From NCBI RefSeq assembly GCF_002933815.1, contig NZ_BEYR01000001.1, forward strand, positions 248,001-312,000: a stretch of DNA of 64,000 bases. The letters are read 5' to 3'. The translations under genes and the position numbers were made by a program. The stretch's first letter is position 1, and each line of letters starts with the position of its first letter. Source of the DNA: Sphingobacterium sp. HMA12. Lineage in GTDB: Bacteria > Bacteroidota > Bacteroidia > Sphingobacteriales > Sphingobacteriaceae. The notes beneath the pieces are model-generated. The model saw only the letters and a list, made by a program, of their open reading frames with translations. It did no database searches and was not told the DNA's origin. Of this stretch, positions 1-64,000 are shown piece by piece.

Positions 1-2867
1 CCAATGATAAAGGCGAGTTTATGCTAAAGGTGCCTGCGCATGCAACATTAACTTTTTCTTCCATTGGTTACGCTGGCCAAGAAGTCAAACTTGCGGTAAA
101 TCAAAAGACAGTAGAGCTCACCTTACAGTCGAATGAGTCAGTTATGGATGAGGTCGTCGTCGTGGGCTATGGAACACAGCGAAAAAGTGATTTAACAGGT
201 TCCGTGTCTTCCATTAACGCGAATCAAATTAATGCATTCCCCTTGGCAGGTACTGCACAAGCTTTACAGGGAAGAGCCCCTGGGGTCTCAGTAACCAGCA
301 CGAATGGAGAACCCGGTAAAGCTCCTCGCGTACGGATTAGGGGCGGTAGTTCGATCAATGCAAGTAGCGATCCATTGTATGTGGTTGACGGCTTCCCCGG
401 CAGTTCCGCTCCAGCCCCTGAAGATGTTGAATCTATCGAAGTGTTAAAAGATGCTTCTGCAACAGCTATTTATGGTTCAAGAGGCGCCAATGGAGTGATC
501 ATGATAACAACAAAAAAAGGACGATCAGGCAAACCTGTTATTGAATTAAATAATTCTTTTGCTTCCCAAAAAGTAGGTAAGCGCCTCTCGCTACTAAATG
601 CTTCGGAATTTGCCGCTTATATTAACGATACCTATACGAATGCCGGGAACAACAATCTCCCATTCAAAGATCCCCAATCCTTGGGTGAAGGAACCGATTG
701 GCAGGACCTTATTTTTAGAAACGGAAACCAGTTGAATAATCAAGTCTCCGTGTCGGGAGGCAGTGACAATATTAGATATTATACTTCCGTCAGTCATTTT
801 GGACAAAAGGGAACTGTGATCAATTCGGATTTTAGAAGACTTTCCGGGACTTCAAATTTAGAGATGAAGGTCTCTGATCGCATCAAAATCGGAACAAGAC
901 TGCTGTTTAATCGCAATAAATTAAACGGTGTAAGGACACAGGAAGGAAGTAGCGGAACGACAGGCGCGGGAGTGATCTCTGCAGCCTTGCGTTTTGAACC
1001 TACACAGGGCGTTTATGATGAGGAAGGAAAATATACTTTGAAGCAGTTCGGTGACCCGCATGATAATCCGGTGGCTGCTGCGATGGAAAGGAAAAACGAA
1101 GTGATTACAGACCTGTTTCAAGGGAATGGATTTGTGGAGTTGGGGATTCTGAAAAATCTGATCTTCCGTAGCACCTTTGGTGTACAGGTCAGTAATCAAC
1201 GTACAGGTAATTATGTGTCAAAAGAACTTGTCGAAGGTAGAAATTTCGGTGGCGTCGGCTCGATCGCGGCACATAAAAATACCAATTTGATCAATGAAAA
1301 CTTCTTGACGTATACGCAAACCTTTCACGAAGACCATAATCTGAATGCTATGGCTGGTTATTCTTACCAGAGTTCCAGAAATGAAACCTGGCAGGCCAAC
1401 AACCGAAATTTCATTTCGGACAGCTTTAACTATTGGAATCTAGGTGCTGGGTCCAATTATCAAAATGCATCTTCGAATCTTGAAGATTGGGTAATGTCTT
1501 CATTTTACGGCCGTTTAAATTACAATTACAAAAATCGTTACTTTATTACAGCCACAGGGAGGTACGATGGATCCTCAAAGTTTGGTGACAATAATAAATG
1601 GGCTTTCTTTCCCTCCGGAGCACTTGCCTGGAATGTAAGCCAGGAGCCTTTTATGAAATCTGTCGATTGGCTGAGTAATTTAAAGGTACGAACAAGCTAT
1701 GGCGAAACTGGAAACTCTGAAATTGGTTCCTACCAGTCCCTGGCTAGATTCTCACCTACATTGACAACAATGGGCGGAAGCCCTGTAAATGCAGTACGTC
1801 CGACGAATGTAGCCAATCCCAATCTGACTTGGGAAACGACCAAGCAGACAGATGCCGGACTGGATATCGGTATTCTAAAGAGCCGAATCAACCTATCGGT
1901 AGACTATTACTACAAAAAAACAATCAATTTATTGTATCAGGTACCATTGCCGCTCTATTCGGGATTTACTACGGCACTTCAGAATGTAGGAAGCGTACAA
2001 AATAAAGGTTGGGAATTTGGTTTGCAGACAACCAATCTCAACGGCGCCTTTGGATGGAAAACAGATTTTAACATCAGTTTCAATCGAAACAAGATTTTGC
2101 AGCTTCCTGGAGGTGAGATTCGATATAATACGATCCCTGGTCACATGCTTTCAACGGATTCGCAGCTGCTACGCGAAGGAGAGGTACTCGGCGCATTTTT
2201 TGGATGGGTGACAGATGGGATTTATCAGCAGGGTGATGATTTTAGCGCACAACCAAATAAGAAACCTGGAGATATTCGCTACAAGGATTTATTTGGCCGC
2301 GATAAAAATAATCAATTGATCGCCGGTGCAAATGGTGTTGTCAATGCTGACGACCGTACGATTATAGGCAATCCAAATCCTGATTTCACCTTCGGTTTTA
2401 ATAATGATTTTAAGTATAAGAATTTTGACTTGAATATTTTTATGCAGGGAAGTTATGGCAATGATATGTTGAACATCACACGAATGGAACTCGACTGGAT
2501 GGCCGGAAAGGGGAATGCAACCAAGGATGCCCTGCGACGCTGGACACCCGAAAATACCAATACTGATGTCCCAAGGGCGAGCTCAACCAACAATCCCGAG
2601 GTCTCCTCGCGCTGGGTAGAAGATGGCTCATACCTCCGGTTAAAGAATCTTGCCCTGGGCTATAATTTTTCAGAAAAGTCACTCGAAAAAATTCATTTAA
2701 AATATTTAAGGATATATGTCAGTGCACAAAATATATGGACATGGACCAATTACACAGGTTTTGACCCTGAGGTAAGCTACCAAGATTCCAACCGAAATGT
2801 CGGATTAGATTACATGGGCTACCCCAATATTAAATCGTACACCCTTGGCTTAAATCTAAGGTTTTGA
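1..2867 (+). CDS. SusC/RagA-family TonB-dependent outer-membrane transporter, 5' end outside window
   Basis: Outer-membrane TonB-linked porin that imports glycan fragments together with the SusD lipoprotein encoded next. The frame is open to the first base of the window: codons before the first visible ATG (position 21) read NDKGEF, part of the carboxypeptidase-regulatory-like domain typical of the SusC N-terminus, so the gene starts upstream and that ATG is not the real start. Visible marks are the VVVVGYGTQ motif leading into the plug domain, a plug with RVRIRGG and YVVDG segments, IEVLKDASATAIYGSRGANG, and a long barrel ending in aromatic F (GLNLRF). About 955 residues are visible. The linked susD and the terminator behind it show this is the 3' part of a separate small operon. 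Substrate unknown. Confidence 0.95.
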   Translation, partial: NDKGEFMLKVPAHATLTFSSIGYAGQEVKLAVNQKTVELTLQSNESVMDEVVVVGYGTQRKSDLTGSVSSINANQINAFPLAGTAQALQGRAPGVSVTSTNGEPGKAPRVRIRGGSSINASSDPLYVVDGFPGSSAPAPEDVESIEVLKDASATAIYGSRGANGVIMITTKKGRSGKPVIELNNSFASQKVGKRLSLLNASEFAAYINDTYTNAGNNNLPFKDPQSLGEGTDWQDLIFRNGNQLNNQVSVSGGSDNIRYYTSVSHFGQKGTVINSDFRRLSGTSNLEMKVSDRIKIGTRLLFNRNKLNGVRTQEGSSGTTGAGVISAALRFEPTQGVYDEEGKYTLKQFGDPHDNPVAAAMERKNEVITDLFQGNGFVELGILKNLIFRSTFGVQVSNQRTGNYVSKELVEGRNFGGVGSIAAHKNTNLINENFLTYTQTFHEDHNLNAMAGYSYQSSRNETWQANNRNFISDSFNYWNLGAGSNYQNASSNLEDWVMSSFYGRLNYNYKNRYFITATGRYDGSSKFGDNNKWAFFPSGALAWNVSQEPFMKSVDWLSNLKVRTSYGETGNSEIGSYQSLARFSPTLTTMGGSPVNAVRPTNVANPNLTWETTKQTDAGLDIGILKSRINLSVDYYYKKTINLLYQVPLPLYSGFTTALQNVGSVQNKGWEFGLQTTNLNGAFGWKTDFNISFNRNKILQLPGGEIRYNTIPGHMLSTDSQLLREGEVLGAFFGWVTDGIYQQGDDFSAQPNKKPGDIRYKDLFGRDKNNQLIAGANGVVNADDRTIIGNPNPDFTFGFNNDFKYKNFDLNIFMQGSYGNDMLNITRMELDWMAGKGNATKDALRRWTPENTNTDVPRASSTNNPEVSSRWVEDGSYLRLKNLALGYNFSEKSLEKIHLKYLRIYVSAQNIWTWTNYTGFDPEVSYQDSNRNVGLDYMGYPNIKSYTLGLNLRF

Positions 2868-2976
2868 CATCACGAAGGACCATCTAAATATTATAAATGG
2901 TAGTTAAATGAAAAAAAATAATCTGGGTGCAGCAATTTTCAGCTAGATACTCGAAATAGGCACCTGTTAATAATTC

Positions 2977-4497
2977 ATGCTAATGAAAAAGATAACTTTA
3001 TATCGTATTATACTTACAACGCTGTGTTTTACCAGCCTGTTTTCCTGTACCAAACTAAACGAGGAACCGGTAAGTATTTTGGATCCCAAGCAATATTTTA
3101 AGACGGAAGCAGACGCAGAAGCTTCAGTCATGGGAATTTATGGACTTTTGGCCAATGCCGATTTTTATGGACGACGATTGACCATGGTACTGCAATTGCT
3201 GGGGGATGACATTGATATTGCGGATATAGGTACGCAATCTAGTCGGATTCAGTTGAACAGTTTTACGCATGATGCGAGCAATCAAGATCTGCTCGCTGTA
3301 TGGAAAACCGCTTACTTGGGTATTGGCGCGGCAAATGCCGCAATAGATGGCATCCCGGCCGTCACAATGAATGAGACGAAAAAATCCGCACTTATCGCCG
3401 AAGCGAGGTTACTCCGGGCCTTGTATTACTATCACTTGGTGCAGCTATTTGGGGATATTCCATATATTGGTGAATTCGTCAGCGATCCAAGCAAAGTAAT
3501 TGCAATCAGCAAAACTCCGGCAGCAAAAGTTTATGAAAATATCATTGCAGACTGCGAATATGCGATAGCGAATTTGCCAGATACATATGCCAATAATAAC
3601 AAAGCGAGACCATCCAAAGGAGCCGCTCAGACTTTGTTGGCCTCGGTTTATATGGTTTTGAAAAAATGGGATGATGCTACTAAGATGGCTGAGGCCGTAA
3701 TCAATGATGCAAACAAATACCAGTATGCTTTGGTCAAAGATTATAATAGCCTATGGGATGCTGATCTTGGCTTTCAGACGGAGCATGTCTGGGTCGTTGA
3801 TTTTCTGGGCGGAATTACCGGTGAAAATGCATCCAATCAGGATTATACGGCGCCGATGACCGGTGTGCGGGATGCCGATATGTTGGGCTGGAGCGTTCTT
3901 GTACCATCAACCGGTGTATATGGTAGCTTTTCTGATCAAGATTATAGAAAGAAAATTAGTTTTCTGACCGAAACACCGGTAAAAGGAGTGATGACACCCT
4001 ATCAGAAGTGGAAATGGCCTCGTATACATACCGCAAAATGGTGTTTGCATCCGGGTACGAATGCTGGAGCGGATGGTTCCGACTCCGATATCAAACATGT
4101 TATCTTTCGCTATGCCGAAGTTCTTTTAATGGCAGCTGAGGCATTAAATGAAAGTAAAGGCGGACCAACGGAAAAGGCTTATAGCTATATAAATGCTGTT
4201 CGGGCTAGAGCAAGGTATACGCCACAGGGAGTACAGAATTATCCTGCCGACCTGGCAACGGGTATGTCGCAGACAGACTTTCGAAAAGCCGTGCAGGAAG
4301 AACGTCGTGTTGAATTAGCTTTTGAATGGAAAAGATGGTACGATATCAAACGTTGGGGACAAGTAGTAGATGCATTTACTAGGCAGGGAGCCTATGAAAG
4401 CCAACCAAAAGTAAAAGATTTTCATGCACTGATGCCTATTCCTCAGGATGAAATCGCACGTAATACAAATTTACTGCCTCAAAATCCAGGGTATTAG
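2977..4497 (+). CDS. SusD/RagB-family nutrient-binding outer-membrane lipoprotein
   Basis: Surface glycan-binding lid of the preceding SusC. The N-terminus is a lipoprotein signal peptide with lipobox LFSC (Cys about residue 24), followed by KLNEEP, and the protein has the usual SusD length (506 aa). TPR-like helices appear around EARLLRALYYYHLVQLFGD, and the C-terminal signature ERRVELAFEWKRWYDIKRWG and ending QNPGY are family hallmarks. A second ATG two codons downstream (2983) is an equally good start. It lies 109 bases after susC and just ahead of a strong terminator, so susCD here form the end of an operon with no enzyme gene behind them. Substrate unknown. Confidence 0.94.
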   Translation: MLMKKITLYRIILTTLCFTSLFSCTKLNEEPVSILDPKQYFKTEADAEASVMGIYGLLANADFYGRRLTMVLQLLGDDIDIADIGTQSSRIQLNSFTHDASNQDLLAVWKTAYLGIGAANAAIDGIPAVTMNETKKSALIAEARLLRALYYYHLVQLFGDIPYIGEFVSDPSKVIAISKTPAAKVYENIIADCEYAIANLPDTYANNNKARPSKGAAQTLLASVYMVLKKWDDATKMAEAVINDANKYQYALVKDYNSLWDADLGFQTEHVWVVDFLGGITGENASNQDYTAPMTGVRDADMLGWSVLVPSTGVYGSFSDQDYRKKISFLTETPVKGVMTPYQKWKWPRIHTAKWCLHPGTNAGADGSDSDIKHVIFRYAEVLLMAAEALNESKGGPTEKAYSYINAVRARARYTPQGVQNYPADLATGMSQTDFRKAVQEERRVELAFEWKRWYDIKRWGQVVDAFTRQGAYESQPKVKDFHALMPIPQDEIARNTNLLPQNPGY

Positions 4498-4530
4498 AAC
4501 AGCAATATCAGACTTCTTTGGAGCTAAATG

Positions 4531-4572
4531 AAAGAAAATATCAACTTGTAAATAGGTTGATATTTTCTTTTT
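4531..4572 (+). terminator. Rho-independent terminator after first susCD pair
   Basis: A perfect 15-bp stem (4531-4545 pairs with 4556-4570), loop of 10 nt, ending in a run of T. It separates the first susCD pair from the polysaccharide utilisation locus that starts at 4786. The stem is A/T-rich and could also work on the opposite strand. Confidence 0.85.
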
Positions 4573-4785
4573 GAGTATAGATAAAGCTTTTTTTATGCTA
4601 TCGTCAGGAGTGAAGCAGTGATTGAAAATTTAATTTTCTTCAAAATCCATCTAATTCTGTTGTAAATCAAGAAAAAAGACATTTTTTCCACCTATTTGAA
4701 CGAAAAATACCCCTCTTGGACGGGGGCTATTCTTGATCTTTGGTTTCATTTATTGAGTTAAATAACCAAATAAACCAAGACAACT
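4573..4785 (+). promoter_or_regulatory. Leader and presumed promoter region of the second PUL
   Basis: About 210 bases without a gene between the terminator and the second susC. It holds a -7-like element TATTCTTG at 4728-4735 (one mismatch to TAnnTTTG) without a well spaced -33 partner, and a small hairpin with CCCC/GGGG arms (4710-4713 and 4722-4725). I infer that the PUL promoter responding to the HTCS at 20022 lies here, but no clear binding site was recognised. Confidence 0.4.
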
Positions 4786-7700
4786 ATGATAACACCGATA
4801 ACCAAAACGGTAGGGAAAGGGTTGCTTTTGTTTTCGCTGATGAGTATGACCGTACCACAAGTGTTCGCACAGTCACAGTTGAAAATATCAGGAAAAGTAA
4901 CCTCACCGGCGGGCGAACCACTCGCGGGGGTGACAGTACAGATTAAAGGCGTAAAGAATGGAACTGTTACAGATGCATCCGGCAATTACCAAATTCTTGC
5001 TAGGGATATTGATGTGTTGATTTTCTCTTTGGTCGGTAGAGAAAAAGCCGAAATAGCGGTCGATAAAAAGGACCACATCAATCTCGTGTTACAAGAATTA
5101 AGTAGCCTAATGGATGAAGTCGTCGTTGTAGGTTATGGTACTCAGAAAAAGAGCAATTTAACTGGAGCGGTTGCCGCAGTCGATGGAAAAGTACTGAATA
5201 AACGGATTGCAACTAATCCTACACAATTACTTCAAGGGCGTATGCCGGGACTTCGCGTGACGCAAGGGTCCGGAGAGGCAGGTAATGAAAATGTGAATTT
5301 ACAGGTTAGGGGATTAGGATCTTATGGTGCTTCCTCTGCTCCACTGGTCATAGTAGACGGGATTCCCGGTAGTCTGGAAAACCTGAATCCACAGGCGATT
5401 GAAAATATAACTGTATTAAAAGATGCGGCATCTGCCGCCATTTATGGGGCGAGAGCGGCGAATGGTGTGATTCTAGTCACAACTAAACAGGGGAAATCCG
5501 GGAAAGCACAATTGAGCTACGACTATAATGTCGGAATCACAAAGGCTTCAGCATTACCTGATTTGGTCTATAATTCGGTAGATTATATGACATTGTATAA
5601 TCAAGCCGCGAAGAATTCTGGTACAACCAATGCGAATGCGTTGTTCAGTCAAGAAATGATTGATGCATATAAAAATGCGACAGATAAAACACTTTATCCC
5701 GACTTTAATTGGTTGGATGCAGTCTTTAAAACTGTACCGGTACAAACACATAATTTAAGTTTAAGTGGCGGTGCTGGTGGAACTAATTATAATGTGATTC
5801 TCGGTTACGTCGATCAGCCCGATATTATGATCGGTACGTCCTTTAAAAAGTATAATTTGCAGCTGAACCTCAACTCGAAAATCAATGATCGAATTAGTTT
5901 TGGCTCAAGCATCACATTGAACTACGGTGATCGGAAATATCCCAGAAACGGAGCCGAGGATCAGTTCCTGTCAACAATAAGCCAATCTCCTTTATATGGT
6001 CCTGTACTTCCAGATGGTAGCGGCCGATATACTTCCAGAGCTTATCCGTTTCAATCACCCAATAAAAACCCTGTAGCTGTTGCTGAAAATGCATTCACAA
6101 GGCTGAATAATTACTTTATGCAGGGCAATATTTTTGTCAATGTAAAATTATTGGATGGTTTGGAATGGAAAACCAGTGGTGGTCTAACGTATGGATTTAC
6201 AAAAAACTACACAAACAAGCCGGTGATCAATCAGTATATGTGGCAGGCCAAACCAGATGCACTTCCAGCACGACAATTGGATGTTGGGGGACAAGGCTTG
6301 GAGGTGACTGATGACAATAACGTGTATCCTGTTGGATATACCCAATTGACTTACGATAAGTCGTTTGGAGATCATCATTTGAAAGTACTTGCCGGCACAC
6401 AAGCCGAATATAATAAGACACAGAAATTATTTGGCAGCAGATTACAATTTCCCAATAAGGATTTACTTGAATTGGATGGCGGCGGAGCCGGGCAGCAGTC
6501 AAATAGTGGGGTAACCAATGAATGGTCTTTAAGGTCATATTACGGCCGCTTGAATTATGATTACAAAGGTAAGTATCTTTTAGAAGGAAATGCTCGTTAT
6601 GATGCTTCCTCACGTTTTCCTGAAAATCGCAAATGGGCCTTTTTCCCATCGATATCCGGAGGATGGAAACTTTCGGATGAGGCTTTTTTTGGTACAAAAC
6701 TAAAAGAGACTGTCAATGAAGTCAAACTTAGAGCCTCCATCGGTACCTTGGGGAATCAGAATATCGGAAATTATCCCTACCAGACCGTTTATAGCTCCGC
6801 TTTTGCTTATCCGTTTGAAGAAACCCTACAACAAGGAGCGCGTCAGGTTGCCATGGCTAATGAACGCATCAAATGGGAGAGCACCAAAGTGCTGGACTTC
6901 GGCGTTGATCTGGGCTTCTGGAATAATAAGCTGACAGCGTCTTTTGATTGGTACAACAAAGTGACCTCTGATATTCTGTCAGCGTCAACAGCATTCCCTT
7001 CTTATATCGGTCTGACTGCGCCTACGGTAAATTATGGAACACTGCGTAATCGAGGGGTCGAGCTTGGGCTTCAGTACCGTGAAAAAATAGGTGAGGTTTC
7101 ATTAACATTGAATGGAAATATTCAGGCCAACCGCAATAAAGTCATAAAATATGGGGCCGAACGTATTTCTGGTAATACAATTATCCGTGAAGGCTTACCT
7201 TACGGTAGCTTCTATTTGTGGCAAAATGTGGGCATATTCCGATCGGAAGAGGAGGTGAAAAGCGCACCAGAACAGCAGATCCCCGCCAAGCCCGGTTATT
7301 TGAAATTTGCTGATATCAATGGGGATAAGGTGATAGACAATAATGATCGTACAGTGGTCTCCGGTGCCTACCCTGATTTTGACTATTCCTTCAATGCTAC
7401 AGCAGTGTGGAAGAATTTTGATTTTACCGCATTTTTCTTTGGATCCCAAGGTCAAAAAATATTTGTTAGCGAATGGGGAATTGTTCCTTTTAGGCAAGGC
7501 GGAACCTTTACACGAGATTGGCTGGATGCTTGGACACCGGAAAACCCCAATGCTTCACTACCTATCGTGGGATTAGATGAGTCACCTGCTGCAAATAACG
7601 TGAGAAGTGCCTCTACATTTTTCCTGAAAGATGGATCTTTCTTAAGATTGAAAAATATTCAAATAGGCTATAGTATTCCACAAAACACATTGGCAAAAGC

Positions 7701-7875
7701 AGGTATTTCAGGACTACGGGTTTATTTTGCAGCTGATAATCTGGTTACTTTTTCTAAGTTTCCGGGATTAGATCCCGAACGCGGCGTTTCGTCCAGTGGT
7801 GGTGCTACTTCGGGACGTTATGTAGCTCATCCCCAAAATAAAGTTTTTGCATTTGGTGCGAACATCACCTTCTAA
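4786..7875 (+). CDS. SusC/RagA-family TonB-dependent outer-membrane transporter
   Basis: First gene of the fucosidase PUL; imports oligosaccharides through the outer membrane with the SusD encoded 12 bases downstream. The complete protein (1029 aa) has a signal peptide (hydrophobic segment ending PQVFAQ, about residue 29), a carboxypeptidase-regulatory-like beta-sandwich (KISGKVTSPAGEPLAGVTV to about residue 105), the TonB-box-like VVVVGYGTQ, a plug domain with LQVRGLGS and VIVDGIPG, and a C-terminal barrel ending in F (FGANITF). Length and domain order are typical. It heads a run of eight same-strand genes with very short gaps, so expression should follow the HTCS at the end of the cluster. 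Substrate inferred only from the enzymes that follow. Confidence 0.96.
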   Translation: MITPITKTVGKGLLLFSLMSMTVPQVFAQSQLKISGKVTSPAGEPLAGVTVQIKGVKNGTVTDASGNYQILARDIDVLIFSLVGREKAEIAVDKKDHINLVLQELSSLMDEVVVVGYGTQKKSNLTGAVAAVDGKVLNKRIATNPTQLLQGRMPGLRVTQGSGEAGNENVNLQVRGLGSYGASSAPLVIVDGIPGSLENLNPQAIENITVLKDAASAAIYGARAANGVILVTTKQGKSGKAQLSYDYNVGITKASALPDLVYNSVDYMTLYNQAAKNSGTTNANALFSQEMIDAYKNATDKTLYPDFNWLDAVFKTVPVQTHNLSLSGGAGGTNYNVILGYVDQPDIMIGTSFKKYNLQLNLNSKINDRISFGSSITLNYGDRKYPRNGAEDQFLSTISQSPLYGPVLPDGSGRYTSRAYPFQSPNKNPVAVAENAFTRLNNYFMQGNIFVNVKLLDGLEWKTSGGLTYGFTKNYTNKPVINQYMWQAKPDALPARQLDVGGQGLEVTDDNNVYPVGYTQLTYDKSFGDHHLKVLAGTQAEYNKTQKLFGSRLQFPNKDLLELDGGGAGQQSNSGVTNEWSLRSYYGRLNYDYKGKYLLEGNARYDASSRFPENRKWAFFPSISGGWKLSDEAFFGTKLKETVNEVKLRASIGTLGNQNIGNYPYQTVYSSAFAYPFEETLQQGARQVAMANERIKWESTKVLDFGVDLGFWNNKLTASFDWYNKVTSDILSASTAFPSYIGLTAPTVNYGTLRNRGVELGLQYREKIGEVSLTLNGNIQANRNKVIKYGAERISGNTIIREGLPYGSFYLWQNVGIFRSEEEVKSAPEQQIPAKPGYLKFADINGDKVIDNNDRTVVSGAYPDFDYSFNATAVWKNFDFTAFFFGSQGQKIFVSEWGIVPFRQGGTFTRDWLDAWTPENPNASLPIVGLDESPAANNVRSASTFFLKDGSFLRLKNIQIGYSIPQNTLAKAGISGLRVYFAADNLVTFSKFPGLDPERGVSSSGGATSGRYVAHPQNKVFAFGANITF

Positions 7876-7887
7876 AAAGATGAAATC

Positions 7888-9453
7888 ATGAAAAATAAAA
7901 TTAAAACTTATTTATATATCTGTCTGTCCGCCGGTATTTTGTCAAGTGGCTGTACCAAAGATTTTCTGAACAAAAATCCCACCGATAAGATCCCTGAATC
8001 AACTTTTTGGAAAACCCAGGCGGATGCAGACCTCGCGCTATCAGGTGTGTACGAATTTCTATGTCGGGGATATAATGCGACTTCTTCATCCAATGCCCGT
8101 GGGGGCTGGGGGGGAGCCAGCATGTTTTGGGATGGTCTCTCTGATGATGCATTTGTGTCAAGCACGTCAAATAATTTTAATACAATATCCAGGGGCGGGC
8201 TGACCTCCACTACTGGAGGAATTCAAGCAGAAGGCTACGAAATTTCCTATCAGGCGATCGCTGCATGTAATCGGTTGATCGCTAATATTGATCGTATCAC
8301 TAGCATGAGCCAACAGGATCGGGATCGGTATAGTGCTGAGGCACGTTTTATACGAGCCCATTACTATTTTTTGCTAACCAATCTTTATGGCGATGTACCC
8401 TTGACGCTAGCGCCTCTGGGTATGGACGATGCAAGTGCCAAATTGGGAAGAGAAGCAAAAGATAAAGTTATAGAAACAATTTTAGCAGATCTTGATTATG
8501 CCAGTGAGAAACTGCCAAATACGGCATATAAAGGCCATGCAGTCAGAGGTGCTGCACTCGGCTATAAAACAAGAGTATTATTGACCCAGAAAAAATGGGT
8601 TGAGGCTGCCGCTGCCGCTAAAATAATAATAGATGAAAATAAATTTTCGATTTATCAGGGTGGTTATCGGGATCTGTTCAGAAAACCGGGACAGACCAAC
8701 AATCCTGAAATCATGTTTTCGGCGCGATTTCTACCGCCTAATATGTATAGTCCGGCTGATATGATGTATTCCTATCTGAAAACAATACAACCCTTGAGCT
8801 ATCTAGTAGATTCTTACTATTGTGTTGATGGTAAGAATATCAGTACTTCTGCTCAATATGATCCGAAAAATCCTTTCGAAAACAGGGATCCTCGCTTGAA
8901 AGCATCTATAATTTATCGGGGAGTATGGCGTGGAACAACAGCTTCTTCTGCCTTTGATCCCGTTGCGGAAGGTGTTTTGGGAGGATTTCTGCCCCGAAAA
9001 TATATCAACGAAGCCAAATGGCCAACCAGCTACGCTACACAAAGTGATCAAGATTGGGTATTTCTTCGTTATGCTGATATTCTGCTGATGTATGCAGAAG
9101 CAAAAAATGAAAGTACGGGACCTGAGCAAACAGCCGTTGATGCATTGAATCAGGTGCGATCCCGTGCGGATGTAAAAATGCCTTTATTACAATTTGGTCC
9201 CGGATTGACAAAGGAAGAATTTCGCAACATTATCCGTCAGGAAAGAAGAGTGGAATTGGCCTTGGAGGGGCAGCGTTACTTCGATCTAAAGCGTTGGGGA
9301 TCGATCAAAAAAGTGATGGATGCAATCAAAGATCCTACTGGAGCTTCACGTATATTTAGAGAGCGGGATACTTTATGGCCCGTACCGCAGTCTGAAGTCG
9401 ATATTGCCAAAAGTTTGGGAAATGATAAATTTACGCAAACAAAAGGTTTCTAA
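7888..9453 (+). CDS. SusD/RagB-family glycan-binding lipoprotein
   Basis: Partner of the SusC just upstream. Signal peptide with lipobox LSSGC (Cys22), then TKDFLNKNPTD, the usual start of mature SusD proteins. The TPR-like element ARFIRAHYYFLLTNLYGDVP and the C-terminal signature ERRVELALEGQRYFDLKRWG are intact; 521 aa is normal. It begins 12 bases after susC and ends 17 bases before the GH29 gene, so it is surely cotranscribed. It should bind the intact oligosaccharide released at the cell surface. Confidence 0.95.
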   Translation: MKNKIKTYLYICLSAGILSSGCTKDFLNKNPTDKIPESTFWKTQADADLALSGVYEFLCRGYNATSSSNARGGWGGASMFWDGLSDDAFVSSTSNNFNTISRGGLTSTTGGIQAEGYEISYQAIAACNRLIANIDRITSMSQQDRDRYSAEARFIRAHYYFLLTNLYGDVPLTLAPLGMDDASAKLGREAKDKVIETILADLDYASEKLPNTAYKGHAVRGAALGYKTRVLLTQKKWVEAAAAAKIIIDENKFSIYQGGYRDLFRKPGQTNNPEIMFSARFLPPNMYSPADMMYSYLKTIQPLSYLVDSYYCVDGKNISTSAQYDPKNPFENRDPRLKASIIYRGVWRGTTASSAFDPVAEGVLGGFLPRKYINEAKWPTSYATQSDQDWVFLRYADILLMYAEAKNESTGPEQTAVDALNQVRSRADVKMPLLQFGPGLTKEEFRNIIRQERRVELALEGQRYFDLKRWGSIKKVMDAIKDPTGASRIFRERDTLWPVPQSEVDIAKSLGNDKFTQTKGF

Positions 9454-9470
9454 AAATAACCATTATAGGC

Positions 9471-10925
9471 ATGAAAACTAAACTCAACATATATAAAATA
9501 CTATTCCTAATACTCTTGGTCTCAGGAATGTCAAATGGCGCATCGATGGCGCAAGAAAATAAACTACCGGATAGTCTGCGGATGAAATGGTGGGAAGAAG
9601 CTCGGTTTGGTATGTTTATTCATTGGGGCGTATACGCGCAATTTGGAGGTGTTTATCGTGGTCATGAACAAGCTCGAGGGGGGGCGGAATGGATTATGAA
9701 CCGTTCCAAAATCCCAGTTGACGAATATCAGGCTATGGCCGGCCAGTTTAATCCCCTACAATATAATCCCGACGAATGGGTGCGCATGGCGAAAGATGCC
9801 GGTATGAAATACCTTATTATTACAGCCAAACATCATGATGGATTTGCGCTTTTCGAAACAAAAGCCAGCAAATGGAATATGGTCGATGCTACTCCTTATG
9901 GTAAGGATCTGTTAAAGCCTTTGGCTGCAGCCTGTAAAAAGTATGGAATCAAATTGGGCTTCTATTATTCACAGGCGCAAGACTGGAATAATCCCGGAGG
10001 TTCAGCAGCGCGAAAACTCATGCGCGAAGGCTGGCCTAATCCGGATTCAGCCCAAATAGATGCCTATACCTTAGCGCATAAAGGTCATTGGGATCCAAAG
10101 CAAGAGACCGCGAGTTTTGATGACTATATCAAAAATGTGTCTGTACCGCAGGTGAAAGAGCTTTTGAGTAATTATGGTGATATTTCCGTCTTATGGTGGG
10201 ATACGCCAACAAATATGACCGATGAGGCTGCAAGCATGTTACAGGAACAATTGCGCCTTCAACCGAATATTATTACCAATGACCGCTTGAAAAGACCAAA
10301 TTTTCCCGGTGATACAAAGACGCCAGAACAGAAAATTCCAGATTGGAGCGAATTGGAAGGGAAGCATTGGGAAACTTGTATGACTATGAATGGAACCTGG
10401 GGATTTCGTACGTCTGACCATAAATGGAAGTCGGCAGAAACATTGATTCGTAATTTGGTTGATATCGCATCAAAAGGTGGGAATTATTTGCTCAATGTCG
10501 GTCCGAAACCAGATGGAAGCTTTCCGCAGGAAAGCATAGACAGATTGGCGACGATAGGCAAGTGGATGAAAGGAAACAGTGAAGCAATTTATGCAACCAA
10601 AAGCAGCCCGCTGCAACCCTTTGAGTGGGGAAGATGCACAATGAAGGAACAGGGCGACAAGACCCTGCTTTACCTGACCATATTTGACTGGCCTCAGGAT
10701 GGAACGGTCGTTCTTCCAATAAAAAATAAAGTTTTAAAAGCCAGTTTTTTAGCGAATGGTAAAACGCTTAAGGTGAAATCACAGCCTAATGCGATCAAAA
10801 TTGAAGTTCCCAAACAGGCGGTTGATGCCGTGGCGACTGTAATCAAAATTGAGTTAGCCGGAAAGCTTGAAAGAGATAAGACTGCTACTGCAAAAAAAAT
10901 GAAAACCGGAGCCTTGGATGAATAA
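9471..10925 (+). CDS. GH29 alpha-L-fucosidase
   Basis: Retaining exo-glycosidase releasing alpha-linked L-fucose, probably in the periplasm: an N-terminal signal peptide ends near ASMAQ. The TIM-barrel catalytic domain starts with MKWWEEARFGMFIHWG, contains TAKHHDGFALFETK (substrate-binding His pair) and the nucleophile motif LWWDTP with Asp about 244. The motif GNYLLNVGPKPDG is a strong GH29 signature, and a C-terminal beta-sandwich begins near residue 370. The length of 484 aa fits the broader-specificity subfamily. The acid/base cannot be fixed by eye. It is the third gene of the PUL, between susD and a GH2 gene; a GH95 fucosidase follows, so the substrate probably carries fucose in more than one linkage. 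The C-terminal tail after about residue 465 is lysine-rich and of unknown role. Confidence 0.93.
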   Translation: MKTKLNIYKILFLILLVSGMSNGASMAQENKLPDSLRMKWWEEARFGMFIHWGVYAQFGGVYRGHEQARGGAEWIMNRSKIPVDEYQAMAGQFNPLQYNPDEWVRMAKDAGMKYLIITAKHHDGFALFETKASKWNMVDATPYGKDLLKPLAAACKKYGIKLGFYYSQAQDWNNPGGSAARKLMREGWPNPDSAQIDAYTLAHKGHWDPKQETASFDDYIKNVSVPQVKELLSNYGDISVLWWDTPTNMTDEAASMLQEQLRLQPNIITNDRLKRPNFPGDTKTPEQKIPDWSELEGKHWETCMTMNGTWGFRTSDHKWKSAETLIRNLVDIASKGGNYLLNVGPKPDGSFPQESIDRLATIGKWMKGNSEAIYATKSSPLQPFEWGRCTMKEQGDKTLLYLTIFDWPQDGTVVLPIKNKVLKASFLANGKTLKVKSQPNAIKIEVPKQAVDAVATVIKIELAGKLERDKTATAKKMKTGALDE

Positions 10926-10961
10926 CCCAGATCTAAAGATTAAGAAAAGAGAAGCATATTA

Positions 10962-13436
10962 ATGATAACAGAAAATAAATTTTATAAGATACTGACACTG
11001 CTATTAGGATTTGGCGCGTTACAACTCCAAGCGCAGGAATCAAGACGCATTGATCAAGAATGGGACTTTCTGAAGAGTGATCTCGGAGGGATTTGGGAGG
11101 CTGTACGACCGGTCGGAGCGGGTAATCCGGAATCCGTTCCCCTATGGCAAACCGTTAGTTTGCCTCATTGTTACAATGCTTTAGATGCCGTTGATCCAGC
11201 TGTGAATTACTATCAGGGGCCAGGTTGGTATCGAAAAGGATTAACCATCGAAAATCCGTACCCAAATGGTCGCACATTGCTTCATTTTGAAGGAGCTGGA
11301 CAAAAGTCTACAGTTTATATCCACACCCAAAAGGTAGGGGAGCATGTTGGTGGATATGACGAATGGACAGTAGATATTACTGAGGCTGTCGAACAGTTTA
11401 AAAAAACCGAAGCCTATAAAACACAGTTTAAAGGCAAGATACCTGTTTCAATTCGGGTAGATAACTCGCGTGACCTCGAAATGATTCCTTCGGATCTATC
11501 CGATTTTAACCTATATGGTGGTATCTATCGCCACCTGAATTTGAAATATGTACCACAGACGGCCTTAGAAAAAGTCTTTGTTGCCCCAACTGTCGATGCC
11601 GATGGAAAGCTGGGAGTATTGCAAATCCGTGGTCGGCTGTTAACACGATCCAACAGCTCAAATTTTGATGTCGAAACACAGCTTTATGCCCCTTCCGGTA
11701 AATTGCTACTGCGTCAGACACCGCTTGTTCGTTCGCTGGAAGGATCTCTTGACTTTGGAAAACTAACGGTTAAAAAACCTGAATTGTGGAGCCCAGATCA
11801 TCCTGCTTTGTATCGTTTGGTAACCATCGTCAAAAGTGATGGGCAGACATTTAAAGAAGAGAGTCTTTTTGGTTTTCGGCACGTAGAATTTAAAGATAAT
11901 GGCCCCTTCTTATTGAATGGAAAAAGACTTTTGCTTCGGGGCACGCATCGCCATGAAGATCATGCTGCTGTGGGAGCCGCGATGACAGACGCACAGATTT
12001 TACAGGAAATGACGATGATGAAAGAGATGGGCGTCAATTTTATTCGGCTGGGGCATTATCAACAAAGCCGCAGGGTGCTCGAAGCCTGTGATAGTCTTGG
12101 TATTTTGGTCTGGGAGGAAATTCCTTGGTGCCGAGGTGGCCTGGGCGGCGAAATCTACCAGCAACAGGGGAAGCGGATGTTGACAAATATGATTGAACAG
12201 CACTATAATCACCCTTCTGTCATTATCTGGGGGCTCGGTAATGAAAATGATTGGCCCGGCGATTTTCCTGAGTTCGACAAAGAGAAAATCAGAACATTTA
12301 TGCGTGAATTGCATGTCCTTTCCCACCAATTGGATCCCAGTCGTAAAACCGCCATACGACGTTGTGACTTTTGTAAAGATATTGTGGATGTGTATTCACC
12401 CTCTATCTGGGCTGGTTGGTATCGTGGAGTGTATACAGATTATAAATCGGCCTCGGCAGAAGAGAGGAAAAAGGTCAAACATTTTCTTCATGTGGAATGG
12501 GGCGGAGATAGCCATGCCCGTCGCCATGCAGAGGATCCGGATCGGGCACTAGCCAAAATAGAAGGCGATGGTACCACCGATGAGCGGGCTGGCGATGCAT
12601 CCCTTGTTGGTGGTGCCGCAAGGGTTTCCAAAGATGGAGACTGGAGTGAGAGCTATATCTGCAATTTGATTGATTGGCACCTCAAGGAGCAGGAAACCAT
12701 GCCTTGGCTTACGGGTACCGCATATTGGCCCTTTAAAGATTTCTCAACACCTGTTCGTCCAGATAATCCGGTTCCCTATGTCAACCAGAAAGGTGTTGTC
12801 GAACGCGATTTTACGAAGAAGGAATCCTATTACGTATTTCAATCGTATTGGACTTCAAAACCCATGCTGCATATCTACGGACACTCTTGGCCTGTTCGTT
12901 GGGGCGGGGCGGATGAGGCAAAGATGATCAAAGTATATTCCAATGCGAAGGAGGTCGAACTATTTGTCAATGGCGAAAGTCAGGGGGTAAAGAAAAGAAA
13001 TAGCCAAGATTTCCCCGCTGCCGGATTGCGTTGGATGGTGAAGTTACGTGAGGGAAAAAATCAGATCAAAGCTGTTGCCAAAAATGGTAAGGAGCTTATG
13101 ACAGATCAAATTGAACAAGTGTATCAGACAGAGCGTTGGGGCAAACCTGCGAAATTACAGGTTGAAGAAATTGCACGGGAAGATGATATCGTAACGGTGC
13201 AGGCCAAGGTATTGGATAAAGATGATATTCTTTGTCTGGATGCCAAAAACTGGATCTATTTTGATGCTACAGGAGATGGTGAGCTGATCATTGATCAGGG
13301 AACATCCATAGGGGCGAGAAAAGTACAGGCATACAATGGAAGAGCCTTGATACGGCTTCGCTTATCCGAGGGAAAAGCGGTTGTGTCCGGACGGATGGAC
13401 GAATCAAAAAGTACTTTGTTGACAATTGAAAAATAG
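10962..13436 (+). CDS. GH2 family glycosidase, probably beta-galactosidase
   Basis: Retaining exo-acting beta-glycosidase; activity on beta-galactosides is the commonest in this architecture, but GH2 also contains beta-glucuronidases and beta-mannosidases. Signal peptide ends near LQAQE. Domains in order: sugar-binding jelly roll (about 30-205), immunoglobulin-like domain (about 215-310), TIM barrel (about 315-610), C-terminal beta domains. The catalytic acid/base is Glu428 in GLGNEN and the nucleophile is likely Glu512 in HVEWGG. Further signatures are [10 protein letters not shown] and [11 protein letters not shown]. Length 824 aa is usual. It ends 4 bases before the preferred start of the GH95 gene and is translated in the same operon as both fucosidases. 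Confidence 0.88.
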
Positions 13437-13440
13437 TGAG

Positions 13441-16011
13441 ATGATAAAATTAAACACTAATTTGAGCTTTTTTCTTTTGCTCGGGATAATGGTCACCGCT
13501 ACCTGTGGTCATGCGCAACATAAACAAAAAAAGCGCCAACTGTGGTATGATAAACCTGCTGCATATTGGGAGGAGGCACTACCGCTGGGTAACGGTACGA
13601 CAGGAGCAATGGTCTTTGGCGGGTTGAGCAAGGATCGTTTTCAGATTAATGATAATACCCTGTGGTCGGGCGAACCTGAGGCCGGAAACAATCCCAATGG
13701 TCCACAAATTTTACCATTGGTACGTGAAGCTATTTTAGATGGGAAATATGAAGAGGCTGCTGTGCTCTGGAAGAAAATGCAAGGCCCTTATTCGGCACGT
13801 TATTTACCCATGGGGGACCTGTGGCTGGATTTTCATCAAGAGGAGAAAGAGGTTAAAGCTTACCGGCGGGATTTGGATTTGGAAGGGGCGCTAAGTACGG
13901 TAAGTTATACGTATAAAGGAGTTCAATATCAAAGAGAAAGCTTTGTCAGCTATCCGGACAAGGCTTTGGTCATTCGCTTAAAAGCAAATAAAGCTAAATC
14001 GATCACTTTGGATCTGTCTGTGACCAGTAAACTGAAAAGTACGGTTTCAGCACTCGGCAACGATGTACTAAGCCTTGTGGGAAAAGCCCCCAGTTTTGTG
14101 GCCAATCGGGATTACGAACCTAAACAGGTGGTTTACGACAGCATTGAGGAAAAGGGGATGACTTTCGAAATACGTGTTAACGTACAGGCAAAAGGAGGGA
14201 AAGTGCAGCAAGAAAAGGACAAACTTCGTATTATTGGCGCTGATGAGGTACTATTATTACTCACAGAAGCAACCAGTTTTAATGGTTTTGACAAATCGCC
14301 GAGCCGGGCTGGAAAGGATGTAAAGACAACAGTTAACAATTTATTGAAACAGGCTGCTGCAAAAAGCTTTGAAACACTGCTTAGAGATCATCAGAAGGAT
14401 TATAGGTCGCTGTTTAACAGGGTAGATTTCGAACTGGCAGGAATTTCAACACATGTAAATTTACCGACCGACCAGCGCATTATGCAATTTTCAAAAGGTC
14501 CTACAGATCTGGATTTACTGACTTTGTACTATCATTTTGGACGTTACCTGCTGATTGCAAGTTCGAGACAAGGTGGAAGACCCGCTAATCTACAGGGGAT
14601 TTGGAATGATCATGTACAGCCGCCTTGGGGAAGTAATTACACCACGAATATCAATACCGAAATGAATTATTGGCTGGCAGAAAATACCAATTTGTCCGAA
14701 TGCCATCAGCCCCTATTTGATTTTATGGAGGAACTGGCGGTCAATGGAGCCCAAACTGCAGCTGTAAATTACAACATAAAGGAAGGCTGGGTAGCTCACC
14801 ATAATTCGGACCTCTGGGCCAAAACCTCCCCTCCAGGAGGCTATGACTGGGATCCTAAAGGTATGCCGCGATGGTCTGCATGGCCAATGGCCGCCGCTTG
14901 GTTCAGTACCCATCTGTGGGAACATTATCGCTTTACGGGAAATAAATCTTTTCTCCAAAATAAGGCCTATCCACTCATGAAGGGGGCTGCTCAGTTTATG
15001 TTACATTGGTTGATCGCTGATCCTGACAATAAATACCTGATAACAAACCCTTCTACATCACCGGAAAATACCATTAAAATAGCGGGAAAAGAATATCAAT
15101 TGACTAGGGCATCGACGATGGATATGGCCATTATCCGCGAGCTATTTACTGCGGTTATTCGCTCTTGCGATGTACTGCAGATCGACCCTGAGTTTAAATC
15201 GACATTGGAACAGGCGCGTGCAAAATTATATCCCTATCAGGTTGGACAATATGGTCAACTGCAAGAATGGTTTAAAGATTGGGATGATCCCAAAGATCAG
15301 CACCGGCATATTTCGCATCTTTTTGGACTCTATCCGGGCAACCAGATTAGCGTGACAGCAAATAGTGAATTGGCCGCTGCGGCAAAAAAATCGCTGCTTT
15401 TGCGCGGTGATGTGAGCACAGGTTGGTCGATGGCATGGAAAACAAATTGGTGGGCAAGATTACAGGATGGAAACCACGCTTATAAAATTCTTAAGGATGC
15501 GCTGAACTTTATTGATCCCAAACTGGATCGCGCACAGATGAGCGGTGGTGGTGCTTATCCGAACTTATTTGATGCACATCCTCCTTTTCAGATCGACGGC
15601 AATTTTGGCGCAACGGCCGGAATGACTGAAATGCTTCTACAAAGTCACGATGGTGCTATTCATCTATTGCCAGCGCTGCCCGATGAATGGTCAACAGGGC
15701 ATATCAAGGGAATTAAAGCAAGAGGAAACTTTACGGTAGACATCGATTGGAAGGATAATAAATTGCAACAGACACGCATCGTTTCCAATATAGGTGGAAT
15801 ATGCAAGTTGCGGACCTCTATGCCAGTGAAAGTAATTGGAACAAATGGGAATAAAGTCAATGGGGCTGAAAATGAATTGCTATACAAACCAAGTTCATTA
15901 GAATACCATATCCTTGACCGCGAAAAATTATCGCCTTTATCAACCAAAGAAACTTTTGAAATTGAATTTCAAACAGTCAAGGGCAAGGAGTACCGCATTA
16001 TCCCGATATAG
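13441..16011 (+). CDS. GH95 alpha-L-fucosidase (or alpha-L-galactosidase)
   Basis: Inverting exo-glycosidase cleaving terminal alpha-1,2-linked L-fucose; some GH95 members act on alpha-L-galactose, and sequence reading does not decide. Start at 13441 puts a signal peptide ([14 protein letters not shown], cleavage near GHAQ) at the N-terminus; an upstream ATG at 13426 overlaps the GH2 gene by 11 bases and adds five polar residues. The N-terminal beta domain opens with [14 protein letters not shown]. The (alpha/alpha)6 barrel shows NINTEMNYW, the acid/base Glu542 in TSPENT and Asp719 in [11 protein letters not shown], matching Glu and Asp of the characterised bifidobacterial enzyme; the two base-supporting Asn are in TNINTE. 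About 856 aa, normal. It is followed 20 bases later by a lyase gene. Confidence 0.93.
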
Positions 16012-16030
16012 CTCATAAAAATCTAAGGAA

Positions 16031-17218
16031 ATGAATTTAAAATCAATCTTCAGACTAGCTTGCACATGTATTGGGATTGTGCTGCTCCCCCTGTTCGCTG
16101 GGGCGAATGAACCCAATGCATCTTTCAAGGGTAAAATCATGACGGTTTTGCGTCCTATTATAAAAAAGCAATCAAAATGGGCACTGAAGCAAAAGCCCTT
16201 GACCGTGACGGCTTACCCTGCAGTTCGAAGTAGCGGTGGTATTCATGACTTTTACTCGGAAGGCGACTATTGGTGGCCAGATCCAATGGATGCGGGTGCC
16301 CCCTATGTCCAACGGGATGGTATGAGCAATCCAGCCAATTTTGTTGCCCATCGGAAAGCCATGATCCGTTTTAGCCGAATTATCGGCGCCCTAGCTTCGG
16401 CCTATCGTTTGAATCCCGATAAAAAATATGTGCAGCAGGCATTGGCTCATTTAAACGCCTGGTTTGTCGATTCCGAGACGATGATGAATCCCAATCTACT
16501 GTATGCCCAAGCTGTACAAGGACGATTTACAGGTCGCGGTATTGGCATTATTGATACCATTCATTTAATGGAAGTGGCGCAGGGCGTCAAAGTGCTCGAA
16601 AATGATCCAAACTTTCCACAGTCGACCAAAGATGCCATACATCGTTGGTTTGCAACATATCTGCGCTGGTTGACTGAACACCAATATGGTAAAGATGAAA
16701 TGAATGCGGCAAATAATCATGGTACATGTTGGGTGATGCAGGTCGCATCCTTTGCGAGTCTAGTGCAAGATACGGCTTTGCTCAGCATGTGCGCTGAACG
16801 CTACCGGCAAATTTTATTACCTAACCAGATGGAAAAAGATGGCAGTTTTCCACGTGAGCTTCAACGGACCAAGCCTTTTGGCTATTCGCTCTTTAATCTA
16901 GATGCGATGACCATGATTTGCCACATCCTGTCTACAGCAAATAAACCGCTATGGCAACATATTTTACCCGACGGACGGATGGTCAGAAAGGGAGTGGATT
17001 TTATGATACCTTATATCAGTGATAAGAACAAATGGCCTTATCAAAAAGATGTGATGTACTGGGAACAATGGCCTATCGCTCAACCTGCCCTTGTGTTTGC
17101 TGCAAATGCTTACCAAGACAACAGCTATTTGCAACTTTGGGCTAAGCTGGATCATAACCCCAAGGAGGAGGAGGTCATTCGCAACTTGCCTATCCGTAAT
17201 CCTTTAATATGGTTGTAA
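16031..17218 (+). CDS. Alginate-lyase-like (alpha/alpha barrel) polysaccharide lyase
   Basis: Predicted secreted protein of the alginate lyase fold (Pfam alginate_lyase type, as in PL5-like families). Signal peptide ends near FAGANE. The barrel carries EGDYWWPDP near residue 77, a common motif of Bacteroidota members, and the conserved NNHGTCW near residue 235, whose Asn and His fit the neutralising/catalytic residues of this fold. Length 395 aa fits a single-domain enzyme. Whether the substrate is alginate, glucuronan or another uronic-acid polymer cannot be read from sequence. The GH88 enzyme 74 bases downstream would remove the unsaturated uronic acid that a lyase leaves, supporting lyase activity here. 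Confidence 0.82.
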   Translation: MNLKSIFRLACTCIGIVLLPLFAGANEPNASFKGKIMTVLRPIIKKQSKWALKQKPLTVTAYPAVRSSGGIHDFYSEGDYWWPDPMDAGAPYVQRDGMSNPANFVAHRKAMIRFSRIIGALASAYRLNPDKKYVQQALAHLNAWFVDSETMMNPNLLYAQAVQGRFTGRGIGIIDTIHLMEVAQGVKVLENDPNFPQSTKDAIHRWFATYLRWLTEHQYGKDEMNAANNHGTCWVMQVASFASLVQDTALLSMCAERYRQILLPNQMEKDGSFPRELQRTKPFGYSLFNLDAMTMICHILSTANKPLWQHILPDGRMVRKGVDFMIPYISDKNKWPYQKDVMYWEQWPIAQPALVFAANAYQDNSYLQLWAKLDHNPKEEEVIRNLPIRNPLIWL

Positions 17219-17292
17219 TGTAAGGATAACAATTTTATTCTGGTTATAAATCTTACCAATTAACCTTTTACTTAAACAAACCTAAATCTAAT

Positions 17293-19998
17293 ATGATGTT
17301 CAATATGAATACGCTGCTAACAAAATATGTAGATATTTCGAATCGTTTTATCGGAAAAAGAAGATGTATTATTTCGATATTGGGCTTGGCAACTATCCTT
17401 TGTGGCATTCAGGAAACAAAAGCGCAGAACGCAAGGCAATTGAAAAAGGCCTGGGATCTTGCTGAGCGACAGTCGCAACTGCTCTATAAGGAACTTCAGT
17501 CGCTAAAAAAAGGTGATTCTACACTAACATCGCCACGTACGCTTTCCGAAAATAACGAGCTGGTTGCTGTTAAACGAGGCGATTGGACAAGTGGTTTTTA
17601 CCCCGGTGTTTTATGGTATTTATACGAGAAATCTGGAAAACAAAATTGGAAAGAACTGGCGGGCGAGTTGACAAGCTCAATAGAAGACGAACAATATAAC
17701 GCGAAGACTCATGATATGGGCTTTAAAATCTTTTGTAGTGTTGGCAACGGTTATCGCCTTACCGCCAATACACATTATCGGGATGTTATCATCCAGTCCG
17801 CTAAAACTTTGGCAACACGATTTAACGCAAAGGTCGGATGTATCCGTTCCTGGGATCATAATAGCCACCGTTGGGATTTTCCGGTCATTATTGATAATAT
17901 GCTCAATTTGGAATTGCTTTTTGAGGCAACCAGATTGACCGGGGATTCTAGCTATTATCATATCGCTGTAAGTCATGCAAATACGACAATGAAAAACCAT
18001 TTTAGATCGGATTATAGCACTTATCATGTTATTGACTATAATCCTGCAACAGGTGAAGTACAGCATAAAAATACGCATCAGGGGGTTAGCGATGAGTCCA
18101 CATGGGCGCGGGGAGAAGCCTGGGCACTCTATGGTTATACCATGTGCTATCGTGAGACCGGTGATCCAAAATACCTGCAGCAAGCGGAGAAGGTCGCGCA
18201 TTGGCTTTTTGCCCATCCACGCATGCCTAAAGATTTGATTCCGTATTGGGATTTTGATGCACCTCATATTCCAAATGAACCCAGGGATGTTTCAGCCGCC
18301 GCTGTCATTGCATCGGGACTATTGGAATTGAGTACATTCAGCGATCAGGGAAAAGACTATTGGAGCAAAGCGCAGACAATAATGTCTAATCTGATTGACA
18401 ACTACATGTCTCCTCCAAATAAAAATAAAGGCTTTATATTACTGCACAGCACGGGATCAAAACCTTCCAATTCCGAAGTGGATAAGCCATTAAGTTATGC
18501 TGATTATTATTTCTTGGAAGCCCTACTTCGGGAGGAAAACTTGCGTTCGGGATTGTTACAGTCAAGCTTGGTTCGAAAAGATCCCAAGGGAAAACTGATC
18601 TATTTTCCAGATAATAAGAGGGATATCATCCCCGATTTCAGTCGGGTTGGCTATCACCAGGGGGATCGACCGCTTCCCACGGTGGCTAGCATTATCACAT
18701 TGCAGCCTACAGCAGATGGAACTGATCAACAGATGATACAAGGTGCTATTGATAAAATAGCAAGACAACCCCTCGGTAAAGATGGATATAGAGGTGCGAT
18801 AATGCTGAAAAAAGGAACTTACAATATACCTGGAAGTTTACTGATCAAATCGAGTGGTATCGTATTGAGAGGAGAAGGGGATGCGGAAGGTGAAACGTTA
18901 TTGCGTGCCACGGGAAAGCAACAGCGTAGCCTATTGAAAATTTCAGGTGACGGTAACTATGTCGAAGATCAGGCTGAAGGACATGTGGTTCAGTCAATAT
19001 ATATCCCAGTCGGAAGTAAGTATGTCGTTGTGGACGATAGTCACAATTTTCAGAAAGGGGCATCAGTACTTCTTTCTTATGAACTCAATGCGGCATGGAT
19101 TAAAGCAGTTAAAATGGATCAAATTATAGCAAGGGAAGGAACAAAACAATGGACAACCAAAGAATATAAATTGAAATTTGAACGTGTTATCGCAGCCGTT
19201 AGCGGGGATACACTGTTTTTGGATAATCCGGTCGTTATGGCCATAGATCCTCAGTTTGGTAAGGTATCGGTCGTGCCTTTTAAGTTTCCGGGACGTATTC
19301 AGGAAGTAGGGGTTGAAAATTTACGTTTTGAATCGGAATTTGTCAATGAAACAGACGAAAACCATGGCTGGATAGCCATTGAGCTTGATAAAGTTGAAAA
19401 TGCTTGGGTACGCAACATTACAGCACGCTATTTCGGTTACGCGGCAGTAAGCTTGGGAACCTTAGCAAAACAGACAACAGTCATCAGGTCAAAATGTCTT
19501 GATGCTAAATCTCAAATTACAGGGGGGCGTCGGTACTCTTTCAATAACAATGGACAGCTCAATCTGTTTACGCGATTATATACCACAGAAGGAAGGCATG
19601 ATTACGTCACGGGAGCGAGAACATTGGGACCAAATGTATTTAGTATGTCCGATGCAACGAATACACACGCGGATATTGGTCCACATCATCGTTGGGCTGT
19701 AGGTACCTTGTACGATCAGATTACAACTGATGGCGAGATTAATGTTCAGGATCGGGGTAACTGGGGAAGTGGACACGGTTGGGCCGGAGTGACACAGGTA
19801 CTGTGGAATTGTAAAGTCCGGGGAGCGGCGATACAGCGACCTTGGGCATCAGGACAAAATTTTGCAATAGGGGTAAGCGGTGAAAAAATCCCCGGAAGAT
19901 TTAAAGATAGACCCGTTGGTTTATGGGAAAATCAAAACCAAAAAATGCGAATTGAGTCGCTTTATGAGCAACAATTAAATGATAGGTTAAATAAATAA
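17293..19998 (+). CDS. GH88 unsaturated glucuronyl hydrolase fused to C-terminal right-handed beta-helix domain
   Basis: The N-terminal half (about 45-415) is an (alpha/alpha)6 barrel of the GH88 type, removing 4,5-unsaturated uronic acid from lyase products by hydration. The two family Asp residues are visible: Asp141 in HDMGF and Asp201 in DNMLNLELLFEA, 60 residues apart as expected (88 and 149 in the Bacillus enzyme). WARGEAW is another signature. The C-terminal half (about 440-895) starts with TDQQMIQGAIDKI and MLKKGTYNIPGSL, the opening of many pectate-lyase-like parallel beta-helices, and continues with repeated short strands. GH88 proteins are usually about 380-400 aa, so 901 aa is a clear fusion with no frameshift in between. 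The N-terminus has a hydrophobic segment ending near TKAQN. An unspecified second catalytic or binding role is inferred for the helix. Confidence 0.87.
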   Translation: MMFNMNTLLTKYVDISNRFIGKRRCIISILGLATILCGIQETKAQNARQLKKAWDLAERQSQLLYKELQSLKKGDSTLTSPRTLSENNELVAVKRGDWTSGFYPGVLWYLYEKSGKQNWKELAGELTSSIEDEQYNAKTHDMGFKIFCSVGNGYRLTANTHYRDVIIQSAKTLATRFNAKVGCIRSWDHNSHRWDFPVIIDNMLNLELLFEATRLTGDSSYYHIAVSHANTTMKNHFRSDYSTYHVIDYNPATGEVQHKNTHQGVSDESTWARGEAWALYGYTMCYRETGDPKYLQQAEKVAHWLFAHPRMPKDLIPYWDFDAPHIPNEPRDVSAAAVIASGLLELSTFSDQGKDYWSKAQTIMSNLIDNYMSPPNKNKGFILLHSTGSKPSNSEVDKPLSYADYYFLEALLREENLRSGLLQSSLVRKDPKGKLIYFPDNKRDIIPDFSRVGYHQGDRPLPTVASIITLQPTADGTDQQMIQGAIDKIARQPLGKDGYRGAIMLKKGTYNIPGSLLIKSSGIVLRGEGDAEGETLLRATGKQQRSLLKISGDGNYVEDQAEGHVVQSIYIPVGSKYVVVDDSHNFQKGASVLLSYELNAAWIKAVKMDQIIAREGTKQWTTKEYKLKFERVIAAVSGDTLFLDNPVVMAIDPQFGKVSVVPFKFPGRIQEVGVENLRFESEFVNETDENHGWIAIELDKVENAWVRNITARYFGYAAVSLGTLAKQTTVIRSKCLDAKSQITGGRRYSFNNNGQLNLFTRLYTTEGRHDYVTGARTLGPNVFSMSDATNTHADIGPHHRWAVGTLYDQITTDGEINVQDRGNWGSGHGWAGVTQVLWNCKVRGAAIQRPWASGQNFAIGVSGEKIPGRFKDRPVGLWENQNQKMRIESLYEQQLNDRLNK

Positions 19999-20021
19999 CT
20001 ATTGGTGTTTTATAGAATGGA

Positions 20022-23000
20022 ATGATTATTTTTAGCCTATCCATTTCAATTATATTCCTTATGATGCCATTGCGTATTTGTATACTCTGGGTTTTTAGTT
20101 TACTGATTACCTTTTCTATTTCTCGTGCACAGGAAAAGAACTATCGTTTTTTACATCTGGATGTAAATGAAGGCTTATCGCAAGGTAGTGTTTTTGCTAT
20201 TGAGCAGGACCACTTGGGATTTATGTGGATCGGTACCCGCGACGGATTGAATAAATATGATGGCCGGAAGTTTACAATTTATAGAAGCAATCCTCAGGAT
20301 AGTCTTTCTTTAGAGCATAATTTTATACAGGCGATCACTGAAGATAAGAAAAAACGGCTTTGGGTAGGTACAACAGGTGGTCTTAACCTATACAATCGTG
20401 ATGCAGATAATTTTACGCGCATCTCTTTGCCCGTAGTAGAGAGCAACAGTGGGAAGATAGAGGTAAATGTGCATCAGATTTTCCAAGATTCTAAAGACGT
20501 AATTTGGGTCGCAACAAATGTTGGATTATACCGGATAAAAGAAGGTACTCATTTGGAGGCAGAGCTTGTTTTTAATGAGGTTACAGTAGAAGGGAGCAAT
20601 GGACGTTCGTATTTTAGAAATTTTAGAACAATCTACGAAGACGGGAAGAAAAGATTATGGTTATGCACAGATGATGCAATTGTACTCATGCAATCAGCTT
20701 CTAGGGACGGGAATAGATTGAAAGTGTTACGCACCTATTTTAATCAGAAAGGATTGATTAATAAAGTAAATCAACGATTTCAGGCTGTACTGGAATTTTC
20801 TCCCGGAGTTTTTTGGGTGGGAACGAAATATAATGGAATAAAAATAATTAATGAAAATACGGGCGAAGTATCTTCCCTGATTGGTCTCGATAGCCAGACC
20901 GCAAATTTAGCTAATCAGGATGTGCGTTCGCTTAAGAAGGCTGATGATGGAAGCATCTGGATTGGAACATTCAATGGTCTCTATCTGTATCAAAATGGAA
21001 AGCTATTATTTATACAGGCCGACGACAATAATCCCAATAGTCTAAGTAACAACTCTATTCGGCCAATTTTTCAGGATAAAAGAGGATCCATCTGGATCGG
21101 TACTTATTTTGGCGGAATCAATATCTATGATAAGGATATCCCGAATTTTCAGAATTTTACGCATCAGTCCCGACGAAATAGCTTAAGCTATAATGTTGTC
21201 AGCGCCTTTTTGGAAAATCCGAATGGAGAGCTAGTCATTGGGACAGAGGGTGGTGGATTGAACTATTTTAACCGATATAATGGTTCCTTTTTTAATGAAA
21301 GGCACGATAAAAATAATACTGGAAGCTTAAGCCATAATAATGTGAAATCGATCTGTCACGATCGGGAGGGAAATTTGTGGGTTGGCACTTATGATGGTGG
21401 ATTAAATTTGAGACGTAAAGGACAACAGGTTTACGAACATTTTCGTTTTGATCCAAATGTCATCAATGGACTGGCAAACAATAACGTGTATGCACTACTG
21501 GAAGATCGTCAGGGAGATATTTGGATCGGCACATTTGGCGGTGGTTTGCAGGTCCTCAGGAAGCATCAGAAGCCGGGCTATTTTCAGACGTTCGATGTGG
21601 CTGGCAAACAGTTAAGTTCGAACATGGTTAGAGCACTGTTGGAGGATTCCAAAGGTAACCTATGGATCGGGACTTCCAATGGACTAAATCTTAAAATAGC
21701 TGGAACGGATAAATTTGTCTCTTTTTTTAACCACAAAAATGATTCCCTTTCGATTAGTGGCAACGATATTATCAGCATTCACGAAGATAGAAAAGGGCAG
21801 ATCTGGATCGGAACCTATATGGGTGGTTTAAATCGGTATCTACCCGAAAAGAAAGCCTTTAAGCGTTTCAATGAACAGAATGGTCTGCCGATAAACAATG
21901 TTTTTGGTATTTTGAGCGATCTTAAAAACAAATTATGGTTGAGCACCAACACTGGGATTACCTGTTTCGACCCGCAGGTGGGAAGCGTTAGAAGTTATAC
22001 AAAAGTGGATGGCTTGCCGGGGAATGAGTATATTCAAAATGCAGCCACAATACTGCGCGATGGAAAATTCGCTTTCGGTAGTTTCTCAGGTTTTACGCTG
22101 TTCAATCCCGATAGCCTGAGTGTAAATAGTTATGTTCCGCCGATACAGTTTACCGATCTCAAACTGTTTAACCGCTCTGTCAGGCCTGACGTGGATGGCA
22201 TAATTGCCAAGGATATTTCCATGATGGATGAATTGGTGCTGGATCATAATCAGAATGTATTTAGCTTAGAATTCAGTGTGTTGAACTATGTTCATCCCGA
22301 AAAAAACCAATATGCTTATTATTTAAAAGGTTTTGATCAGGAGTGGAACTACGTAACAAACCCGGTAGCGACCTACACGAATTTAGATCCGGGCAATTAT
22401 GAACTCTGGATAAAAGGATCTAATAACGATGGTATTTGGAATGAAAAGCCACGGATGTTAAAAATAAGGATTCTCCCTGCACCATGGAAAACATGGTGGG
22501 CTTATACCGGTTATTTTTTGATTTTAGGCTTTGTTGTATTTTTGATTATTCGTTTTTTTCATGGTCGAAATAACTTAAAACGTGACCTTTTGATTCGGAA
22601 GCTCGCTTCAGAAAAGCAAGAGGAATTGCATGAAGCTAAACTGAATTTCTTTACAAATATCTCACATGAATTCCGTACACCTTTGTCGTTGATTATAGGT
22701 CCATTGAATCAGTTGAAGACGGATCAGTCTCTATCGGAATATGCAAAGGAACATTTGGGATATGCCACACGAAATGCTGACCGATTAATGAATTTAGTTA
22801 ATCAGCTGCTTGATTTTCGAAAACAGGAAGGTGGAAAAATGAAACTGAACTATCAGAAAGTTCTGGTCGCCGAATACCTTAAAAATGTTTTACTAAACTT
22901 CCATTTTATCGCAGAAAAGAATAATATCCAGTTTTTTCTCGAAAATAATATCCCCATCGATTACAGGACAACACTGGATCCTGAGCAGTTTGAAAAAGTA

Positions 23001-24236
23001 CTTGTCAATCTAATCTACAATGCCTTTAAATTTACAGATAAGGGGGGACGGATAAAAGTACAAACCGAATTGCAGGACGTTGGAGGTGATGCCAGATTAA
23101 TTGTTTCCGTATGGGATTCCGGCAGAGGGATTCCGGCAAAAGATATTCCCCATGTATTTGAGCAGTTTTACCAGGCAAATAGCGAGGGATTCGTCGCTAC
23201 CAGCAGTGGCATTGGACTTGCATTGTCACGATCCATTATTCAGTTGCATGGCGGTTTGTTAACCGTAGCGAGTAATATGGCAAAAGAAGCTTTGGCGTAC
23301 AATACTGTTTTCCGGATTAGTCTGCCTCAGCAGAATTTGGGTATGGATGCCTCAGGTACCATGGATCTTTTAACGGATATGCCTGAATCCGATGTGGCCG
23401 AACACACGGATCAACCGGTGGATGATGATGAAAAAAACGAAGTTGAAGCGGAGCGCATAGCGGATGAAAAACCGATTATACTAGTTGCTGAAGATAATGT
23501 GGAGCTCAGATGTTTCCTTTCTGAAAATTTACGCAAGAAATATTTGGTTTTAGAGGCCAATGACGGAAATGAGGCGCTGGCATTAGTTCATACGCGGCAG
23601 CCTGACATTATTATCTCTGACGTAACGATGCCCAATTGCGATGGGATAACATTATTGCAGCAAATAAAAAACGATAATAGCACAAACCACATCCCTGTTA
23701 TTTTATTGACTGCCCGAACGGCCGATCCTTATATTACTGAAGCCTTTGAAGTTGGTACCGACGATTATATTACCAAACCATTCAGTATGCCGCACCTAAT
23801 TCAGAAAATAGCCAACATTATACAGACAAGAAAACGTTTGGAAGAAAAGTTTGTGCAAAATTATCTGCTGGGAGGCCAGGGAACAGAGACAACGGAAAGA
23901 ACGCGTTTTTTGGATCAGGTATTGGGTATCGTGGAGGAAAATCTGGGCTGTGAAGACTTCGGCGTACAGGAATTGACAAAGGCAATAGGGGTGAGCCGAT
24001 CCGTTTTATACCGCAAAATAAAACAGCAAACTGGCCTGAATCTGGTCGAATTTATCAATATGGTACGTCTAAAAAAAGCAGCACACATATTAGTACACAA
24101 CAGCGAACTGAGTATTAGCGAAGTTGCCTATCAAGTCGGTTTCAATGATCCAAAATACTTTAGTAAGACCTTTAAGAAATTCTATAAAGAAAGTCCACGT
24201 ACCTACATCGAGAAATTTAGTGTGAAAGAAAATTAA
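20022..24236 (+). CDS. Hybrid two-component system sensor/regulator (HTCS) of the PUL
   Basis: One-protein sensor and transcription activator that binds PUL-derived oligosaccharide in the periplasm and switches on the susC operon. Order: signal peptide (ending near SRAQE; Met14 or Met15, positions 20061/20064, are alternative starts), about 14 Reg_prop repeats with WIGT motifs forming two beta-propellers (about 45-720), a Y_Y_Y domain (about 740-810), one membrane span near 827-848, HisKA with phospho-acceptor His882 in SHEFRTPLS, HATPase with NLIYNAFKFT and GIGLALS, receiver domain with Asp1200 in IISDVTMP and Lys in DYITKPF, and a C-terminal AraC-type HTH. All catalytic residues are present. 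It lies 24 bases behind the GH88 gene, so it is probably partly cotranscribed with the genes it controls. Confidence 0.95.
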   Translation: MIIFSLSISIIFLMMPLRICILWVFSLLITFSISRAQEKNYRFLHLDVNEGLSQGSVFAIEQDHLGFMWIGTRDGLNKYDGRKFTIYRSNPQDSLSLEHNFIQAITEDKKKRLWVGTTGGLNLYNRDADNFTRISLPVVESNSGKIEVNVHQIFQDSKDVIWVATNVGLYRIKEGTHLEAELVFNEVTVEGSNGRSYFRNFRTIYEDGKKRLWLCTDDAIVLMQSASRDGNRLKVLRTYFNQKGLINKVNQRFQAVLEFSPGVFWVGTKYNGIKIINENTGEVSSLIGLDSQTANLANQDVRSLKKADDGSIWIGTFNGLYLYQNGKLLFIQADDNNPNSLSNNSIRPIFQDKRGSIWIGTYFGGINIYDKDIPNFQNFTHQSRRNSLSYNVVSAFLENPNGELVIGTEGGGLNYFNRYNGSFFNERHDKNNTGSLSHNNVKSICHDREGNLWVGTYDGGLNLRRKGQQVYEHFRFDPNVINGLANNNVYALLEDRQGDIWIGTFGGGLQVLRKHQKPGYFQTFDVAGKQLSSNMVRALLEDSKGNLWIGTSNGLNLKIAGTDKFVSFFNHKNDSLSISGNDIISIHEDRKGQIWIGTYMGGLNRYLPEKKAFKRFNEQNGLPINNVFGILSDLKNKLWLSTNTGITCFDPQVGSVRSYTKVDGLPGNEYIQNAATILRDGKFAFGSFSGFTLFNPDSLSVNSYVPPIQFTDLKLFNRSVRPDVDGIIAKDISMMDELVLDHNQNVFSLEFSVLNYVHPEKNQYAYYLKGFDQEWNYVTNPVATYTNLDPGNYELWIKGSNNDGIWNEKPRMLKIRILPAPWKTWWAYTGYFLILGFVVFLIIRFFHGRNNLKRDLLIRKLASEKQEELHEAKLNFFTNISHEFRTPLSLIIGPLNQLKTDQSLSEYAKEHLGYATRNADRLMNLVNQLLDFRKQEGGKMKLNYQKVLVAEYLKNVLLNFHFIAEKNNIQFFLENNIPIDYRTTLDPEQFEKVLVNLIYNAFKFTDKGGRIKVQTELQDVGGDARLIVSVWDSGRGIPAKDIPHVFEQFYQANSEGFVATSSGIGLALSRSIIQLHGGLLTVASNMAKEALAYNTVFRISLPQQNLGMDASGTMDLLTDMPESDVAEHTDQPVDDDEKNEVEAERIADEKPIILVAEDNVELRCFLSENLRKKYLVLEANDGNEALALVHTRQPDIIISDVTMPNCDGITLLQQIKNDNSTNHIPVILLTARTADPYITEAFEVGTDDYITKPFSMPHLIQKIANIIQTRKRLEEKFVQNYLLGGQGTETTERTRFLDQVLGIVEENLGCEDFGVQELTKAIGVSRSVLYRKIKQQTGLNLVEFINMVRLKKAAHILVHNSELSISEVAYQVGFNDPKYFSKTFKKFYKESPRTYIEKFSVKEN

Positions 24237-24257
24237 GGAGAATTGTATTGCATAAAA

Positions 24258-24290
24258 AAAGGTTTTCAAACGGGGAGAATGAAAACCTTT
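24258..24290 (-). terminator. Terminator hairpin between convergent HTCS and MFS genes
   Basis: Perfect 10-bp stem (24258-24267 with 24281-24290), 13-nt loop. The T-run stands on the minus-strand side, so it best fits the left-going MFS gene although it could stop both transcripts. Confidence 0.65.
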
Positions 24291-24418
24291 AATAACCAAT
24301 TATAAACCTAAATTATGATGATACAAAGGTAGCTGTTTTAAACTTATTCCAAAAATAAAATAGCACCCATATCGGAATGTGTAGCTTAAAATCTACAATG
24401 TTGTTTTATTTGTTTATT

Positions 24419-25618
24419 TTACAGCCTATTCGTTTTAGCTAGTTTGCTAATGAAAAGAAGCGTAAGCAAACCCAATACTGCAAATAAGGCATAGCCCAGT
24501 CCGATTTCAAGCTGAGACGACGGGTTGACCAAGCTGACAGTGCCATAACTTAAGGAGGATGTGACCAGGTAGGTAATTCCACCGACTAATCCGCCTGCAA
24601 TCCCTGCGGACAAGGGAAATCTGCCCAGACAATAACTGAAATAGTTGTTAAATATAAATCCGGCCGTGCAATGGATGGCAAACGCGAAAAATGTCAACGT
24701 ATATAAATTTGCTATATAAGGAGAGACCACAATCATGACTAATACCAAGATGATCTGAATAAAATTCGCAATTCGCAATTTGGGGAGAAGGGCTTTTTTG
24801 ATCAATGCTTTTCCAATAAAGCCCCCACACATCCAGGCCAATCCCATGATAAGTGATGTGTAGCCTGTGGTGATTGCCCCGTAACCCAATTGGTGCTCGA
24901 TGAAAAACGGGCCACTAAGATTATAAAACATAACAAGTCCATAAGATATTCCACACATCAATACCCCAAAGGTAAAGTCGTTGGTCTTTAACATCATTTT
25001 GAATTCGCCGATAAGATAGCTGATATGCAATGGTTTTCTTTGTCTAATCGTCTCTCCGGAGAAGATCAACTCCAGCACAAAAAGGATGGCGCTATACACG
25101 GCTAGAACTATAAAGTTAGAACGCCATCCAAACTGTGTTTGCAGGTATCCACCAATAAAAGGAGCAATAATAGGTCCGATAGACCAGACGATAGTCATGA
25201 TGCTGAGGTAATGTTTGCGCTGTTCACCTTCATACACATCCACAAAGTACGCCCGTTTGGAAATCACAACGAACGCAGACAGAATTCCCTGGAGAATACG
25301 CATACCGTAAATAACCCAGATATCATGGGTGGTTGCCGTTATCCAAAAACTAAGGATGAAGAGAAACAGTGAAATTAGGTTAATTTTATATCTTCCCCAT
25401 GCATCGACAAGCGCGCCGGTGAAGAATTGTGCGATACCATAGCTGATCAAAAACAATGAAAGCGTTAACTGGATGCGACTCTCACTGAGACCGAGTTCCA
25501 AAGCCATTTGTGGCATCGAAGGGAGATAGATGTCAGTAGCAAGTCCTGTTATGGGAACTAGTGCAAAAGCCAGTATCGTCGGAATAAAAGATTGGCGGGG
25601 TTTAGCGTTTTTTTCCAT
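24419..25618 (-). CDS. MFS drug-efflux transporter, Bcr/CflA-like
   Basis: Twelve-helix proton antiporter of the inner membrane, DHA1 type, likely exporting a small hydrophobic or cationic compound. The start of the first helix, TGLATDIYLPSMPQMALELG, is the signature of the Bcr/CflA group, and DAWGRYKINLIS between helices 2 and 3 matches MFS motif A. The start at 25618 (MEKNAKPRQ) is preferred to an upstream ATG at 25681 that would add a 21-residue segment unlike the family. A -7-like element TATTTTTG on the minus strand (25642-25635) lies just upstream, followed farther out by a 13-bp inverted repeat. It stands alone between two convergent or distant operons and has no obvious link to glycan use. 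Confidence 0.87.
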   Translation of the reverse strand: MEKNAKPRQSFIPTILAFALVPITGLATDIYLPSMPQMALELGLSESRIQLTLSLFLISYGIAQFFTGALVDAWGRYKINLISLFLFILSFWITATTHDIWVIYGMRILQGILSAFVVISKRAYFVDVYEGEQRKHYLSIMTIVWSIGPIIAPFIGGYLQTQFGWRSNFIVLAVYSAILFVLELIFSGETIRQRKPLHISYLIGEFKMMLKTNDFTFGVLMCGISYGLVMFYNLSGPFFIEHQLGYGAITTGYTSLIMGLAWMCGGFIGKALIKKALLPKLRIANFIQIILVLVMIVVSPYIANLYTLTFFAFAIHCTAGFIFNNYFSYCLGRFPLSAGIAGGLVGGITYLVTSSLSYGTVSLVNPSSQLEIGLGYALFAVLGLLTLLFISKLAKTNRL

Positions 25619-25723
25619 CTTGATAATTTGTCGACAAAAATAATTCCATTGATGGAAACAAAATATATAGAATTCAAACAAATTGTTGTGAAAATCAAAC
25701 AGTCCTGCCCTGGGAAGTCAATA

Positions 25724-25761
25724 ACAACAATGTTGACTCTAAAATGACTCAACATTGTTGT
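25724..25761. promoter_or_regulatory. 13-bp perfect inverted repeat upstream of the MFS gene
   Basis: Arms 25724-25736 and 25749-25761 (core CAACAATGTTGA and its complement) with a 12-nt spacer. No T-run follows on either strand, so a simple terminator is unlikely. It sits 106-143 bases upstream of the MFS start and just behind the aldolase gene. A repressor operator for the transporter is the likeliest role; an mRNA-stabilising hairpin at the operon end is the alternative. A separate 16-base self-complementary element lies at 25785-25800. Confidence 0.5.
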
Positions 25762-25815
25762 AGAAATATGGCTGAACCAAGATCCTGAAAATATTTTCAG
25801 ACCACGCTATCGGTA

Positions 25816-26874
25816 TTATCTGGAATTTAGGAAGTGCAGTACAAAAGCATCATCGTTTAGTTCTGGATAATCGCTGTACACACGGTCAATTTCTTCTTTT
25901 TGCCCAGGCGATAGTTGCTCGTTTGGATTGATACACCAAATACCCTTCATCAAGCCCTGGCGTGTGAGGACTTCATGGAGGCCCGGTATACAGCCATGAA
26001 ATGCATTTGCTGGATCAAAAAATGCAGCATTACTGTCGGTTATAGCAATGGCTTTGCTTAAAAGGTGATTTGCTGTCTGATTATCAGGATGGCGCTTGTA
26101 AGTCTTAATTTCTTCCAGAAGCGTGACTGCTTTTTGCGTCCACACGGCCCAATGCCCTAGTAAGCCCCCCTTAAAATCTATAGCTACGATCTTCCCGTTC
26201 ACTGGAAATTGATAAGTGGTCATTAAGTCATTGACGATATTGTCATCATTGCCCGTATACATGGCGATTTGGTCGCTACGATTTGAATTTGCGAGCGCAC
26301 GCATAACATCCAGTGTTTGGTAACGATTGAAAGAAGCACATTTGATGGCAACAACATTTTCTATCGCAACAAATTCCTGCCAAAAGGAATAGGAAAAAAT
26401 ACGCCCACCCACCGAGGGTTGGAGATAGAATCCAAATACCGGAATGATAGCGGCGATCGCACGCACCCGATCGAGTATAGCCTTTTCTGTCCAGCCGTTG
26501 AGCCCACCCATACTTAATAAGCCTATATCATAACCATATTTAAGCGCTGTGCTTGCTTCCTGAATGGCTTGCTCGGTAGGCCCGCAGATGCCTGCAATCT
26601 TAAGGAAGGGCCGTTGAAGTTGCGCCTTGTCCACCTCTTCGCTGGCCCATTTTAAAACTGTTTCGAATAGATTGATTTTTGGATCACGAATTTCGAACTG
26701 GGTAGAATGTACGGCGACGGCAATTCCTCCGGCTCCACTTGCGATATAATATTTTGTCAAAAGACGTTGAGACTCCTCATCTATACTACGGTCCTCATGA
26801 AGAGCAAGGGGATGGGCGGGGATGACAGTTCCAGCCCAGAGATGTTGTTGTAAATTAGCGTCTAATTTTTTCAT
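25816..26874 (-). CDS. DHDPS/N-acetylneuraminate-lyase superfamily class I aldolase
   Basis: TIM-barrel protein of the dihydrodipicolinate synthase superfamily, which cleaves or forms 2-keto acids through a Schiff base. Lys178 in VVAIKCASF is the expected Schiff-base lysine and Tyr150 in FGFYLQP the partner tyrosine. The Thr-Thr substrate motif is altered to HSTQFE near residue 56, so a housekeeping DapA is unlikely. Length 352 aa is somewhat longer than DapA (about 290), with an extended C-terminal part. Last gene of the left-going operon, 18 bases after the epimerase-like gene. In context, cleavage of a 2-keto-3-deoxy sugar acid to pyruvate plus an aldehyde is a reasonable guess; a dehydratase reaction is the alternative. 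Confidence 0.82.
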   Translation of the reverse strand: MKKLDANLQQHLWAGTVIPAHPLALHEDRSIDEESQRLLTKYYIASGAGGIAVAVHSTQFEIRDPKINLFETVLKWASEEVDKAQLQRPFLKIAGICGPTEQAIQEASTALKYGYDIGLLSMGGLNGWTEKAILDRVRAIAAIIPVFGFYLQPSVGGRIFSYSFWQEFVAIENVVAIKCASFNRYQTLDVMRALANSNRSDQIAMYTGNDDNIVNDLMTTYQFPVNGKIVAIDFKGGLLGHWAVWTQKAVTLLEEIKTYKRHPDNQTANHLLSKAIAITDSNAAFFDPANAFHGCIPGLHEVLTRQGLMKGIWCINPNEQLSPGQKEEIDRVYSDYPELNDDAFVLHFLNSR

Positions 26875-26892
26875 TGGAATAATTTTTTTTCC

Positions 26893-27915
26893 TTAAAATT
26901 TCCCTTTTCTTTCTTGAAAATGAGTGTCTTTGTTCCAGAGTTCACCGCCGTTCATTAACCAATGTGCTGTAATAGCAATGGCTTCCCGAATGGTCGTTTT
27001 AGGATAACCAAATAAACGATGGCATTCAGAAGCATTGTTGAGCAGGGCGGTTCCTGCAGCTTGGTTTATAAATATTGGTGTGCTGTTGAAATGTTCGGCA
27101 AATCGCTCGGCGATCCAACGAATAGATAAAATTTCAGGGCCGGTTACATTTAGTATTTTGGCAGGTGTCTGGCAGTGCAATAAGGATCTTAAAGCGATTT
27201 CATTCGCGTCCCCTTGCCAGATTACATTGACGTTTTCGGTGGTCAGGTCTATGGGTAATTGCTCCTTGACAGCCTTTGCTATTTCAACCAACACACCATA
27301 GCGAAAATCGACAGCGTAGTTTAGCCGATAGATCAGGGTCGGCGTATGGTTTTTCTTGGCAAAATATTCGAAAATGCGCTCTCGGCCCAAGCAGGATTGG
27401 GCATATTCACCTAGGGGTTCCGGCGTGGTTTCTTCAGATACACCGGCACGATTGATGGGAACAAAAGGAAGTACATTACCTGATGAGAAGGCGACAATAT
27501 TGGATTTTTCGAAATGGGAGGCAACCATCCCAGGGAGGTAGGTGTTCATCGCCCAGGTGAAGTCCTCATTTCCGGTTGTCCCGAATTTATGCCCGGCCAG
27601 GTAAATAACATTGGGAACCTGCGGAAGCTGTTTGAGCTGATTGGGATCCAATAGGTCACAGGCAATGGTTGAGATACCGATATCTTCCAATTCCTGCTGT
27701 AGCTCTTTTGTTGAAAAGCGTGATACGCCAATGACCTTTTTTTCGATTCCGGCAGCTTCAATGGCCTGAATAGCTAATCTAGTCATGCTTGGTCCCATTT
27801 TTCCGCCAATTCCTAAGAATAGGATATCTCCCTCGATTTTTTTTATGTCTTCAATGAGCTCCGCCGATGGTGCGAGTATCTGTTGCTCTAATGCTGCTAA
27901 AGTGTTGTTATCCAT
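26893..27915 (-). CDS. NAD-dependent epimerase/dehydratase-like protein (extended SDR) with altered YxxxK
   Basis: Rossmann-fold protein of the extended short-chain dehydrogenase group: nucleotide-binding ILFLGIGGKMGPSM near residue 31, VIYLAGHKFG near 103, and SSGNVLP near 144. The usual catalytic YxxxK appears as YAQSC (Tyr171, Cys175), so the lysine is replaced; the reading was checked on the reverse strand at about 27390. It may be inactive as an oxidoreductase, use another residue, or be a binding protein. Length 340 aa is normal. It sits 7 bases after the NRAMP-like gene and 18 bases before the aldolase gene in the sugar-acid operon. Specific reaction unknown. Confidence 0.8.
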   Translation of the reverse strand: MDNNTLAALEQQILAPSAELIEDIKKIEGDILFLGIGGKMGPSMTRLAIQAIEAAGIEKKVIGVSRFSTKELQQELEDIGISTIACDLLDPNQLKQLPQVPNVIYLAGHKFGTTGNEDFTWAMNTYLPGMVASHFEKSNIVAFSSGNVLPFVPINRAGVSEETTPEPLGEYAQSCLGRERIFEYFAKKNHTPTLIYRLNYAVDFRYGVLVEIAKAVKEQLPIDLTTENVNVIWQGDANEIALRSLLHCQTPAKILNVTGPEILSIRWIAERFAEHFNSTPIFINQAAGTALLNNASECHRLFGYPKTTIREAIAITAHWLMNGGELWNKDTHFQERKGKF

Positions 27916-27922
27916 AGCTGGT

Positions 27923-29155
27923 TTATTTGATTAAATTGTAAAAATTACTGATAGCGAGGGCGATGAGCAATACAAGTCCCAGGATGGCCCAAAATTTCGT
28001 CAATGGTTTGTTTCGGAGATCGCCCATGATCTCCTTGTCGTTGGCGATAAGAAATAGGATTATACCGATAAAAGGAACAAGGAAAATGGTGATGCTTTGC
28101 GCAAAAACAATCAGTTCTAAAGGTAGATTTCCGAAGATAAGCGCAATGGCAGAACCAAAAATCATAACCAGGGAAATGAACAGCTTGACTTTCGGGTGGT
28201 TCAGGTTATTGCCATAACCAAAGGTATCACCGAGTAATGAGCCACCGAGGACAGCATTTCCAATTAAGGACGAAAAAGAGGCTCCAAACAGTCCAATGAA
28301 AAAGAGGTGCGAAGCGTAAGTTCCCAAAAGCGGCTCCAGTGCACGCCCCATTTCGGCTGCCGAACTCAGTTTGATACCCTGTGGATGGAGTGTGTTCGCG
28401 GCACATACCATCACGGCGGCACTCATAATGCCAAGGATAATGATGCCAATCCGACTCCCCATGAGCTGCCTTTGGGTTGTCTGCCGATCGCTAGATAATT
28501 TGCGCCTGGATTGTACAAGATAACTTTGATAGAAAGCACCCACAATCGAAAAACAGGAAGCTGTAAAAGCAATGATCAGGCCGACTGAGCTGGGCGGAAT
28601 ACTGGGTACAAATCCTTTAAGAAAGTCGCCTACAGGTGTTTCAATCATAATCGCTGTTGAAAGAAAGGCAAAGAGCATAAGGATGATCAATGCCAGCATT
28701 AATTTTTCCAGCAATGCGTAGAATGATTTAAAGAAGAGTAACAGAATACCGATCACATTGAACACAATAATCCAAATTTGCGGATTCGTTCCTGTTGCTT
28801 CTGAAATGGAAATAGATACGCCAGTCGCATTGCCCGATTGGAAGCAGGTGGCGACCAGGAAAATACCGATGCCAATAACAATGGATGTTGTCTCTCCGAA
28901 TTTATTTCGGATTAAGGTGAGGAGGGATTCGTCACGGGCGATGCCGATGCGTGCCGCCATATTGGTGAATACTGTCATAAAACAGATGGCGACAACGACG
29001 ACCCAAAGGAGTGAAAAACCGTAATCGGCACCCATTTTTGAGGTAATGGTCATTTTACTTGGGCCGAAAACCAGCGCCGCAGTAATGATACCCGGTCCCA
29101 GGATGGATAACCAGTTCTTGAATAAGGAGCGTTTGGGGGCCTGTTGTTGTTTCAT
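27923..29155 (-). CDS. NRAMP-family-like membrane transporter lacking the metal-binding motifs
   Basis: Polytopic inner-membrane protein with about 11 hydrophobic segments and clear NRAMP resemblance: ILGPGIITAAL at the start of helix 1 and YLVQSRR after helix 6. The helix 1 metal motif DPGN is read here as GPSK (residues 31-34), and the helix 6 MPH segment is replaced by SIV (about 203-205). Both metal-coordinating positions are therefore lost, so manganese or iron transport is doubtful. Length 410 aa is usual for the family. It is in the middle of a sugar oxidation operon (4 bases after the PQQ dehydrogenase gene), so import of an organic acid or a Mg-type ion are the ideas to test. A recent start at MKQQQAPKR is supported by spacing to the preceding stop. 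Confidence 0.85.
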   Translation of the reverse strand: MKQQQAPKRSLFKNWLSILGPGIITAALVFGPSKMTITSKMGADYGFSLLWVVVVAICFMTVFTNMAARIGIARDESLLTLIRNKFGETTSIVIGIGIFLVATCFQSGNATGVSISISEATGTNPQIWIIVFNVIGILLLFFKSFYALLEKLMLALIILMLFAFLSTAIMIETPVGDFLKGFVPSIPPSSVGLIIAFTASCFSIVGAFYQSYLVQSRRKLSSDRQTTQRQLMGSRIGIIILGIMSAAVMVCAANTLHPQGIKLSSAAEMGRALEPLLGTYASHLFFIGLFGASFSSLIGNAVLGGSLLGDTFGYGNNLNHPKVKLFISLVMIFGSAIALIFGNLPLELIVFAQSITIFLVPFIGIILFLIANDKEIMGDLRNKPLTKFWAILGLVLLIALAISNFYNLIK

Positions 29156-29159
29156 AAAT

Positions 29160-30683
29160 TTAGCGTAATGAGTTTAAGTTCTGTTGGTTGATTTTAGAGG
29201 CATTATTCCCAAAATGAGTTCGAATATAATTTGCAACTGCGATGACCTCCTCGTCTTTGAGAAACGAAAATGCTGGCATTGCGCCCTCATAGTTGACCCC
29301 ATTGATCGACTGACCGTTCAGTCCATGCAAAAGTAGCTTTAACAGTGTTGTAGGCTCACCAATGACTGTGGCTGACTGTGCTAATGGCGGAAACGTATTT
29401 GTCAGTCCCTTACCGTCAGATTTGTGGCAGGAAGCGCAGTAGGAATCGTATATTGTTTGCCCGTTTTTTACACTCGGCGCGATAGCGTTGGCCGTTTGTG
29501 GCTTGAGGATGGGAGCTACTGCTTTATCTGAAAGCCGAAGCCGATAAATAACATCGTCATCTGGCTTCGGAAATCCTTTTTGCGGATTCCAGTCGCGGTT
29601 GCTGGAACAGAAATAGATATCGCCATTTGGTAAAACCAGGACCGAACGCAGCCGGCCAAGCTGATCTTTAAATAAGATTTTTTCATCTGTTACCTTTTTA
29701 CCATCGGCTGATAATTTCAAAATCCGTAAGGACTGGTTTTTTAGCGTTGCTAAAATCAAGCTGTTCTGCCATTCAGGAATGGTAGCGGCGCCATAATAAG
29801 CCATTCCGGAGGGGGCAACAACTGGTGTCCACGCTTTTATGGGTTCGGTTCGAGGACTTAGCTTGGCTATGGCTTTCTCCTTTTCGGTATCAATCATACC
29901 TTCAATTTGTGGCCAACCATAATTTTTAAGGGGCTGGATAAGATTAATCTCATCTTCAATGGCATCCCCATGTTCGGAGGTGTAGATCGTCCCTTTGTCG
30001 TTATGGGTAAGTCCCTGCATATTACGGAAACCCCAGGCGTAAACATAACTGTTTGCGATCGGGTTATCCGAAGGAATCGTACCATCTAGGTTTAACCGCA
30101 GGATCTTTCCGTTTAACGAACTGCTATCCTGTGCAAAGGTATCGCTTGCCGCATCGCCTGTCGCCCAATAGACTTTCTTGTCAGAAGATACAATGACACG
30201 CGAACCGTTGTGTCCGGTATTGCCCGGTATCTGCAAAAGGAGCTTTGGGTTGGACAGTCTGCCATCGGCACTGTAATCATAGCGGTATAAATTTGAAAAA
30301 ATAAGACTGTCTCTTTTACTGGTATAGGAAAGATAGAGATAGGCCTGTTCGTGTTCAGGCTGATACAAAAACATGCCTAACAGCCCAAGCGTACGTTGAT
30401 GGTAGACCTCTTTTAGGCTGTCAACTAAGCTGACCGTTTTTGTTTGTATATCCAGCCTTCGGATACTTCCGCCGATTTCCGAAAATAAAATAGCCTGGTT
30501 CACACGGTCGTATTGTAAATCCCATGGAACCTGCAGGCCGGTGGCTTCTTTGGATAAGGAAAGTATGCTATTTTCCAATTGGATGCTGTTGATTATGGCT
30601 GTCTCCTTTTCGTCCCGGGTAGAACAGGAAGATAGAAATGATATCAATAGCAATAGCCAAACGCAGTTTATTTGTTGTTTCAT
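29160..30683 (-). CDS. PQQ-dependent aldose dehydrogenase (GSDH type) with C-terminal cytochrome c domain, lipoprotein
   Basis: Membrane-anchored periplasmic sugar dehydrogenase oxidising an aldose to its lactone and passing electrons to the fused haem. Lipobox LSSC puts lipidated Cys at residue 20. The six-bladed propeller (about 40-385) shows HNGSR (His158), SEHGDAIEDEIN, GWPQIEG and APSGMAYY, signatures of the glucose/sorbosone dehydrogenase family. The cytochrome c domain (about 403-490) has CASCH (Cys416, Cys419, His420) and the likely axial Met469 in AMPAF. First gene of the left-going operon; a promoter with a TTGTATACAA operator lies about 90 bases upstream. Sugar specificity is unknown; PQQ would have to be made or scavenged, as no PQQ synthesis gene is in the window. 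Confidence 0.9.
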   Translation of the reverse strand: MKQQINCVWLLLLISFLSSCSTRDEKETAIINSIQLENSILSLSKEATGLQVPWDLQYDRVNQAILFSEIGGSIRRLDIQTKTVSLVDSLKEVYHQRTLGLLGMFLYQPEHEQAYLYLSYTSKRDSLIFSNLYRYDYSADGRLSNPKLLLQIPGNTGHNGSRVIVSSDKKVYWATGDAASDTFAQDSSSLNGKILRLNLDGTIPSDNPIANSYVYAWGFRNMQGLTHNDKGTIYTSEHGDAIEDEINLIQPLKNYGWPQIEGMIDTEKEKAIAKLSPRTEPIKAWTPVVAPSGMAYYGAATIPEWQNSLILATLKNQSLRILKLSADGKKVTDEKILFKDQLGRLRSVLVLPNGDIYFCSSNRDWNPQKGFPKPDDDVIYRLRLSDKAVAPILKPQTANAIAPSVKNGQTIYDSYCASCHKSDGKGLTNTFPPLAQSATVIGEPTTLLKLLLHGLNGQSINGVNYEGAMPAFSFLKDEEVIAVANYIRTHFGNNASKINQQNLNSLR

Positions 30684-30767
30684 TGTCGGTCAATGGTTAT
30701 TTTTTTGATTTATCTGGTTATGTCAAAATTAGTTTATTAAAAATAAATATACAAAAAATAATGTAAA

Positions 30768-30777
30768 TTGTATACAA
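30768..30777. promoter_or_regulatory. GntR-type operator TTGTATACAA, left copy
   Basis: Perfect 10-base palindrome that fits the TnGTnnnACnA pattern of FadR-subfamily GntR regulators. It overlaps the -7 element of the left-going promoter. The 17 bases TGTATACAAAAATATTG at 30769-30785 recur exactly at the lactonase promoter (40155-40171). Confidence 0.7.
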
Positions 30778-30807
30778 AAATATTGGCAGCACATTGCTAA
30801 ATTCAAT
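30775..30807 (-). promoter_or_regulatory. Candidate promoter of the PQQ dehydrogenase operon
   Basis: Minus-strand ATTG (30807-30804), 21-base spacer, then TATTTTTG (30782-30775), an exact match to the Bacteroidota -7 consensus TAnnTTTG. The -7 element overlaps the operator at 30768-30777, which would give direct repression. Confidence 0.55.
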
Positions 30808-30898
30808 TTAGTCTTCTCATTTATTAATTTAATGGATGGTTTAGTTATACTAATCTGTATTTATTATAAAGGTCTTTTTGTAAAAAAATAAAAAAAAT

Positions 30899-30930
30899 AT
30901 TGAATTGTATACAAAAAATATATATTATTG
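30899..30930 (+). promoter_or_regulatory. Candidate promoter of the third susC operon
   Basis: ATTG (30899-30902), 20-base spacer, TATTATTG (30923-30930), each one mismatch from TTTG / TAnnTTTG. The operator at 30905-30914 lies inside the spacer. Confidence 0.45.
30905..30914. promoter_or_regulatory. GntR-type operator TTGTATACAA, right copy
   Basis: Second perfect palindrome in the divergent region, between the -33 and -7 elements of the candidate susC promoter. A weaker copy (TTGTATTCAC) follows at 30929-30938. Confidence 0.68.
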
Positions 30931-31058
30931 TATTCACTATGATAAAGTATAGAGGCGGAGTCATCATAAATCAGGACTACGAAATACCGCTTCTTTTAAA
31001 TACCAATAAACTGAAGAGCTTATAAATCATTTATTTAACCACTTTAACCTGAGTATTC

Positions 31059-34000
31059 ATGATACTAAAACAGATTAAAATCCGGGATGTGATAAACAGG
31101 AACTGTCTTTTGGTCGGACTGCCTTTTATTTCAATGGGTGCGTTTGCCACCGTTCCGTCTTTTCCTCACCTGGAAAAGATTCCTATTCAACGCGTTCTTA
31201 ATTCGGCTGGGAACGCAGCAAATTTTCAACAGCAGATCGTTGGGCAGGTGCTCGATGCGAAAGGTCAGCCCTTGGCTGGGGTGGAGGTGCGCAATCTTAA
31301 AAACTCATCTGTTACGGTGACAGACCAGGAAGGACGTTTTAAATTGAATGGGGCATCTTCGGATCGCATTCAGTTTCGTCTAATTGGTTTTAGTACAAAG
31401 GTGGTCTCGGCGAGTGACGTGCAGGCTTTGGTGCTTGAAACGAATGAAAATGCCCTTGATGAAGTCGTTGTAGTTGGTTATGGTAAGCAGAAGAAAGAGA
31501 ATCTGACAGGTTCTGTTTCCAGTGTTAGATTTGATGAGTCAACGGTGAGTCGGCCAAACATGAATTTGGCGTCTGCTTTGGTCGGTAAGGCTTCTGGGCT
31601 TAATATCGCGCAGACCTCCGGTAGTCCCGGTGCAGAAGGATTTGACCTGTTGATTCGTGGCAAGGGGACAATGAATGATGCTTCCCCTTTGGTTGTCATT
31701 GATGGGGTGCCCGGTGCGTTGAATGATGTGAATCCCAATGACGTAGAAAGCATATCCGTGTTGAAGGATGCGTCATCGGCTGCCATATATGGTTCCCGCG
31801 CTGCGAATGGCGTTATATTGGTAACCACCAAGCGCGGTAAAGGAGAAGATTTTACTGTAACTTATAATGGGTACTTCGGGCGTCAGCAAGTGGCTAAAAA
31901 TATCGATTTTATAACCGATATGGCAACCCATATGGAGCTTGTAAACGAGTCAGAAGGGCGAGAAAAATATAGTGCTGAATTAATTGATACCTGGAGAAAG
32001 GAGTCGGCGGCCGGTAATCCGCTGTATCCAAATACAGATTGGTACAAGGAAATGCTGAATACCGCACCCTTAACCGAGCATACGCTGTCTGTTCGTGGCG
32101 GTGGAAAAAAAGGAAATTTTGCCATGTCCTTGGGTTTTCTGGATAATAAGGGGGTAGTGGATAATTCTGGTTATAAAAAATATGATTTTCGGATTAATGC
32201 CGATACGAAAATCAAGAATTTCTTGACATTGGGCGGAAATGTTTTTGGTACCTGGTCAAACCGTCAGCCGCTGGATGTGAATAGCTTTTTTGGAGCGATT
32301 CGTAATACCACGCCCGGGGTTGTTCCACTGTATGAGGACGGTCGTTATGGAGGGGAGATGTTTCGAGGGCTCCCTCAGGGTGCTAATCCAAGAGCTTATG
32401 TAGATAATATTCGGGGTGATTACGAAAGACAAAGGCTTGGTCTTAAGTTTTTTAGTATAGTAAATTTCATGGAAAATCTAGAGTGGGAGAGTAGTTTTGG
32501 TTTTAATTACAATAATAATCGGAATTGGGAATATGTGCGGCCTTACTCCTTGTGGAATTTACAGACTGGATTGGAATATCAAAAAAAGCCAAGCGTAAGT
32601 AGTTTGTTCAATGGTAGTATCCGTAATTATACAACGGTGTTGAATACCTTGTTGCGGTATCGTGAAACAATTGCTGAGAATCACCATTTGGCGGTATTGC
32701 TGGGTTTTGATCAGCAGTATAACCGTCTGGACAAATTTGATGCAAAAAAGAATGATATATTGGGGGATGATGCGATCTATATTCTGGATGCGGGGGCAAA
32801 CCTTGAAGCGATCAATGGTTCCGGAACAGATGATGCCCTCCAGTCTTATTTCGGCCGTTTGAATTATGATTTTAAGGGGAAATATCTATTTGAAGCAAAT
32901 GCACGCTATGACGGTTCTTCCCGATTTGCAAAGGAGAATAGATGGGGGTTCTTCCCGTCCTTTTCAGCGGGCTGGCGTGTAACGGAAGAGGCGTTTGCTC
33001 AGCCTTTGAAAGCTGTATTTGATGAAATTAAAATTCGTGGTTCATGGGGTAAGCTGGGGAATAATAGAATCGGCGATTATACTTATCAAGTCGTATACGG
33101 TTCCTATTTATATCCATTTGGCGGTCAGCTGAAGCAAGGAGTGGCGCCAAAGGAAATCGCGAACAGTAAAATAAAGTGGGAAACGACCACGATTGCTAAT
33201 ATCGGTTTGGATCTTGCTCTATTAAATAATAGGTTGACTTTTAGTGCAGAATATTTTGATCGCAATACATCTGATATCCTGACGAAGATCCCTATTCCTA
33301 TGGTGATGGGTAACTTTTCACCGCCTTGGCAAAATGTTGCCGAGATGCGTAACAGAGGGGTTGATCTTCAGCTTGGATACTTTGGGAAAATAGGTGCAGA
33401 TTGGTCCTACGGTTTAAATGGTAACCTGTCCTTCCTGAATAATAAAGTGATTAAGTTCAATGGCAATAGATCAATCAACGAAAGTTATATTACGATGGAA
33501 GGAAAGCCTTTCAATAGTTTCTTTATGCTTGAATTTGATCGAATTATACAGGATCAAAGTGAAATTGATCAATTGAAGGCAGATGGTTATACTTTTGGGA
33601 CATATGTAGGCGGAGAGCCTAAGCCGGGGGATATGTTGTACAAAGATGTGAACGGTGACAAGGTGTTCAATGAGGAGGATAGGGTTGTCAAGAATTATTC
33701 GGGATTGCCTAAAGTAACTTACGGACTGAGTCTGAATGCCGGTTATAAAGGCTTTGATCTGAACGTCGTGGCACAGGGTGTTAGTGGTGTGAAGCAATAT
33801 TGGGGTAACGACGGTTTTAATACGTTCAACATTAATGAAGGTTTCTTGCAGAATGCCGAAATATTAAATCGCTGGACACCTGAAAACCATTCTACCGAAT
33901 ATCCGCGACTGCGTACTTCGGGCAGTGCTTTAAATACCGTGTATAGTGATTATTGGTTGCAGAATACCTCGTTTTTGAGGATAAAATCGCTACAGCTGGG

Positions 34001-34175
34001 TTATGCGCTGCCAAAAGAAGCTTCGGCGAAATTTAAAGTGGATAGATTACGTGTATTCGCTAATCTGGAGAATTACTTTACATTCACAAAGTTCAAAGGT
34101 TATAATCCGGAGAACGCCAGTGTCTCTTATCCCTTAATGAAACAATGGGTAGTTGGTTTAAATGTTACATTTTAA
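31059..34175 (+). CDS. SusC/RagA-family TonB-dependent outer-membrane transporter
   Basis: Outer-membrane porin of the second catabolic locus, 1038 aa. N-terminal export signal (about 1-30, SMGAFATVP), a spacer with low similarity, then the regulatory-like domain IVGQVLDAKGQPLAGVEV (about 61-130), VVVVGYGKQ, plug domain with LLIRGKGTM and VVIDGVPG, and a barrel ending in VGLNVTF. The spacer between signal and beta-sandwich is longer than in the PUL copy at 4786. Expression is expected to be under the GntR regulator at 38653 because the operators lie in the promoter. Its SusD gene starts 11 bases after its stop. Confidence 0.95.
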   Translation: MILKQIKIRDVINRNCLLVGLPFISMGAFATVPSFPHLEKIPIQRVLNSAGNAANFQQQIVGQVLDAKGQPLAGVEVRNLKNSSVTVTDQEGRFKLNGASSDRIQFRLIGFSTKVVSASDVQALVLETNENALDEVVVVGYGKQKKENLTGSVSSVRFDESTVSRPNMNLASALVGKASGLNIAQTSGSPGAEGFDLLIRGKGTMNDASPLVVIDGVPGALNDVNPNDVESISVLKDASSAAIYGSRAANGVILVTTKRGKGEDFTVTYNGYFGRQQVAKNIDFITDMATHMELVNESEGREKYSAELIDTWRKESAAGNPLYPNTDWYKEMLNTAPLTEHTLSVRGGGKKGNFAMSLGFLDNKGVVDNSGYKKYDFRINADTKIKNFLTLGGNVFGTWSNRQPLDVNSFFGAIRNTTPGVVPLYEDGRYGGEMFRGLPQGANPRAYVDNIRGDYERQRLGLKFFSIVNFMENLEWESSFGFNYNNNRNWEYVRPYSLWNLQTGLEYQKKPSVSSLFNGSIRNYTTVLNTLLRYRETIAENHHLAVLLGFDQQYNRLDKFDAKKNDILGDDAIYILDAGANLEAINGSGTDDALQSYFGRLNYDFKGKYLFEANARYDGSSRFAKENRWGFFPSFSAGWRVTEEAFAQPLKAVFDEIKIRGSWGKLGNNRIGDYTYQVVYGSYLYPFGGQLKQGVAPKEIANSKIKWETTTIANIGLDLALLNNRLTFSAEYFDRNTSDILTKIPIPMVMGNFSPPWQNVAEMRNRGVDLQLGYFGKIGADWSYGLNGNLSFLNNKVIKFNGNRSINESYITMEGKPFNSFFMLEFDRIIQDQSEIDQLKADGYTFGTYVGGEPKPGDMLYKDVNGDKVFNEEDRVVKNYSGLPKVTYGLSLNAGYKGFDLNVVAQGVSGVKQYWGNDGFNTFNINEGFLQNAEILNRWTPENHSTEYPRLRTSGSALNTVYSDYWLQNTSFLRIKSLQLGYALPKEASAKFKVDRLRVFANLENYFTFTKFKGYNPENASVSYPLMKQWVVGLNVTF

Positions 34176-34186
34176 GACGAAAAGCC

Positions 34187-35803
34187 ATGATTAAGAAATT
34201 TAACAAGATAATAATTGCATCACTTGCATTAGCGCTACTAAGTTCTTGTAGTGATTTTTTGGACCGAAACTCATTGGTCGGTCTTTCGGAGGAGAGTTTT
34301 TGGAAGTCTGAGCAAGATGCTGTCATGGGGGTGAATACCCTTTACCATGCCAATAGGGAATTTACAAATAGTATTGTGATTTATGGGATGATGGATGATT
34401 TTACCGATATATCCTATCAGTCTTTTGCAACGGGATTGACAACGGGTGTTTTTCCTGCCAATGCGGGTTTTTACCTCACCTCTTGGGGGATATTTTTTAA
34501 AGGAGTGTATCGTGCAAATACGGCCCTGAAGAATATTCCTGCTATCGCAATGAGTGAAGCTATAAAAAAACGGAGTATTGGCGAAGCTAAGTTTTTCCGG
34601 GGGTATTTTTATTTTAAATTATGGGATTATTTCGGGGGAGTTCCTTTGTATGACAGCCCGATCAATGTGGATGAATCTTATGAGCCCCGCAATACGGAGA
34701 AAGAGGTGTATGCGTTTATAGTCAAAGATATGACCGAAGCCTATGAGACATTGCCGGATACATATGATGCTTCAAATAAGGGGCGTGTGACCAAATGGGC
34801 GGCCCTCGCCATGCGGGGCAAAGCGCATCTTTGGGCAAAGGAATATGCAAAAGCTGCTGCTGATTTTAAGGAGCTGATGGATAAAAGTGACCGCAAGTTG
34901 CTTGCTGATTTCCATAGTTTGTTTCGGGTTGCCGGAAATAACAATAGTGAAGTGATCTTTGATGTGCAATATATTGCTGAACAGGGGAACGGTATAGCGA
35001 CCGATCGTAATTATGGGAATGCTCGGGGTGCGACGACAGGATCCCAGAGGACAAGGCCCACACCTCAGCTTGTCAATGCTTTTGATATGGAAGATGGAGC
35101 GCCCTTTGATTTTGCGAATTATACCAATGCAAAAGGGCAGCCTTTTAATCCCAATAGTGTGGAAGACTGGAAAGATGAGGCTTCGGTACGTAAGCTTTTT
35201 GAAAAACGTGATCCACGCTTGCAGCAGTCTATTGTTGTGCCATGGTCGACTTTTGTGGGGCGTGGTGGTGTGTCTTATCTGTACAAGTTTCCGGTGGCGA
35301 GTACCGATCCGAATGCTTATGTGCCTGTGTGGACAAACGGCAGCTACGCCTGGCGGAAATTTGTGGAGACAGGTTCTGTTTATACACTTCAGGATAATAT
35401 GCCACAAAACTTTCCGTTGATTCGCCTGGCGGACGTGCTGCTGATGTATGCTGAAGCAAAGAATGAGGCCCTGGGTGCACCTGATCAAACGGTCTATGAT
35501 GCGGTGAATGCAGTTCGTAAGAGAGTTAAAATGCCTGATTTGCCTTCTGGCTTGAGTAAGGCGTTAATGCGTGAAAAAATACGTCGCGAACGCATGGTAG
35601 AGCTGGCTGGTGAGGGGCAGCGGTATTCGGATATCCGACGATGGAAAATCGCAAAAGATGTCGTGGATAAAGTTTGGATGACAGATTTTAACGGAACGCA
35701 GATCAGGCAGCGGGGGTTTCCGGATCATTATTATCTGTGGCCTATTCCGCAGGCGGAAAGGGATGTGAATCCAAAGTTGACACAAAATCCGGGTTGGGAG
35801 TAG
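34187..35803 (+). CDS. SusD/RagB-family glycan-binding lipoprotein
   Basis: Partner of the SusC before it. The start at 34187 (MIKKFNKII) gives a proper lipoprotein signal with lipobox LSSC; an upstream in-frame ATG at 34145 lies inside susC and would put a polar stretch ahead of the signal. Signatures: SCSDFLDRNSL, EAKFFRGYFYFKLWDYFGGVP, RRERMVELAGEGQRYSDIRRW, and the ending LTQNPGW. Length 538 aa from this start. It is followed 46 bases later by a lyase gene, a usual susCD-lyase order. Confidence 0.94.
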   Translation: MIKKFNKIIIASLALALLSSCSDFLDRNSLVGLSEESFWKSEQDAVMGVNTLYHANREFTNSIVIYGMMDDFTDISYQSFATGLTTGVFPANAGFYLTSWGIFFKGVYRANTALKNIPAIAMSEAIKKRSIGEAKFFRGYFYFKLWDYFGGVPLYDSPINVDESYEPRNTEKEVYAFIVKDMTEAYETLPDTYDASNKGRVTKWAALAMRGKAHLWAKEYAKAAADFKELMDKSDRKLLADFHSLFRVAGNNNSEVIFDVQYIAEQGNGIATDRNYGNARGATTGSQRTRPTPQLVNAFDMEDGAPFDFANYTNAKGQPFNPNSVEDWKDEASVRKLFEKRDPRLQQSIVVPWSTFVGRGGVSYLYKFPVASTDPNAYVPVWTNGSYAWRKFVETGSVYTLQDNMPQNFPLIRLADVLLMYAEAKNEALGAPDQTVYDAVNAVRKRVKMPDLPSGLSKALMREKIRRERMVELAGEGQRYSDIRRWKIAKDVVDKVWMTDFNGTQIRQRGFPDHYYLWPIPQAERDVNPKLTQNPGWE

Positions 35804-35849
35804 AAATACTTCCGTCCCTTGGTTAAATAGTTGTATTGTATTATTCGTA

Positions 35850-38582
35850 ATGAGTGTGATGAAAACATATTTTTCGTTGTTTATGGTATTGGGGTTAGTG
35901 TCGGTTTCCCGTGCGCAGCAAAAAGAGATTCTAGTTGACTTGAGTCGGGGTGACTTAAATAGAAAGACCGTCGCTTATGAAAAACCAACGGGAGGAGCTG
36001 GGCGGGGGCTGGTGTTGAAAATCGCCCCCATTGCAGGTTACCCTGATCGCGTGGCAGATATTGAAGTTGCGGTTAAGGTGCCGCAGGCAGGGTGGTATGC
36101 GTTGGAGTCAGATGCTCGGCCTCAAGATTTGGAGCGATTAAAACAAGAAGATGAAACAGGCTTACTGACAAAAGTTGCCTATTTTCAACTGGGGAAACAA
36201 CGGGTGACAAAACGTGTTGTGTATGATAATCTGAAAGGTGGGCATCAGGAGCTTGGAAAATTTGAGCTGCTGAATACAACGGAAAAATTGAAAATCTGGC
36301 TACCTGCAAATTTAATGTTGCAGGGCTTGCGCATCAGGCCCTATGTCCCGCCTGTGGCACCTTTAGAGGCTGTGCATTATCAGCCTAAAATTACACCGCC
36401 GCAAGAAAGGCCAAGGTTGTGGGTGAATAAAGAAAGTTTGCCTGTTGTTAGGAAGCGGCTTTTGTCTGAAGAGAATGGTCCGGCGTGGGCTAAGGTGAAA
36501 GTCACCGCTTTAGCGCCTTATACCTTTCCGACTAATGGAAATCAGGAAATATTTTACAACGAAGGGCTGGAGCATGTTATTGAGCAGAAAGCTTTTTACT
36601 ACCTTATGACGCAGGATGAACGAGTCGGCAGGGAAGCTGTGGATCTGGTTTCGCGTTATTTGTCAGTTCTGGAATTTGGGAATGTAACACACGGTGATAT
36701 TACCCGGGAATTGGGACGGGCAATCTATACAGGGGCACTGGTCTATGACTGGTGTTATCCACTGATGGATACCGGTTTAAAGAGTCAGATGCAGAAGGAT
36801 TTTAAGCGATTGGTCATGGATATGGAAGTGGGATGGCCACCATTTTATGGGCTAGAGAGTATTATTAATGGTCATGGTAATGAAGCACAAATCTGCCGGG
36901 ATATGCTGTCCTGGAGTTTGGCAGTATATGATGAAGATCCTGAACCGTATAAATATGTTGCTTATAGTGTTCTGGAGCAGCTTGTGCCAATGCGTAAGTT
37001 CGAATATCAGTCCCCACGGCACAACCAGGGGGTTGATTATGGTGGTTATCGCTTTGGCTGGGAAATGCATGCTGCCTGGTTATATTATCGTATGCTGGGT
37101 TATCCCGTATTTGATGATAATATCAAGAATATGCCCTATTATTGGTTGTACATGCGTACACCTGACGGGAAAATGCTGCGTGATGGCGATATGTTTAATG
37201 TGAAGTATAATTCCAGTGATGATTTTTATTGGAAGAACCCCCAAACAATGCTGCTTTGTTACGCTTACTCGGGAAATGCAATGATCAAAGCTGAGTTTTT
37301 GAAACAGGGTGGTTTGCCTGACAATCCAGTACTGTTTCTGTTGTTAAATGATCCGAAGCTCAAAGCGGATTACGATCGCTCAGAGCTGCCATTGACCAAG
37401 GATTTTGGGCCGGTTTTGGGGTCTATGGTTGCTCGGACTGGATGGAGTGAGGAGAAAACAAGTAAGGAGGTCGTTGCGGAAATAAAAGGTGGTGGTTATC
37501 ATTTTGGAAATCATCAACATGCGGATGCCGGTGCCTTGCAGATTTATCATCATGGTATTCAGGTGGGTGATCTGGGTTTATATCTTTCTTATGGATCACC
37601 TTATGATTTTAATTTTAATAAGCGTTCCGTTGCGCACAGTATGCTGTTGGTTCGCGATCCTGCCGAGCCGCTCTTGTTCCGGACCAAAACTAATGATGGT
37701 GGGACGCGGTTTAGTCAGCGCTTTCCGCGTACTGTTGCGGAAGTGCTCGGTGACTCCTGGTACCATACCGGAGAAATCAGGGCTTCTGCATTTGGTACGG
37801 ATCCTATCCAGCCTGCTTATAGTTACTTTAATGCAGACCTTACCGCGGCCTACTCGTCCAAAGTAAAGTCGTATGCAAAGAGTTTTCTGTTTTTGAATCT
37901 GAAACGGAAAGATGTGCCTGCTGCTATTGTGTTATTGGATGAATTGGAAACCAATAATAGTGAATTTCAACCCTACTGGCAGATTAATACCCTGAATAAA
38001 CCAGTTATCAATGAAGCAGGCTTTGTTTTGAATAACCAGTTTAAGGATATGGGCGGGACGACCTATATCGATATGTTTAAGCCTGCGGTGGTCGATCGGG
38101 AGGTGAAAATTTATGCGGGTGATTCCACGGCTTTTGTATTTGGAGACCAGTATCAGGTAAAATCGCCCTGGCCGGAGGCGCGCGGGGCGCGGGTTTTGGT
38201 TAGTCCAAAAGCTAAAAGTGCGCAAGTGAGTTACGCGACGGTTTTTCAAATGGTGGAAAGTGCCGAAGCAAAATTACAGGTGAATTACGAGGAAAAGGAA
38301 GATTATTACCTGATTCGGATTGCAGATCGCATGCTCGTTATTGCCAAACCTGATCGATATCTCGATAAAACGGTTGAAATCGCTGTTCCTGCGGATCAGG
38401 AATATGAAGTGATTGTCGTGGGCTTGAAAGATGGTTTCTGGAATGTGAAAAATCCATCGAAAAATAGTAGCTTTAATATAAATATCCTCAAAGGGAATCA
38501 TACAACCAGTTGGAAATCTAAGGCAGAGCTATTCTATTTGTCACCGGGGAGACAGTATGGTGCCCGTGAAGGGGCGTTTTAG
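35850..38582 (+). CDS. Heparinase II/III-like polysaccharide lyase
   Basis: Predicted periplasmic lyase for a uronic-acid-containing polysaccharide. Signal peptide ends near SRAQQ (start at 35850, or ATG at 35859). An N-terminal beta-sandwich (about 25-175) precedes an (alpha/alpha) toroid (about 190-500) with INGHGNEAQ near 335 and QSPRHNQGVDYGGYRFGWE, then the heparinase II/III beta-sandwich with the hallmark GGYHFGNHQHADAGALQIYH near 548. Those Asn, Tyr and His residues are the usual catalytic set. 910 aa is longer than PL12 heparinases (about 650-750) because of the N-terminal domain. Substrate not deducible; the regulator and the downstream sugar-acid enzymes fit uronate. Same strand as susCD, with gntR 70 bases behind. 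Confidence 0.87.
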   Translation: MSVMKTYFSLFMVLGLVSVSRAQQKEILVDLSRGDLNRKTVAYEKPTGGAGRGLVLKIAPIAGYPDRVADIEVAVKVPQAGWYALESDARPQDLERLKQEDETGLLTKVAYFQLGKQRVTKRVVYDNLKGGHQELGKFELLNTTEKLKIWLPANLMLQGLRIRPYVPPVAPLEAVHYQPKITPPQERPRLWVNKESLPVVRKRLLSEENGPAWAKVKVTALAPYTFPTNGNQEIFYNEGLEHVIEQKAFYYLMTQDERVGREAVDLVSRYLSVLEFGNVTHGDITRELGRAIYTGALVYDWCYPLMDTGLKSQMQKDFKRLVMDMEVGWPPFYGLESIINGHGNEAQICRDMLSWSLAVYDEDPEPYKYVAYSVLEQLVPMRKFEYQSPRHNQGVDYGGYRFGWEMHAAWLYYRMLGYPVFDDNIKNMPYYWLYMRTPDGKMLRDGDMFNVKYNSSDDFYWKNPQTMLLCYAYSGNAMIKAEFLKQGGLPDNPVLFLLLNDPKLKADYDRSELPLTKDFGPVLGSMVARTGWSEEKTSKEVVAEIKGGGYHFGNHQHADAGALQIYHHGIQVGDLGLYLSYGSPYDFNFNKRSVAHSMLLVRDPAEPLLFRTKTNDGGTRFSQRFPRTVAEVLGDSWYHTGEIRASAFGTDPIQPAYSYFNADLTAAYSSKVKSYAKSFLFLNLKRKDVPAAIVLLDELETNNSEFQPYWQINTLNKPVINEAGFVLNNQFKDMGGTTYIDMFKPAVVDREVKIYAGDSTAFVFGDQYQVKSPWPEARGARVLVSPKAKSAQVSYATVFQMVESAEAKLQVNYEEKEDYYLIRIADRMLVIAKPDRYLDKTVEIAVPADQEYEVIVVGLKDGFWNVKNPSKNSSFNINILKGNHTTSWKSKAELFYLSPGRQYGAREGAF

Positions 38583-38626
38583 TAAAGGAATATATTGTTT
38601 AAATTTTTTAAATGATTTTGTATTCT

Positions 38627-38634
38627 TATTTTTG
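38627..38634 (+). promoter_or_regulatory. -7 element of the gntR promoter
   Basis: TATTTTTG, exact match to TAnnTTTG, 18 bases before the gntR start codon. No good -33 element was found at the usual distance. Confidence 0.45.
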
Positions 38635-38641
38635 TAGAAAA

Positions 38642-38651
38642 TTGTATACAA
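38642..38651. promoter_or_regulatory. GntR-type operator TTGTATACAA at the gntR start
   Basis: Perfect palindrome ending one base before the gntR ATG and just downstream of its -7 element, covering the expected transcription start and ribosome-binding area. This suggests autorepression and links the regulator to the copies at 30768, 30905, 40154 and 40177. Confidence 0.7.
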
Positions 38652-38652
38652 T

Positions 38653-39291
38653 ATGAAAGAGGATTCGCTTGCCAATAAGGTGTATTTGGAAGTCCGCAAG
38701 AAGATTTTATCAAGTCAGCTCGCTGGCGGGGCGCGGTTGGTCGAAAGTGCCTGGGCCGATAAGCTGGCTGTAAGCAGAGTGGCTGTTCGCGAAGCCTTTA
38801 TGCGTTTGGCGGGAGAGAGTCTGGTGGAATTTGGTGAAAAAGGAGGTTGCTTTGTGAAAAAGATGACCGTCGAGGATGTGCGGGATATCCGTGAACTGCG
38901 TGAATTGCTTGAAGTCGGTGCTTTAAAGATTTTGTTTTCAAAAAAGAATAAAGAACTGATTGATGATTTGGAATTGATCTGCAATGACTTTTCGGATATG
39001 GTCAGCAAAGGGTATTATGGTGGAGCTTGTGAGGCAGATGTACGCTTTCATGAACGTATTATCGAGGGGACTTGTAATTCCAGGTTAATTGCGATTTATA
39101 AAAATAGCAATATACCTTTATTTCACATGAAATTGGGTGCTATTCTTGGGCAGATGGAGGATTACCTGGATACCGAGCAAGAGCATCGTGCGATTGTGGA
39201 TGCATTAAAAGCGAATGATTGGAACAGGGCTTATGAGACGCTGGTGCATCATCTCGATCGAGGCGAGCAGGAGGCTTTGGAGCTTGTTTAA
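38653..39291 (+). CDS. GntR-family transcriptional regulator, FadR/FCD subfamily
   Basis: DNA-binding regulator, probably a ligand-released repressor. An N-terminal winged helix (about 5-72; recognition region VSRVAVREAFMRLAGESLVE) is followed by an all-helical FCD ligand domain (about 80-205). Metal-site residues are visible: DVRFHERI (Asp and His) and HRAIVDAL and LVHHL near the C-terminus. The 212-aa length is typical. FCD members often sense sugar acids, such as hexuronates. It lies between a polysaccharide lyase and sugar-acid genes, and the palindrome TTGTATACAA occurs directly before it and at the promoters of the flanking operons, so it is the likely regulator of the whole locus. A terminator follows directly. 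Confidence 0.92.
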   Translation: MKEDSLANKVYLEVRKKILSSQLAGGARLVESAWADKLAVSRVAVREAFMRLAGESLVEFGEKGGCFVKKMTVEDVRDIRELRELLEVGALKILFSKKNKELIDDLELICNDFSDMVSKGYYGGACEADVRFHERIIEGTCNSRLIAIYKNSNIPLFHMKLGAILGQMEDYLDTEQEHRAIVDALKANDWNRAYETLVHHLDRGEQEALELV

Positions 39292-39316
39292 GGTTTTACT
39301 AGAATATACAAAAGAG

Positions 39317-39348
39317 AAGGGGATATAGACTATAATATCCCCTTTTTT
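39317..39348. terminator. Bidirectional terminator between gntR and the lactonase gene
   Basis: 10-bp stem (39317-39326 with 39335-39344), 8-nt loop, T-run TTTTTT on the plus side and A/T-rich on the other. The hairpin overlaps the last codon and stop of the convergent lactonase gene (stop 39330-39332). Confidence 0.82.
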
Positions 39349-40127
39349 GTGTGATTCAGTTGTAGTAATTGCCCCTTTTCCGCTTCTGTAATAATCAATC
39401 CAATTACTCCGGATGGGTCTAGTGCACAATTGGTTGGGTTTTTTCCTGATGTTTGAATTTTTTTAGTGGCTGTACCGCTTTGATCCAGCACTAAGATATG
39501 CGATGAGCCATATATGGCAACAAATAAATTGCCTTCCTCATCAAATGCGATCCCATCGGGTCCGATCTGTCCACCTGCAAGTGCAAATTTTTCAATGGAA
39601 TCCATTTGGCATGATAAGGCATTCCAGTTCATTTTCCAGATCCATTTACTGCCTGTTTCAGCAACATATAGTCTGCTGCTATTGGGGGCAAAGGCTAGTC
39701 CGTTCGGATAGTACATGTTCTGATGGACTGCATGAGCAGTGCCATTGGTCTGTAGGCAGCAGATGTAGCCTGTTCCATCTGTCAATTCGCTTCCCGGACA
39801 GGTAAATAACAGGTTTCCGCTGCTGTCAAAGCATAAGTCGTTGGGCATTTTTAATGCTTTGTTGTTCAATTCATTAAGGCGGGTTTCGCAGCTGCTGTTG
39901 GCAGGGTTATACCTGCGGATGCTGTTTTGTAATGCGTCGCAGAACCAGATCGTTCCGTCTGGCGCAACAGCAATCCCGTTGGGATGTCCGCCAACCTGTA
40001 TGCGATCGTGCTTGTTATCTCTGTAGCGGATTAGGTTGCCGGCTTCTTTTTCTACCAGCCATATATCGCCTTGCTGATCAAAGGCGGGGCCTTCCGGAAA
40101 GTGTAGGCCGTCAATAAGTACATTCAT
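39330..40127 (-). CDS. SMP-30/gluconolactonase-family lactonase
   Basis: Six-bladed propeller enzyme hydrolysing a sugar lactone to the aldonic acid with a divalent metal. Start at 40127 (MNVLIDGLHFPEGP) is preferred; an upstream ATG at 40163 lies within the operator/-7 region and encodes a basic, non-family stretch. Metal-binding residues fit the family: Glu in FPEGPAFD, Asn in PNDLCFDSSG, Asp in PDGIAFDEEG; also GGHPNGIAVAPDG. No signal peptide is evident, so it is probably cytoplasmic. 265 aa, normal. Transcribed alone toward the gntR terminator; its promoter carries the same 17-base block as the PQQ dehydrogenase operon, so the dehydrogenase product would be its natural substrate. Confidence 0.88.
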   Translation of the reverse strand: MNVLIDGLHFPEGPAFDQQGDIWLVEKEAGNLIRYRDNKHDRIQVGGHPNGIAVAPDGTIWFCDALQNSIRRYNPANSSCETRLNELNNKALKMPNDLCFDSSGNLLFTCPGSELTDGTGYICCLQTNGTAHAVHQNMYYPNGLAFAPNSSRLYVAETGSKWIWKMNWNALSCQMDSIEKFALAGGQIGPDGIAFDEEGNLFVAIYGSSHILVLDQSGTATKKIQTSGKNPTNCALDPSGVIGLIITEAEKGQLLQLNHTKKGIL

Positions 40128-40153
40128 CTGAATTATTTTAAAATTTATTTTAA

Positions 40154-40186
40154 ATGTATACAAAAATATTGTAATTTGGTATACAT
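40154..40186. promoter_or_regulatory. Two GntR-type operator copies between lactonase and aminotransferase genes
   Basis: ATGTATACAA (40154-40163, 9 of 10 matches) and TGGTATACAT (40177-40186, 8 of 10), both with the GTATAC core, 23 bases apart centre to centre. The left copy overlaps a minus-strand -7 element TATTTTTG (40168-40161), as in the PQQ dehydrogenase promoter. The right copy presumably serves the right-going operon that begins at 40286, for which I found no clear promoter. Confidence 0.62.
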
Positions 40187-40285
40187 AAAATGATGTGTAT
40201 TTAAATACAAGATTGCTGTATCACAGATTAGGTGCGAGGCAGTACTCCAATTATAAAAATAATAAAAGCAAAACTTTTAATAAGC

Positions 40286-41608
40286 ATGCAAGAAAACGAA
40301 AGATCAGCCGCATTACTGCGCGAAAATGCAAAATGGATACCAGGTGGTGTGGTATCGTTGAACAGAAAGTCGGATCCCAATATCTGCTTCGTTAAGGGAA
40401 AAGGTAGTTATGTGGAGGATATCGACGGAAATAGTTATATCGATTATCAGGCTGGATTTGCAGCTTCCTTTCTTGGTCATAATGATCCGGATGTCAATGC
40501 TGCGGTATTGAAGACGCTTCAAGAAGAGCAGGTGCTGATGGGAGCAGGTCCTACTTTATTGGAAGGGGAGTTTGCGGAACTGTTTTGTGCATCGGTGCCC
40601 AATGCCGAGAGCGTGCAGATCACGACAACGGGATCCGAGGCTACTTACCATGCTATCCGGATCGCCCGTGCCGTGACAGGGCGCGATCATATTATTGTCA
40701 TGCAGGGCGGATACAATGGTTGGCATAATGATGTGGCCTGCAATGTAATCAGCCAAAAACTGGATATCGGATCTTACCAAAGTCCAGGTGAATACCCCTT
40801 TGATTCATTGAGTGCCGGGGTTCCCAAAAACCACAGTGATCTGGTGCATGTCATCAATTACAATGATCTGGATAGTGTTCGCTACGTGCTGCAGAAGTAT
40901 TCAGTAGCCTGCATCTTATTGGAACCTATTTTACAGAATATCGGTATCGTTAAACCGCAACCAGGATATTTGGAAGGACTTCGCGAGCTTGCAGATGAGC
41001 AAGGGTTCCTATTGATCTTTGATGAGGTAAAGACCGGATTTAGACATGCTTTAGGCGGTTATCAATCCATTTGTGGTGTTCAGCCAGATCTTTCCACCTT
41101 TGGAAAGGCAGTGGCGAATGGTTATCCTTTGGGTGTAATAGCGGGAAAGAAAAAGTACATGGATTATTTTGTTGATCCAGATAAAGCTAAGCGGGTCATG
41201 ATTGCGGGAACATTCAATGCTTTCCCGTTGACAACAGCTGCGGCAATTGCAACTTTGAAAAAACTTTCTAGTCCTGAGCACCAAGTCTATAAGCATGTAG
41301 AACGTTTGGGCGCACGTTTGGAACAGGGATATCAGGAAATATTTCCTAAATTAGGTGTACCATTTTTTGTCGCTCGTCAAGGCTCGGCCTTCTGTACTTA
41401 TTTTATGGATCATGCGCCGCTTAATTTTCACGATATTTTGGATAATCACGATTTCGAACTGGATATCCGCTACCGCAAAAATCTCATAAAAGAAGGAATT
41501 TTTAATTTCCCGGCTGCAATTAAACAGGGGAGTATTTCCTTTGCACATACGGAAGACGATATCGACCGGACCTTAGAAGCGACAGCACGTGTAATAAAAA
41601 CTTTGTAA
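40286..41608 (+). CDS. Class III PLP aminotransferase resembling glutamate-1-semialdehyde aminomutase
   Basis: Fold-type I PLP enzyme of the class III group. The start [14 protein letters not shown] (40286) is preferred over ATG 40232, which adds a basic segment and lies closer to the operator. Motifs: [21 protein letters not shown] near residue 20, [14 protein letters not shown] near 120, [10 protein letters not shown] (PLP-binding Asp) and [14 protein letters not shown] with Schiff-base Lys274. About 440 aa, as expected. Haem synthesis is unlikely to be its role: it is first in a sugar-acid operon with an enolase-superfamily dehydratase 8 bases downstream. Related enzymes transaminate or move amino groups on small keto acids or amino-sugar derivatives; the substrate here is unknown. 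Confidence 0.88.
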
Positions 41609-41616
41609 CCCTGACT

Positions 41617-42795
41617 ATGAAAATAACCGCTATCGAAACCTTTGTATGTCATGCGCGCATGCGAAATTGGATTTTTGTTAAAGTTGTAACTGATCAGCCC
41701 GGACTTTGGGGCTGGGGTGAAGCGACGCTGGAGTGGCATACGCAAAGTGTCGTTGGTGCAATTAAAGATATTTCCCAGCTATTGATCGGCGAGGACCCAC
41801 GCCGCATTGAATATCTGTGGCAGATGATGTACCGCCAGCATTTTTGGCATGGGAACGGAATTGTCCGCGGAACGGCTATCAGTGGTATTGACATTGCCCT
41901 ATGGGATATTTTAGGTAAAATTCATAATGTGCCCTGTCATGAATTGTGGGGTGGTCGTGTACGAGATTATATCCGTCTCTATTGTCATTTGGGTGGTGGC
42001 CGAATGGAAGATTTTTACGAAACAGCACCGGACGACGCTAAACGGTTTGGTGATCTTGCCTTGAAAGCTGTTGATGAGGGTTTTACGGCTTTTAAATCCA
42101 TGGCTGTTCCGGAAACGATGTCCCTGGAAGGGCTTCGTCCGATTAAATATGCTGAAGCCTGTGTAAAGGCAATGCGGGATGCCGTGGGTGACGATATCGA
42201 TATTATGGTAGATTGCCATGCGCGTCCTAGTCCACGCATGGGGATGCAATTTGCCAAAGCGTTAGAACCTTATGGTCTGTACTTTTTTGAGGAACCATGC
42301 TGGCCCGAAACCATGGAGGATATTGCCCTGATCCAACGGGCAGTAGCGACACCTATCGCTTCCGGCGAACGCCTGATCGGTGTGCATGCTTTTCGGGATA
42401 TGCTTGAAAAACGTGCGGTAAGTGTTATTCAGCCTGATATTACCCATTGCGGTGGTTTATCCGAAGCCCGTAAAATAGCTGCTTTGGCGGATGCTTATCG
42501 CGTGTCTATGGCGCCGCATAATCCACAGGGACCCGTAAGCACTGCTGCCTCTATCGAGTTGGGCTTCGCAACACCTTCGTACATTATCTGTGAAAGTGTT
42601 CACAAAGATGTTGAATGGCGGCAAGATGTCGTCAGTGAAGGATTTACGGTGCAAGAAAAAGGCCGCATTGTCCTTCCGAATACACGCGCCGGTCTGGGGA
42701 TTGAAATCAATGAAGAAGAAGTGAAAAAACACCCGTTCCAACAGGAAATTTTACAGCGTACGTTTTACAAAGATGGCAGTGTTGGTGACTGGTAG
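41617..42795 (+). CDS. Enolase-superfamily acid-sugar dehydratase, galactonate dehydratase-like
   Basis: Mandelate racemase subgroup enzyme that dehydrates an aldonate to a 2-keto-3-deoxy acid, Mg-dependent, cytoplasmic. The catalytic set can be aligned by spacing to E. coli galactonate dehydratase (D183, H185, E209, E235, H285): here Asp199, His201, Glu225, Glu251 and His301, with identical intervals of 2, 24, 26 and 50; Asp274 in [11 protein letters not shown] is the partner of the base. A capping domain forms the first 120 residues. 392 aa is normal. It lies 8 bases after the aminotransferase and 13 before an SDR. The spacing is strong evidence for dehydratase function; galactonate itself is only one possible substrate. 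Confidence 0.9.
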
Positions 42796-42808
42796 ATTTT
42801 AAGTAGAT

Positions 42809-43579
42809 ATGAGAGCAGAATATAAAAACAAAGTAGTTTTGATCAGTGGTGGACTTGGTGATATTGGCAGGGCAATAGCCGAGGCTTTCCTGACGGCGGA
42901 GGCAATTGTCTGTATTGCGGATCGTTTTGTGCCAGCGCTTGCGAAAGAGCGGTGGCCTTTGCTCGATGAATCTCAGACCAACTTATTTTACGATCAGGTT
43001 GATGTCACAGATGCTGATCAGGTGGAGTTTTGGGTTGATCGTATAGAGCGGGAGCTTGGAGCAATAGCGATCTGTATTGCTAATGCGGCCTGTGTCACAA
43101 TCCAAAACTTTCGGGAGCTCAGCAATACGGCATGGAAAAACGAAATGGCAGTCAATCTGGATGGTGCTTTTTTCTTGGCCAATGCTTGTGCTAAATCATT
43201 TGTTGCTACTGGTGTTCAGGGAAATATTGTCTTTTTGGGTAGTTGGGCAGGGCATGCCGTGCATCAGAACCTGCCGGCATACAGTGTTTCCAAAGCTGGT
43301 TTACGGATGCTTTGTCAAGCTATGGCACTCGAATATGCTGTTGATGGAATTCGCGTCAACGAAATTGCGCCTGGTTATGTCAATGCGGGATTGAGTAAAG
43401 TGGTTTGGTCCAAGGATGCCGCGCTTCAAAAAAAGGCTGCCACGGTTGTACCGCTGGGGGATATCCTCGAAGCGGAGGAAATTGCCAAACAGGTGCTTTG
43501 GATATGCTCTGACAATTGCAGACAGATGACGGGGACAAGCATTGTACTGGACGGGGGGCTTTCATTAATTAGACCTTAG
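42809..43579 (+). CDS. Short-chain dehydrogenase/reductase (classical SDR)
   Basis: NAD(P)-dependent oxidoreductase, 256 aa, cytoplasmic. Nucleotide motif SGGLGDIGRAIAEAF near residue 11, IANAA near 90, catalytic Ser in FLGSWAGH near 147 and YSVSK near 160 are all intact, and the C-terminus has the usual TGTSIVLDGGLSL. Asp after beta-2 (IADRF) suggests NAD preference. Position between dehydratase and ceramidase-like genes suggests it oxidises or reduces an acid-sugar intermediate, for example a keto-deoxy acid, but the substrate cannot be told. Confidence 0.9.
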   Translation: MRAEYKNKVVLISGGLGDIGRAIAEAFLTAEAIVCIADRFVPALAKERWPLLDESQTNLFYDQVDVTDADQVEFWVDRIERELGAIAICIANAACVTIQNFRELSNTAWKNEMAVNLDGAFFLANACAKSFVATGVQGNIVFLGSWAGHAVHQNLPAYSVSKAGLRMLCQAMALEYAVDGIRVNEIAPGYVNAGLSKVVWSKDAALQKKAATVVPLGDILEAEEIAKQVLWICSDNCRQMTGTSIVLDGGLSLIRP

Positions 43580-43582
43580 ATC

Positions 43583-44974
43583 ATGGAACAAAAGGATCCA
43601 AGAAAAGAAACAACAGGTGGTTTACAGGCTAAAATTGGACTTGGCCAATGCGATATCACGCCTACCTTAGGGATCTATTCGCGCAATTGGGGGGCTGCTA
43701 CTGCTGATCGGGCTGTTGGTGTGCACCAACCCTTGCTAATGCATTGTCTCTATATGGCGCCTATTGATTCTCCACCTGCCATTCTATTGACAGCCGATCT
43801 GGGCTGGTGGAAAAATGCGGAAGACGAACGGACATTGCGTTTTGCATTGCTTGATCATTTCAATCTGACAGCATCACAGCTGGTCTTTACACTTTCACAT
43901 ACGCATGCTGGCCCCAGTATCTGTTCTACGGACATACATCAACCCGGAGGTGAGTTGATTCCTCCTTATCTCGAATTCTTAAAAGCGCAGGCGATCAGCT
44001 GTATCCAGCGGGCAAAGGATGAATTGTTCGAAGGAAGTTTACATTGGAGTTATGGGGTATGTGATCTGGCCTGTAATCGGGATCTGGAACTTAATGGCGA
44101 ATACCTCATCGGGTTTAATCCTGTAAAAGAAGCTGATCATACCTTATTGCTCGGACGTGTATACGATAACACCGAAAAATTGAAAGCGTTGATCTGCAAT
44201 TATGCCTGTCATCCAACGAGCTTTGCCTACGAAAATGAACTGCTTTCTCCGGATTTTGTTGGTGAAATGCGGCATACGGTGGAAGCGGTCGTGAAAGTTC
44301 CCTGTTTGTTCCTACAGGGCGCATCAGGTGATCTGGCTCCCAAGCGTCAATATGTCAAAGATCCTGCTTTGGTCGAAGCCAATGGTCGACAGTTGGGCTA
44401 TGCGGTGCTTGCGACGTTGGCGCAGGAGGATCATGCAGCTCAGCGTTGGGCGTTTGACAAAGCGTTAATTTCGGGAGCACCTTTGGCTTGCTGGAGCTTT
44501 CAGAAACAGGTGTTACCGACTGAATTCAAACAGCTTGTGCATACTGTACAGGTGCCCTACAAAAACTTACCGAGCCTTGAATCTATTTTCAAGGAGTATG
44601 AAAGCTGTTCGGATCGGGTTATGAAAGACCGCCTTTGGCGAAAATACAATACCCGCAAGACCATTGCCGATCAGCGGGAAGCGAGCATTCCGGTATGGCT
44701 CTGGAAAATGGGGGATGCTATTTTGGTGGCTCAGGCCAATGAGGCATACTCTTGTTACCAATCGATTATACGGGCCGAATTTCCCAACCATACCATTGTC
44801 TTTATTAATATCGCCAACGGTTATGTGGGCTACCTCGCGCCAGCGCAGCTCTATGATAAAGATATCTATGCCGTATGGCAGAGCCCTTATGAACGGGGTA
44901 GCCTCGAGATACTTATTGAACAAACGAAATTAGGGATTCAAACATTACTGACCGATGAAACTAGATTGGATTGA
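43583..44974 (+). CDS. Neutral ceramidase-like amidase domain protein
   Basis: Member of the neutral/alkaline ceramidase fold, a zinc amidase, here 463 aa against about 650-700 for true bacterial ceramidases, so the C-terminal immunoglobulin-like part is missing. Family marks are KIGLGQCDITPTLG near residue 16, SHTHAGPS near 108 (zinc-site His), ACHPTSF near 207 and GASGDLAPK near 243. No signal peptide is visible, so it is likely cytoplasmic. Short ceramidase-like proteins are common in Bacteroidota sugar operons with unknown roles; a sphingolipid substrate is not implied. It overlaps the symporter gene by 20 bases, showing translational coupling. Confidence 0.78.
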   Translation: MEQKDPRKETTGGLQAKIGLGQCDITPTLGIYSRNWGAATADRAVGVHQPLLMHCLYMAPIDSPPAILLTADLGWWKNAEDERTLRFALLDHFNLTASQLVFTLSHTHAGPSICSTDIHQPGGELIPPYLEFLKAQAISCIQRAKDELFEGSLHWSYGVCDLACNRDLELNGEYLIGFNPVKEADHTLLLGRVYDNTEKLKALICNYACHPTSFAYENELLSPDFVGEMRHTVEAVVKVPCLFLQGASGDLAPKRQYVKDPALVEANGRQLGYAVLATLAQEDHAAQRWAFDKALISGAPLACWSFQKQVLPTEFKQLVHTVQVPYKNLPSLESIFKEYESCSDRVMKDRLWRKYNTRKTIADQREASIPVWLWKMGDAILVAQANEAYSCYQSIIRAEFPNHTIVFINIANGYVGYLAPAQLYDKDIYAVWQSPYERGSLEILIEQTKLGIQTLLTDETRLD

Positions 44975-46520
44975 TGTCATTATTTTTGCAGTATATATAG
45001 TCGGTATCGTCGTATTGGGATTATATGCCTCGAAAAAAAGTTCCTCGTCCAAACGGGACTATTTTTTGGCTGGTGATAAGTTGCCCTGGTGGATGATCGG
45101 AGGGAGTATTATTGCCGCAAATATCAGTAGTCATCATCTTGTCGGCGCCATGGGAGCGGCCTATAGCCGTGGGTTTGTGGCCATCACCTTGGAATGGGGT
45201 GCCATATTGATCGGTTTTAATGCGTTGCTTTGGATATTTCTACCTTTCTACATACGCAATGGCTTTTATACTATTCCCGAATATCTTGAAAAAAGATATG
45301 GAAATGCTACTCGGGTACTCTATGCGATCTTGATCTTATTTACTTACGTTTTTGTAGAAATCGGTGCAGTGCTTTATCTGGGTGGGCTCTCCTTACATGC
45401 TTTATTTGGTGTTCCCATTCTGTATAGTATTTTCGGGATGGCGATTTTGACGGGCTTGTATACCGTATTAGGAGGGTTGAAAGCTGTTATCTGGACCGAA
45501 ATGGTGCAGCTAGTTATCCTGGTGCTCGGCGGTATCGTCCTGACCTTTGCAACCATCAATGCGGCGGGCGGATTTCAGTCCGTCGTGGAATCATCCAAAG
45601 ACTGGAAGATGTTCTATCCGGCGTCTGATCCCGACTTTCCCTGGACAATGTATCTAGGCGGTTTGCTTTGTATCAGCGTATTCTACTGTGCGACCAATCA
45701 ATTTATTGTTCAGCGTGTATTGGCCGCAAAAAATGAGTGGCATGGCCGTATGGGGGTTATTTTCGGTGATTATCTTAAATTTCTGGTACCGCTGATCATC
45801 ACAATCCCGGCTTTGGTAGCACCCAAATTTTTACCGCATTTAGATCAGCCGGATCTGTTATTTGCAACGCTCGTAGAAACACTGTTGCCTAAAGGGCTGA
45901 TCGGGCTGGTCATGGCTGGTCTCATCTCTGCGATTATGTCCCATATTTCCGGTGCTATAAATTCCTGTACAACCATACTCACGGTAGATATTTACAGTCA
46001 ATACATCAATAAAAATGCCTCTGATGATCAAGCGATCCGTTTTGGTAAACGTGCAGGAGTCGTCATTATTGTACTTGGTATTATGAGCGCTGTGATATTG
46101 ATTAGTTATTCCGACAAACCTGTATTCCTCTACCTGATGAATCTGTATGGTTTATTTACACCGGGTATAGCTACCATGTTTCTGATGGGGGTCTTTTGGA
46201 GGCGGACTACGGCACAGGGCGCATTAACGGCTGGCTTATTGACCATTCCACTTTCGTTGCTTTTGGAGTATTTACTTCCTGACATGCCATTTTTTAACAG
46301 AACCGGCATTGTGTTCTGGACCTGTATGATCGCCTGTGTACTGGTCAGTCTATGTACACCGGCCGTTTCGGAAGTGCGTTTGAAAAACCTGATATTGACA
46401 CGCGATTCATTTCAGATGCCCGAAGGGGATCGAGCTTCTTACCGTGGCTTTCGGAATCCAACGCTTTGGTGGATCATTATTACAGTGATGGTGCTGTATT
46501 TTTATGTGCGCTATTTTTAA
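44955..46520 (+). CDS. Sodium:solute symporter (SSS family)
   Basis: Inner-membrane Na+-coupled uptake carrier, 521 aa with about 13-14 hydrophobic helices. The first helix VIIFAVYIVGIVVLGLYASK, then DYFLAGDKLPWWMIGGSIIAANISSHHLVG, is a strong signature of the sugar-type SSS group; AGLISAIMSHISGAINS is the central helix signature. Overlaps the ceramidase-like gene by 20 bases. In this operon it is the probable carrier of the sugar acid or uronate produced in the periplasm by the lyase and dehydrogenase. Confidence 0.92.
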   Translation: MKLDWIDVIIFAVYIVGIVVLGLYASKKSSSSKRDYFLAGDKLPWWMIGGSIIAANISSHHLVGAMGAAYSRGFVAITLEWGAILIGFNALLWIFLPFYIRNGFYTIPEYLEKRYGNATRVLYAILILFTYVFVEIGAVLYLGGLSLHALFGVPILYSIFGMAILTGLYTVLGGLKAVIWTEMVQLVILVLGGIVLTFATINAAGGFQSVVESSKDWKMFYPASDPDFPWTMYLGGLLCISVFYCATNQFIVQRVLAAKNEWHGRMGVIFGDYLKFLVPLIITIPALVAPKFLPHLDQPDLLFATLVETLLPKGLIGLVMAGLISAIMSHISGAINSCTTILTVDIYSQYINKNASDDQAIRFGKRAGVVIIVLGIMSAVILISYSDKPVFLYLMNLYGLFTPGIATMFLMGVFWRRTTAQGALTAGLLTIPLSLLLEYLLPDMPFFNRTGIVFWTCMIACVLVSLCTPAVSEVRLKNLILTRDSFQMPEGDRASYRGFRNPTLWWIIITVMVLYFYVRYF

Positions 46521-46589
46521 CTTAACTTGTTGGACGATTCCTTATGAAAGTATCGTAACTGAAATATCTTTTTTACCAATACATCGATA

Positions 46590-47798
46590 ATGAATGCTAT
46601 GTTGAAAGAATTAGACACTGAAATTGAAGCTATTTTCCCGGAGATTGTTGCAATCCGCAGGCATATCCATCAGAACCCTGAACTGTCTTTTCAGGAATAT
46701 GAGACCAGTGCTTATATCCAGGAGCAGTTAACCCGGCTTGATATTCCGTTTAAAGTTGTTGCCAATACAGGTGTGGTTGCCGTGCTTGAGGGCGAAAAGT
46801 CCTTAAGTGACGATATCGTGGTTTTGAGAGCTGATATTGATGCATTACCTATTCACGAGCAGAATGATGTGTTATACAAGTCCACAAATGAAGGTGTTAT
46901 GCACGCTTGTGGTCACGATTTTCATACGGCAAATCTATTGGGTGTCGCTACTGTCTTAAAGGGGTATAAAACCGAGTTTTCAGGAAAAATTGTGCTCTTG
47001 TTTCAGCCCGCGGAAGAAAAGATTCCCGGAGGTGCGATCCAGATCCTGGAGTCTGGTATCTTGGAGTCTTTCGGTGGAAAGATCAAAGCTATTTTGGGTT
47101 TGCACGTGAGTCCACGCGTACCTTTAGGGAAAATAGGCTTACGCCCGGGGCGGTTTATGGCTTCAAGCGATGAGTTTTATTTTACCATTAAAGGACGTGG
47201 CGGTCATGCGGCCGAGCCACATCGGGCCGTCGATCCAATTATGATTGCCGCTCAGCTGCTGACCACCTTACAGCAGCTGGTCAGCCGTAAGGCAAACCCC
47301 GATATTCCATCCGTATTGACTTTTGGCCGTTTTATCGGCGATGGAGCGGCGAATGTCATTCCCGAAGAGGTCAAGTTGGCTGGTACCTTCCGTACCATGG
47401 ATGAAACCTGGCGCAAGGAGGCGTTGGAGACTGTAGCGACAATTGCACGGACATTGCCCGAGGCCTTGGGTGCGACAGCGGATGTGGAAGTACGTCATGG
47501 GTATCCCGCATTAAATAATGATCCCGAATTGACTCAGAAAGTAAAAAATATCCTACAAAGGAGCATGGGAAATGAAGTCGTGCAGGATCTGGAAATCTGG
47601 ATGGCAGCAGAAGATTTTGCTTATTACTCATACCGCTACCCCGCTTTATTTATGTTGGTCGGTACGAATAATGACCGTATCAATACCCAATATGGGCTTC
47701 ATAATCCGCAGTTCAATCTTGATGAAAAAGCGTTTAAGACGGCGATTTCGGCTTTGGTGAATAGTGCTGTTTCCTTATTGAATGAGTCCAATGGATAG
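46590..47798 (+). CDS. M20-family metallo-amidohydrolase
   Basis: Dinuclear metal hydrolase of the M20D type, removing an acyl or acetyl group from an amide. Motifs: RRHIHQNPELSFQEYETS near residue 22, LRADIDALPIHE near 83, HACGHDFH near 107 and QPAEE near 142, plus the C-terminal AAEDFAYYS. Length 402 aa usual. ATG at 46599 is an alternative start. The gene starts 69 bases after the symporter; a TATCTTTT element in the gap might be a weak internal promoter. Together with the aminotransferase and the ceramidase-like amidase it suggests that the imported compound has an amide or amino group. Confidence 0.9.
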   Translation: MNAMLKELDTEIEAIFPEIVAIRRHIHQNPELSFQEYETSAYIQEQLTRLDIPFKVVANTGVVAVLEGEKSLSDDIVVLRADIDALPIHEQNDVLYKSTNEGVMHACGHDFHTANLLGVATVLKGYKTEFSGKIVLLFQPAEEKIPGGAIQILESGILESFGGKIKAILGLHVSPRVPLGKIGLRPGRFMASSDEFYFTIKGRGGHAAEPHRAVDPIMIAAQLLTTLQQLVSRKANPDIPSVLTFGRFIGDGAANVIPEEVKLAGTFRTMDETWRKEALETVATIARTLPEALGATADVEVRHGYPALNNDPELTQKVKNILQRSMGNEVVQDLEIWMAAEDFAYYSYRYPALFMLVGTNNDRINTQYGLHNPQFNLDEKAFKTAISALVNSAVSLLNESNG

Positions 47799-48783
47799 AA
47801 AGCATTTCTTACTTTCTCTATTACCTTTGGGGCTTTCTTTTCAAACAAAGGCGGATTTTTCGGAGGAAGGGCTCAACCTGATGTTACCAAAGACGAAGAA
47901 GAAAAAAATCGGTATTATCGGTTTGGACAGTACGCATTCCATTGCTTTTACAAAGGCGATCAATACGGCGAGTGCCGATAGTTTATATGGGCAATTTTCG
48001 GTTGTTGCGGCTTATCCTTATGGTAGTAAAACAATCGCGCTTAGCGCGGAGCGTATTCCCAAGATCACGGCCGAAATTCAGCAATATGGCGTCTCGGTTG
48101 TTTCCAGCATTGCTCAGATGCTCAAACAAGTGGATTATGTATTTTTGGAGACGAATGATGGAAACCTGCATTTACAACAGGCTCTTGAGGTCCTCGGGGC
48201 TCGAAAACCCTTGTTTATCGATAAGCCTATAGCCAATTCGTATACCGATGCCCTAAAAATATTTGAAGCTGCCCGGAAGTACGGTTGCCCTGTTTTTTCC
48301 TCCAGCTCATTACGTTACATTGTCGGCCTGCAGGAGCTTGATAAAAGTAAAGTTGTTGGAGCTGATGTCTATAGTCCGGCTGTCACGGATCCGTCGCACA
48401 AGGATCTGTATTGGTATGGAATTCATGCGGTGGAAATGTTGTTTGCCTTAATGGGACCGGGCTGTATAACGGTGCGAACGGTACAGGAAAGAGGGACGTC
48501 CATGTACATTGGTCAATGGGATGATGGCCGGATTGCCTCGGTTCGTGGTATTCGCGAAGGGAAGGACGATTTTGGTGGTACCGTCTTTCTCAAAGATCAG
48601 ATTGTTCATCTGGGGCAATTTATGGGTTATGGTCCCTTGCTCGATCGTATACTTCCTTTTTTTCAAACAGGGGAAAGTCCTGTGGATGAGCGGGAAACTT
48701 TAGCAATTTGTGCTTTTATTGATGCTGCGGAACAGAGTAAATTGAATGGTGGCACTCCCGTTAAACTGCAAAACCCAGGCTAG
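47791..48783 (+). CDS. Gfo/Idh/MocA-like oxidoreductase
   Basis: Rossmann-fold protein of the Gfo/Idh/MocA group, 330 aa. KKIGIIGLDSTHSIAF near residue 40 is the nucleotide-binding segment (G-x-G slightly altered), and FIDKPIANSYTDA near 142 holds the family Lys-Pro pair. The N-terminus MDRKHFLLSLLPLGLSF looks like a signal peptide without twin Arg; ATG at 47782 is an alternative start overlapping the M20 gene by 17 bases, against 8 for the start chosen. Last gene of the right-going locus. An NAD-dependent oxidation or epimerisation of a sugar derivative is inferred, but GIHAVEMLFALMG indicates a subfamily of uncertain role. Confidence 0.82.
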   Translation: MDRKHFLLSLLPLGLSFQTKADFSEEGLNLMLPKTKKKKIGIIGLDSTHSIAFTKAINTASADSLYGQFSVVAAYPYGSKTIALSAERIPKITAEIQQYGVSVVSSIAQMLKQVDYVFLETNDGNLHLQQALEVLGARKPLFIDKPIANSYTDALKIFEAARKYGCPVFSSSSLRYIVGLQELDKSKVVGADVYSPAVTDPSHKDLYWYGIHAVEMLFALMGPGCITVRTVQERGTSMYIGQWDDGRIASVRGIREGKDDFGGTVFLKDQIVHLGQFMGYGPLLDRILPFFQTGESPVDERETLAICAFIDAAEQSKLNGGTPVKLQNPG

Positions 48784-48811
48784 CTTGAGGCCGATGTCGT
48801 GTAGGGCTTGT

Positions 48812-49489
48812 TTAGTTGCTTGCTACCGTTATCAAAAGATCGCTATTAAAAATCGAGGCCGGTGAAATTACTGTTTCCTCCAAAGGGATCTGATTGCCGT
48901 AACGTTCTTTGAGTTTGCTTTTGACCTCGGCGCTATTGAGATCAAAATCTTTGAGTTTTTCCAGTTTGCCTACTTCAATTCCGGCCCCCCGCTGGTAGAT
49001 TTTCCAGATCAGTTCCGAACAATAAATTCTATTGTCCGACCATTCGAATGTAGCATCGTAATTTTTACCCAAAAATCCCTTACCGATTCCCTTCATTTTA
49101 GCTAAAATTTCTGCCGATAGTACTTTGTCCGCTTCTTTAAGCCGTTTGATGACATAATGTTTATTTTTTCCTCGAGCGATCCAATCCGTCAAGCTGGTAA
49201 CTGTTACGGGCTGAACAGCCTCCAGTACATATGGTTTTCCCTGTTCATGAAAAATTAATCCACAGTGGGAATAGGGTGAGTGTGTCGCCAGTTGTACAGC
49301 TTTACATTGGGGCGAGATCGAGGATTGAAAGATCATGTCTCCATCTTTTAATTCCGGTAAAATTGAACGGTTTGAAACGTTTTTGTCAGTAGAAGTAGTT
49401 TCGGCTCTTGTTTCATTGATCCGGAAATAAGTCCGTCCGATCATGAGGCTACAAATTAGCAATAGGACAAATACAGCTTTTTTTTTCAT
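48812..49489 (-). CDS. YiiX/YebB-like permuted NlpC/P60 cysteine hydrolase
   Basis: Predicted exported or membrane-anchored hydrolase (N-terminal hydrophobic segment 4-20) of the permuted papain-like group. HSPYSHCGLIF holds the catalytic His near residue 77, and IYCSELIWKIY near 161 the Cys. DGDMIFQSS near residue 52 is a common family start. Substrates are usually peptidoglycan-type or acyl amides; the function here is unknown. 225 aa is normal. It converges on the Gfo/Idh gene with a 28-base gap, so it belongs to a different unit. Confidence 0.83.
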   Translation of the reverse strand: MKKKAVFVLLLICSLMIGRTYFRINETRAETTSTDKNVSNRSILPELKDGDMIFQSSISPQCKAVQLATHSPYSHCGLIFHEQGKPYVLEAVQPVTVTSLTDWIARGKNKHYVIKRLKEADKVLSAEILAKMKGIGKGFLGKNYDATFEWSDNRIYCSELIWKIYQRGAGIEVGKLEKLKDFDLNSAEVKSKLKERYGNQIPLEETVISPASIFNSDLLITVASN

Positions 49490-49776
49490 GGTTGTAATGC
49501 TTTAAGATAGCATGATTAAATCTCCAATAAGTGTTTTATTCCACCACGCGGTAAAACATACCGGCTTAATTTACGGATTATTTGCCCGTAATGAGTTGAT
49601 AACGTTATTTAAGCGGTTATTCGTATGTTATGACTACGAATTGTTGTTAAACTCCTGTTATTCCAGTGGATAGTTATCATGTTAAGATAGTTATTTGTTG
49701 CATGCCACAGATATGAGTCACTGTAAAGTCCTGTCATTTCTTTTAATGGCTATACAACTGGAAGGTCACGTAAATT
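49490..49776. other. Intergenic gap upstream of the YiiX-like gene
   Basis: 287 bases with no ORF of note. It must carry the YiiX-like promoter; I saw no convincing promoter, hairpin or repeat. Confidence 0.5.
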
Positions 49777-50736
49777 TTATTTAAAAAGATCAGACAGCTT
49801 TTTAGCTTTCATCTTTTCTGTGAGCTGAGCTGCTGTATGTGCCTCAGACTCGTATTTGTACACATTCTCTGTTGAAGCCCCTCTGTCTAAAAGGTAACGT
49901 GCTATATCCTTATTTTTTTGAAGTATGGCTTTACCGAGTAAGGTACATTGTGTAAAACTGTAGTCGAATCGGACCTCATCTATCCCTAAGATATTTAAGC
50001 TATTTAGGGACGTTTTCTGGATAAAATCAAGATCATCCTGTTCAATAGCTGTTTTCAGTAATTCGAAGTCATTGAAATTCTTATTCTTCGACAGAAACAA
50101 GGTGTAAAAAAACTTGGCTAAAGCATAGTTTTTACTTGCTAAAATATTGTGGATCGCATTGTGGCCAAACTCCGCTGTGCTGGAGAAGTCATTCTCTTGG
50201 CTTAAAAATAAAAGAATATTTTCCTTGGGTATGGTCCCCCAGTTTAGCTGCTTCAATTGATGTAAATCGTTTACTGTAAATAAAGATTCCAGTTCACTGA
50301 TGAAGTTCAAAGAAAACAAATGGTTGTCTAATCTAAGTTTGAGCGGTAGATTTTTGGTTCTTAATATTTTGAGTTTGTCGTCAGTAATTTGATAACTGAT
50401 GGAGACAGAAGCTCCCTGATAACTATTGATTTTAAGTTCAGAATCGGTTAATTCGTATCGTTTCATACGCAGATTCTCCACATTGGTGCCCGGGAATAGC
50501 TTATGCAGATTCAGTGCTATTGCAAGATAGCTGCTATCGTTTACCTGGAGATTATAATGTAAATAACCGTCGTCAGTGATGGAATAAGAACTGAATGGTT
50601 GTTGTCTCCGTTGATCTTGAGAAGTCGCCAAGGCCTCTAGTGGCATTAACAGTGTACTTAGACTGAGGAGTAAACACGAAATGTACGCTGAGGTTTTCAA
50701 GAACAATGTTCGAATGAAATAAAATTTATTCATCAT
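49777..50736 (-). CDS. Unknown exported protein with ankyrin-like C-terminus
   Basis: 319 aa; not recognised. The N-terminus has a basic start and a hydrophobic signal segment (about 14-37, ending EALATS). The C-terminal 120 residues resemble degenerate ankyrin repeats: GHNAIHNILASKNYALAKFF, and CTLLGKAILQKNKDIARYLL followed by DRGAS. The middle (about 40-180) has beta-rich character. It overlaps the upstream gene's stop by 11 bases, so the two are co-translated and probably work together. Ankyrin-type surfaces bind proteins, so an interaction partner is likely. Confidence 0.7.
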   Translation of the reverse strand: MMNKFYFIRTLFLKTSAYISCLLLSLSTLLMPLEALATSQDQRRQQPFSSYSITDDGYLHYNLQVNDSSYLAIALNLHKLFPGTNVENLRMKRYELTDSELKINSYQGASVSISYQITDDKLKILRTKNLPLKLRLDNHLFSLNFISELESLFTVNDLHQLKQLNWGTIPKENILLFLSQENDFSSTAEFGHNAIHNILASKNYALAKFFYTLFLSKNKNFNDFELLKTAIEQDDLDFIQKTSLNSLNILGIDEVRFDYSFTQCTLLGKAILQKNKDIARYLLDRGASTENVYKYESEAHTAAQLTEKMKAKKLSDLFK

Positions 50737-51220
50737 CGTATTGCACTAAAATGGTGTTGATTTCATCTATAATTTTATAGGCATCTGATTCCAGTAGGTC
50801 TATTTCTGCTTGAATGGCAGGTGTAATCGGCAATTGCATCAATTTTTGATACACTTGTATATCCAGGTCAATAACGCTGAGTTTGAGCTGAAGTAAATAT
50901 TGCCCTTGCTGGGTTTGTAAACTTAATTGGCTGAGTGCCTGTTTCGATCCTTCCAGTTCGGCAATTGTTCTGCTGTGGTCATTTTCTCCCGCGAGACCAT
51001 AATTGGGATATTTTTCACCTAATTGATTGAACGCATCAAAATACTCCTGTTCCGATAAAGAATGTATATTCATATAAAGCAGGTTATAGGCATATAAAGC
51101 TTCCTGATTTTCCTCGCTGATCGGAACGTCCTGATGATCTTTGACCAGCTGCGTGATGTCCTGATATTCAATTTGTAAAATAGCTTCGATATCCTTATTG
51201 ATTAAATCTGATGTGTTCAT
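50726..51220 (-). CDS. Unknown small acidic protein, 164 aa
   Basis: Not recognised. Very acidic and Gln/Leu-rich, predicted mostly helical with possible coiled-coil stretches around ELEGSKQALSQLSLQTQQ. No signal peptide. It overlaps the following signal-peptide/ankyrin-like gene by 11 bases. First gene of a two-gene unit; upstream lies the NAD operon control region on the other strand. Confidence 0.72.
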   Translation of the reverse strand: MNTSDLINKDIEAILQIEYQDITQLVKDHQDVPISEENQEALYAYNLLYMNIHSLSEQEYFDAFNQLGEKYPNYGLAGENDHSRTIAELEGSKQALSQLSLQTQQGQYLLQLKLSVIDLDIQVYQKLMQLPITPAIQAEIDLLESDAYKIIDEINTILVQYDDE

Positions 51221-51501
51221 GCGAATATTTTATCCTTTTTGACAGTCAACGATTGTGATCAATTCGCTTGACTGTTTGTCTCAAGGACAAAGATCAGCTT
51301 TTCAATGAAAGATGCTATCCCCATATTCAGCCAATTTTTTGCGACTTTCTCCATCTTTTTGTTTTCTTACTTTCACGCCGTTCTACGATAATTGAACTAT
51401 ATTGTCATTTTAAGTATAGGATAACCTTATGTTTAAATGAATTAATAGTTTTATATTTTAAATTATTTAGTTAATAATCAGCTTGTTATATTTTTACTTG
51501 T

Positions 51502-51530
51502 GTTTATTGAGTATTTTTTACTCAATAAAC
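51502..51530. promoter_or_regulatory. Candidate NrtR operator 1
   Basis: Perfect 12-bp inverted repeat, GTTTATTGAGTA and its complement, with a 5-base T spacer. It overlaps the promoter-like elements of the NAD operon. The operon's last gene encodes a NrtR-like regulator, so binding by it is likely. Confidence 0.65.
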
Positions 51531-51561
51531 TTTGTCGAAGTAAAAATAATGCGCATCTTTG

Positions 51562-51580
51562 TTGAGTAAAAAGTACTCAA
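51562..51580. promoter_or_regulatory. Candidate NrtR operator 2
   Basis: Inverted repeat TTGAGTA, 5-base spacer, TACTCAA: the same core as operator 1 with the same spacing, 55 bases farther downstream (centre to centre), 26 bases before the first gene. Confidence 0.65.
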
Positions 51581-51606
51581 ATCGAGTGGTTGTAAAAAAT
51601 GAAACT

Positions 51607-52416
51607 ATGATTGTATTAAATAAACATCAGCTCATCACCGAACAGTTTCCAAATGGGGAAACGAAGGTGAAAGATTTCGATCAGTTGATCAAAGCGGAAA
51701 ACCTGCTTGAATTTACCTATCAGGAAGATGGCGATTTGATCCGTTTGTTTTTTGTCAAGAAGCGACTTGAAGAAGCAGGTGCAAGCTGTAAATTATGGAT
51801 TCGTTATATGCCCTATAGTCGTATGGACCGTAAAATTGAGGGGGATCTATTTACGCTAAAATATGTCGCTGCATTTATCAATAGTTTACAGTTTGATAAA
51901 GTTTATGTTGTTGAGCCACATTCCGAAACAACCCTCACATTATTGGAAAATAGCATAGCAATCTATCCTGCTTTGGACTGGCTGCCGAAACTGATGGAAA
52001 AACTGAATTTCTCGGACAATGACCGAATTGTATTTCCGGATAAAGGGGCGGCGGCACGGTATTTAAATAGCGGTTATGACGATGCCTGTGTCTTTGAAAA
52101 ACAACGCAATCCACAAACCGGGCGTATCGAAGCGATGGAATTGAAAACAGGAAACATTGTAAAGGGAGCGAAATGCATTATTGTCGATGATTTATGCTCT
52201 GCAGGAGGAACATTTCTCTGGGCGGGAAAAATTCTTAAGGAGATGGGAGCAAGTGAGATTTATCTGTTGGTGACACACTGTGAGCCAAGGATTTTCAAGG
52301 GGGCTTTGCTAGAGGAAGATTCACCGATCGACCTTGTTTTCACGACAGATTCTATGATGGACACGACGCATCCAAAATTAAATTATATCAATTTAACAAC
52401 TGAAAGCTATGTTTAG
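51607..52416 (+). CDS. Ribose-phosphate pyrophosphokinase (PRPP synthetase)-like protein
   Basis: Makes PRPP from ribose 5-phosphate and ATP, the co-substrate needed by the phosphoribosyltransferase encoded next. Start at ATG 51607; a longer frame with TTG at 51559 would run through the operator. Motifs: RYMPYSRMDRKIEGD near residue 75 (family ATP region), VVEPHSETT near 102, and the PRPP loop IIVDDLCSAGGTF near 196. At 269 aa it is shorter than housekeeping Prs (about 310). It may be a salvage-specific paralogue rather than the main enzyme. Overlaps the next gene by 8 bases. Confidence 0.83.
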   Translation: MIVLNKHQLITEQFPNGETKVKDFDQLIKAENLLEFTYQEDGDLIRLFFVKKRLEEAGASCKLWIRYMPYSRMDRKIEGDLFTLKYVAAFINSLQFDKVYVVEPHSETTLTLLENSIAIYPALDWLPKLMEKLNFSDNDRIVFPDKGAAARYLNSGYDDACVFEKQRNPQTGRIEAMELKTGNIVKGAKCIIVDDLCSAGGTFLWAGKILKEMGASEIYLLVTHCEPRIFKGALLEEDSPIDLVFTTDSMMDTTHPKLNYINLTTESYV

Positions 52417-53917
52417 AGCGATGAGCAAAAATCCGATTCTCTGGACGGACGGATACAAATTGTGTCACAAGGATCAGTATCCGGCACATACAGCGTGGGT
52501 ATACGAAACCTGGACTCCCCGGATGTCGCGTATCGCAGGAATAAGCCATGTTGTCTTTTTCGGCTTGCAGGGTGCCTTGGCTGAAATCAGCCATTCTTTC
52601 GATGAATATTTCTTCGCCCAGCCGGAGGATGCCGTTGTCGAACAATACGAAGAAGCCATCCGTGAAGTGTTCGCAATGACCAATCGTAATTTTGCGGACA
52701 CACATCGGTCAGAACATATACGCAATTTACATCGCTTGGGATATCTTCCGATCAAGGTGAAAGCTTTGAAGGAAGGAAGTCTCGTGCCGATAGGGGTACC
52801 TATGTTTACGATCGAGAATACCCATCCAGATTTCTTCTGGTTGCCGGGTTACCTCGAAACGCAACTCTCTGCCTATATCTGGTCACCGATGACTGCTGCG
52901 ACTATTGCGGATCAATACAAAAGATTGTTGACGGGTTTTGCTGAAAAAACAGGCGACATCAATAAAGTATTCACACAGGCTGGAGACTTCTCCATGCGTG
53001 GTATGGGATCGCCAGAAACTGCTTATCGCACAGCCGGCGGGCATTTACTGAGTTTCGGTGTTTCAGCAACGCTGTCAGTTCGGGAATACCTTAAGACCTA
53101 TTATGGTGCCACAAGTGATGTGATGATGTACACGCCTTCAACGGAGCATAGTGTGATGTGTTCTTACGGTGAACAGGAAGTGGAGGCCTTCCGCCATTTG
53201 ATTACGGAGGTCTATCCGAGTGGAAACATTTCGATTGTGTCCGATACCTATGATCTATGGCACGTTGTGGATCATGTATTGCCACTATTGAAAGATTTGA
53301 TCATGGGACGGGAAGGTAAAGTTGTCATTCGGCCGGATAGTGGCGATCCTGTTAAGATAATTTGTGGTGATCCGGAGGCTGACCACGAAACAGTTCAAAA
53401 AGGGATTGTCGAACGTTTATTTGAACTCTTTGGGGGGACGGTCAATGCGAAAGGTTTTAAAGAACTTGATCCCCATATCGGTGTTGTGTATGGCGATTCC
53501 ATCACCGTGGAGCGGGCAGCTAAGATCTGCGAAGGTTTGATGGCGAAAGGTTTTGCTTCGACCAATACAATCCTTGGAATAGGATCCTATACCTATCAGT
53601 ATGTCACAAGAGATACCTTTGGCTTTGCTTTAAAGGGAACGGCCGAAATTGTTAACGGTCAGTTTAAAGCTATTCAAAAAAGACCGGCCACAGACACCGG
53701 TAATTTTAAAAAATCCCAAAAGGGCATAGTTGCCGTTGTATTCGAAAACAATGATTTTCGCCTGATAGATGATCTCAATCCAATGACCGTCGAACAATTG
53801 AATGATAGCAACTTGCTCAAAGAATGTTTTGTGGATGGGGTCTTTGTCAGCACCGTTCGTTTTAAGGAAATAAGAAACAGATTACAAACAGAATCAATAA
53901 GAGTATATGGAAAATAA
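52409..53917 (+). CDS. nadV: Nicotinamide phosphoribosyltransferase-like protein (NadV/NAMPT family)
   Basis: Predicted to condense nicotinamide with PRPP to NMN. 502 aa; start at 52409 or at 52421 (MSKNPILWTDGYK). Recognisable NAMPT marks: TDGYKLCHKDQYP near residue 12, FSMRGMGSPETAYRTAGGH near 192, STEHSVMC near 240, SIVSDTYDLWHV near 270 and the phosphate/ribose region VVIRPDSGDP near 304. The usual GTD just after this His-Leu stretch is read as SAT (FGVSATLSV), so the Asp that in human NAMPT (Asp219) selects nicotinamide is Ala. Nicotinate specificity or a changed substrate is possible. Same operon as PRPP synthetase-like and NAD synthetase genes. Confidence 0.82.
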   Translation: MFRAMSKNPILWTDGYKLCHKDQYPAHTAWVYETWTPRMSRIAGISHVVFFGLQGALAEISHSFDEYFFAQPEDAVVEQYEEAIREVFAMTNRNFADTHRSEHIRNLHRLGYLPIKVKALKEGSLVPIGVPMFTIENTHPDFFWLPGYLETQLSAYIWSPMTAATIADQYKRLLTGFAEKTGDINKVFTQAGDFSMRGMGSPETAYRTAGGHLLSFGVSATLSVREYLKTYYGATSDVMMYTPSTEHSVMCSYGEQEVEAFRHLITEVYPSGNISIVSDTYDLWHVVDHVLPLLKDLIMGREGKVVIRPDSGDPVKIICGDPEADHETVQKGIVERLFELFGGTVNAKGFKELDPHIGVVYGDSITVERAAKICEGLMAKGFASTNTILGIGSYTYQYVTRDTFGFALKGTAEIVNGQFKAIQKRPATDTGNFKKSQKGIVAVVFENNDFRLIDDLNPMTVEQLNDSNLLKECFVDGVFVSTVRFKEIRNRLQTESIRVYGK

Positions 53918-54689
53918 CCTAAGAAAACCGTTTTTCATCAATGATGAAAACGTTGAACATTATGCACAACAAATGGCATCATGGATTGCGGGACAGGTGA
54001 ATGCAGCAAACCGTCAAGGTTTGGTGCTTGGCATGAGTGGCGGTATTGACTGTAGTGTGGTTGCTTGCTTATGTCACTTGGCCAACGTGGATGTCCATTT
54101 GGTTATGATGCCTTATGGTAGTGATATGAACAATAGCAAGAGCCATGCACATGGCATGGAGCTTATCAAAAAATTTGATTTCCCTTACCATATCTTTGAT
54201 ATCAAGCCTGCGGTCGATGCGCTGACCATCAATAATGAAGCCTATATTGCAGCGTCAAGCGAATCCAACCGTGTCTTGAGTTTGGCCAATATTCGGCCAC
54301 GGGTCCGTATGACTTATCTCTATCAATTTGCACAATTGGGGAGCCGTTTTGTGATCGGTACCGGCAATATGGCCGAAGCGACTGTAGGTTACTTTACCAA
54401 ATGGGGAGATGGTGCTTATGATCTTAATCCTCTGGCCATGGTTACCAAACAAGAAGTATATACTCTGGCAAAATATCTGGGTGTCCCTGAATCCATTCAA
54501 TATAAGAGTCCTTCAGCAGGTCTATGGGAAGGTCAGACAGATGAAGAGGAATTGGGAATGAGTTATGCACAGATTGATGCATATATTCTGACCGGAACAT
54601 CCGGTGAACCCGAGATAGATGAGCTGATCCATAGCCGTCAACAACAGTCTGCCCACAAGTTTGCAGCAATTCCAACATTCAAGGGCTAG
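53907..54689 (+). CDS. nadE: NH3-dependent NAD+ synthetase
   Basis: Amidates nicotinate adenine dinucleotide to NAD+ using ammonia and ATP. 260 aa, with the N-type ATP pyrophosphatase motif LGMSGGIDCSVV near residue 42 and the conserved GTGNMAEATVGYFTKWGDGA near 150. There is no glutaminase domain, hence the ammonia-dependent type. Start overlaps the preceding stop by 11 bases, so translation is coupled. Gene symbol given by family name. Confidence 0.9.
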   Translation: MENNLRKPFFINDENVEHYAQQMASWIAGQVNAANRQGLVLGMSGGIDCSVVACLCHLANVDVHLVMMPYGSDMNNSKSHAHGMELIKKFDFPYHIFDIKPAVDALTINNEAYIAASSESNRVLSLANIRPRVRMTYLYQFAQLGSRFVIGTGNMAEATVGYFTKWGDGAYDLNPLAMVTKQEVYTLAKYLGVPESIQYKSPSAGLWEGQTDEEELGMSYAQIDAYILTGTSGEPEIDELIHSRQQQSAHKFAAIPTFKG

Positions 54690-54783
54690 TAGAGAGCCTA
54701 AAGCTAGAAATCAGTTAGGTTTTAAATTTCCTTACTTGAAGGAATGTGAAAATAGGACACATACAATATATAATTACTAACAG

Positions 54784-55698
54784 ATGAAAACAAGATATGA
54801 ACAGATCGTTGATGTAAAACATATAGCATCTGAAAAAAGAGATCATATTCCGTCTATATTGTCATTGGCAGGGGAGGAACAAATCCTGCCTGCTTCTGCC
54901 GATAAAAAACGGACACTGCTTTTGGCTATTGACATACAAAACGATTTTATGGAATCCGTTGGCAGTCTACCAGTAGCTGGTTCGCGTGCTGATGTACAAC
55001 GGCTGACCCAATGGATGTACAACAATATGGCTTCTTTGACGCAGGTCATGTGCAGCCTCGACTGTCATTCGGTATTGCAGATCTTTCATGCAAACTGGTG
55101 GGTGGACGAGAAAGGAAATCAGCCCAAGCCATTTACAGTCATCCGTTATCAGGATCTTATGAATGGGACTTGGACTGTTTCCCATGTGGAAGCGCTGGAA
55201 AAATCGTTAGCTTATCTTAAAAATTTAGAAACCGAAGGAAAAAAGGAACTGTGCATCTGGCCATACCATTGTTTAGAAGGCAGTTCAGGGGCACAACTGG
55301 AAAGTCAATTTGCCAATATGCTCTATTTTCATAGTGTCCTGCGCCAGTCCAAACCTCTCTTAGTCTATAAAGGACAGGATCCCTATACTGAAATGTATGG
55401 TATCATTAAGGCTGAATATGATAACAATAAATTTGTCAATCACGCTGTACTTGAAGCTATTCGGGCTTATGATGCTATTTATATTGCTGGGCAGGCATCA
55501 AGTCACTGTGTATTGGCATCTACAGCACAGATATTGGAATATTTCGGAGAGGATAAAGCGATTACCTCCCGCATTACCTTACTGATCGACTGTATGTCAC
55601 CTATTGCTGGTTTCGAAGATTCTACACGGCAAGCCTTTGAGTCACTACAAGAAAAGTATGGTATACAGATCAAAAAGTCCACTGACGTAATTTTATAA
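54784..55698 (+). CDS. Nicotinamidase-like cysteine hydrolase (isochorismatase superfamily)
   Basis: Predicted to hydrolyse nicotinamide to nicotinate. The catalytic triad is visible: Asp50 (LLLAIDIQNDF), Lys196 (VYKGQDPYTEMYG) and Cys242 (GQASSHCVLAS). The metal site fits Asp93, His95 and His102 (SLDCHSVLQIFH). HCLEGS near 162 matches the nicotinamidase HCxxGT-like motif. At 304 aa it is longer than typical PncA (about 200), mostly through an N-terminal extension of about 40 residues and a longer middle. It starts 94 bases after nadE. The specific substrate is inferred from context. Confidence 0.8.
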   Translation: MKTRYEQIVDVKHIASEKRDHIPSILSLAGEEQILPASADKKRTLLLAIDIQNDFMESVGSLPVAGSRADVQRLTQWMYNNMASLTQVMCSLDCHSVLQIFHANWWVDEKGNQPKPFTVIRYQDLMNGTWTVSHVEALEKSLAYLKNLETEGKKELCIWPYHCLEGSSGAQLESQFANMLYFHSVLRQSKPLLVYKGQDPYTEMYGIIKAEYDNNKFVNHAVLEAIRAYDAIYIAGQASSHCVLASTAQILEYFGEDKAITSRITLLIDCMSPIAGFEDSTRQAFESLQEKYGIQIKKSTDVIL

Positions 55699-55702
55699 CA
55701 TA

Positions 55703-56407
55703 ATGGTCGCTATTCTAAAAACATATAACTACGAATATCCCAGGCCCGCAGTTACAGTCGATTGTGTGATCTTTGGTTTTGAGAAAAATCAGCTTAAATT
55801 GTTATTGACCAAACGGGCTATAGAACCTTATTTAGGGAAGTGGGCATTTCCCGGTGGTTTTATTCAGGAAGATGAAACTGCGGATGAATGTGCGCTGCGT
55901 AAACTGTCCGAAGAAGCCGGGCTAAGTAATATCTTTCTTGAGCAACTTTATACTTTCTCAGAGCTGAACCGCGATCCAAGAGGGCGGGTCATCAGTATAG
56001 CCTATTTTGCGTTGGTCAAAACGACCGAATATACGCTAGAGGCGGGACTTGACATCGATGCGGTGCAATGGTTTAGTTTGGAAGAGGTGGCTGATTTGGC
56101 ATTTGATCATCAGCACATCTTGTCTGTTGCGGTCGAACGACTGAAAGGTAAAATCCGTTACCAGCCGATCGGATTTGAACTGCTGCCAGCGCAATTTACG
56201 TTACCCGAGCTGCACAACTTGTACGAAACAATTCTTCAACGTTCGATAGACCGGGGCAATTTTCGTAAAAAGATGCTCAGTATGGGCTTACTAATTGATC
56301 ATAGCGACATGCAGAAGGATAGGCATGCCAGAGCTGCAAAAATTTATAGCTTTGACAAAGTAAAATACGAGGAACTAAAGGAAACCGGATTTTACTTTGA
56401 AATCTGA
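55703..56407 (+). CDS. nrtR: NrtR-like transcriptional regulator with Nudix domain
   Basis: Regulator of NAD salvage: a Nudix-fold ligand domain (about 12-150) that binds ADP-ribose-type signals, fused to a C-terminal winged helix (about 155-230). Nudix-box-like segment GGFIQEDETADECALRKLSEEAG near residue 49 (given in part) lacks the classic REUXEE order: the box ends as KLSEEAG, so hydrolase activity may be reduced, as in other NrtR. The C-terminus with TLPELHNLYETILQ and FRKKMLSMGLL is the winged-helix signature. 234 aa normal. It is the last gene of the operon it should control; the palindromes at 51502 and 51562 are the likely sites. Confidence 0.88.
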   Translation: MVAILKTYNYEYPRPAVTVDCVIFGFEKNQLKLLLTKRAIEPYLGKWAFPGGFIQEDETADECALRKLSEEAGLSNIFLEQLYTFSELNRDPRGRVISIAYFALVKTTEYTLEAGLDIDAVQWFSLEEVADLAFDHQHILSVAVERLKGKIRYQPIGFELLPAQFTLPELHNLYETILQRSIDRGNFRKKMLSMGLLIDHSDMQKDRHARAAKIYSFDKVKYEELKETGFYFEI

Positions 56408-56421
56408 TCAGCTTCACCTGC

Positions 56422-56454
56422 CCACGGGCTCATCTGTATCAAATGAGCCCGTGG
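56422..56454. terminator. Hairpin between convergent nrtR and lipoprotein genes
   Basis: Perfect 12-bp GC-rich stem (56422-56433 with 56443-56454), 9-nt loop, 14 bases behind the nrtR stop and 22 before the convergent gene's stop. No long T-run, so its efficiency is uncertain. Confidence 0.6.
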
Positions 56455-56476
56455 ACATATCCGTTGAAGGGTGCAG

Positions 56477-57052
56477 TTATCCTTGAAAGTCTCCGCAATC
56501 ATGTACTTCAAATTGTTCAATTAACATATCCTGTGTGTAGAATTTGGCGATTCTCTTGTTTTTTAGAAGAAATGGCTCGCCAATAATCTTGAGCTCAAAA
56601 ATCGGCTCTTTTTCAACTTTTCTCAGGATAAACTCGGAATGCTCGGTTTTTATGCGGAGTGTAGAGTCATTGGCGGTATAGCTGAAATTCCTGAGTTGAT
56701 AGATTTCATTCGAATCACAGACATTCACAAATTGAACCAGGTCTTTTGCTACCTTGATCTCCGCGAGATCACAGGAATAGCAGATACCCGAAAATTCAAT
56801 CCCATATTTTTCAAATGTATCTTTGCTTTCGGGCTTTAGGACGTCAATCGGATAGAGTTTATGAAAAATTTTTAAAGGATCAGTGGAGGTCAATAAAGGT
56901 TTTTCTTTCGCCTTTACGGCACCCTTTTGTACGGGCATATCTTTGACAGCTGTGCTAGGCGTGCCGACAACGTTGTCTCCCTTTTTTTTCGGATTACAGC
57001 TGAATATAGAAAGCAAGACCACGAAGGAAAGTATTGTTGGATATAATTTCAT
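56477..57052 (-). CDS. Unknown lipoprotein, 191 aa
   Basis: Not recognised. Lipoprotein signal with lipobox FSC at Cys19 (LSIFSCNPKKKG), then a Lys/Pro/Thr-rich linker to about residue 60, followed by a beta-rich globular part. Three Cys near 93-112 (CYSCDLAE, VCDSNE) might form a disulfide or bind metal. Convergent to nrtR, divergent to the next gene, so a single-gene unit. Confidence 0.72.
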   Translation of the reverse strand: MKLYPTILSFVVLLSIFSCNPKKKGDNVVGTPSTAVKDMPVQKGAVKAKEKPLLTSTDPLKIFHKLYPIDVLKPESKDTFEKYGIEFSGICYSCDLAEIKVAKDLVQFVNVCDSNEIYQLRNFSYTANDSTLRIKTEHSEFILRKVEKEPIFELKIIGEPFLLKNKRIAKFYTQDMLIEQFEVHDCGDFQG

Positions 57053-57212
57053 ACCAATGCTCGTCTGTTAAATATCAATAACCTAATATACATTTAAATA
57101 TTTAGGCTTTACGAGCCGAATATTAATTGTCCCGGATCGTATATTGACTTACCTTTAGTATGGTGTGGTTAAAATACGATATTGGATAAAATATCTTAAG
57201 GATAGGTCTGTT

Positions 57213-58025
57213 ATGAAGAAATTACTTTATTGCATTGCCATTATTTTAACGTGGTGTATGGCATGCCAAAGAAATCAGGTGAAAAATGCTGCGAATATTT
57301 CCGTCAAGAAGGTTGCGCCAATGGAGAAGCCACCTGTGGATTCACTTATCTTTCAGGATAAAATGATCAGGATTTATAAGATAGATTCCATCGGCTTTTT
57401 TAAGGAGCAGCAACAAGCAGATTATAAAAGAGATACCATTGCTTCAATCAGCGATATAAAAGTTGCAAAAAAACTTTTGCAGGGACGTGTTAAATTTGGA
57501 GGTTATGCTCCGGGTAAGGCGATGGAAGTCGACACACTTGTGGAAGGAAACTTAATTGCTCAGGTACGATTTAATAATGGTCGATTGCTGGAGGCCGGAA
57601 AAACAGAAGGGGCGATTGATCTGTTGGAGAATATGTTTGTAAAATATTTTCCGTCCGAAGAAATTTTGTTGTTGGAAGGGGGGCATACGACAGATCAGGC
57701 CCTGGACTTACGTCAGGGAAAATGGGATATCGAGGAGATTGGTAATTTGGACTATGTCTATTTCTCAAAGCATAGGAAATATAGATTGAACGGCATGTTT
57801 AACGGACAGGAATGTTCCAGCTATTTTTTGCAAAAAAGGGAAAATGGAAGTTATCTGCCCTATGCGCAGATTCCCCTGGACTGGAACGACAATTTTGAAC
57901 TATGTACCTTAAAAGAGATCTTTTGGAAAGGAGATCAGCAGGTATATTTTCGGAATTTTTTCTATGGAGCACCACATGACCAGCGGGCTGGTTTCTATAG
58001 GTTAGATATACTATCCAAAGATTGA
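57213..58025 (+). CDS. Unknown lipoprotein, 270 aa
   Basis: Not recognised. The start at 57213 (MKKLLYCIAIIL) gives a lipoprotein signal with lipobox CMAC; an upstream in-frame ATG at 57165 adds 16 polar residues and is unlikely. Mature part is beta-rich and aromatic, with a C-terminal half (YVYFSKHRKYRLNG, QVYFRNFFYGAP) of unknown fold. No similarity to the neighbouring lipoprotein gene was seen. Confidence 0.72.
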   Translation: MKKLLYCIAIILTWCMACQRNQVKNAANISVKKVAPMEKPPVDSLIFQDKMIRIYKIDSIGFFKEQQQADYKRDTIASISDIKVAKKLLQGRVKFGGYAPGKAMEVDTLVEGNLIAQVRFNNGRLLEAGKTEGAIDLLENMFVKYFPSEEILLLEGGHTTDQALDLRQGKWDIEEIGNLDYVYFSKHRKYRLNGMFNGQECSSYFLQKRENGSYLPYAQIPLDWNDNFELCTLKEIFWKGDQQVYFRNFFYGAPHDQRAGFYRLDILSKD

Positions 58026-58225
58026 TAATCACGATGATGATGTCGTTCAATCGCCTCGGCTTCTGTAAAATCGCCTTGAGGCGAATTTAAAAATCCCTGT
58101 TTTCCGCTAAGCGGAATATTTGATAATAGCTGTATTTTTACTGCTTTAGATATGCTGTTTACTGCTTTGATTCTATTGAGGTAAACAGTATCCATTTATT
58201 TTTAAGACTATCACGCAATCGGATC
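58026..58225. promoter_or_regulatory. Leader of the WG/Sel1 paralogue pair with several small repeats
   Basis: 200 bases. Contains two self-complementary elements (TCGCCT/AGGCGA at 58071-58084, TTCCGCT/AGCGGAA at 58102-58116), an 11-base direct repeat TTTACTGCTTT at 58137-58147 and 58158-58168 (21 bases apart), and an 8-bp inverted repeat CTGTTTAC/GTAAACAG (58155-58162 and 58181-58188). No T-run. The direct repeats two helical turns apart look like an activator site, but this is inference. Confidence 0.4.
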
Positions 58226-60703
58226 ATGGCACATCGCATTTATATATATAACGTAAATCCTAAAACAAAAGAAACATTTGAAGCACATCTGGCCGAATGG
58301 AATTATGAAATTCCAGCCCTGATGCTCCCGCTATTTTCTTCGGGTATTCATGCCAAGGGTACACAGCTTTATGCCAATAAGGAAGACGGCATTGCAAGGC
58401 TACGTTATTTTTATTCCCTGCTTGCCGATGTTTATCAATTGCATTATAAAAGGAAATATGCTGAACCCGTCAATAAGATGTTTGAGTTTTTGGAAAGTTT
58501 ACCGTTCGATACTTTTCAGATTGATGCACGGGATGTCTTCAACATGAATGTGGAAAAACATACGGAGCAGGCGAGTGACTGGGTTGATGAGATCAGGGCG
58601 ACAGGAGCTTTATACACGCAGGCCTTTGAACAACAAAGTTTAGATCCTTTACAGGAGATCTTGCGGCTGTCTGGTTACGATACTTTCCTTGAAATGCTCG
58701 AAACAGATTGGATTGATTATGGTTTGGGCCTGTGGGAAGAACATGCTTTTCGGAAGGAGGGGGCGGAAGTCTTTGATGAAAATGGAAAACAGGGTTTAAA
58801 AGATGCTCTTGGAAATATTCTGGTCGAAGCAAAATATGACGAGATATTTGAGTTCAATGAAACCGGTATTGCTGTGGTTGAACTGGATCATTTATTTGGT
58901 TACATCAATGAGCGGGGAGAGGAGATCGTATCCTGTCAGTACGTTGAGGCATTTGATGCACAGGTTATTGATGGCATTAACTATGCAGAAGTTGAAATCG
59001 AAGGCAAGCGCGGTGTATTGCATATTGAAAGCAAACAACTTTCCTTACCTGCTGCTTATGATGATTTGGACTGGTTTGCCGGTGGTTTTTTGAATGCAAA
59101 GCAAGGGGATAACTATTTTCTTTTTGCTGCTGATGGAACACAGATTATTGCTGAATCTGCGGATGAACCTTTTGGATACGATTACAGTAAACTTTTTTAT
59201 AAGCGACAAAAAGGTACAATGAAGCGGAAATTCTTTCGTATGGATGGTCACTATTTGGGCAGTTTTCTGGAAGATAGCCTACAGGCTCTCCCCAACGCTT
59301 ACTTTTGGATCAAACCAAATAAGTTGCAGCGGAAGACTTCAGTCATCAACCCCGATGGTACCTTGCTTGATGAAGAGATTGATCGGATCATCGTCCTGGA
59401 TGATTATCGGAGTATCGCTTATCTTAAAAATAAACAATGGCAGATTTACGCACTCGCACATAACCTATTCCGCTTAGTCGATCGGTCCATAGATAAAATC
59501 TTGGTCGATAGCATCAAAAATTTCCGAAAAGATGTCTTCGTTATCGCCTGTGCTGAAGGGCAGGGAATATATGAAGCTCATCTTGATCAATGGTTGCTCG
59601 AACCTGATCGGGCTTATCAGAAAATCGAATATTGCTATATGGACTTTATGCGCATCCAGCAGCCCGAAGGCATGCGCTATTTTGATACAAAAGTAAATTT
59701 CTGTAGTCCGCTTTACGATTACGTCAGTGCGCCGATCCATGATCCGCATCCGGAGCGAAGCGAAGGCGAATTCTTGCTTTTATTTAAAGGAGAAAAGCTG
59801 TTTTATGTAGATCTAAAACGAAATATCGCTGAATTCCCTGAAACAGTATTTGGCCGTTTGTATGCCGAAAAATATAATTTGCAGGGAGCTGATCAGAATT
59901 ACTTTGTACAATTTTATCAAGCGTGGACAAAACGAAAGGGGGCGGGCTACGAATCTTACCTCGATAACGAGACGCTATATGAAAAAGCACGGAAACTAAA
60001 TTGGGCCGGTAAGATAGTCGAGGCTATACCTTTGTTGACTATCGGTGCCTCCCGAGGTAGCGCTGACTGCCAATACCTTCTCGGCAATATCTATTGCGAT
60101 ACAGATCATGAAGATTTTCTGGATATTCCTAAAGCGATCGGCTTCTACAAGCAGGCTATAGCACAAGATCATGCGCAGGCTTGGACGAACTTAGGGTTCA
60201 TCTATGCTACGGGTCTCGGCCTGCCGCTTGATATTCCCAAAGCCTTAGCGGCTTACCAAAAAGCCGCGGAACTGGGGGAAGCGCAAGCAATGAGCAATCT
60301 TGGCAATTGGTATTATGAGGGGGAACATCTGGAACAGGATTATGAGCAGGCCTTACACTACTTTAAGCAGGCTGAAAAAGACGGTATCAATAACGATGCG
60401 CAGGTAGCCGAAATTTATTACCAACAGAAGGATTACGCCAATTTATTACGCTATCTTAAAAAGGATAGAGACGGACAATATGCCGCGATTTATTATGGTA
60501 TTTTGTATGAAGAAGGTTGGGGCGTAAAACAGAGTATGGTGAAGGCACTGCGTTACTATGAGCAGGCAAACGAAAACGCGGCCTATGCTTATGCCGTCAA
60601 TCGTCTCTTGTATTACTATAAAAAAGGACCATTTGCAGATTCCACTAAATACAACTTTTGGTTGGATTTTGCTAAAAACAATGACGTTGATATTGAAGAA
60701 TAA
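58226..60703 (+). CDS. Large unknown protein with WG-like repeats and Sel1-like repeats, first paralogue
   Basis: 825 aa; function unknown. N-terminal domain (about 1-170, start MAHRIYIYN) is shared with the next gene and was not recognised. WG-like repeats follow (about 190-270): KQGLKDALGNILVEAKYDE and FGYINERGEEIVSCQY. The C-terminal part (about 600-700) has Sel1-type alpha-helical repeats: AQAWTNLGFIYATGLG, AQAMSNLGNWYYEG. No signal peptide or membrane span, so cytoplasmic. It contains an in-frame short repeat near 59741 encoding HPERSEG (residues about 510-518). The next gene, 9 bases on, is a clear paralogue. Sel1 and WG repeats are protein-interaction scaffolds; a sensing or toxin-immunity type role is only a guess. 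Confidence 0.85.
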   Translation: MAHRIYIYNVNPKTKETFEAHLAEWNYEIPALMLPLFSSGIHAKGTQLYANKEDGIARLRYFYSLLADVYQLHYKRKYAEPVNKMFEFLESLPFDTFQIDARDVFNMNVEKHTEQASDWVDEIRATGALYTQAFEQQSLDPLQEILRLSGYDTFLEMLETDWIDYGLGLWEEHAFRKEGAEVFDENGKQGLKDALGNILVEAKYDEIFEFNETGIAVVELDHLFGYINERGEEIVSCQYVEAFDAQVIDGINYAEVEIEGKRGVLHIESKQLSLPAAYDDLDWFAGGFLNAKQGDNYFLFAADGTQIIAESADEPFGYDYSKLFYKRQKGTMKRKFFRMDGHYLGSFLEDSLQALPNAYFWIKPNKLQRKTSVINPDGTLLDEEIDRIIVLDDYRSIAYLKNKQWQIYALAHNLFRLVDRSIDKILVDSIKNFRKDVFVIACAEGQGIYEAHLDQWLLEPDRAYQKIEYCYMDFMRIQQPEGMRYFDTKVNFCSPLYDYVSAPIHDPHPERSEGEFLLLFKGEKLFYVDLKRNIAEFPETVFGRLYAEKYNLQGADQNYFVQFYQAWTKRKGAGYESYLDNETLYEKARKLNWAGKIVEAIPLLTIGASRGSADCQYLLGNIYCDTDHEDFLDIPKAIGFYKQAIAQDHAQAWTNLGFIYATGLGLPLDIPKALAAYQKAAELGEAQAMSNLGNWYYEGEHLEQDYEQALHYFKQAEKDGINNDAQVAEIYYQQKDYANLLRYLKKDRDGQYAAIYYGILYEEGWGVKQSMVKALRYYEQANENAAYAYAVNRLLYYYKKGPFADSTKYNFWLDFAKNNDVDIEE
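59741..59773. repeat. Possible short repetitive element inside coding sequence
   Basis: The segment around GAGCGAAGCGAAGG, translated HPERSEG, resembles a palindromic repeat seen scattered in several bacterial genomes. The paralogue at 60713 has about 8 residues fewer at this place, so the element may be a small in-frame insertion. Confidence 0.4.
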
Positions 60704-60712
60704 AAAAAGAAT

Positions 60713-63289
60713 ATGGCACATCGAATTTATATTTATAACACAGATAAAAAAGATCAGGAGTATTTCCATGCTTATTTGGGTGAATGGAACTATGTCATTC
60801 CAGATTTGTTGCTGCCCCTGTTTACCGCAAATCCAAAAGCAAAAGGTACCTTGGTATATGCTGAAAAAGAAGCGGGTGTTTTAAAATTAAGGAAATTCTA
60901 CGATCTTCTTATTCAGGAGTATAACTTGATATCCAATGCTGCTGTCCTGTTGACCATCGAAAAAATGTTCGATTTTCTGCATGGACTTCCATTTGAATGC
61001 TTCCAGATCAATGCGCGTGATGTTTTTAATATGTCTGAGGTGAAACATAGCCAACAAGCAAAGGATTTTGCTTTTGAAATCTATGAGAAGAACCTGTATT
61101 ACGAAAAAGCAATAGAGAAGCAGTCGTTATCAGAACTTTATCCTATTTTGAGCCGCTCAGGTTATGATTCCTTTTTAGCGATGTTAGAGGCTGAGTGGAG
61201 CAACTATGGATTGGGTTGGTGGAATAGGGAGGCGATTGATAGCCTTGATAACCAGTTTTTTGAAGAAAACGGATGTTGGGGGATCCGGAATGCGAAGGGT
61301 GAGGTGAAAGTCGAACCCTGTTATGACGGGATCGGAGAGTTTGATTACAATGGCTTTGCAGTTGTTGAGAAAGAAAGCTTGTTTGGCTATATTAATAGAA
61401 AGGGCGAAGAGACCATCCCTTGTATGTACGCCTCTGCAGAGCCTGTACAGCGTGGCCGTGGTAAGATTGTAGGAAAAGTAAGTTTAGCGGGCAAATATGG
61501 CTTGGTGGACGTGGAGACTGGCGCTACAATTATTCCCTTGAACTATGCGGTGTTGGACGATTTTGCTTATGGATTCTATCAGGGACAGCAGGATGGAAAA
61601 TATGACATTATCGATGCCGAAGGTAAGGGCTTGCATACGATAGGTTCTGATGAGCCTTTTGAAATGGACTACGAGGGCTTTATTTATCAACCGATAGCGA
61701 ACAGCAAACTACGTAAATATTATTCCAATCAGGGTGCTCTATTGGGCGAGTATCCAGAGGGGGTTTTAAACGAATTGCTGTTTGATTTTTATGCGGTCAA
61801 TTTAAACAATAAAAAAAAGAAATCAGTCCATTCGGCAGACGGTACCTTGTTGGTAAAAGATGTAGCTGTGCTAAATGCCATGAATGGGCTCAGTGCATTA
61901 TATTACCTTTCGGAAGGCAAATATTTTCTGTATGACCTCGCTAGTCGGGATTTTCTGCTGCAAGATCTAACGATTAAATCTATACAGGGAGGTGCAGATT
62001 TTGGTAATGGTGCCTATAATTGTTATATCATCGAAACCGAATCGGAAAGAGGAATCTATCACACGGAGACTAAAAGCTGGCTGCTTCCATTGTCAGCATA
62101 TTATGCCACAATCAGCTATGCGCTAATGGATTATTTTATCCTGCAAGATCAGATGGGCCGGTATTGTTACTACGATACAGCTAGTAAAGAACTGAGTGAA
62201 TCCTTTGATTTTATCTGTGGTAGTGTAAGACATTACCAAGATCTAATGATGTTGCGCGGCGACCGACTGTTTAATAAAGGCTATGAGGGATTAGAAGAGG
62301 TGCCCCAAGATCAGTATGGATATTATATCAATGCATTGGACAAGCTGGAAGGAAAGGAACTTGAGGTTTTTGACCATTTTTTCACGCAGTGGAAATCGGA
62401 CCGGGGCGTAGATTTTGAATCTGCTTATGATAGTTATACACTGTATCACATGGCCATGGATTGCTGCAGAAATGGAGACGTCGAAAATGCTATCCGTTAC
62501 TTTACATTTTCAGCTGATCAGGACAATGAAAGCAGTATGTATGAACTTGGTAGTATCTATACGGATACCGATAATGAAAATAAGCGTTTTCTGGACCTGA
62601 AAAAAGGAATTGCATACTATGAGCGGTCCGCCGAAAAGGGGTATGCAGCTTCTTGGAATAGCATCGGTTATCTTTACCAGCATGGCATAGGCTATACATC
62701 GGATCTAAAAAAAGCTTTTGAGGCCTATAGCAAGGGGGCTGATCTTGGGGATGGCTATGCATTATCCAATCTAGGTTACTTCTATTTTAGTGGGACCTAT
62801 GTGGAGGAAGATCTTGAAAAAGCATTGGATTACTACAAAAAAGCGGAGTTGAAACTAATCGAAAATAATCGCAATATCGCTTCGATTTATTATAGTTTAG
62901 ATGACTATGACCGTCTACTTGTTTATCTGAAGAAAGATAAAGCGGATAGCTATTCCAATATTTATTACGGTTTGATGTATGATGCGGGTTTAAAATTTAA
63001 AAAGGACAGTAAAAAAGCCATTCATTATTTTGAGCGGGCAAACCGTTATAGTGTCTATGAGTCTGCTACAGAAAGCTTATTGGGTTACTATAAAAATGAT
63101 CCCGACTTTATGGATCAGGAAAAACATGCCTACTGGTCGGATTTTGCCCGGCAACACGAGCTGGATATTGCACCGGAGCTGCTGATTTGGACAGATGAGA
63201 CGAAAAGCGGAGGAAAAGATGTGCAGGGCAAATCTGAAGGAAATAGTGGAGCCTCCCTTTTTAGCAAACTTTTTAAAAAGAAAAAATAA
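60713..63289 (+). CDS. Large unknown protein with WG-like and Sel1-like repeats, second paralogue
   Basis: 858 aa, same architecture as the gene before it and sharing the opening MAHRIYIYN. N-terminal unknown domain (about 1-170), WG-like repeats (about 190-300: CWGIRNAKGEVKVEPCYDG, FGYINRKGEETIPCMY), and Sel1-like repeats (about 600-760: AASWNSIGYLYQHGIG, GYALSNLGYFYFSG). An extra charged tail (SGGKDVQGKSEGNSGASLFS, ending in KKKK) is missing from the first copy. The two copies have clearly diverged, so the duplication is not recent. Function unknown; followed 8 bases later by a small membrane protein. Confidence 0.85.
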   Translation: MAHRIYIYNTDKKDQEYFHAYLGEWNYVIPDLLLPLFTANPKAKGTLVYAEKEAGVLKLRKFYDLLIQEYNLISNAAVLLTIEKMFDFLHGLPFECFQINARDVFNMSEVKHSQQAKDFAFEIYEKNLYYEKAIEKQSLSELYPILSRSGYDSFLAMLEAEWSNYGLGWWNREAIDSLDNQFFEENGCWGIRNAKGEVKVEPCYDGIGEFDYNGFAVVEKESLFGYINRKGEETIPCMYASAEPVQRGRGKIVGKVSLAGKYGLVDVETGATIIPLNYAVLDDFAYGFYQGQQDGKYDIIDAEGKGLHTIGSDEPFEMDYEGFIYQPIANSKLRKYYSNQGALLGEYPEGVLNELLFDFYAVNLNNKKKKSVHSADGTLLVKDVAVLNAMNGLSALYYLSEGKYFLYDLASRDFLLQDLTIKSIQGGADFGNGAYNCYIIETESERGIYHTETKSWLLPLSAYYATISYALMDYFILQDQMGRYCYYDTASKELSESFDFICGSVRHYQDLMMLRGDRLFNKGYEGLEEVPQDQYGYYINALDKLEGKELEVFDHFFTQWKSDRGVDFESAYDSYTLYHMAMDCCRNGDVENAIRYFTFSADQDNESSMYELGSIYTDTDNENKRFLDLKKGIAYYERSAEKGYAASWNSIGYLYQHGIGYTSDLKKAFEAYSKGADLGDGYALSNLGYFYFSGTYVEEDLEKALDYYKKAELKLIENNRNIASIYYSLDDYDRLLVYLKKDKADSYSNIYYGLMYDAGLKFKKDSKKAIHYFERANRYSVYESATESLLGYYKNDPDFMDQEKHAYWSDFARQHELDIAPELLIWTDETKSGGKDVQGKSEGNSGASLFSKLFKKKK

Positions 63290-63297
63290 CCCATACT

Positions 63298-63522
63298 ATG
63301 TTGTCCGCTGCAAATTTAGATTTCTCCGGTTTACTTGTTGACCTGATCTGTATCATATTTTTCGGTATAGGTTTAGGTTATTCCCTGATTGTGGGTGTGA
63401 TTCATCTTGTACAGAAGAAAACTAAAACTTTTGGTTATTATCTGCGCACTTTTTTAATTTCGGGAATTATAGGTCTTGGGCTGGGCACCTTAATCATTAT
63501 GATGTGGGCGCTATCGCTTTAA
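63298..63522 (+). CDS. Small membrane protein, 74 aa
   Basis: Two hydrophobic helices (about 12-33 and 49-70) separated by a short basic loop (VQKKTKTFGYYLR), no recognisable family. It starts 8 bases after the second WG/Sel1 paralogue and is likely cotranscribed with it. The coding call rests on the coherent hydrophobic composition and tight spacing. Confidence 0.65.
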   Translation: MLSAANLDFSGLLVDLICIIFFGIGLGYSLIVGVIHLVQKKTKTFGYYLRTFLISGIIGLGLGTLIIMMWALSL

Positions 63523-63541
63523 CTTCCATATAACTTGTTTT

Positions 63542-63575
63542 AGGAGCAGGAGGCATTGGATGGGCTCCTGTTCCT
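63542..63575. terminator. Weak hairpin between convergent genes
   Basis: 11-bp stem with one G-U pair (63542-63552 with 63565-63575), 12-nt loop, but no T-run on either strand; possible terminator. Confidence 0.35.
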
Positions 63576-63595
63576 GAAAAAATGGGACTTTATTA

Positions 63596-64000
63596 TTAGA
63601 CCGATCTATTTTTTGCATTGACAATATGCATCAGATGGTGATTGCAATGCCAGGCATATAACCCAATATTTACTTTAAGTGAAATATATCTTTTGGTAAC
63701 GGGATGAATAAAGGCCCGTTCAAGTTGCTCATCACTTAGACTTTTCAAAAGAATCTCCCAACGTTGATGTAACCCTTCCAATAGACGCAGCGAGCTTTCT
63801 ATCGGATTGTGCTGTGCATCCGGAAGTTGCGCCCAACGATTTTCTTCATAGAGTTTTATGGTTGGATCATCTTCTGTCAGTGCTAACTTAAAACGGACAA
63901 AGCTATTCATATGGCTATCTGCACAATGATGGACCACTTGTCTGATCGTCCAGCCATCTGGGCGATATCTTTTTTCTAATGCACTTTCCGGTAAGTCACT
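63596..64000 (-). CDS. DinB/YfiT-like metal-dependent thiol transferase or hydrolase, 5' end outside window
   Basis: Four-helix bundle protein of the DinB_2/YfiT type. The frame stays open to the last base of the window, with upstream codons giving LPESALEKRYRPDGWTIRQ, typical of the family N-terminal region; the GTG at 63937 is therefore not the start. Metal-ligand His are in VVHHCADSH and in the C-terminal WHCNHHLMH, which match the family triad pattern. About 134 residues visible of the usual 170-180. Confidence 0.85.
   Translation of the reverse strand, partial: SDLPESALEKRYRPDGWTIRQVVHHCADSHMNSFVRFKLALTEDDPTIKLYEENRWAQLPDAQHNPIESSLRLLEGLHQRWEILLKSLSDEQLERAFIHPVTKRYISLKVNIGLYAWHCNHHLMHIVNAKNRSV

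Follow-up and report, generated by a model that had tools for sequence, protein, structure and literature searches.

The locus and its genes

The window, the whole 64,000-nucleotide stretch of Sphingobacterium sp. HMA12 DNA that was analysed, contains a predicted polysaccharide-use cluster whose genes, dyads and predicted promoter elements are collected in Table 1. The SusC protein scores 889.7 bits against TIGR04056 (cut-off 368.25), SusD has a SusD_RagB match, and the lyase is nearest to heparinase II (417.9 bits with the HepB model, which is below the cut-off of 600, and 338.9 bits with heparinase II structures). The susC/susD pair and a predicted polysaccharide-active enzyme place the cluster among polysaccharide utilization loci. 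The enolase is galactonate dehydratase-like in a family search; structure and family searches of the enzymes gave enzyme classes only and no substrate name. From the DHDPS-like gene to the GFO gene the cluster spans 23 kb, somewhat less than the 25 kb given in an earlier note on this DNA. An MFS gene at 24419, a possible further member, lies 134 bp from the predicted DHDPS-like operon.

Table 1. Dyads, genes and predicted promoter elements of the locus, in window coordinates
Feature	Position	Strand	Remarks
Dyad A2, AAATATACAA	30745..30754		7/10 match; 23 bp from A1; gsdh side
Dyad A1, TTGTATACAA	30768..30777		predicted gsdh promoter
Dyad B1, TTGTATACAA	30905..30914		inside -33/-7 spacer of predicted susC promoter
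Dyad B2, TTGTATTCAC	30928..30937		8/10 match; 23 bp from B1; start falls in predicted susC -7
Dyad C, TTGTATACAA	38642..38651		single; ends 1 base before gntR ATG
Dyad D, ATGTATACAA	40154..40163		1 mismatch to TTGTATACAA; lactonase side
Dyad E, TGGTATACAT	40177..40186		8/10 match (2 mismatches); 23 bp from D; aminotransferase side
Predicted operon: GSDH-cytochrome c (29160-30683), Nramp-like (27923-29155), epimerase-like (26893-27915), DHDPS-like (25816-26874)	25816..30683	-	gaps of 4, 7 and 18 bases
Predicted operon: SusC (31059-34175), SusD (34145-35803), heparinase II-like lyase (35850-38582)	31059..38582	+	
gntR	38653..39291	+	212 aa; GntR DNA-binding and FCD effector domains
SMP-30/gluconolactonase-like protein	39330..40127	-	Pfam SGL
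Predicted operon: class III aminotransferase, galactonate dehydratase-like enolase, SDR, ceramidase-like, SSF symporter, M20 amidohydrolase, GFO/IDH	40286..48783	+	69-bp gap before M20
gsdh -7-like element, TATTTTTG	30782-30775	-	from sequence
Predicted susC promoter	30900..30930	+	TTG 30900-30902, 20-base spacer, TATTATTG 30923-30930; 1 mismatch
Predicted gntR -7, TATTTTTG	38627-38634	+	from sequence
Lactonase -7-like element, TATTTTTG	40168-40161	-	from sequence
Aminotransferase -7-like element, TAATTTGG	40172-40179	+	from sequence; promoter with 1 mismatch

The gntR product has an N-terminal winged helix (PF00392, 44.5 bits, cut-off 27) and a C-terminal FCD domain (PF07729, 70.5 bits, cut-off 24.3) in Pfam, which assigns it to the FCD (FadR) subfamily of the GntR superfamily; the genome encodes only three FCD regulators. 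Among 18 orthologues the metal residues D129, H133 and H178 are invariant and H200 is nearly so, being Gln in Pedobacter. By these residues the protein fits the predicted metal-binding FCD type with Asp/Asn and three His ligands. Its PDB sequence matches include Atu1419 (second-best, 56 bits) and TM0439, members of the VanR group, which is defined by a six-helix FCD domain without domain swap.

Dyads and chance expectation

A pattern scan of the window recovers the three perfect copies of TTGTATACAA and the two variants at 40154 and 40177 that the earlier note had listed, and also its 17-mer TGTATACAAAAATATTG, identical at 30769 and 40155. That list held the 40154/40177 pair and missed both the 23-bp spacing and the weaker dyads A2 and B2. 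The dyads have the layout TTGT-AT-ACAA, a conserved form that agrees with the TKGT/ACMA palindrome of the FadR subfamily. In the window's dyads GT and AC are separated by 2 bases, one fewer than in the formula TnGTnnnACnA offered earlier, which is thus too long.

One rival reading takes these short palindromes for chance products of A+T-rich intergenic DNA. Matches to TTGTATACAA with at most one mismatch show no excess inside the window (4 found, 2.7 expected), and the whole genome has 7 perfect copies against 6 for a reversed-pattern control. Three of these 7 fall within 7.9 kb at this locus, all intergenic, and the remaining four lie inside called ORFs; for the copy at C3:335263 the lipoprotein gene concerned probably has its true start after the site, which leaves only three copies clearly intragenic. 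The 23-bp pair pattern at up to 3 mismatches is only mildly above control in this genome (44 versus 29); its two 1-mismatch matches are the B and D/E pairs. Seven further pair matches have 2 mismatches, six of them within ORFs and one intergenic (C1:713600). Since near-matches in the window are not in excess, conservation was used instead. Conservation at orthologous promoters and the genus-wide scan contradict chance, which we regard as a practically negligible explanation; strong evidence against it comes from conservation together with co-occurrence with gntR in the genomes compared.

Conservation and association with gntR

Footprinting of 48 related loci from 11 named genera shows that the dyads recur at orthologous promoters, the outcome on which the earlier note had staked its proposal. 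At the structural-gene promoters, in the window and in related loci, the dyads are paired with a start-to-start distance of 23 bp. Dyad-to-dyad offsets in the related loci peak at +23/-23, which is also the top-ranked offset in all five structural classes (19 representatives). The pair occurs in 132 of 149 structural upstream regions versus 1 of 253 ahead of operon-internal genes, counts that are not independent because the regions overlap. Information content computed on pair-selected rows is partly circular and is therefore not used as evidence. Helical phasing of the gsdh pair relative to the susC pair seemed strong on distinct values (p 0.003), of which one was a 23-bp self-overlap; it is weak once the data are collapsed to 8 lineages (p 0.03) or 7 lineages (p 0.07), and bears only indirectly on a possible Atu1419-like looping tetramer.

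Across the genus the palindrome follows the presence of gntR. In 93 genomes, whose shared descent makes a Fisher value indicative at most, the 23-bp pair is found in 29/29 with a gntR orthologue versus 6/64 without, and its presence in those six is most likely due to chance. Pairs at 22 bp (6/29 with gntR, 10/64 without) and 24 bp (2/29 and 6/64) have no link to gntR presence in the same genomes and are absent from the locus. A coarse scan was also made of 22 non-orthologous Bacteroidota FCD loci, 19 of them with a usable gene: strict dyads stand ahead of 5, and the 23-bp pair ahead of 0 of the 19. Two of these loci have two dyads of like sequence, 16 bp apart in Pedobacter L103 (TTGGTNNACCAA) and 30 bp apart in Chitinophaga L130 (TTGTC..GACAA).

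For the gntR gene itself, 32 of 49 loci show one dyad placed exactly at the start codon, while Niabella and a few more have none in the nearest 60 bp. No clear 23-bp partner accompanies it: offset 23 reached a score of 4.17 on just 6 usable rows, the same as offset 26, on a background of 3.01 (s.d. 0.56), and only 5 of 49 gntR upstream regions pass a loose pair criterion. The dyad centre is AT in 0 of 12 cases where the recognition helix reads VNRM and in 186 of 190 elsewhere, where it reads VSRV. This helix change amounts in essence to a single split in the tree. Larkinella, Dyadobacter and Lunatibacter, in which operator centre and recognition helix differ together, offer a natural experiment in operator evolution.

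These data bear on whether a different regulator owns the palindromes, with gntR merely adjacent. In favour of this reading, the palindrome is short and the link between GntR and dyad comes from sequence comparison. However, the 29/29 co-occurrence, the dyad kept at gntR's own start in the rearranged loci of Olivibacter and Chitinophaga, the joint change of recognition helix and dyad centre, and a core identical to that of Atu1419 all point to the gntR product, and another owner seems extremely improbable.

Promoter register

The Bacteroidota promoter consensus has -33 and -7 elements, and the promoters placed here are predictions from it. The first bases of the promoter-proximal dyad often form part of a -7-like element as well; the TA is in place at 37 of 53 promoters. 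The exception is gsdh, where the -7 is out of register with the proximal dyad and the TA is in place in 1 of 9 rows. The earlier claim that each site is at a promoter thus fits the consensus for susC, lactonase, gntR and aminotransferase, but at gsdh the best -7 abuts the dyad that was said to overlap it.

This arrangement allows the reading that the dyads are true operators at which GntR acts singly, the 23 bp merely suiting spacer and -7 of a Bacteroidota promoter with no contact between dimers. At susC the first dyad sits in the spacer and the second begins in the -7, gntR retains one dyad only, and Atu1419 binds single dyads (PMC7797058). Yet the 23 bp are kept at gsdh, where the promoter register differs, and where one pair serves the opposite-facing SMP-30 and aminotransferase promoters; a dyad within the spacer could shift without damage to the promoter, and 22- and 24-bp pairs do not occur at the locus. 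We consider independent action rather unlikely. The position of the proximal dyads, on the -7 or the start region and not upstream of -33, also speaks against GntR with ligand activating the structural operons from these sites. FCD regulators do include activators such as CitO (PMC4746285, PMC6608401), but activation here appears very unlikely.

Proposed regulatory mechanism

Dyads, 23-bp pairs, their conservation across lineages, co-occurrence with gntR and overlap with -7-like elements can be read directly from the sequences. It is likely from these comparisons that the cluster's own GntR-type protein binds the dyad ahead of its operons, where it would hold the genes silent as long as no breakdown product is present. 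More specifically, with considerable confidence we predict that the gntR product represses gntR itself and four or more neighbouring transcription units through palindromes with the core TGTATACA, paired at 23 bp over the predicted core promoters of the structural operons. The self-controlled regulon of the earlier note is upheld in this predicted form, conservation and gntR co-occurrence supporting five transcription units.

One GntR dimer would occupy each dyad. At the structural promoters two adjacent dimers would shut out RNA polymerase, and at gntR a single dimer downstream of the -7 would make the gene repress itself, perhaps less strongly. A pathway sugar acid (an aldonate or 2-keto-3-deoxy acid) may bind the FCD metal site and release the DNA. 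The products of the controlled genes would import and cleave a glycan that is acidic and perhaps contains amino sugars, and the sugar would be degraded via C1 oxidation, lactone opening, dehydration and aldol cleavage, along with deacylation and transamination.

A bolder version, which we put forward tentatively and at somewhat below an even chance, treats the two 10-bp dyads at exactly 23 bp on the core promoter as a composite operator, a single cooperative clamp of two dimers or one tetramer. The gsdh and susC pairs, which face each other in a region of 375 bp, may then be bridged, the single gntR dyad would make the repressor gene and the structural genes respond at different levels of the effector, and the regulon would mark out an oxidative pathway for a glycan that contains amino sugars.

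For an FCD regulator in Bacteroidota, the regulon supplies a motif with an exact spacing, together with a predicted promoter register and a list of targets. It joins a heparinase II-like lyase, a class III aminotransferase, an aldonate dehydratase-like enolase, a DHDPS-like protein and an Nramp-like transporter in one predicted pathway. The effector, once found, would point to the substrate.

Comparison with known systems

A literature search, with most subscription papers outside its coverage, found no paper that deals with the GntR regulon described here or with FCD operators paired at 23 bp. As presented in the main comparative FadR-subfamily survey (Suvorova 2015, PMC4494728), motifs of this subfamily resemble the dyads in the TKGT/ACMA palindrome and in double sites within divergons but differ in having extra half-sites 7-12 nt from the centre; a fixed 23-bp pair was not found in what the survey describes, and its FadR set is given with 0 Bacteroidetes regulators. 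AusR of Zobellia galactanivorans is likened by description only: it is a GntR-family repressor of Bacteroidota polysaccharide-use genes, as proposed here, but serves an alginate system (PMC8286568, PMC8073546).

DgoR of Escherichia coli, by the published accounts, has two closely spaced inverted repeats over one promoter, a likeness that here is one of sequence, and a sugar-acid effector needing divalent metal, as proposed for the gntR product; it controls the galactonate pathway, and the enolase here is galactonate dehydratase-like (PMC7674646, PMC12288454). Unlike the present system, with its gap of 2, DgoR has 3 nt between the halves of the first repeat (TTGTAGTACAA), and no divergent SusCD operon accompanies it in these accounts (PMC7674646, PMC12288454).

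The earlier likening to hexuronate operators of UxuR/ExuR needs correction: UxuR has a 2-nt and ExuR a 3-nt gap (Suvorova 2015, PMC4494728), so that these two models do not agree, and the nearest documented operator is ATGTATACAT of Atu1419 (PMC7797058), which is no hexuronate regulator. By sequence this protein is also the best-documented relative of the gntR product. Atu1419 of Agrobacterium fabrum is described as a VanR-group FCD GntR repressor (PDB 6Z74, 6ZA3, 6ZAB) that binds ATGTATACAT, on which its structure was solved, through Arg45 (PMC7797058). In contrast to the present case it comes from Proteobacteria, acts in hydroxycinnamic acid degradation with methylenetetrahydrofolate as effector, and has two dyads 190 bp (or 109 bp) apart that are looped by a tetramer, whereas the dyads here are paired at 23 bp (PMC7797058). 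The two regulators have in common the FCD GntR architecture, autoregulation (predicted here) and a three-histidine metal site, and their operators share a 10-bp palindrome with an TGTATACA core that lies either on the -10 or between -35 and -10 (PMC7797058).

Gene Organization and Copies of the Palindrome

The genome (6.47 Mb in 14 contigs) contains seven perfect copies of TTGTATACAA. Three are in the window, all of them intergenic, and the other four fall within called ORFs; one of these four may also be intergenic, the true start of a lipoprotein gene being probably downstream. When the window sequence was re-read, all positions that the earlier note had given for the palindrome were correct and its observation as a whole held, while its formula, TnGTnnnACnA, is corrected here and a putative paired operator is added. 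The family match of the DHDPS-like protein is weak only, and a PDB search with it returned no match.

Genes, dyads and other features of the window
Feature	Position	Strand	Remarks
Separate polysaccharide locus	21-24236		two SusC-type receptors and SusD, alpha-L-fucosidase, GH2, GH95, alginate lyase-family and GH88-like proteins, hybrid two-component regulator
PQQ-type sugar dehydrogenase fused to cytochrome c (gsdh)	from 30683	minus	first of run
Nramp-like, epimerase-like, DHDPS-like proteins		minus	downstream of gsdh
Dyad pair, gsdh side	30745/30768		read from sequence
Dyad pair, susC side	30905/30928		read from sequence
Predicted susC promoter	TTG 30900-30902; TATTATTG at 30923		20-base spacer
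SusC, SusD, heparinase II-like lyase	from 31059	plus
gntR	38653-39291	plus	after lyase gene; FCD-type
Terminator-like hairpin	39317-39344		strong, T tail, between convergent gntR and SMP-30; likely a terminator
SMP-30-like lactonase		minus	after gntR
Dyad pair	40154/40177		read from sequence
Class III aminotransferase, galactonate dehydratase-like enolase, SDR, ceramidase-like, SSF symporter, M20 amidohydrolase, GFO/IDH			plus strand; after lactonase

Pairing of Dyads at Structural Promoters

The scan of 124 intergenic dyads from 38 named loci, with matches scored out of 10, gave 5.27 for a second dyad at +23 and 4.27 at -23, against a background of 3.05 (s.d. 0.41) for offsets of at least 11. 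Among 19 representatives, offset 23 came top in all five structural classes (that of nramp comprising three rows), and upstream of gntR there was no clear offset peak for a partner dyad. Under a loose criterion (matches summing to 15 or more, neither below 6, no more than 300 bp upstream), a 23-bp pair is present in 132 of 149 structural regions (gsdh 26/26, susC 38/45, SMP-30 33/35, aminotransferase 35/43). These regions are not independent: one serves both SMP-30 and the aminotransferase, and there is overlap between the gsdh and susC windows. The same criterion selects 1 of 253 operon-internal genes, 5 of 49 gntR genes and 4 of 17 nramp genes, nramp being the operon head in those four loci; other spacings range from 0/149 (22 bp) to 61/149 (21 bp). 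The 17 regions with no pair are the aminotransferase in eight Cytophagales loci, where it stands behind other genes, susC at L049 (at the end of a contig), at L060 and L061 (located behind gsdh), at L066 and L067 (a different susC picked) and at L085 and L086 (pair slightly past 300 bp), and SMP-30 at L063 and L084. The new feature is that pairing at 23 bp is the rule at structural promoters, next to a lone dyad at the gene of the regulator.

The genus comparison set of 93 Sphingobacterium genomes was scanned for TGTATACA-N15-TGTATACA with at most one mismatch, and gntR orthologues were called at E ≤1e-30. The pattern is present in 35 genomes, comprising 29/29 with gntR and 6/64 lacking it; the Fisher value of 1.6e-18 is a guide only, because these genomes are related by descent. 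The corresponding figures are 6/29 and 10/64 for N14 and 2/29 and 6/64 for N16. A hand count puts 58 of the 67 N15 places on the contig of gntR and no more than 13 kb away from that gene; of the remainder, one is in a fragmented genome on a different contig, two are elsewhere in gntR-bearing genomes and six are in genomes lacking gntR. None of the 18 N14 or 9 N16 places in the 93 genomes is at the gntR locus. The window's own genome has seven other 23-bp pairs with two mismatches, and the sole intergenic one (contig 1, 713600-713630; L094) is a possible further target.

Conservation across Loci

The comparison covers 49 sequences: the window, the 38 named loci and 10 further genome stretches. 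The nearest gntR genes among named relatives belong to Sphingobacterium species (identity up to 100%), in which dyads occupy the orthologous gsdh, susC, SMP-30/aminotransferase and gntR positions. Dyads are found at structural positions in Niabella, Pedobacter and Allomuricauda/Flagellimonas, where Flagellimonas has one pair between nramp and susC, and in the rearranged loci of Olivibacter, Chitinophaga, Niastella, Dyadobacter, Larkinella and Lunatibacter; the Chitinophaga pair is upstream of the gene run nramp-epimerase-DHDPS-M20-GFO. That these genes would form one regulon, as the earlier note claimed, is well supported by the comparison across loci and genomes. Another genome of the genus, G092, has two gntR copies (L083, L084) with 78% and 60% identity to the window gntR, the second adjoining ceramidase-like and SSF genes with no lyase.

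A dyad matching at least 8 of 10 bases lies exactly 11 bases ahead of the gntR start codon in 32 of the 49 sequences, and seven further sequences have one of 9 or 10 at 17 to 56 bases; Niabella, the G092a copy and others among the 49 have none within 60 bases upstream. Instead of at 11 bases, a perfect, conserved dyad is found 144 bases upstream in S. yanglingense (L043), 269 in S. tabacisoli (L045) and 178 in a MAG (L072), a layout of the kind that an insertion of DNA between the operator and gntR would produce.

Promoter Register and Recognition Helix

Bacteroidota promoters have a -33/-7 consensus. Over 53 promoter rows (21 sequences), a TAnnTTTG-like element fits best when placed 5 bases ahead of the proximal dyad, scoring 4.91 out of 6 (background 2.17, s.d. 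0.64). The dyad itself contributes part of this score, the TA lying outside it. The TA is in place in 37/53 rows (susC 15/17, aminotransferase 13/13, SMP-30 7/12, nramp 1/2, gsdh 1/9). The exception is gsdh, for which the best predicted -7 in the window adjoins the distal dyad, A1 (30768).

Helix 3 of the regulator reads VSRVAVREA in the window and VNRMA(I/V)REA in Larkinella, Dyadobacter and Lunatibacter. The VNRM lineages have AA, TT or TA at the centre of the dyad (AT 0/12), and elsewhere AT stands there in 186/190, a contrast that is essentially one tree split with redundant rows. The G092b copy has a helix 2 resembling that of the VNRM lineages, SRV in helix 3 and the dyad TTGTATACAT. In a residue mapping of our own, the orthologues examined carry Ser, Asn or Asp where FadR has Arg35, and their sites are TTGT; among the other FCD genes with a dyad, both that have TGGT carry Arg there, and the three that have TTGT or ATGT carry a different residue. 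Suvorova 2015 (PMC4494728) reports a preference for G/C when this HTH position holds Arg; the base concerned would probably be the one that differs between these sites. Other FCD regulator genes carry candidate operators of a different type at their starts: CTGGTTAACCAG in Allomuricauda (L102), and in Pedobacter (L103) two copies of TTGGTNNACCAA at a spacing of 16 bp.

Substrate

The lyase is nearest to heparinase II (338.9 bits), and the enolase scores above the galactonate dehydratase cut-off (333 vs 311). Neighbours in other loci include GH20-like (Chitinophaga) and 3-keto-disaccharide hydrolase-like (Niastella) proteins. Our best guess, made with low confidence, is that the substrate is an acidic glycan containing amino sugars and that its degradation follows a non-phosphorylative route. 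The gntR surroundings in one Chitinophaga locus (L062, 1-9949) contain two GH20-like proteins, one DUF7133 protein and one enolase-like protein.

Mode of Regulation and Known Systems

Since the dyads lie over the -7 and the start region, repression is favoured as the mode of action that we infer. The paired dyads may be bound cooperatively, and the oligomer state and effector are likewise inferred. Atu1419 (PMC7797058) is a precedent with the same core, an arginine on G3 and a metal site, its dyads lying over the -10 or in the spacer, with a loop of 190 bp. DgoR (PMC7674646, PMC12288454) provides a precedent both for a promoter that bears two dyads and for an aldonate effector.
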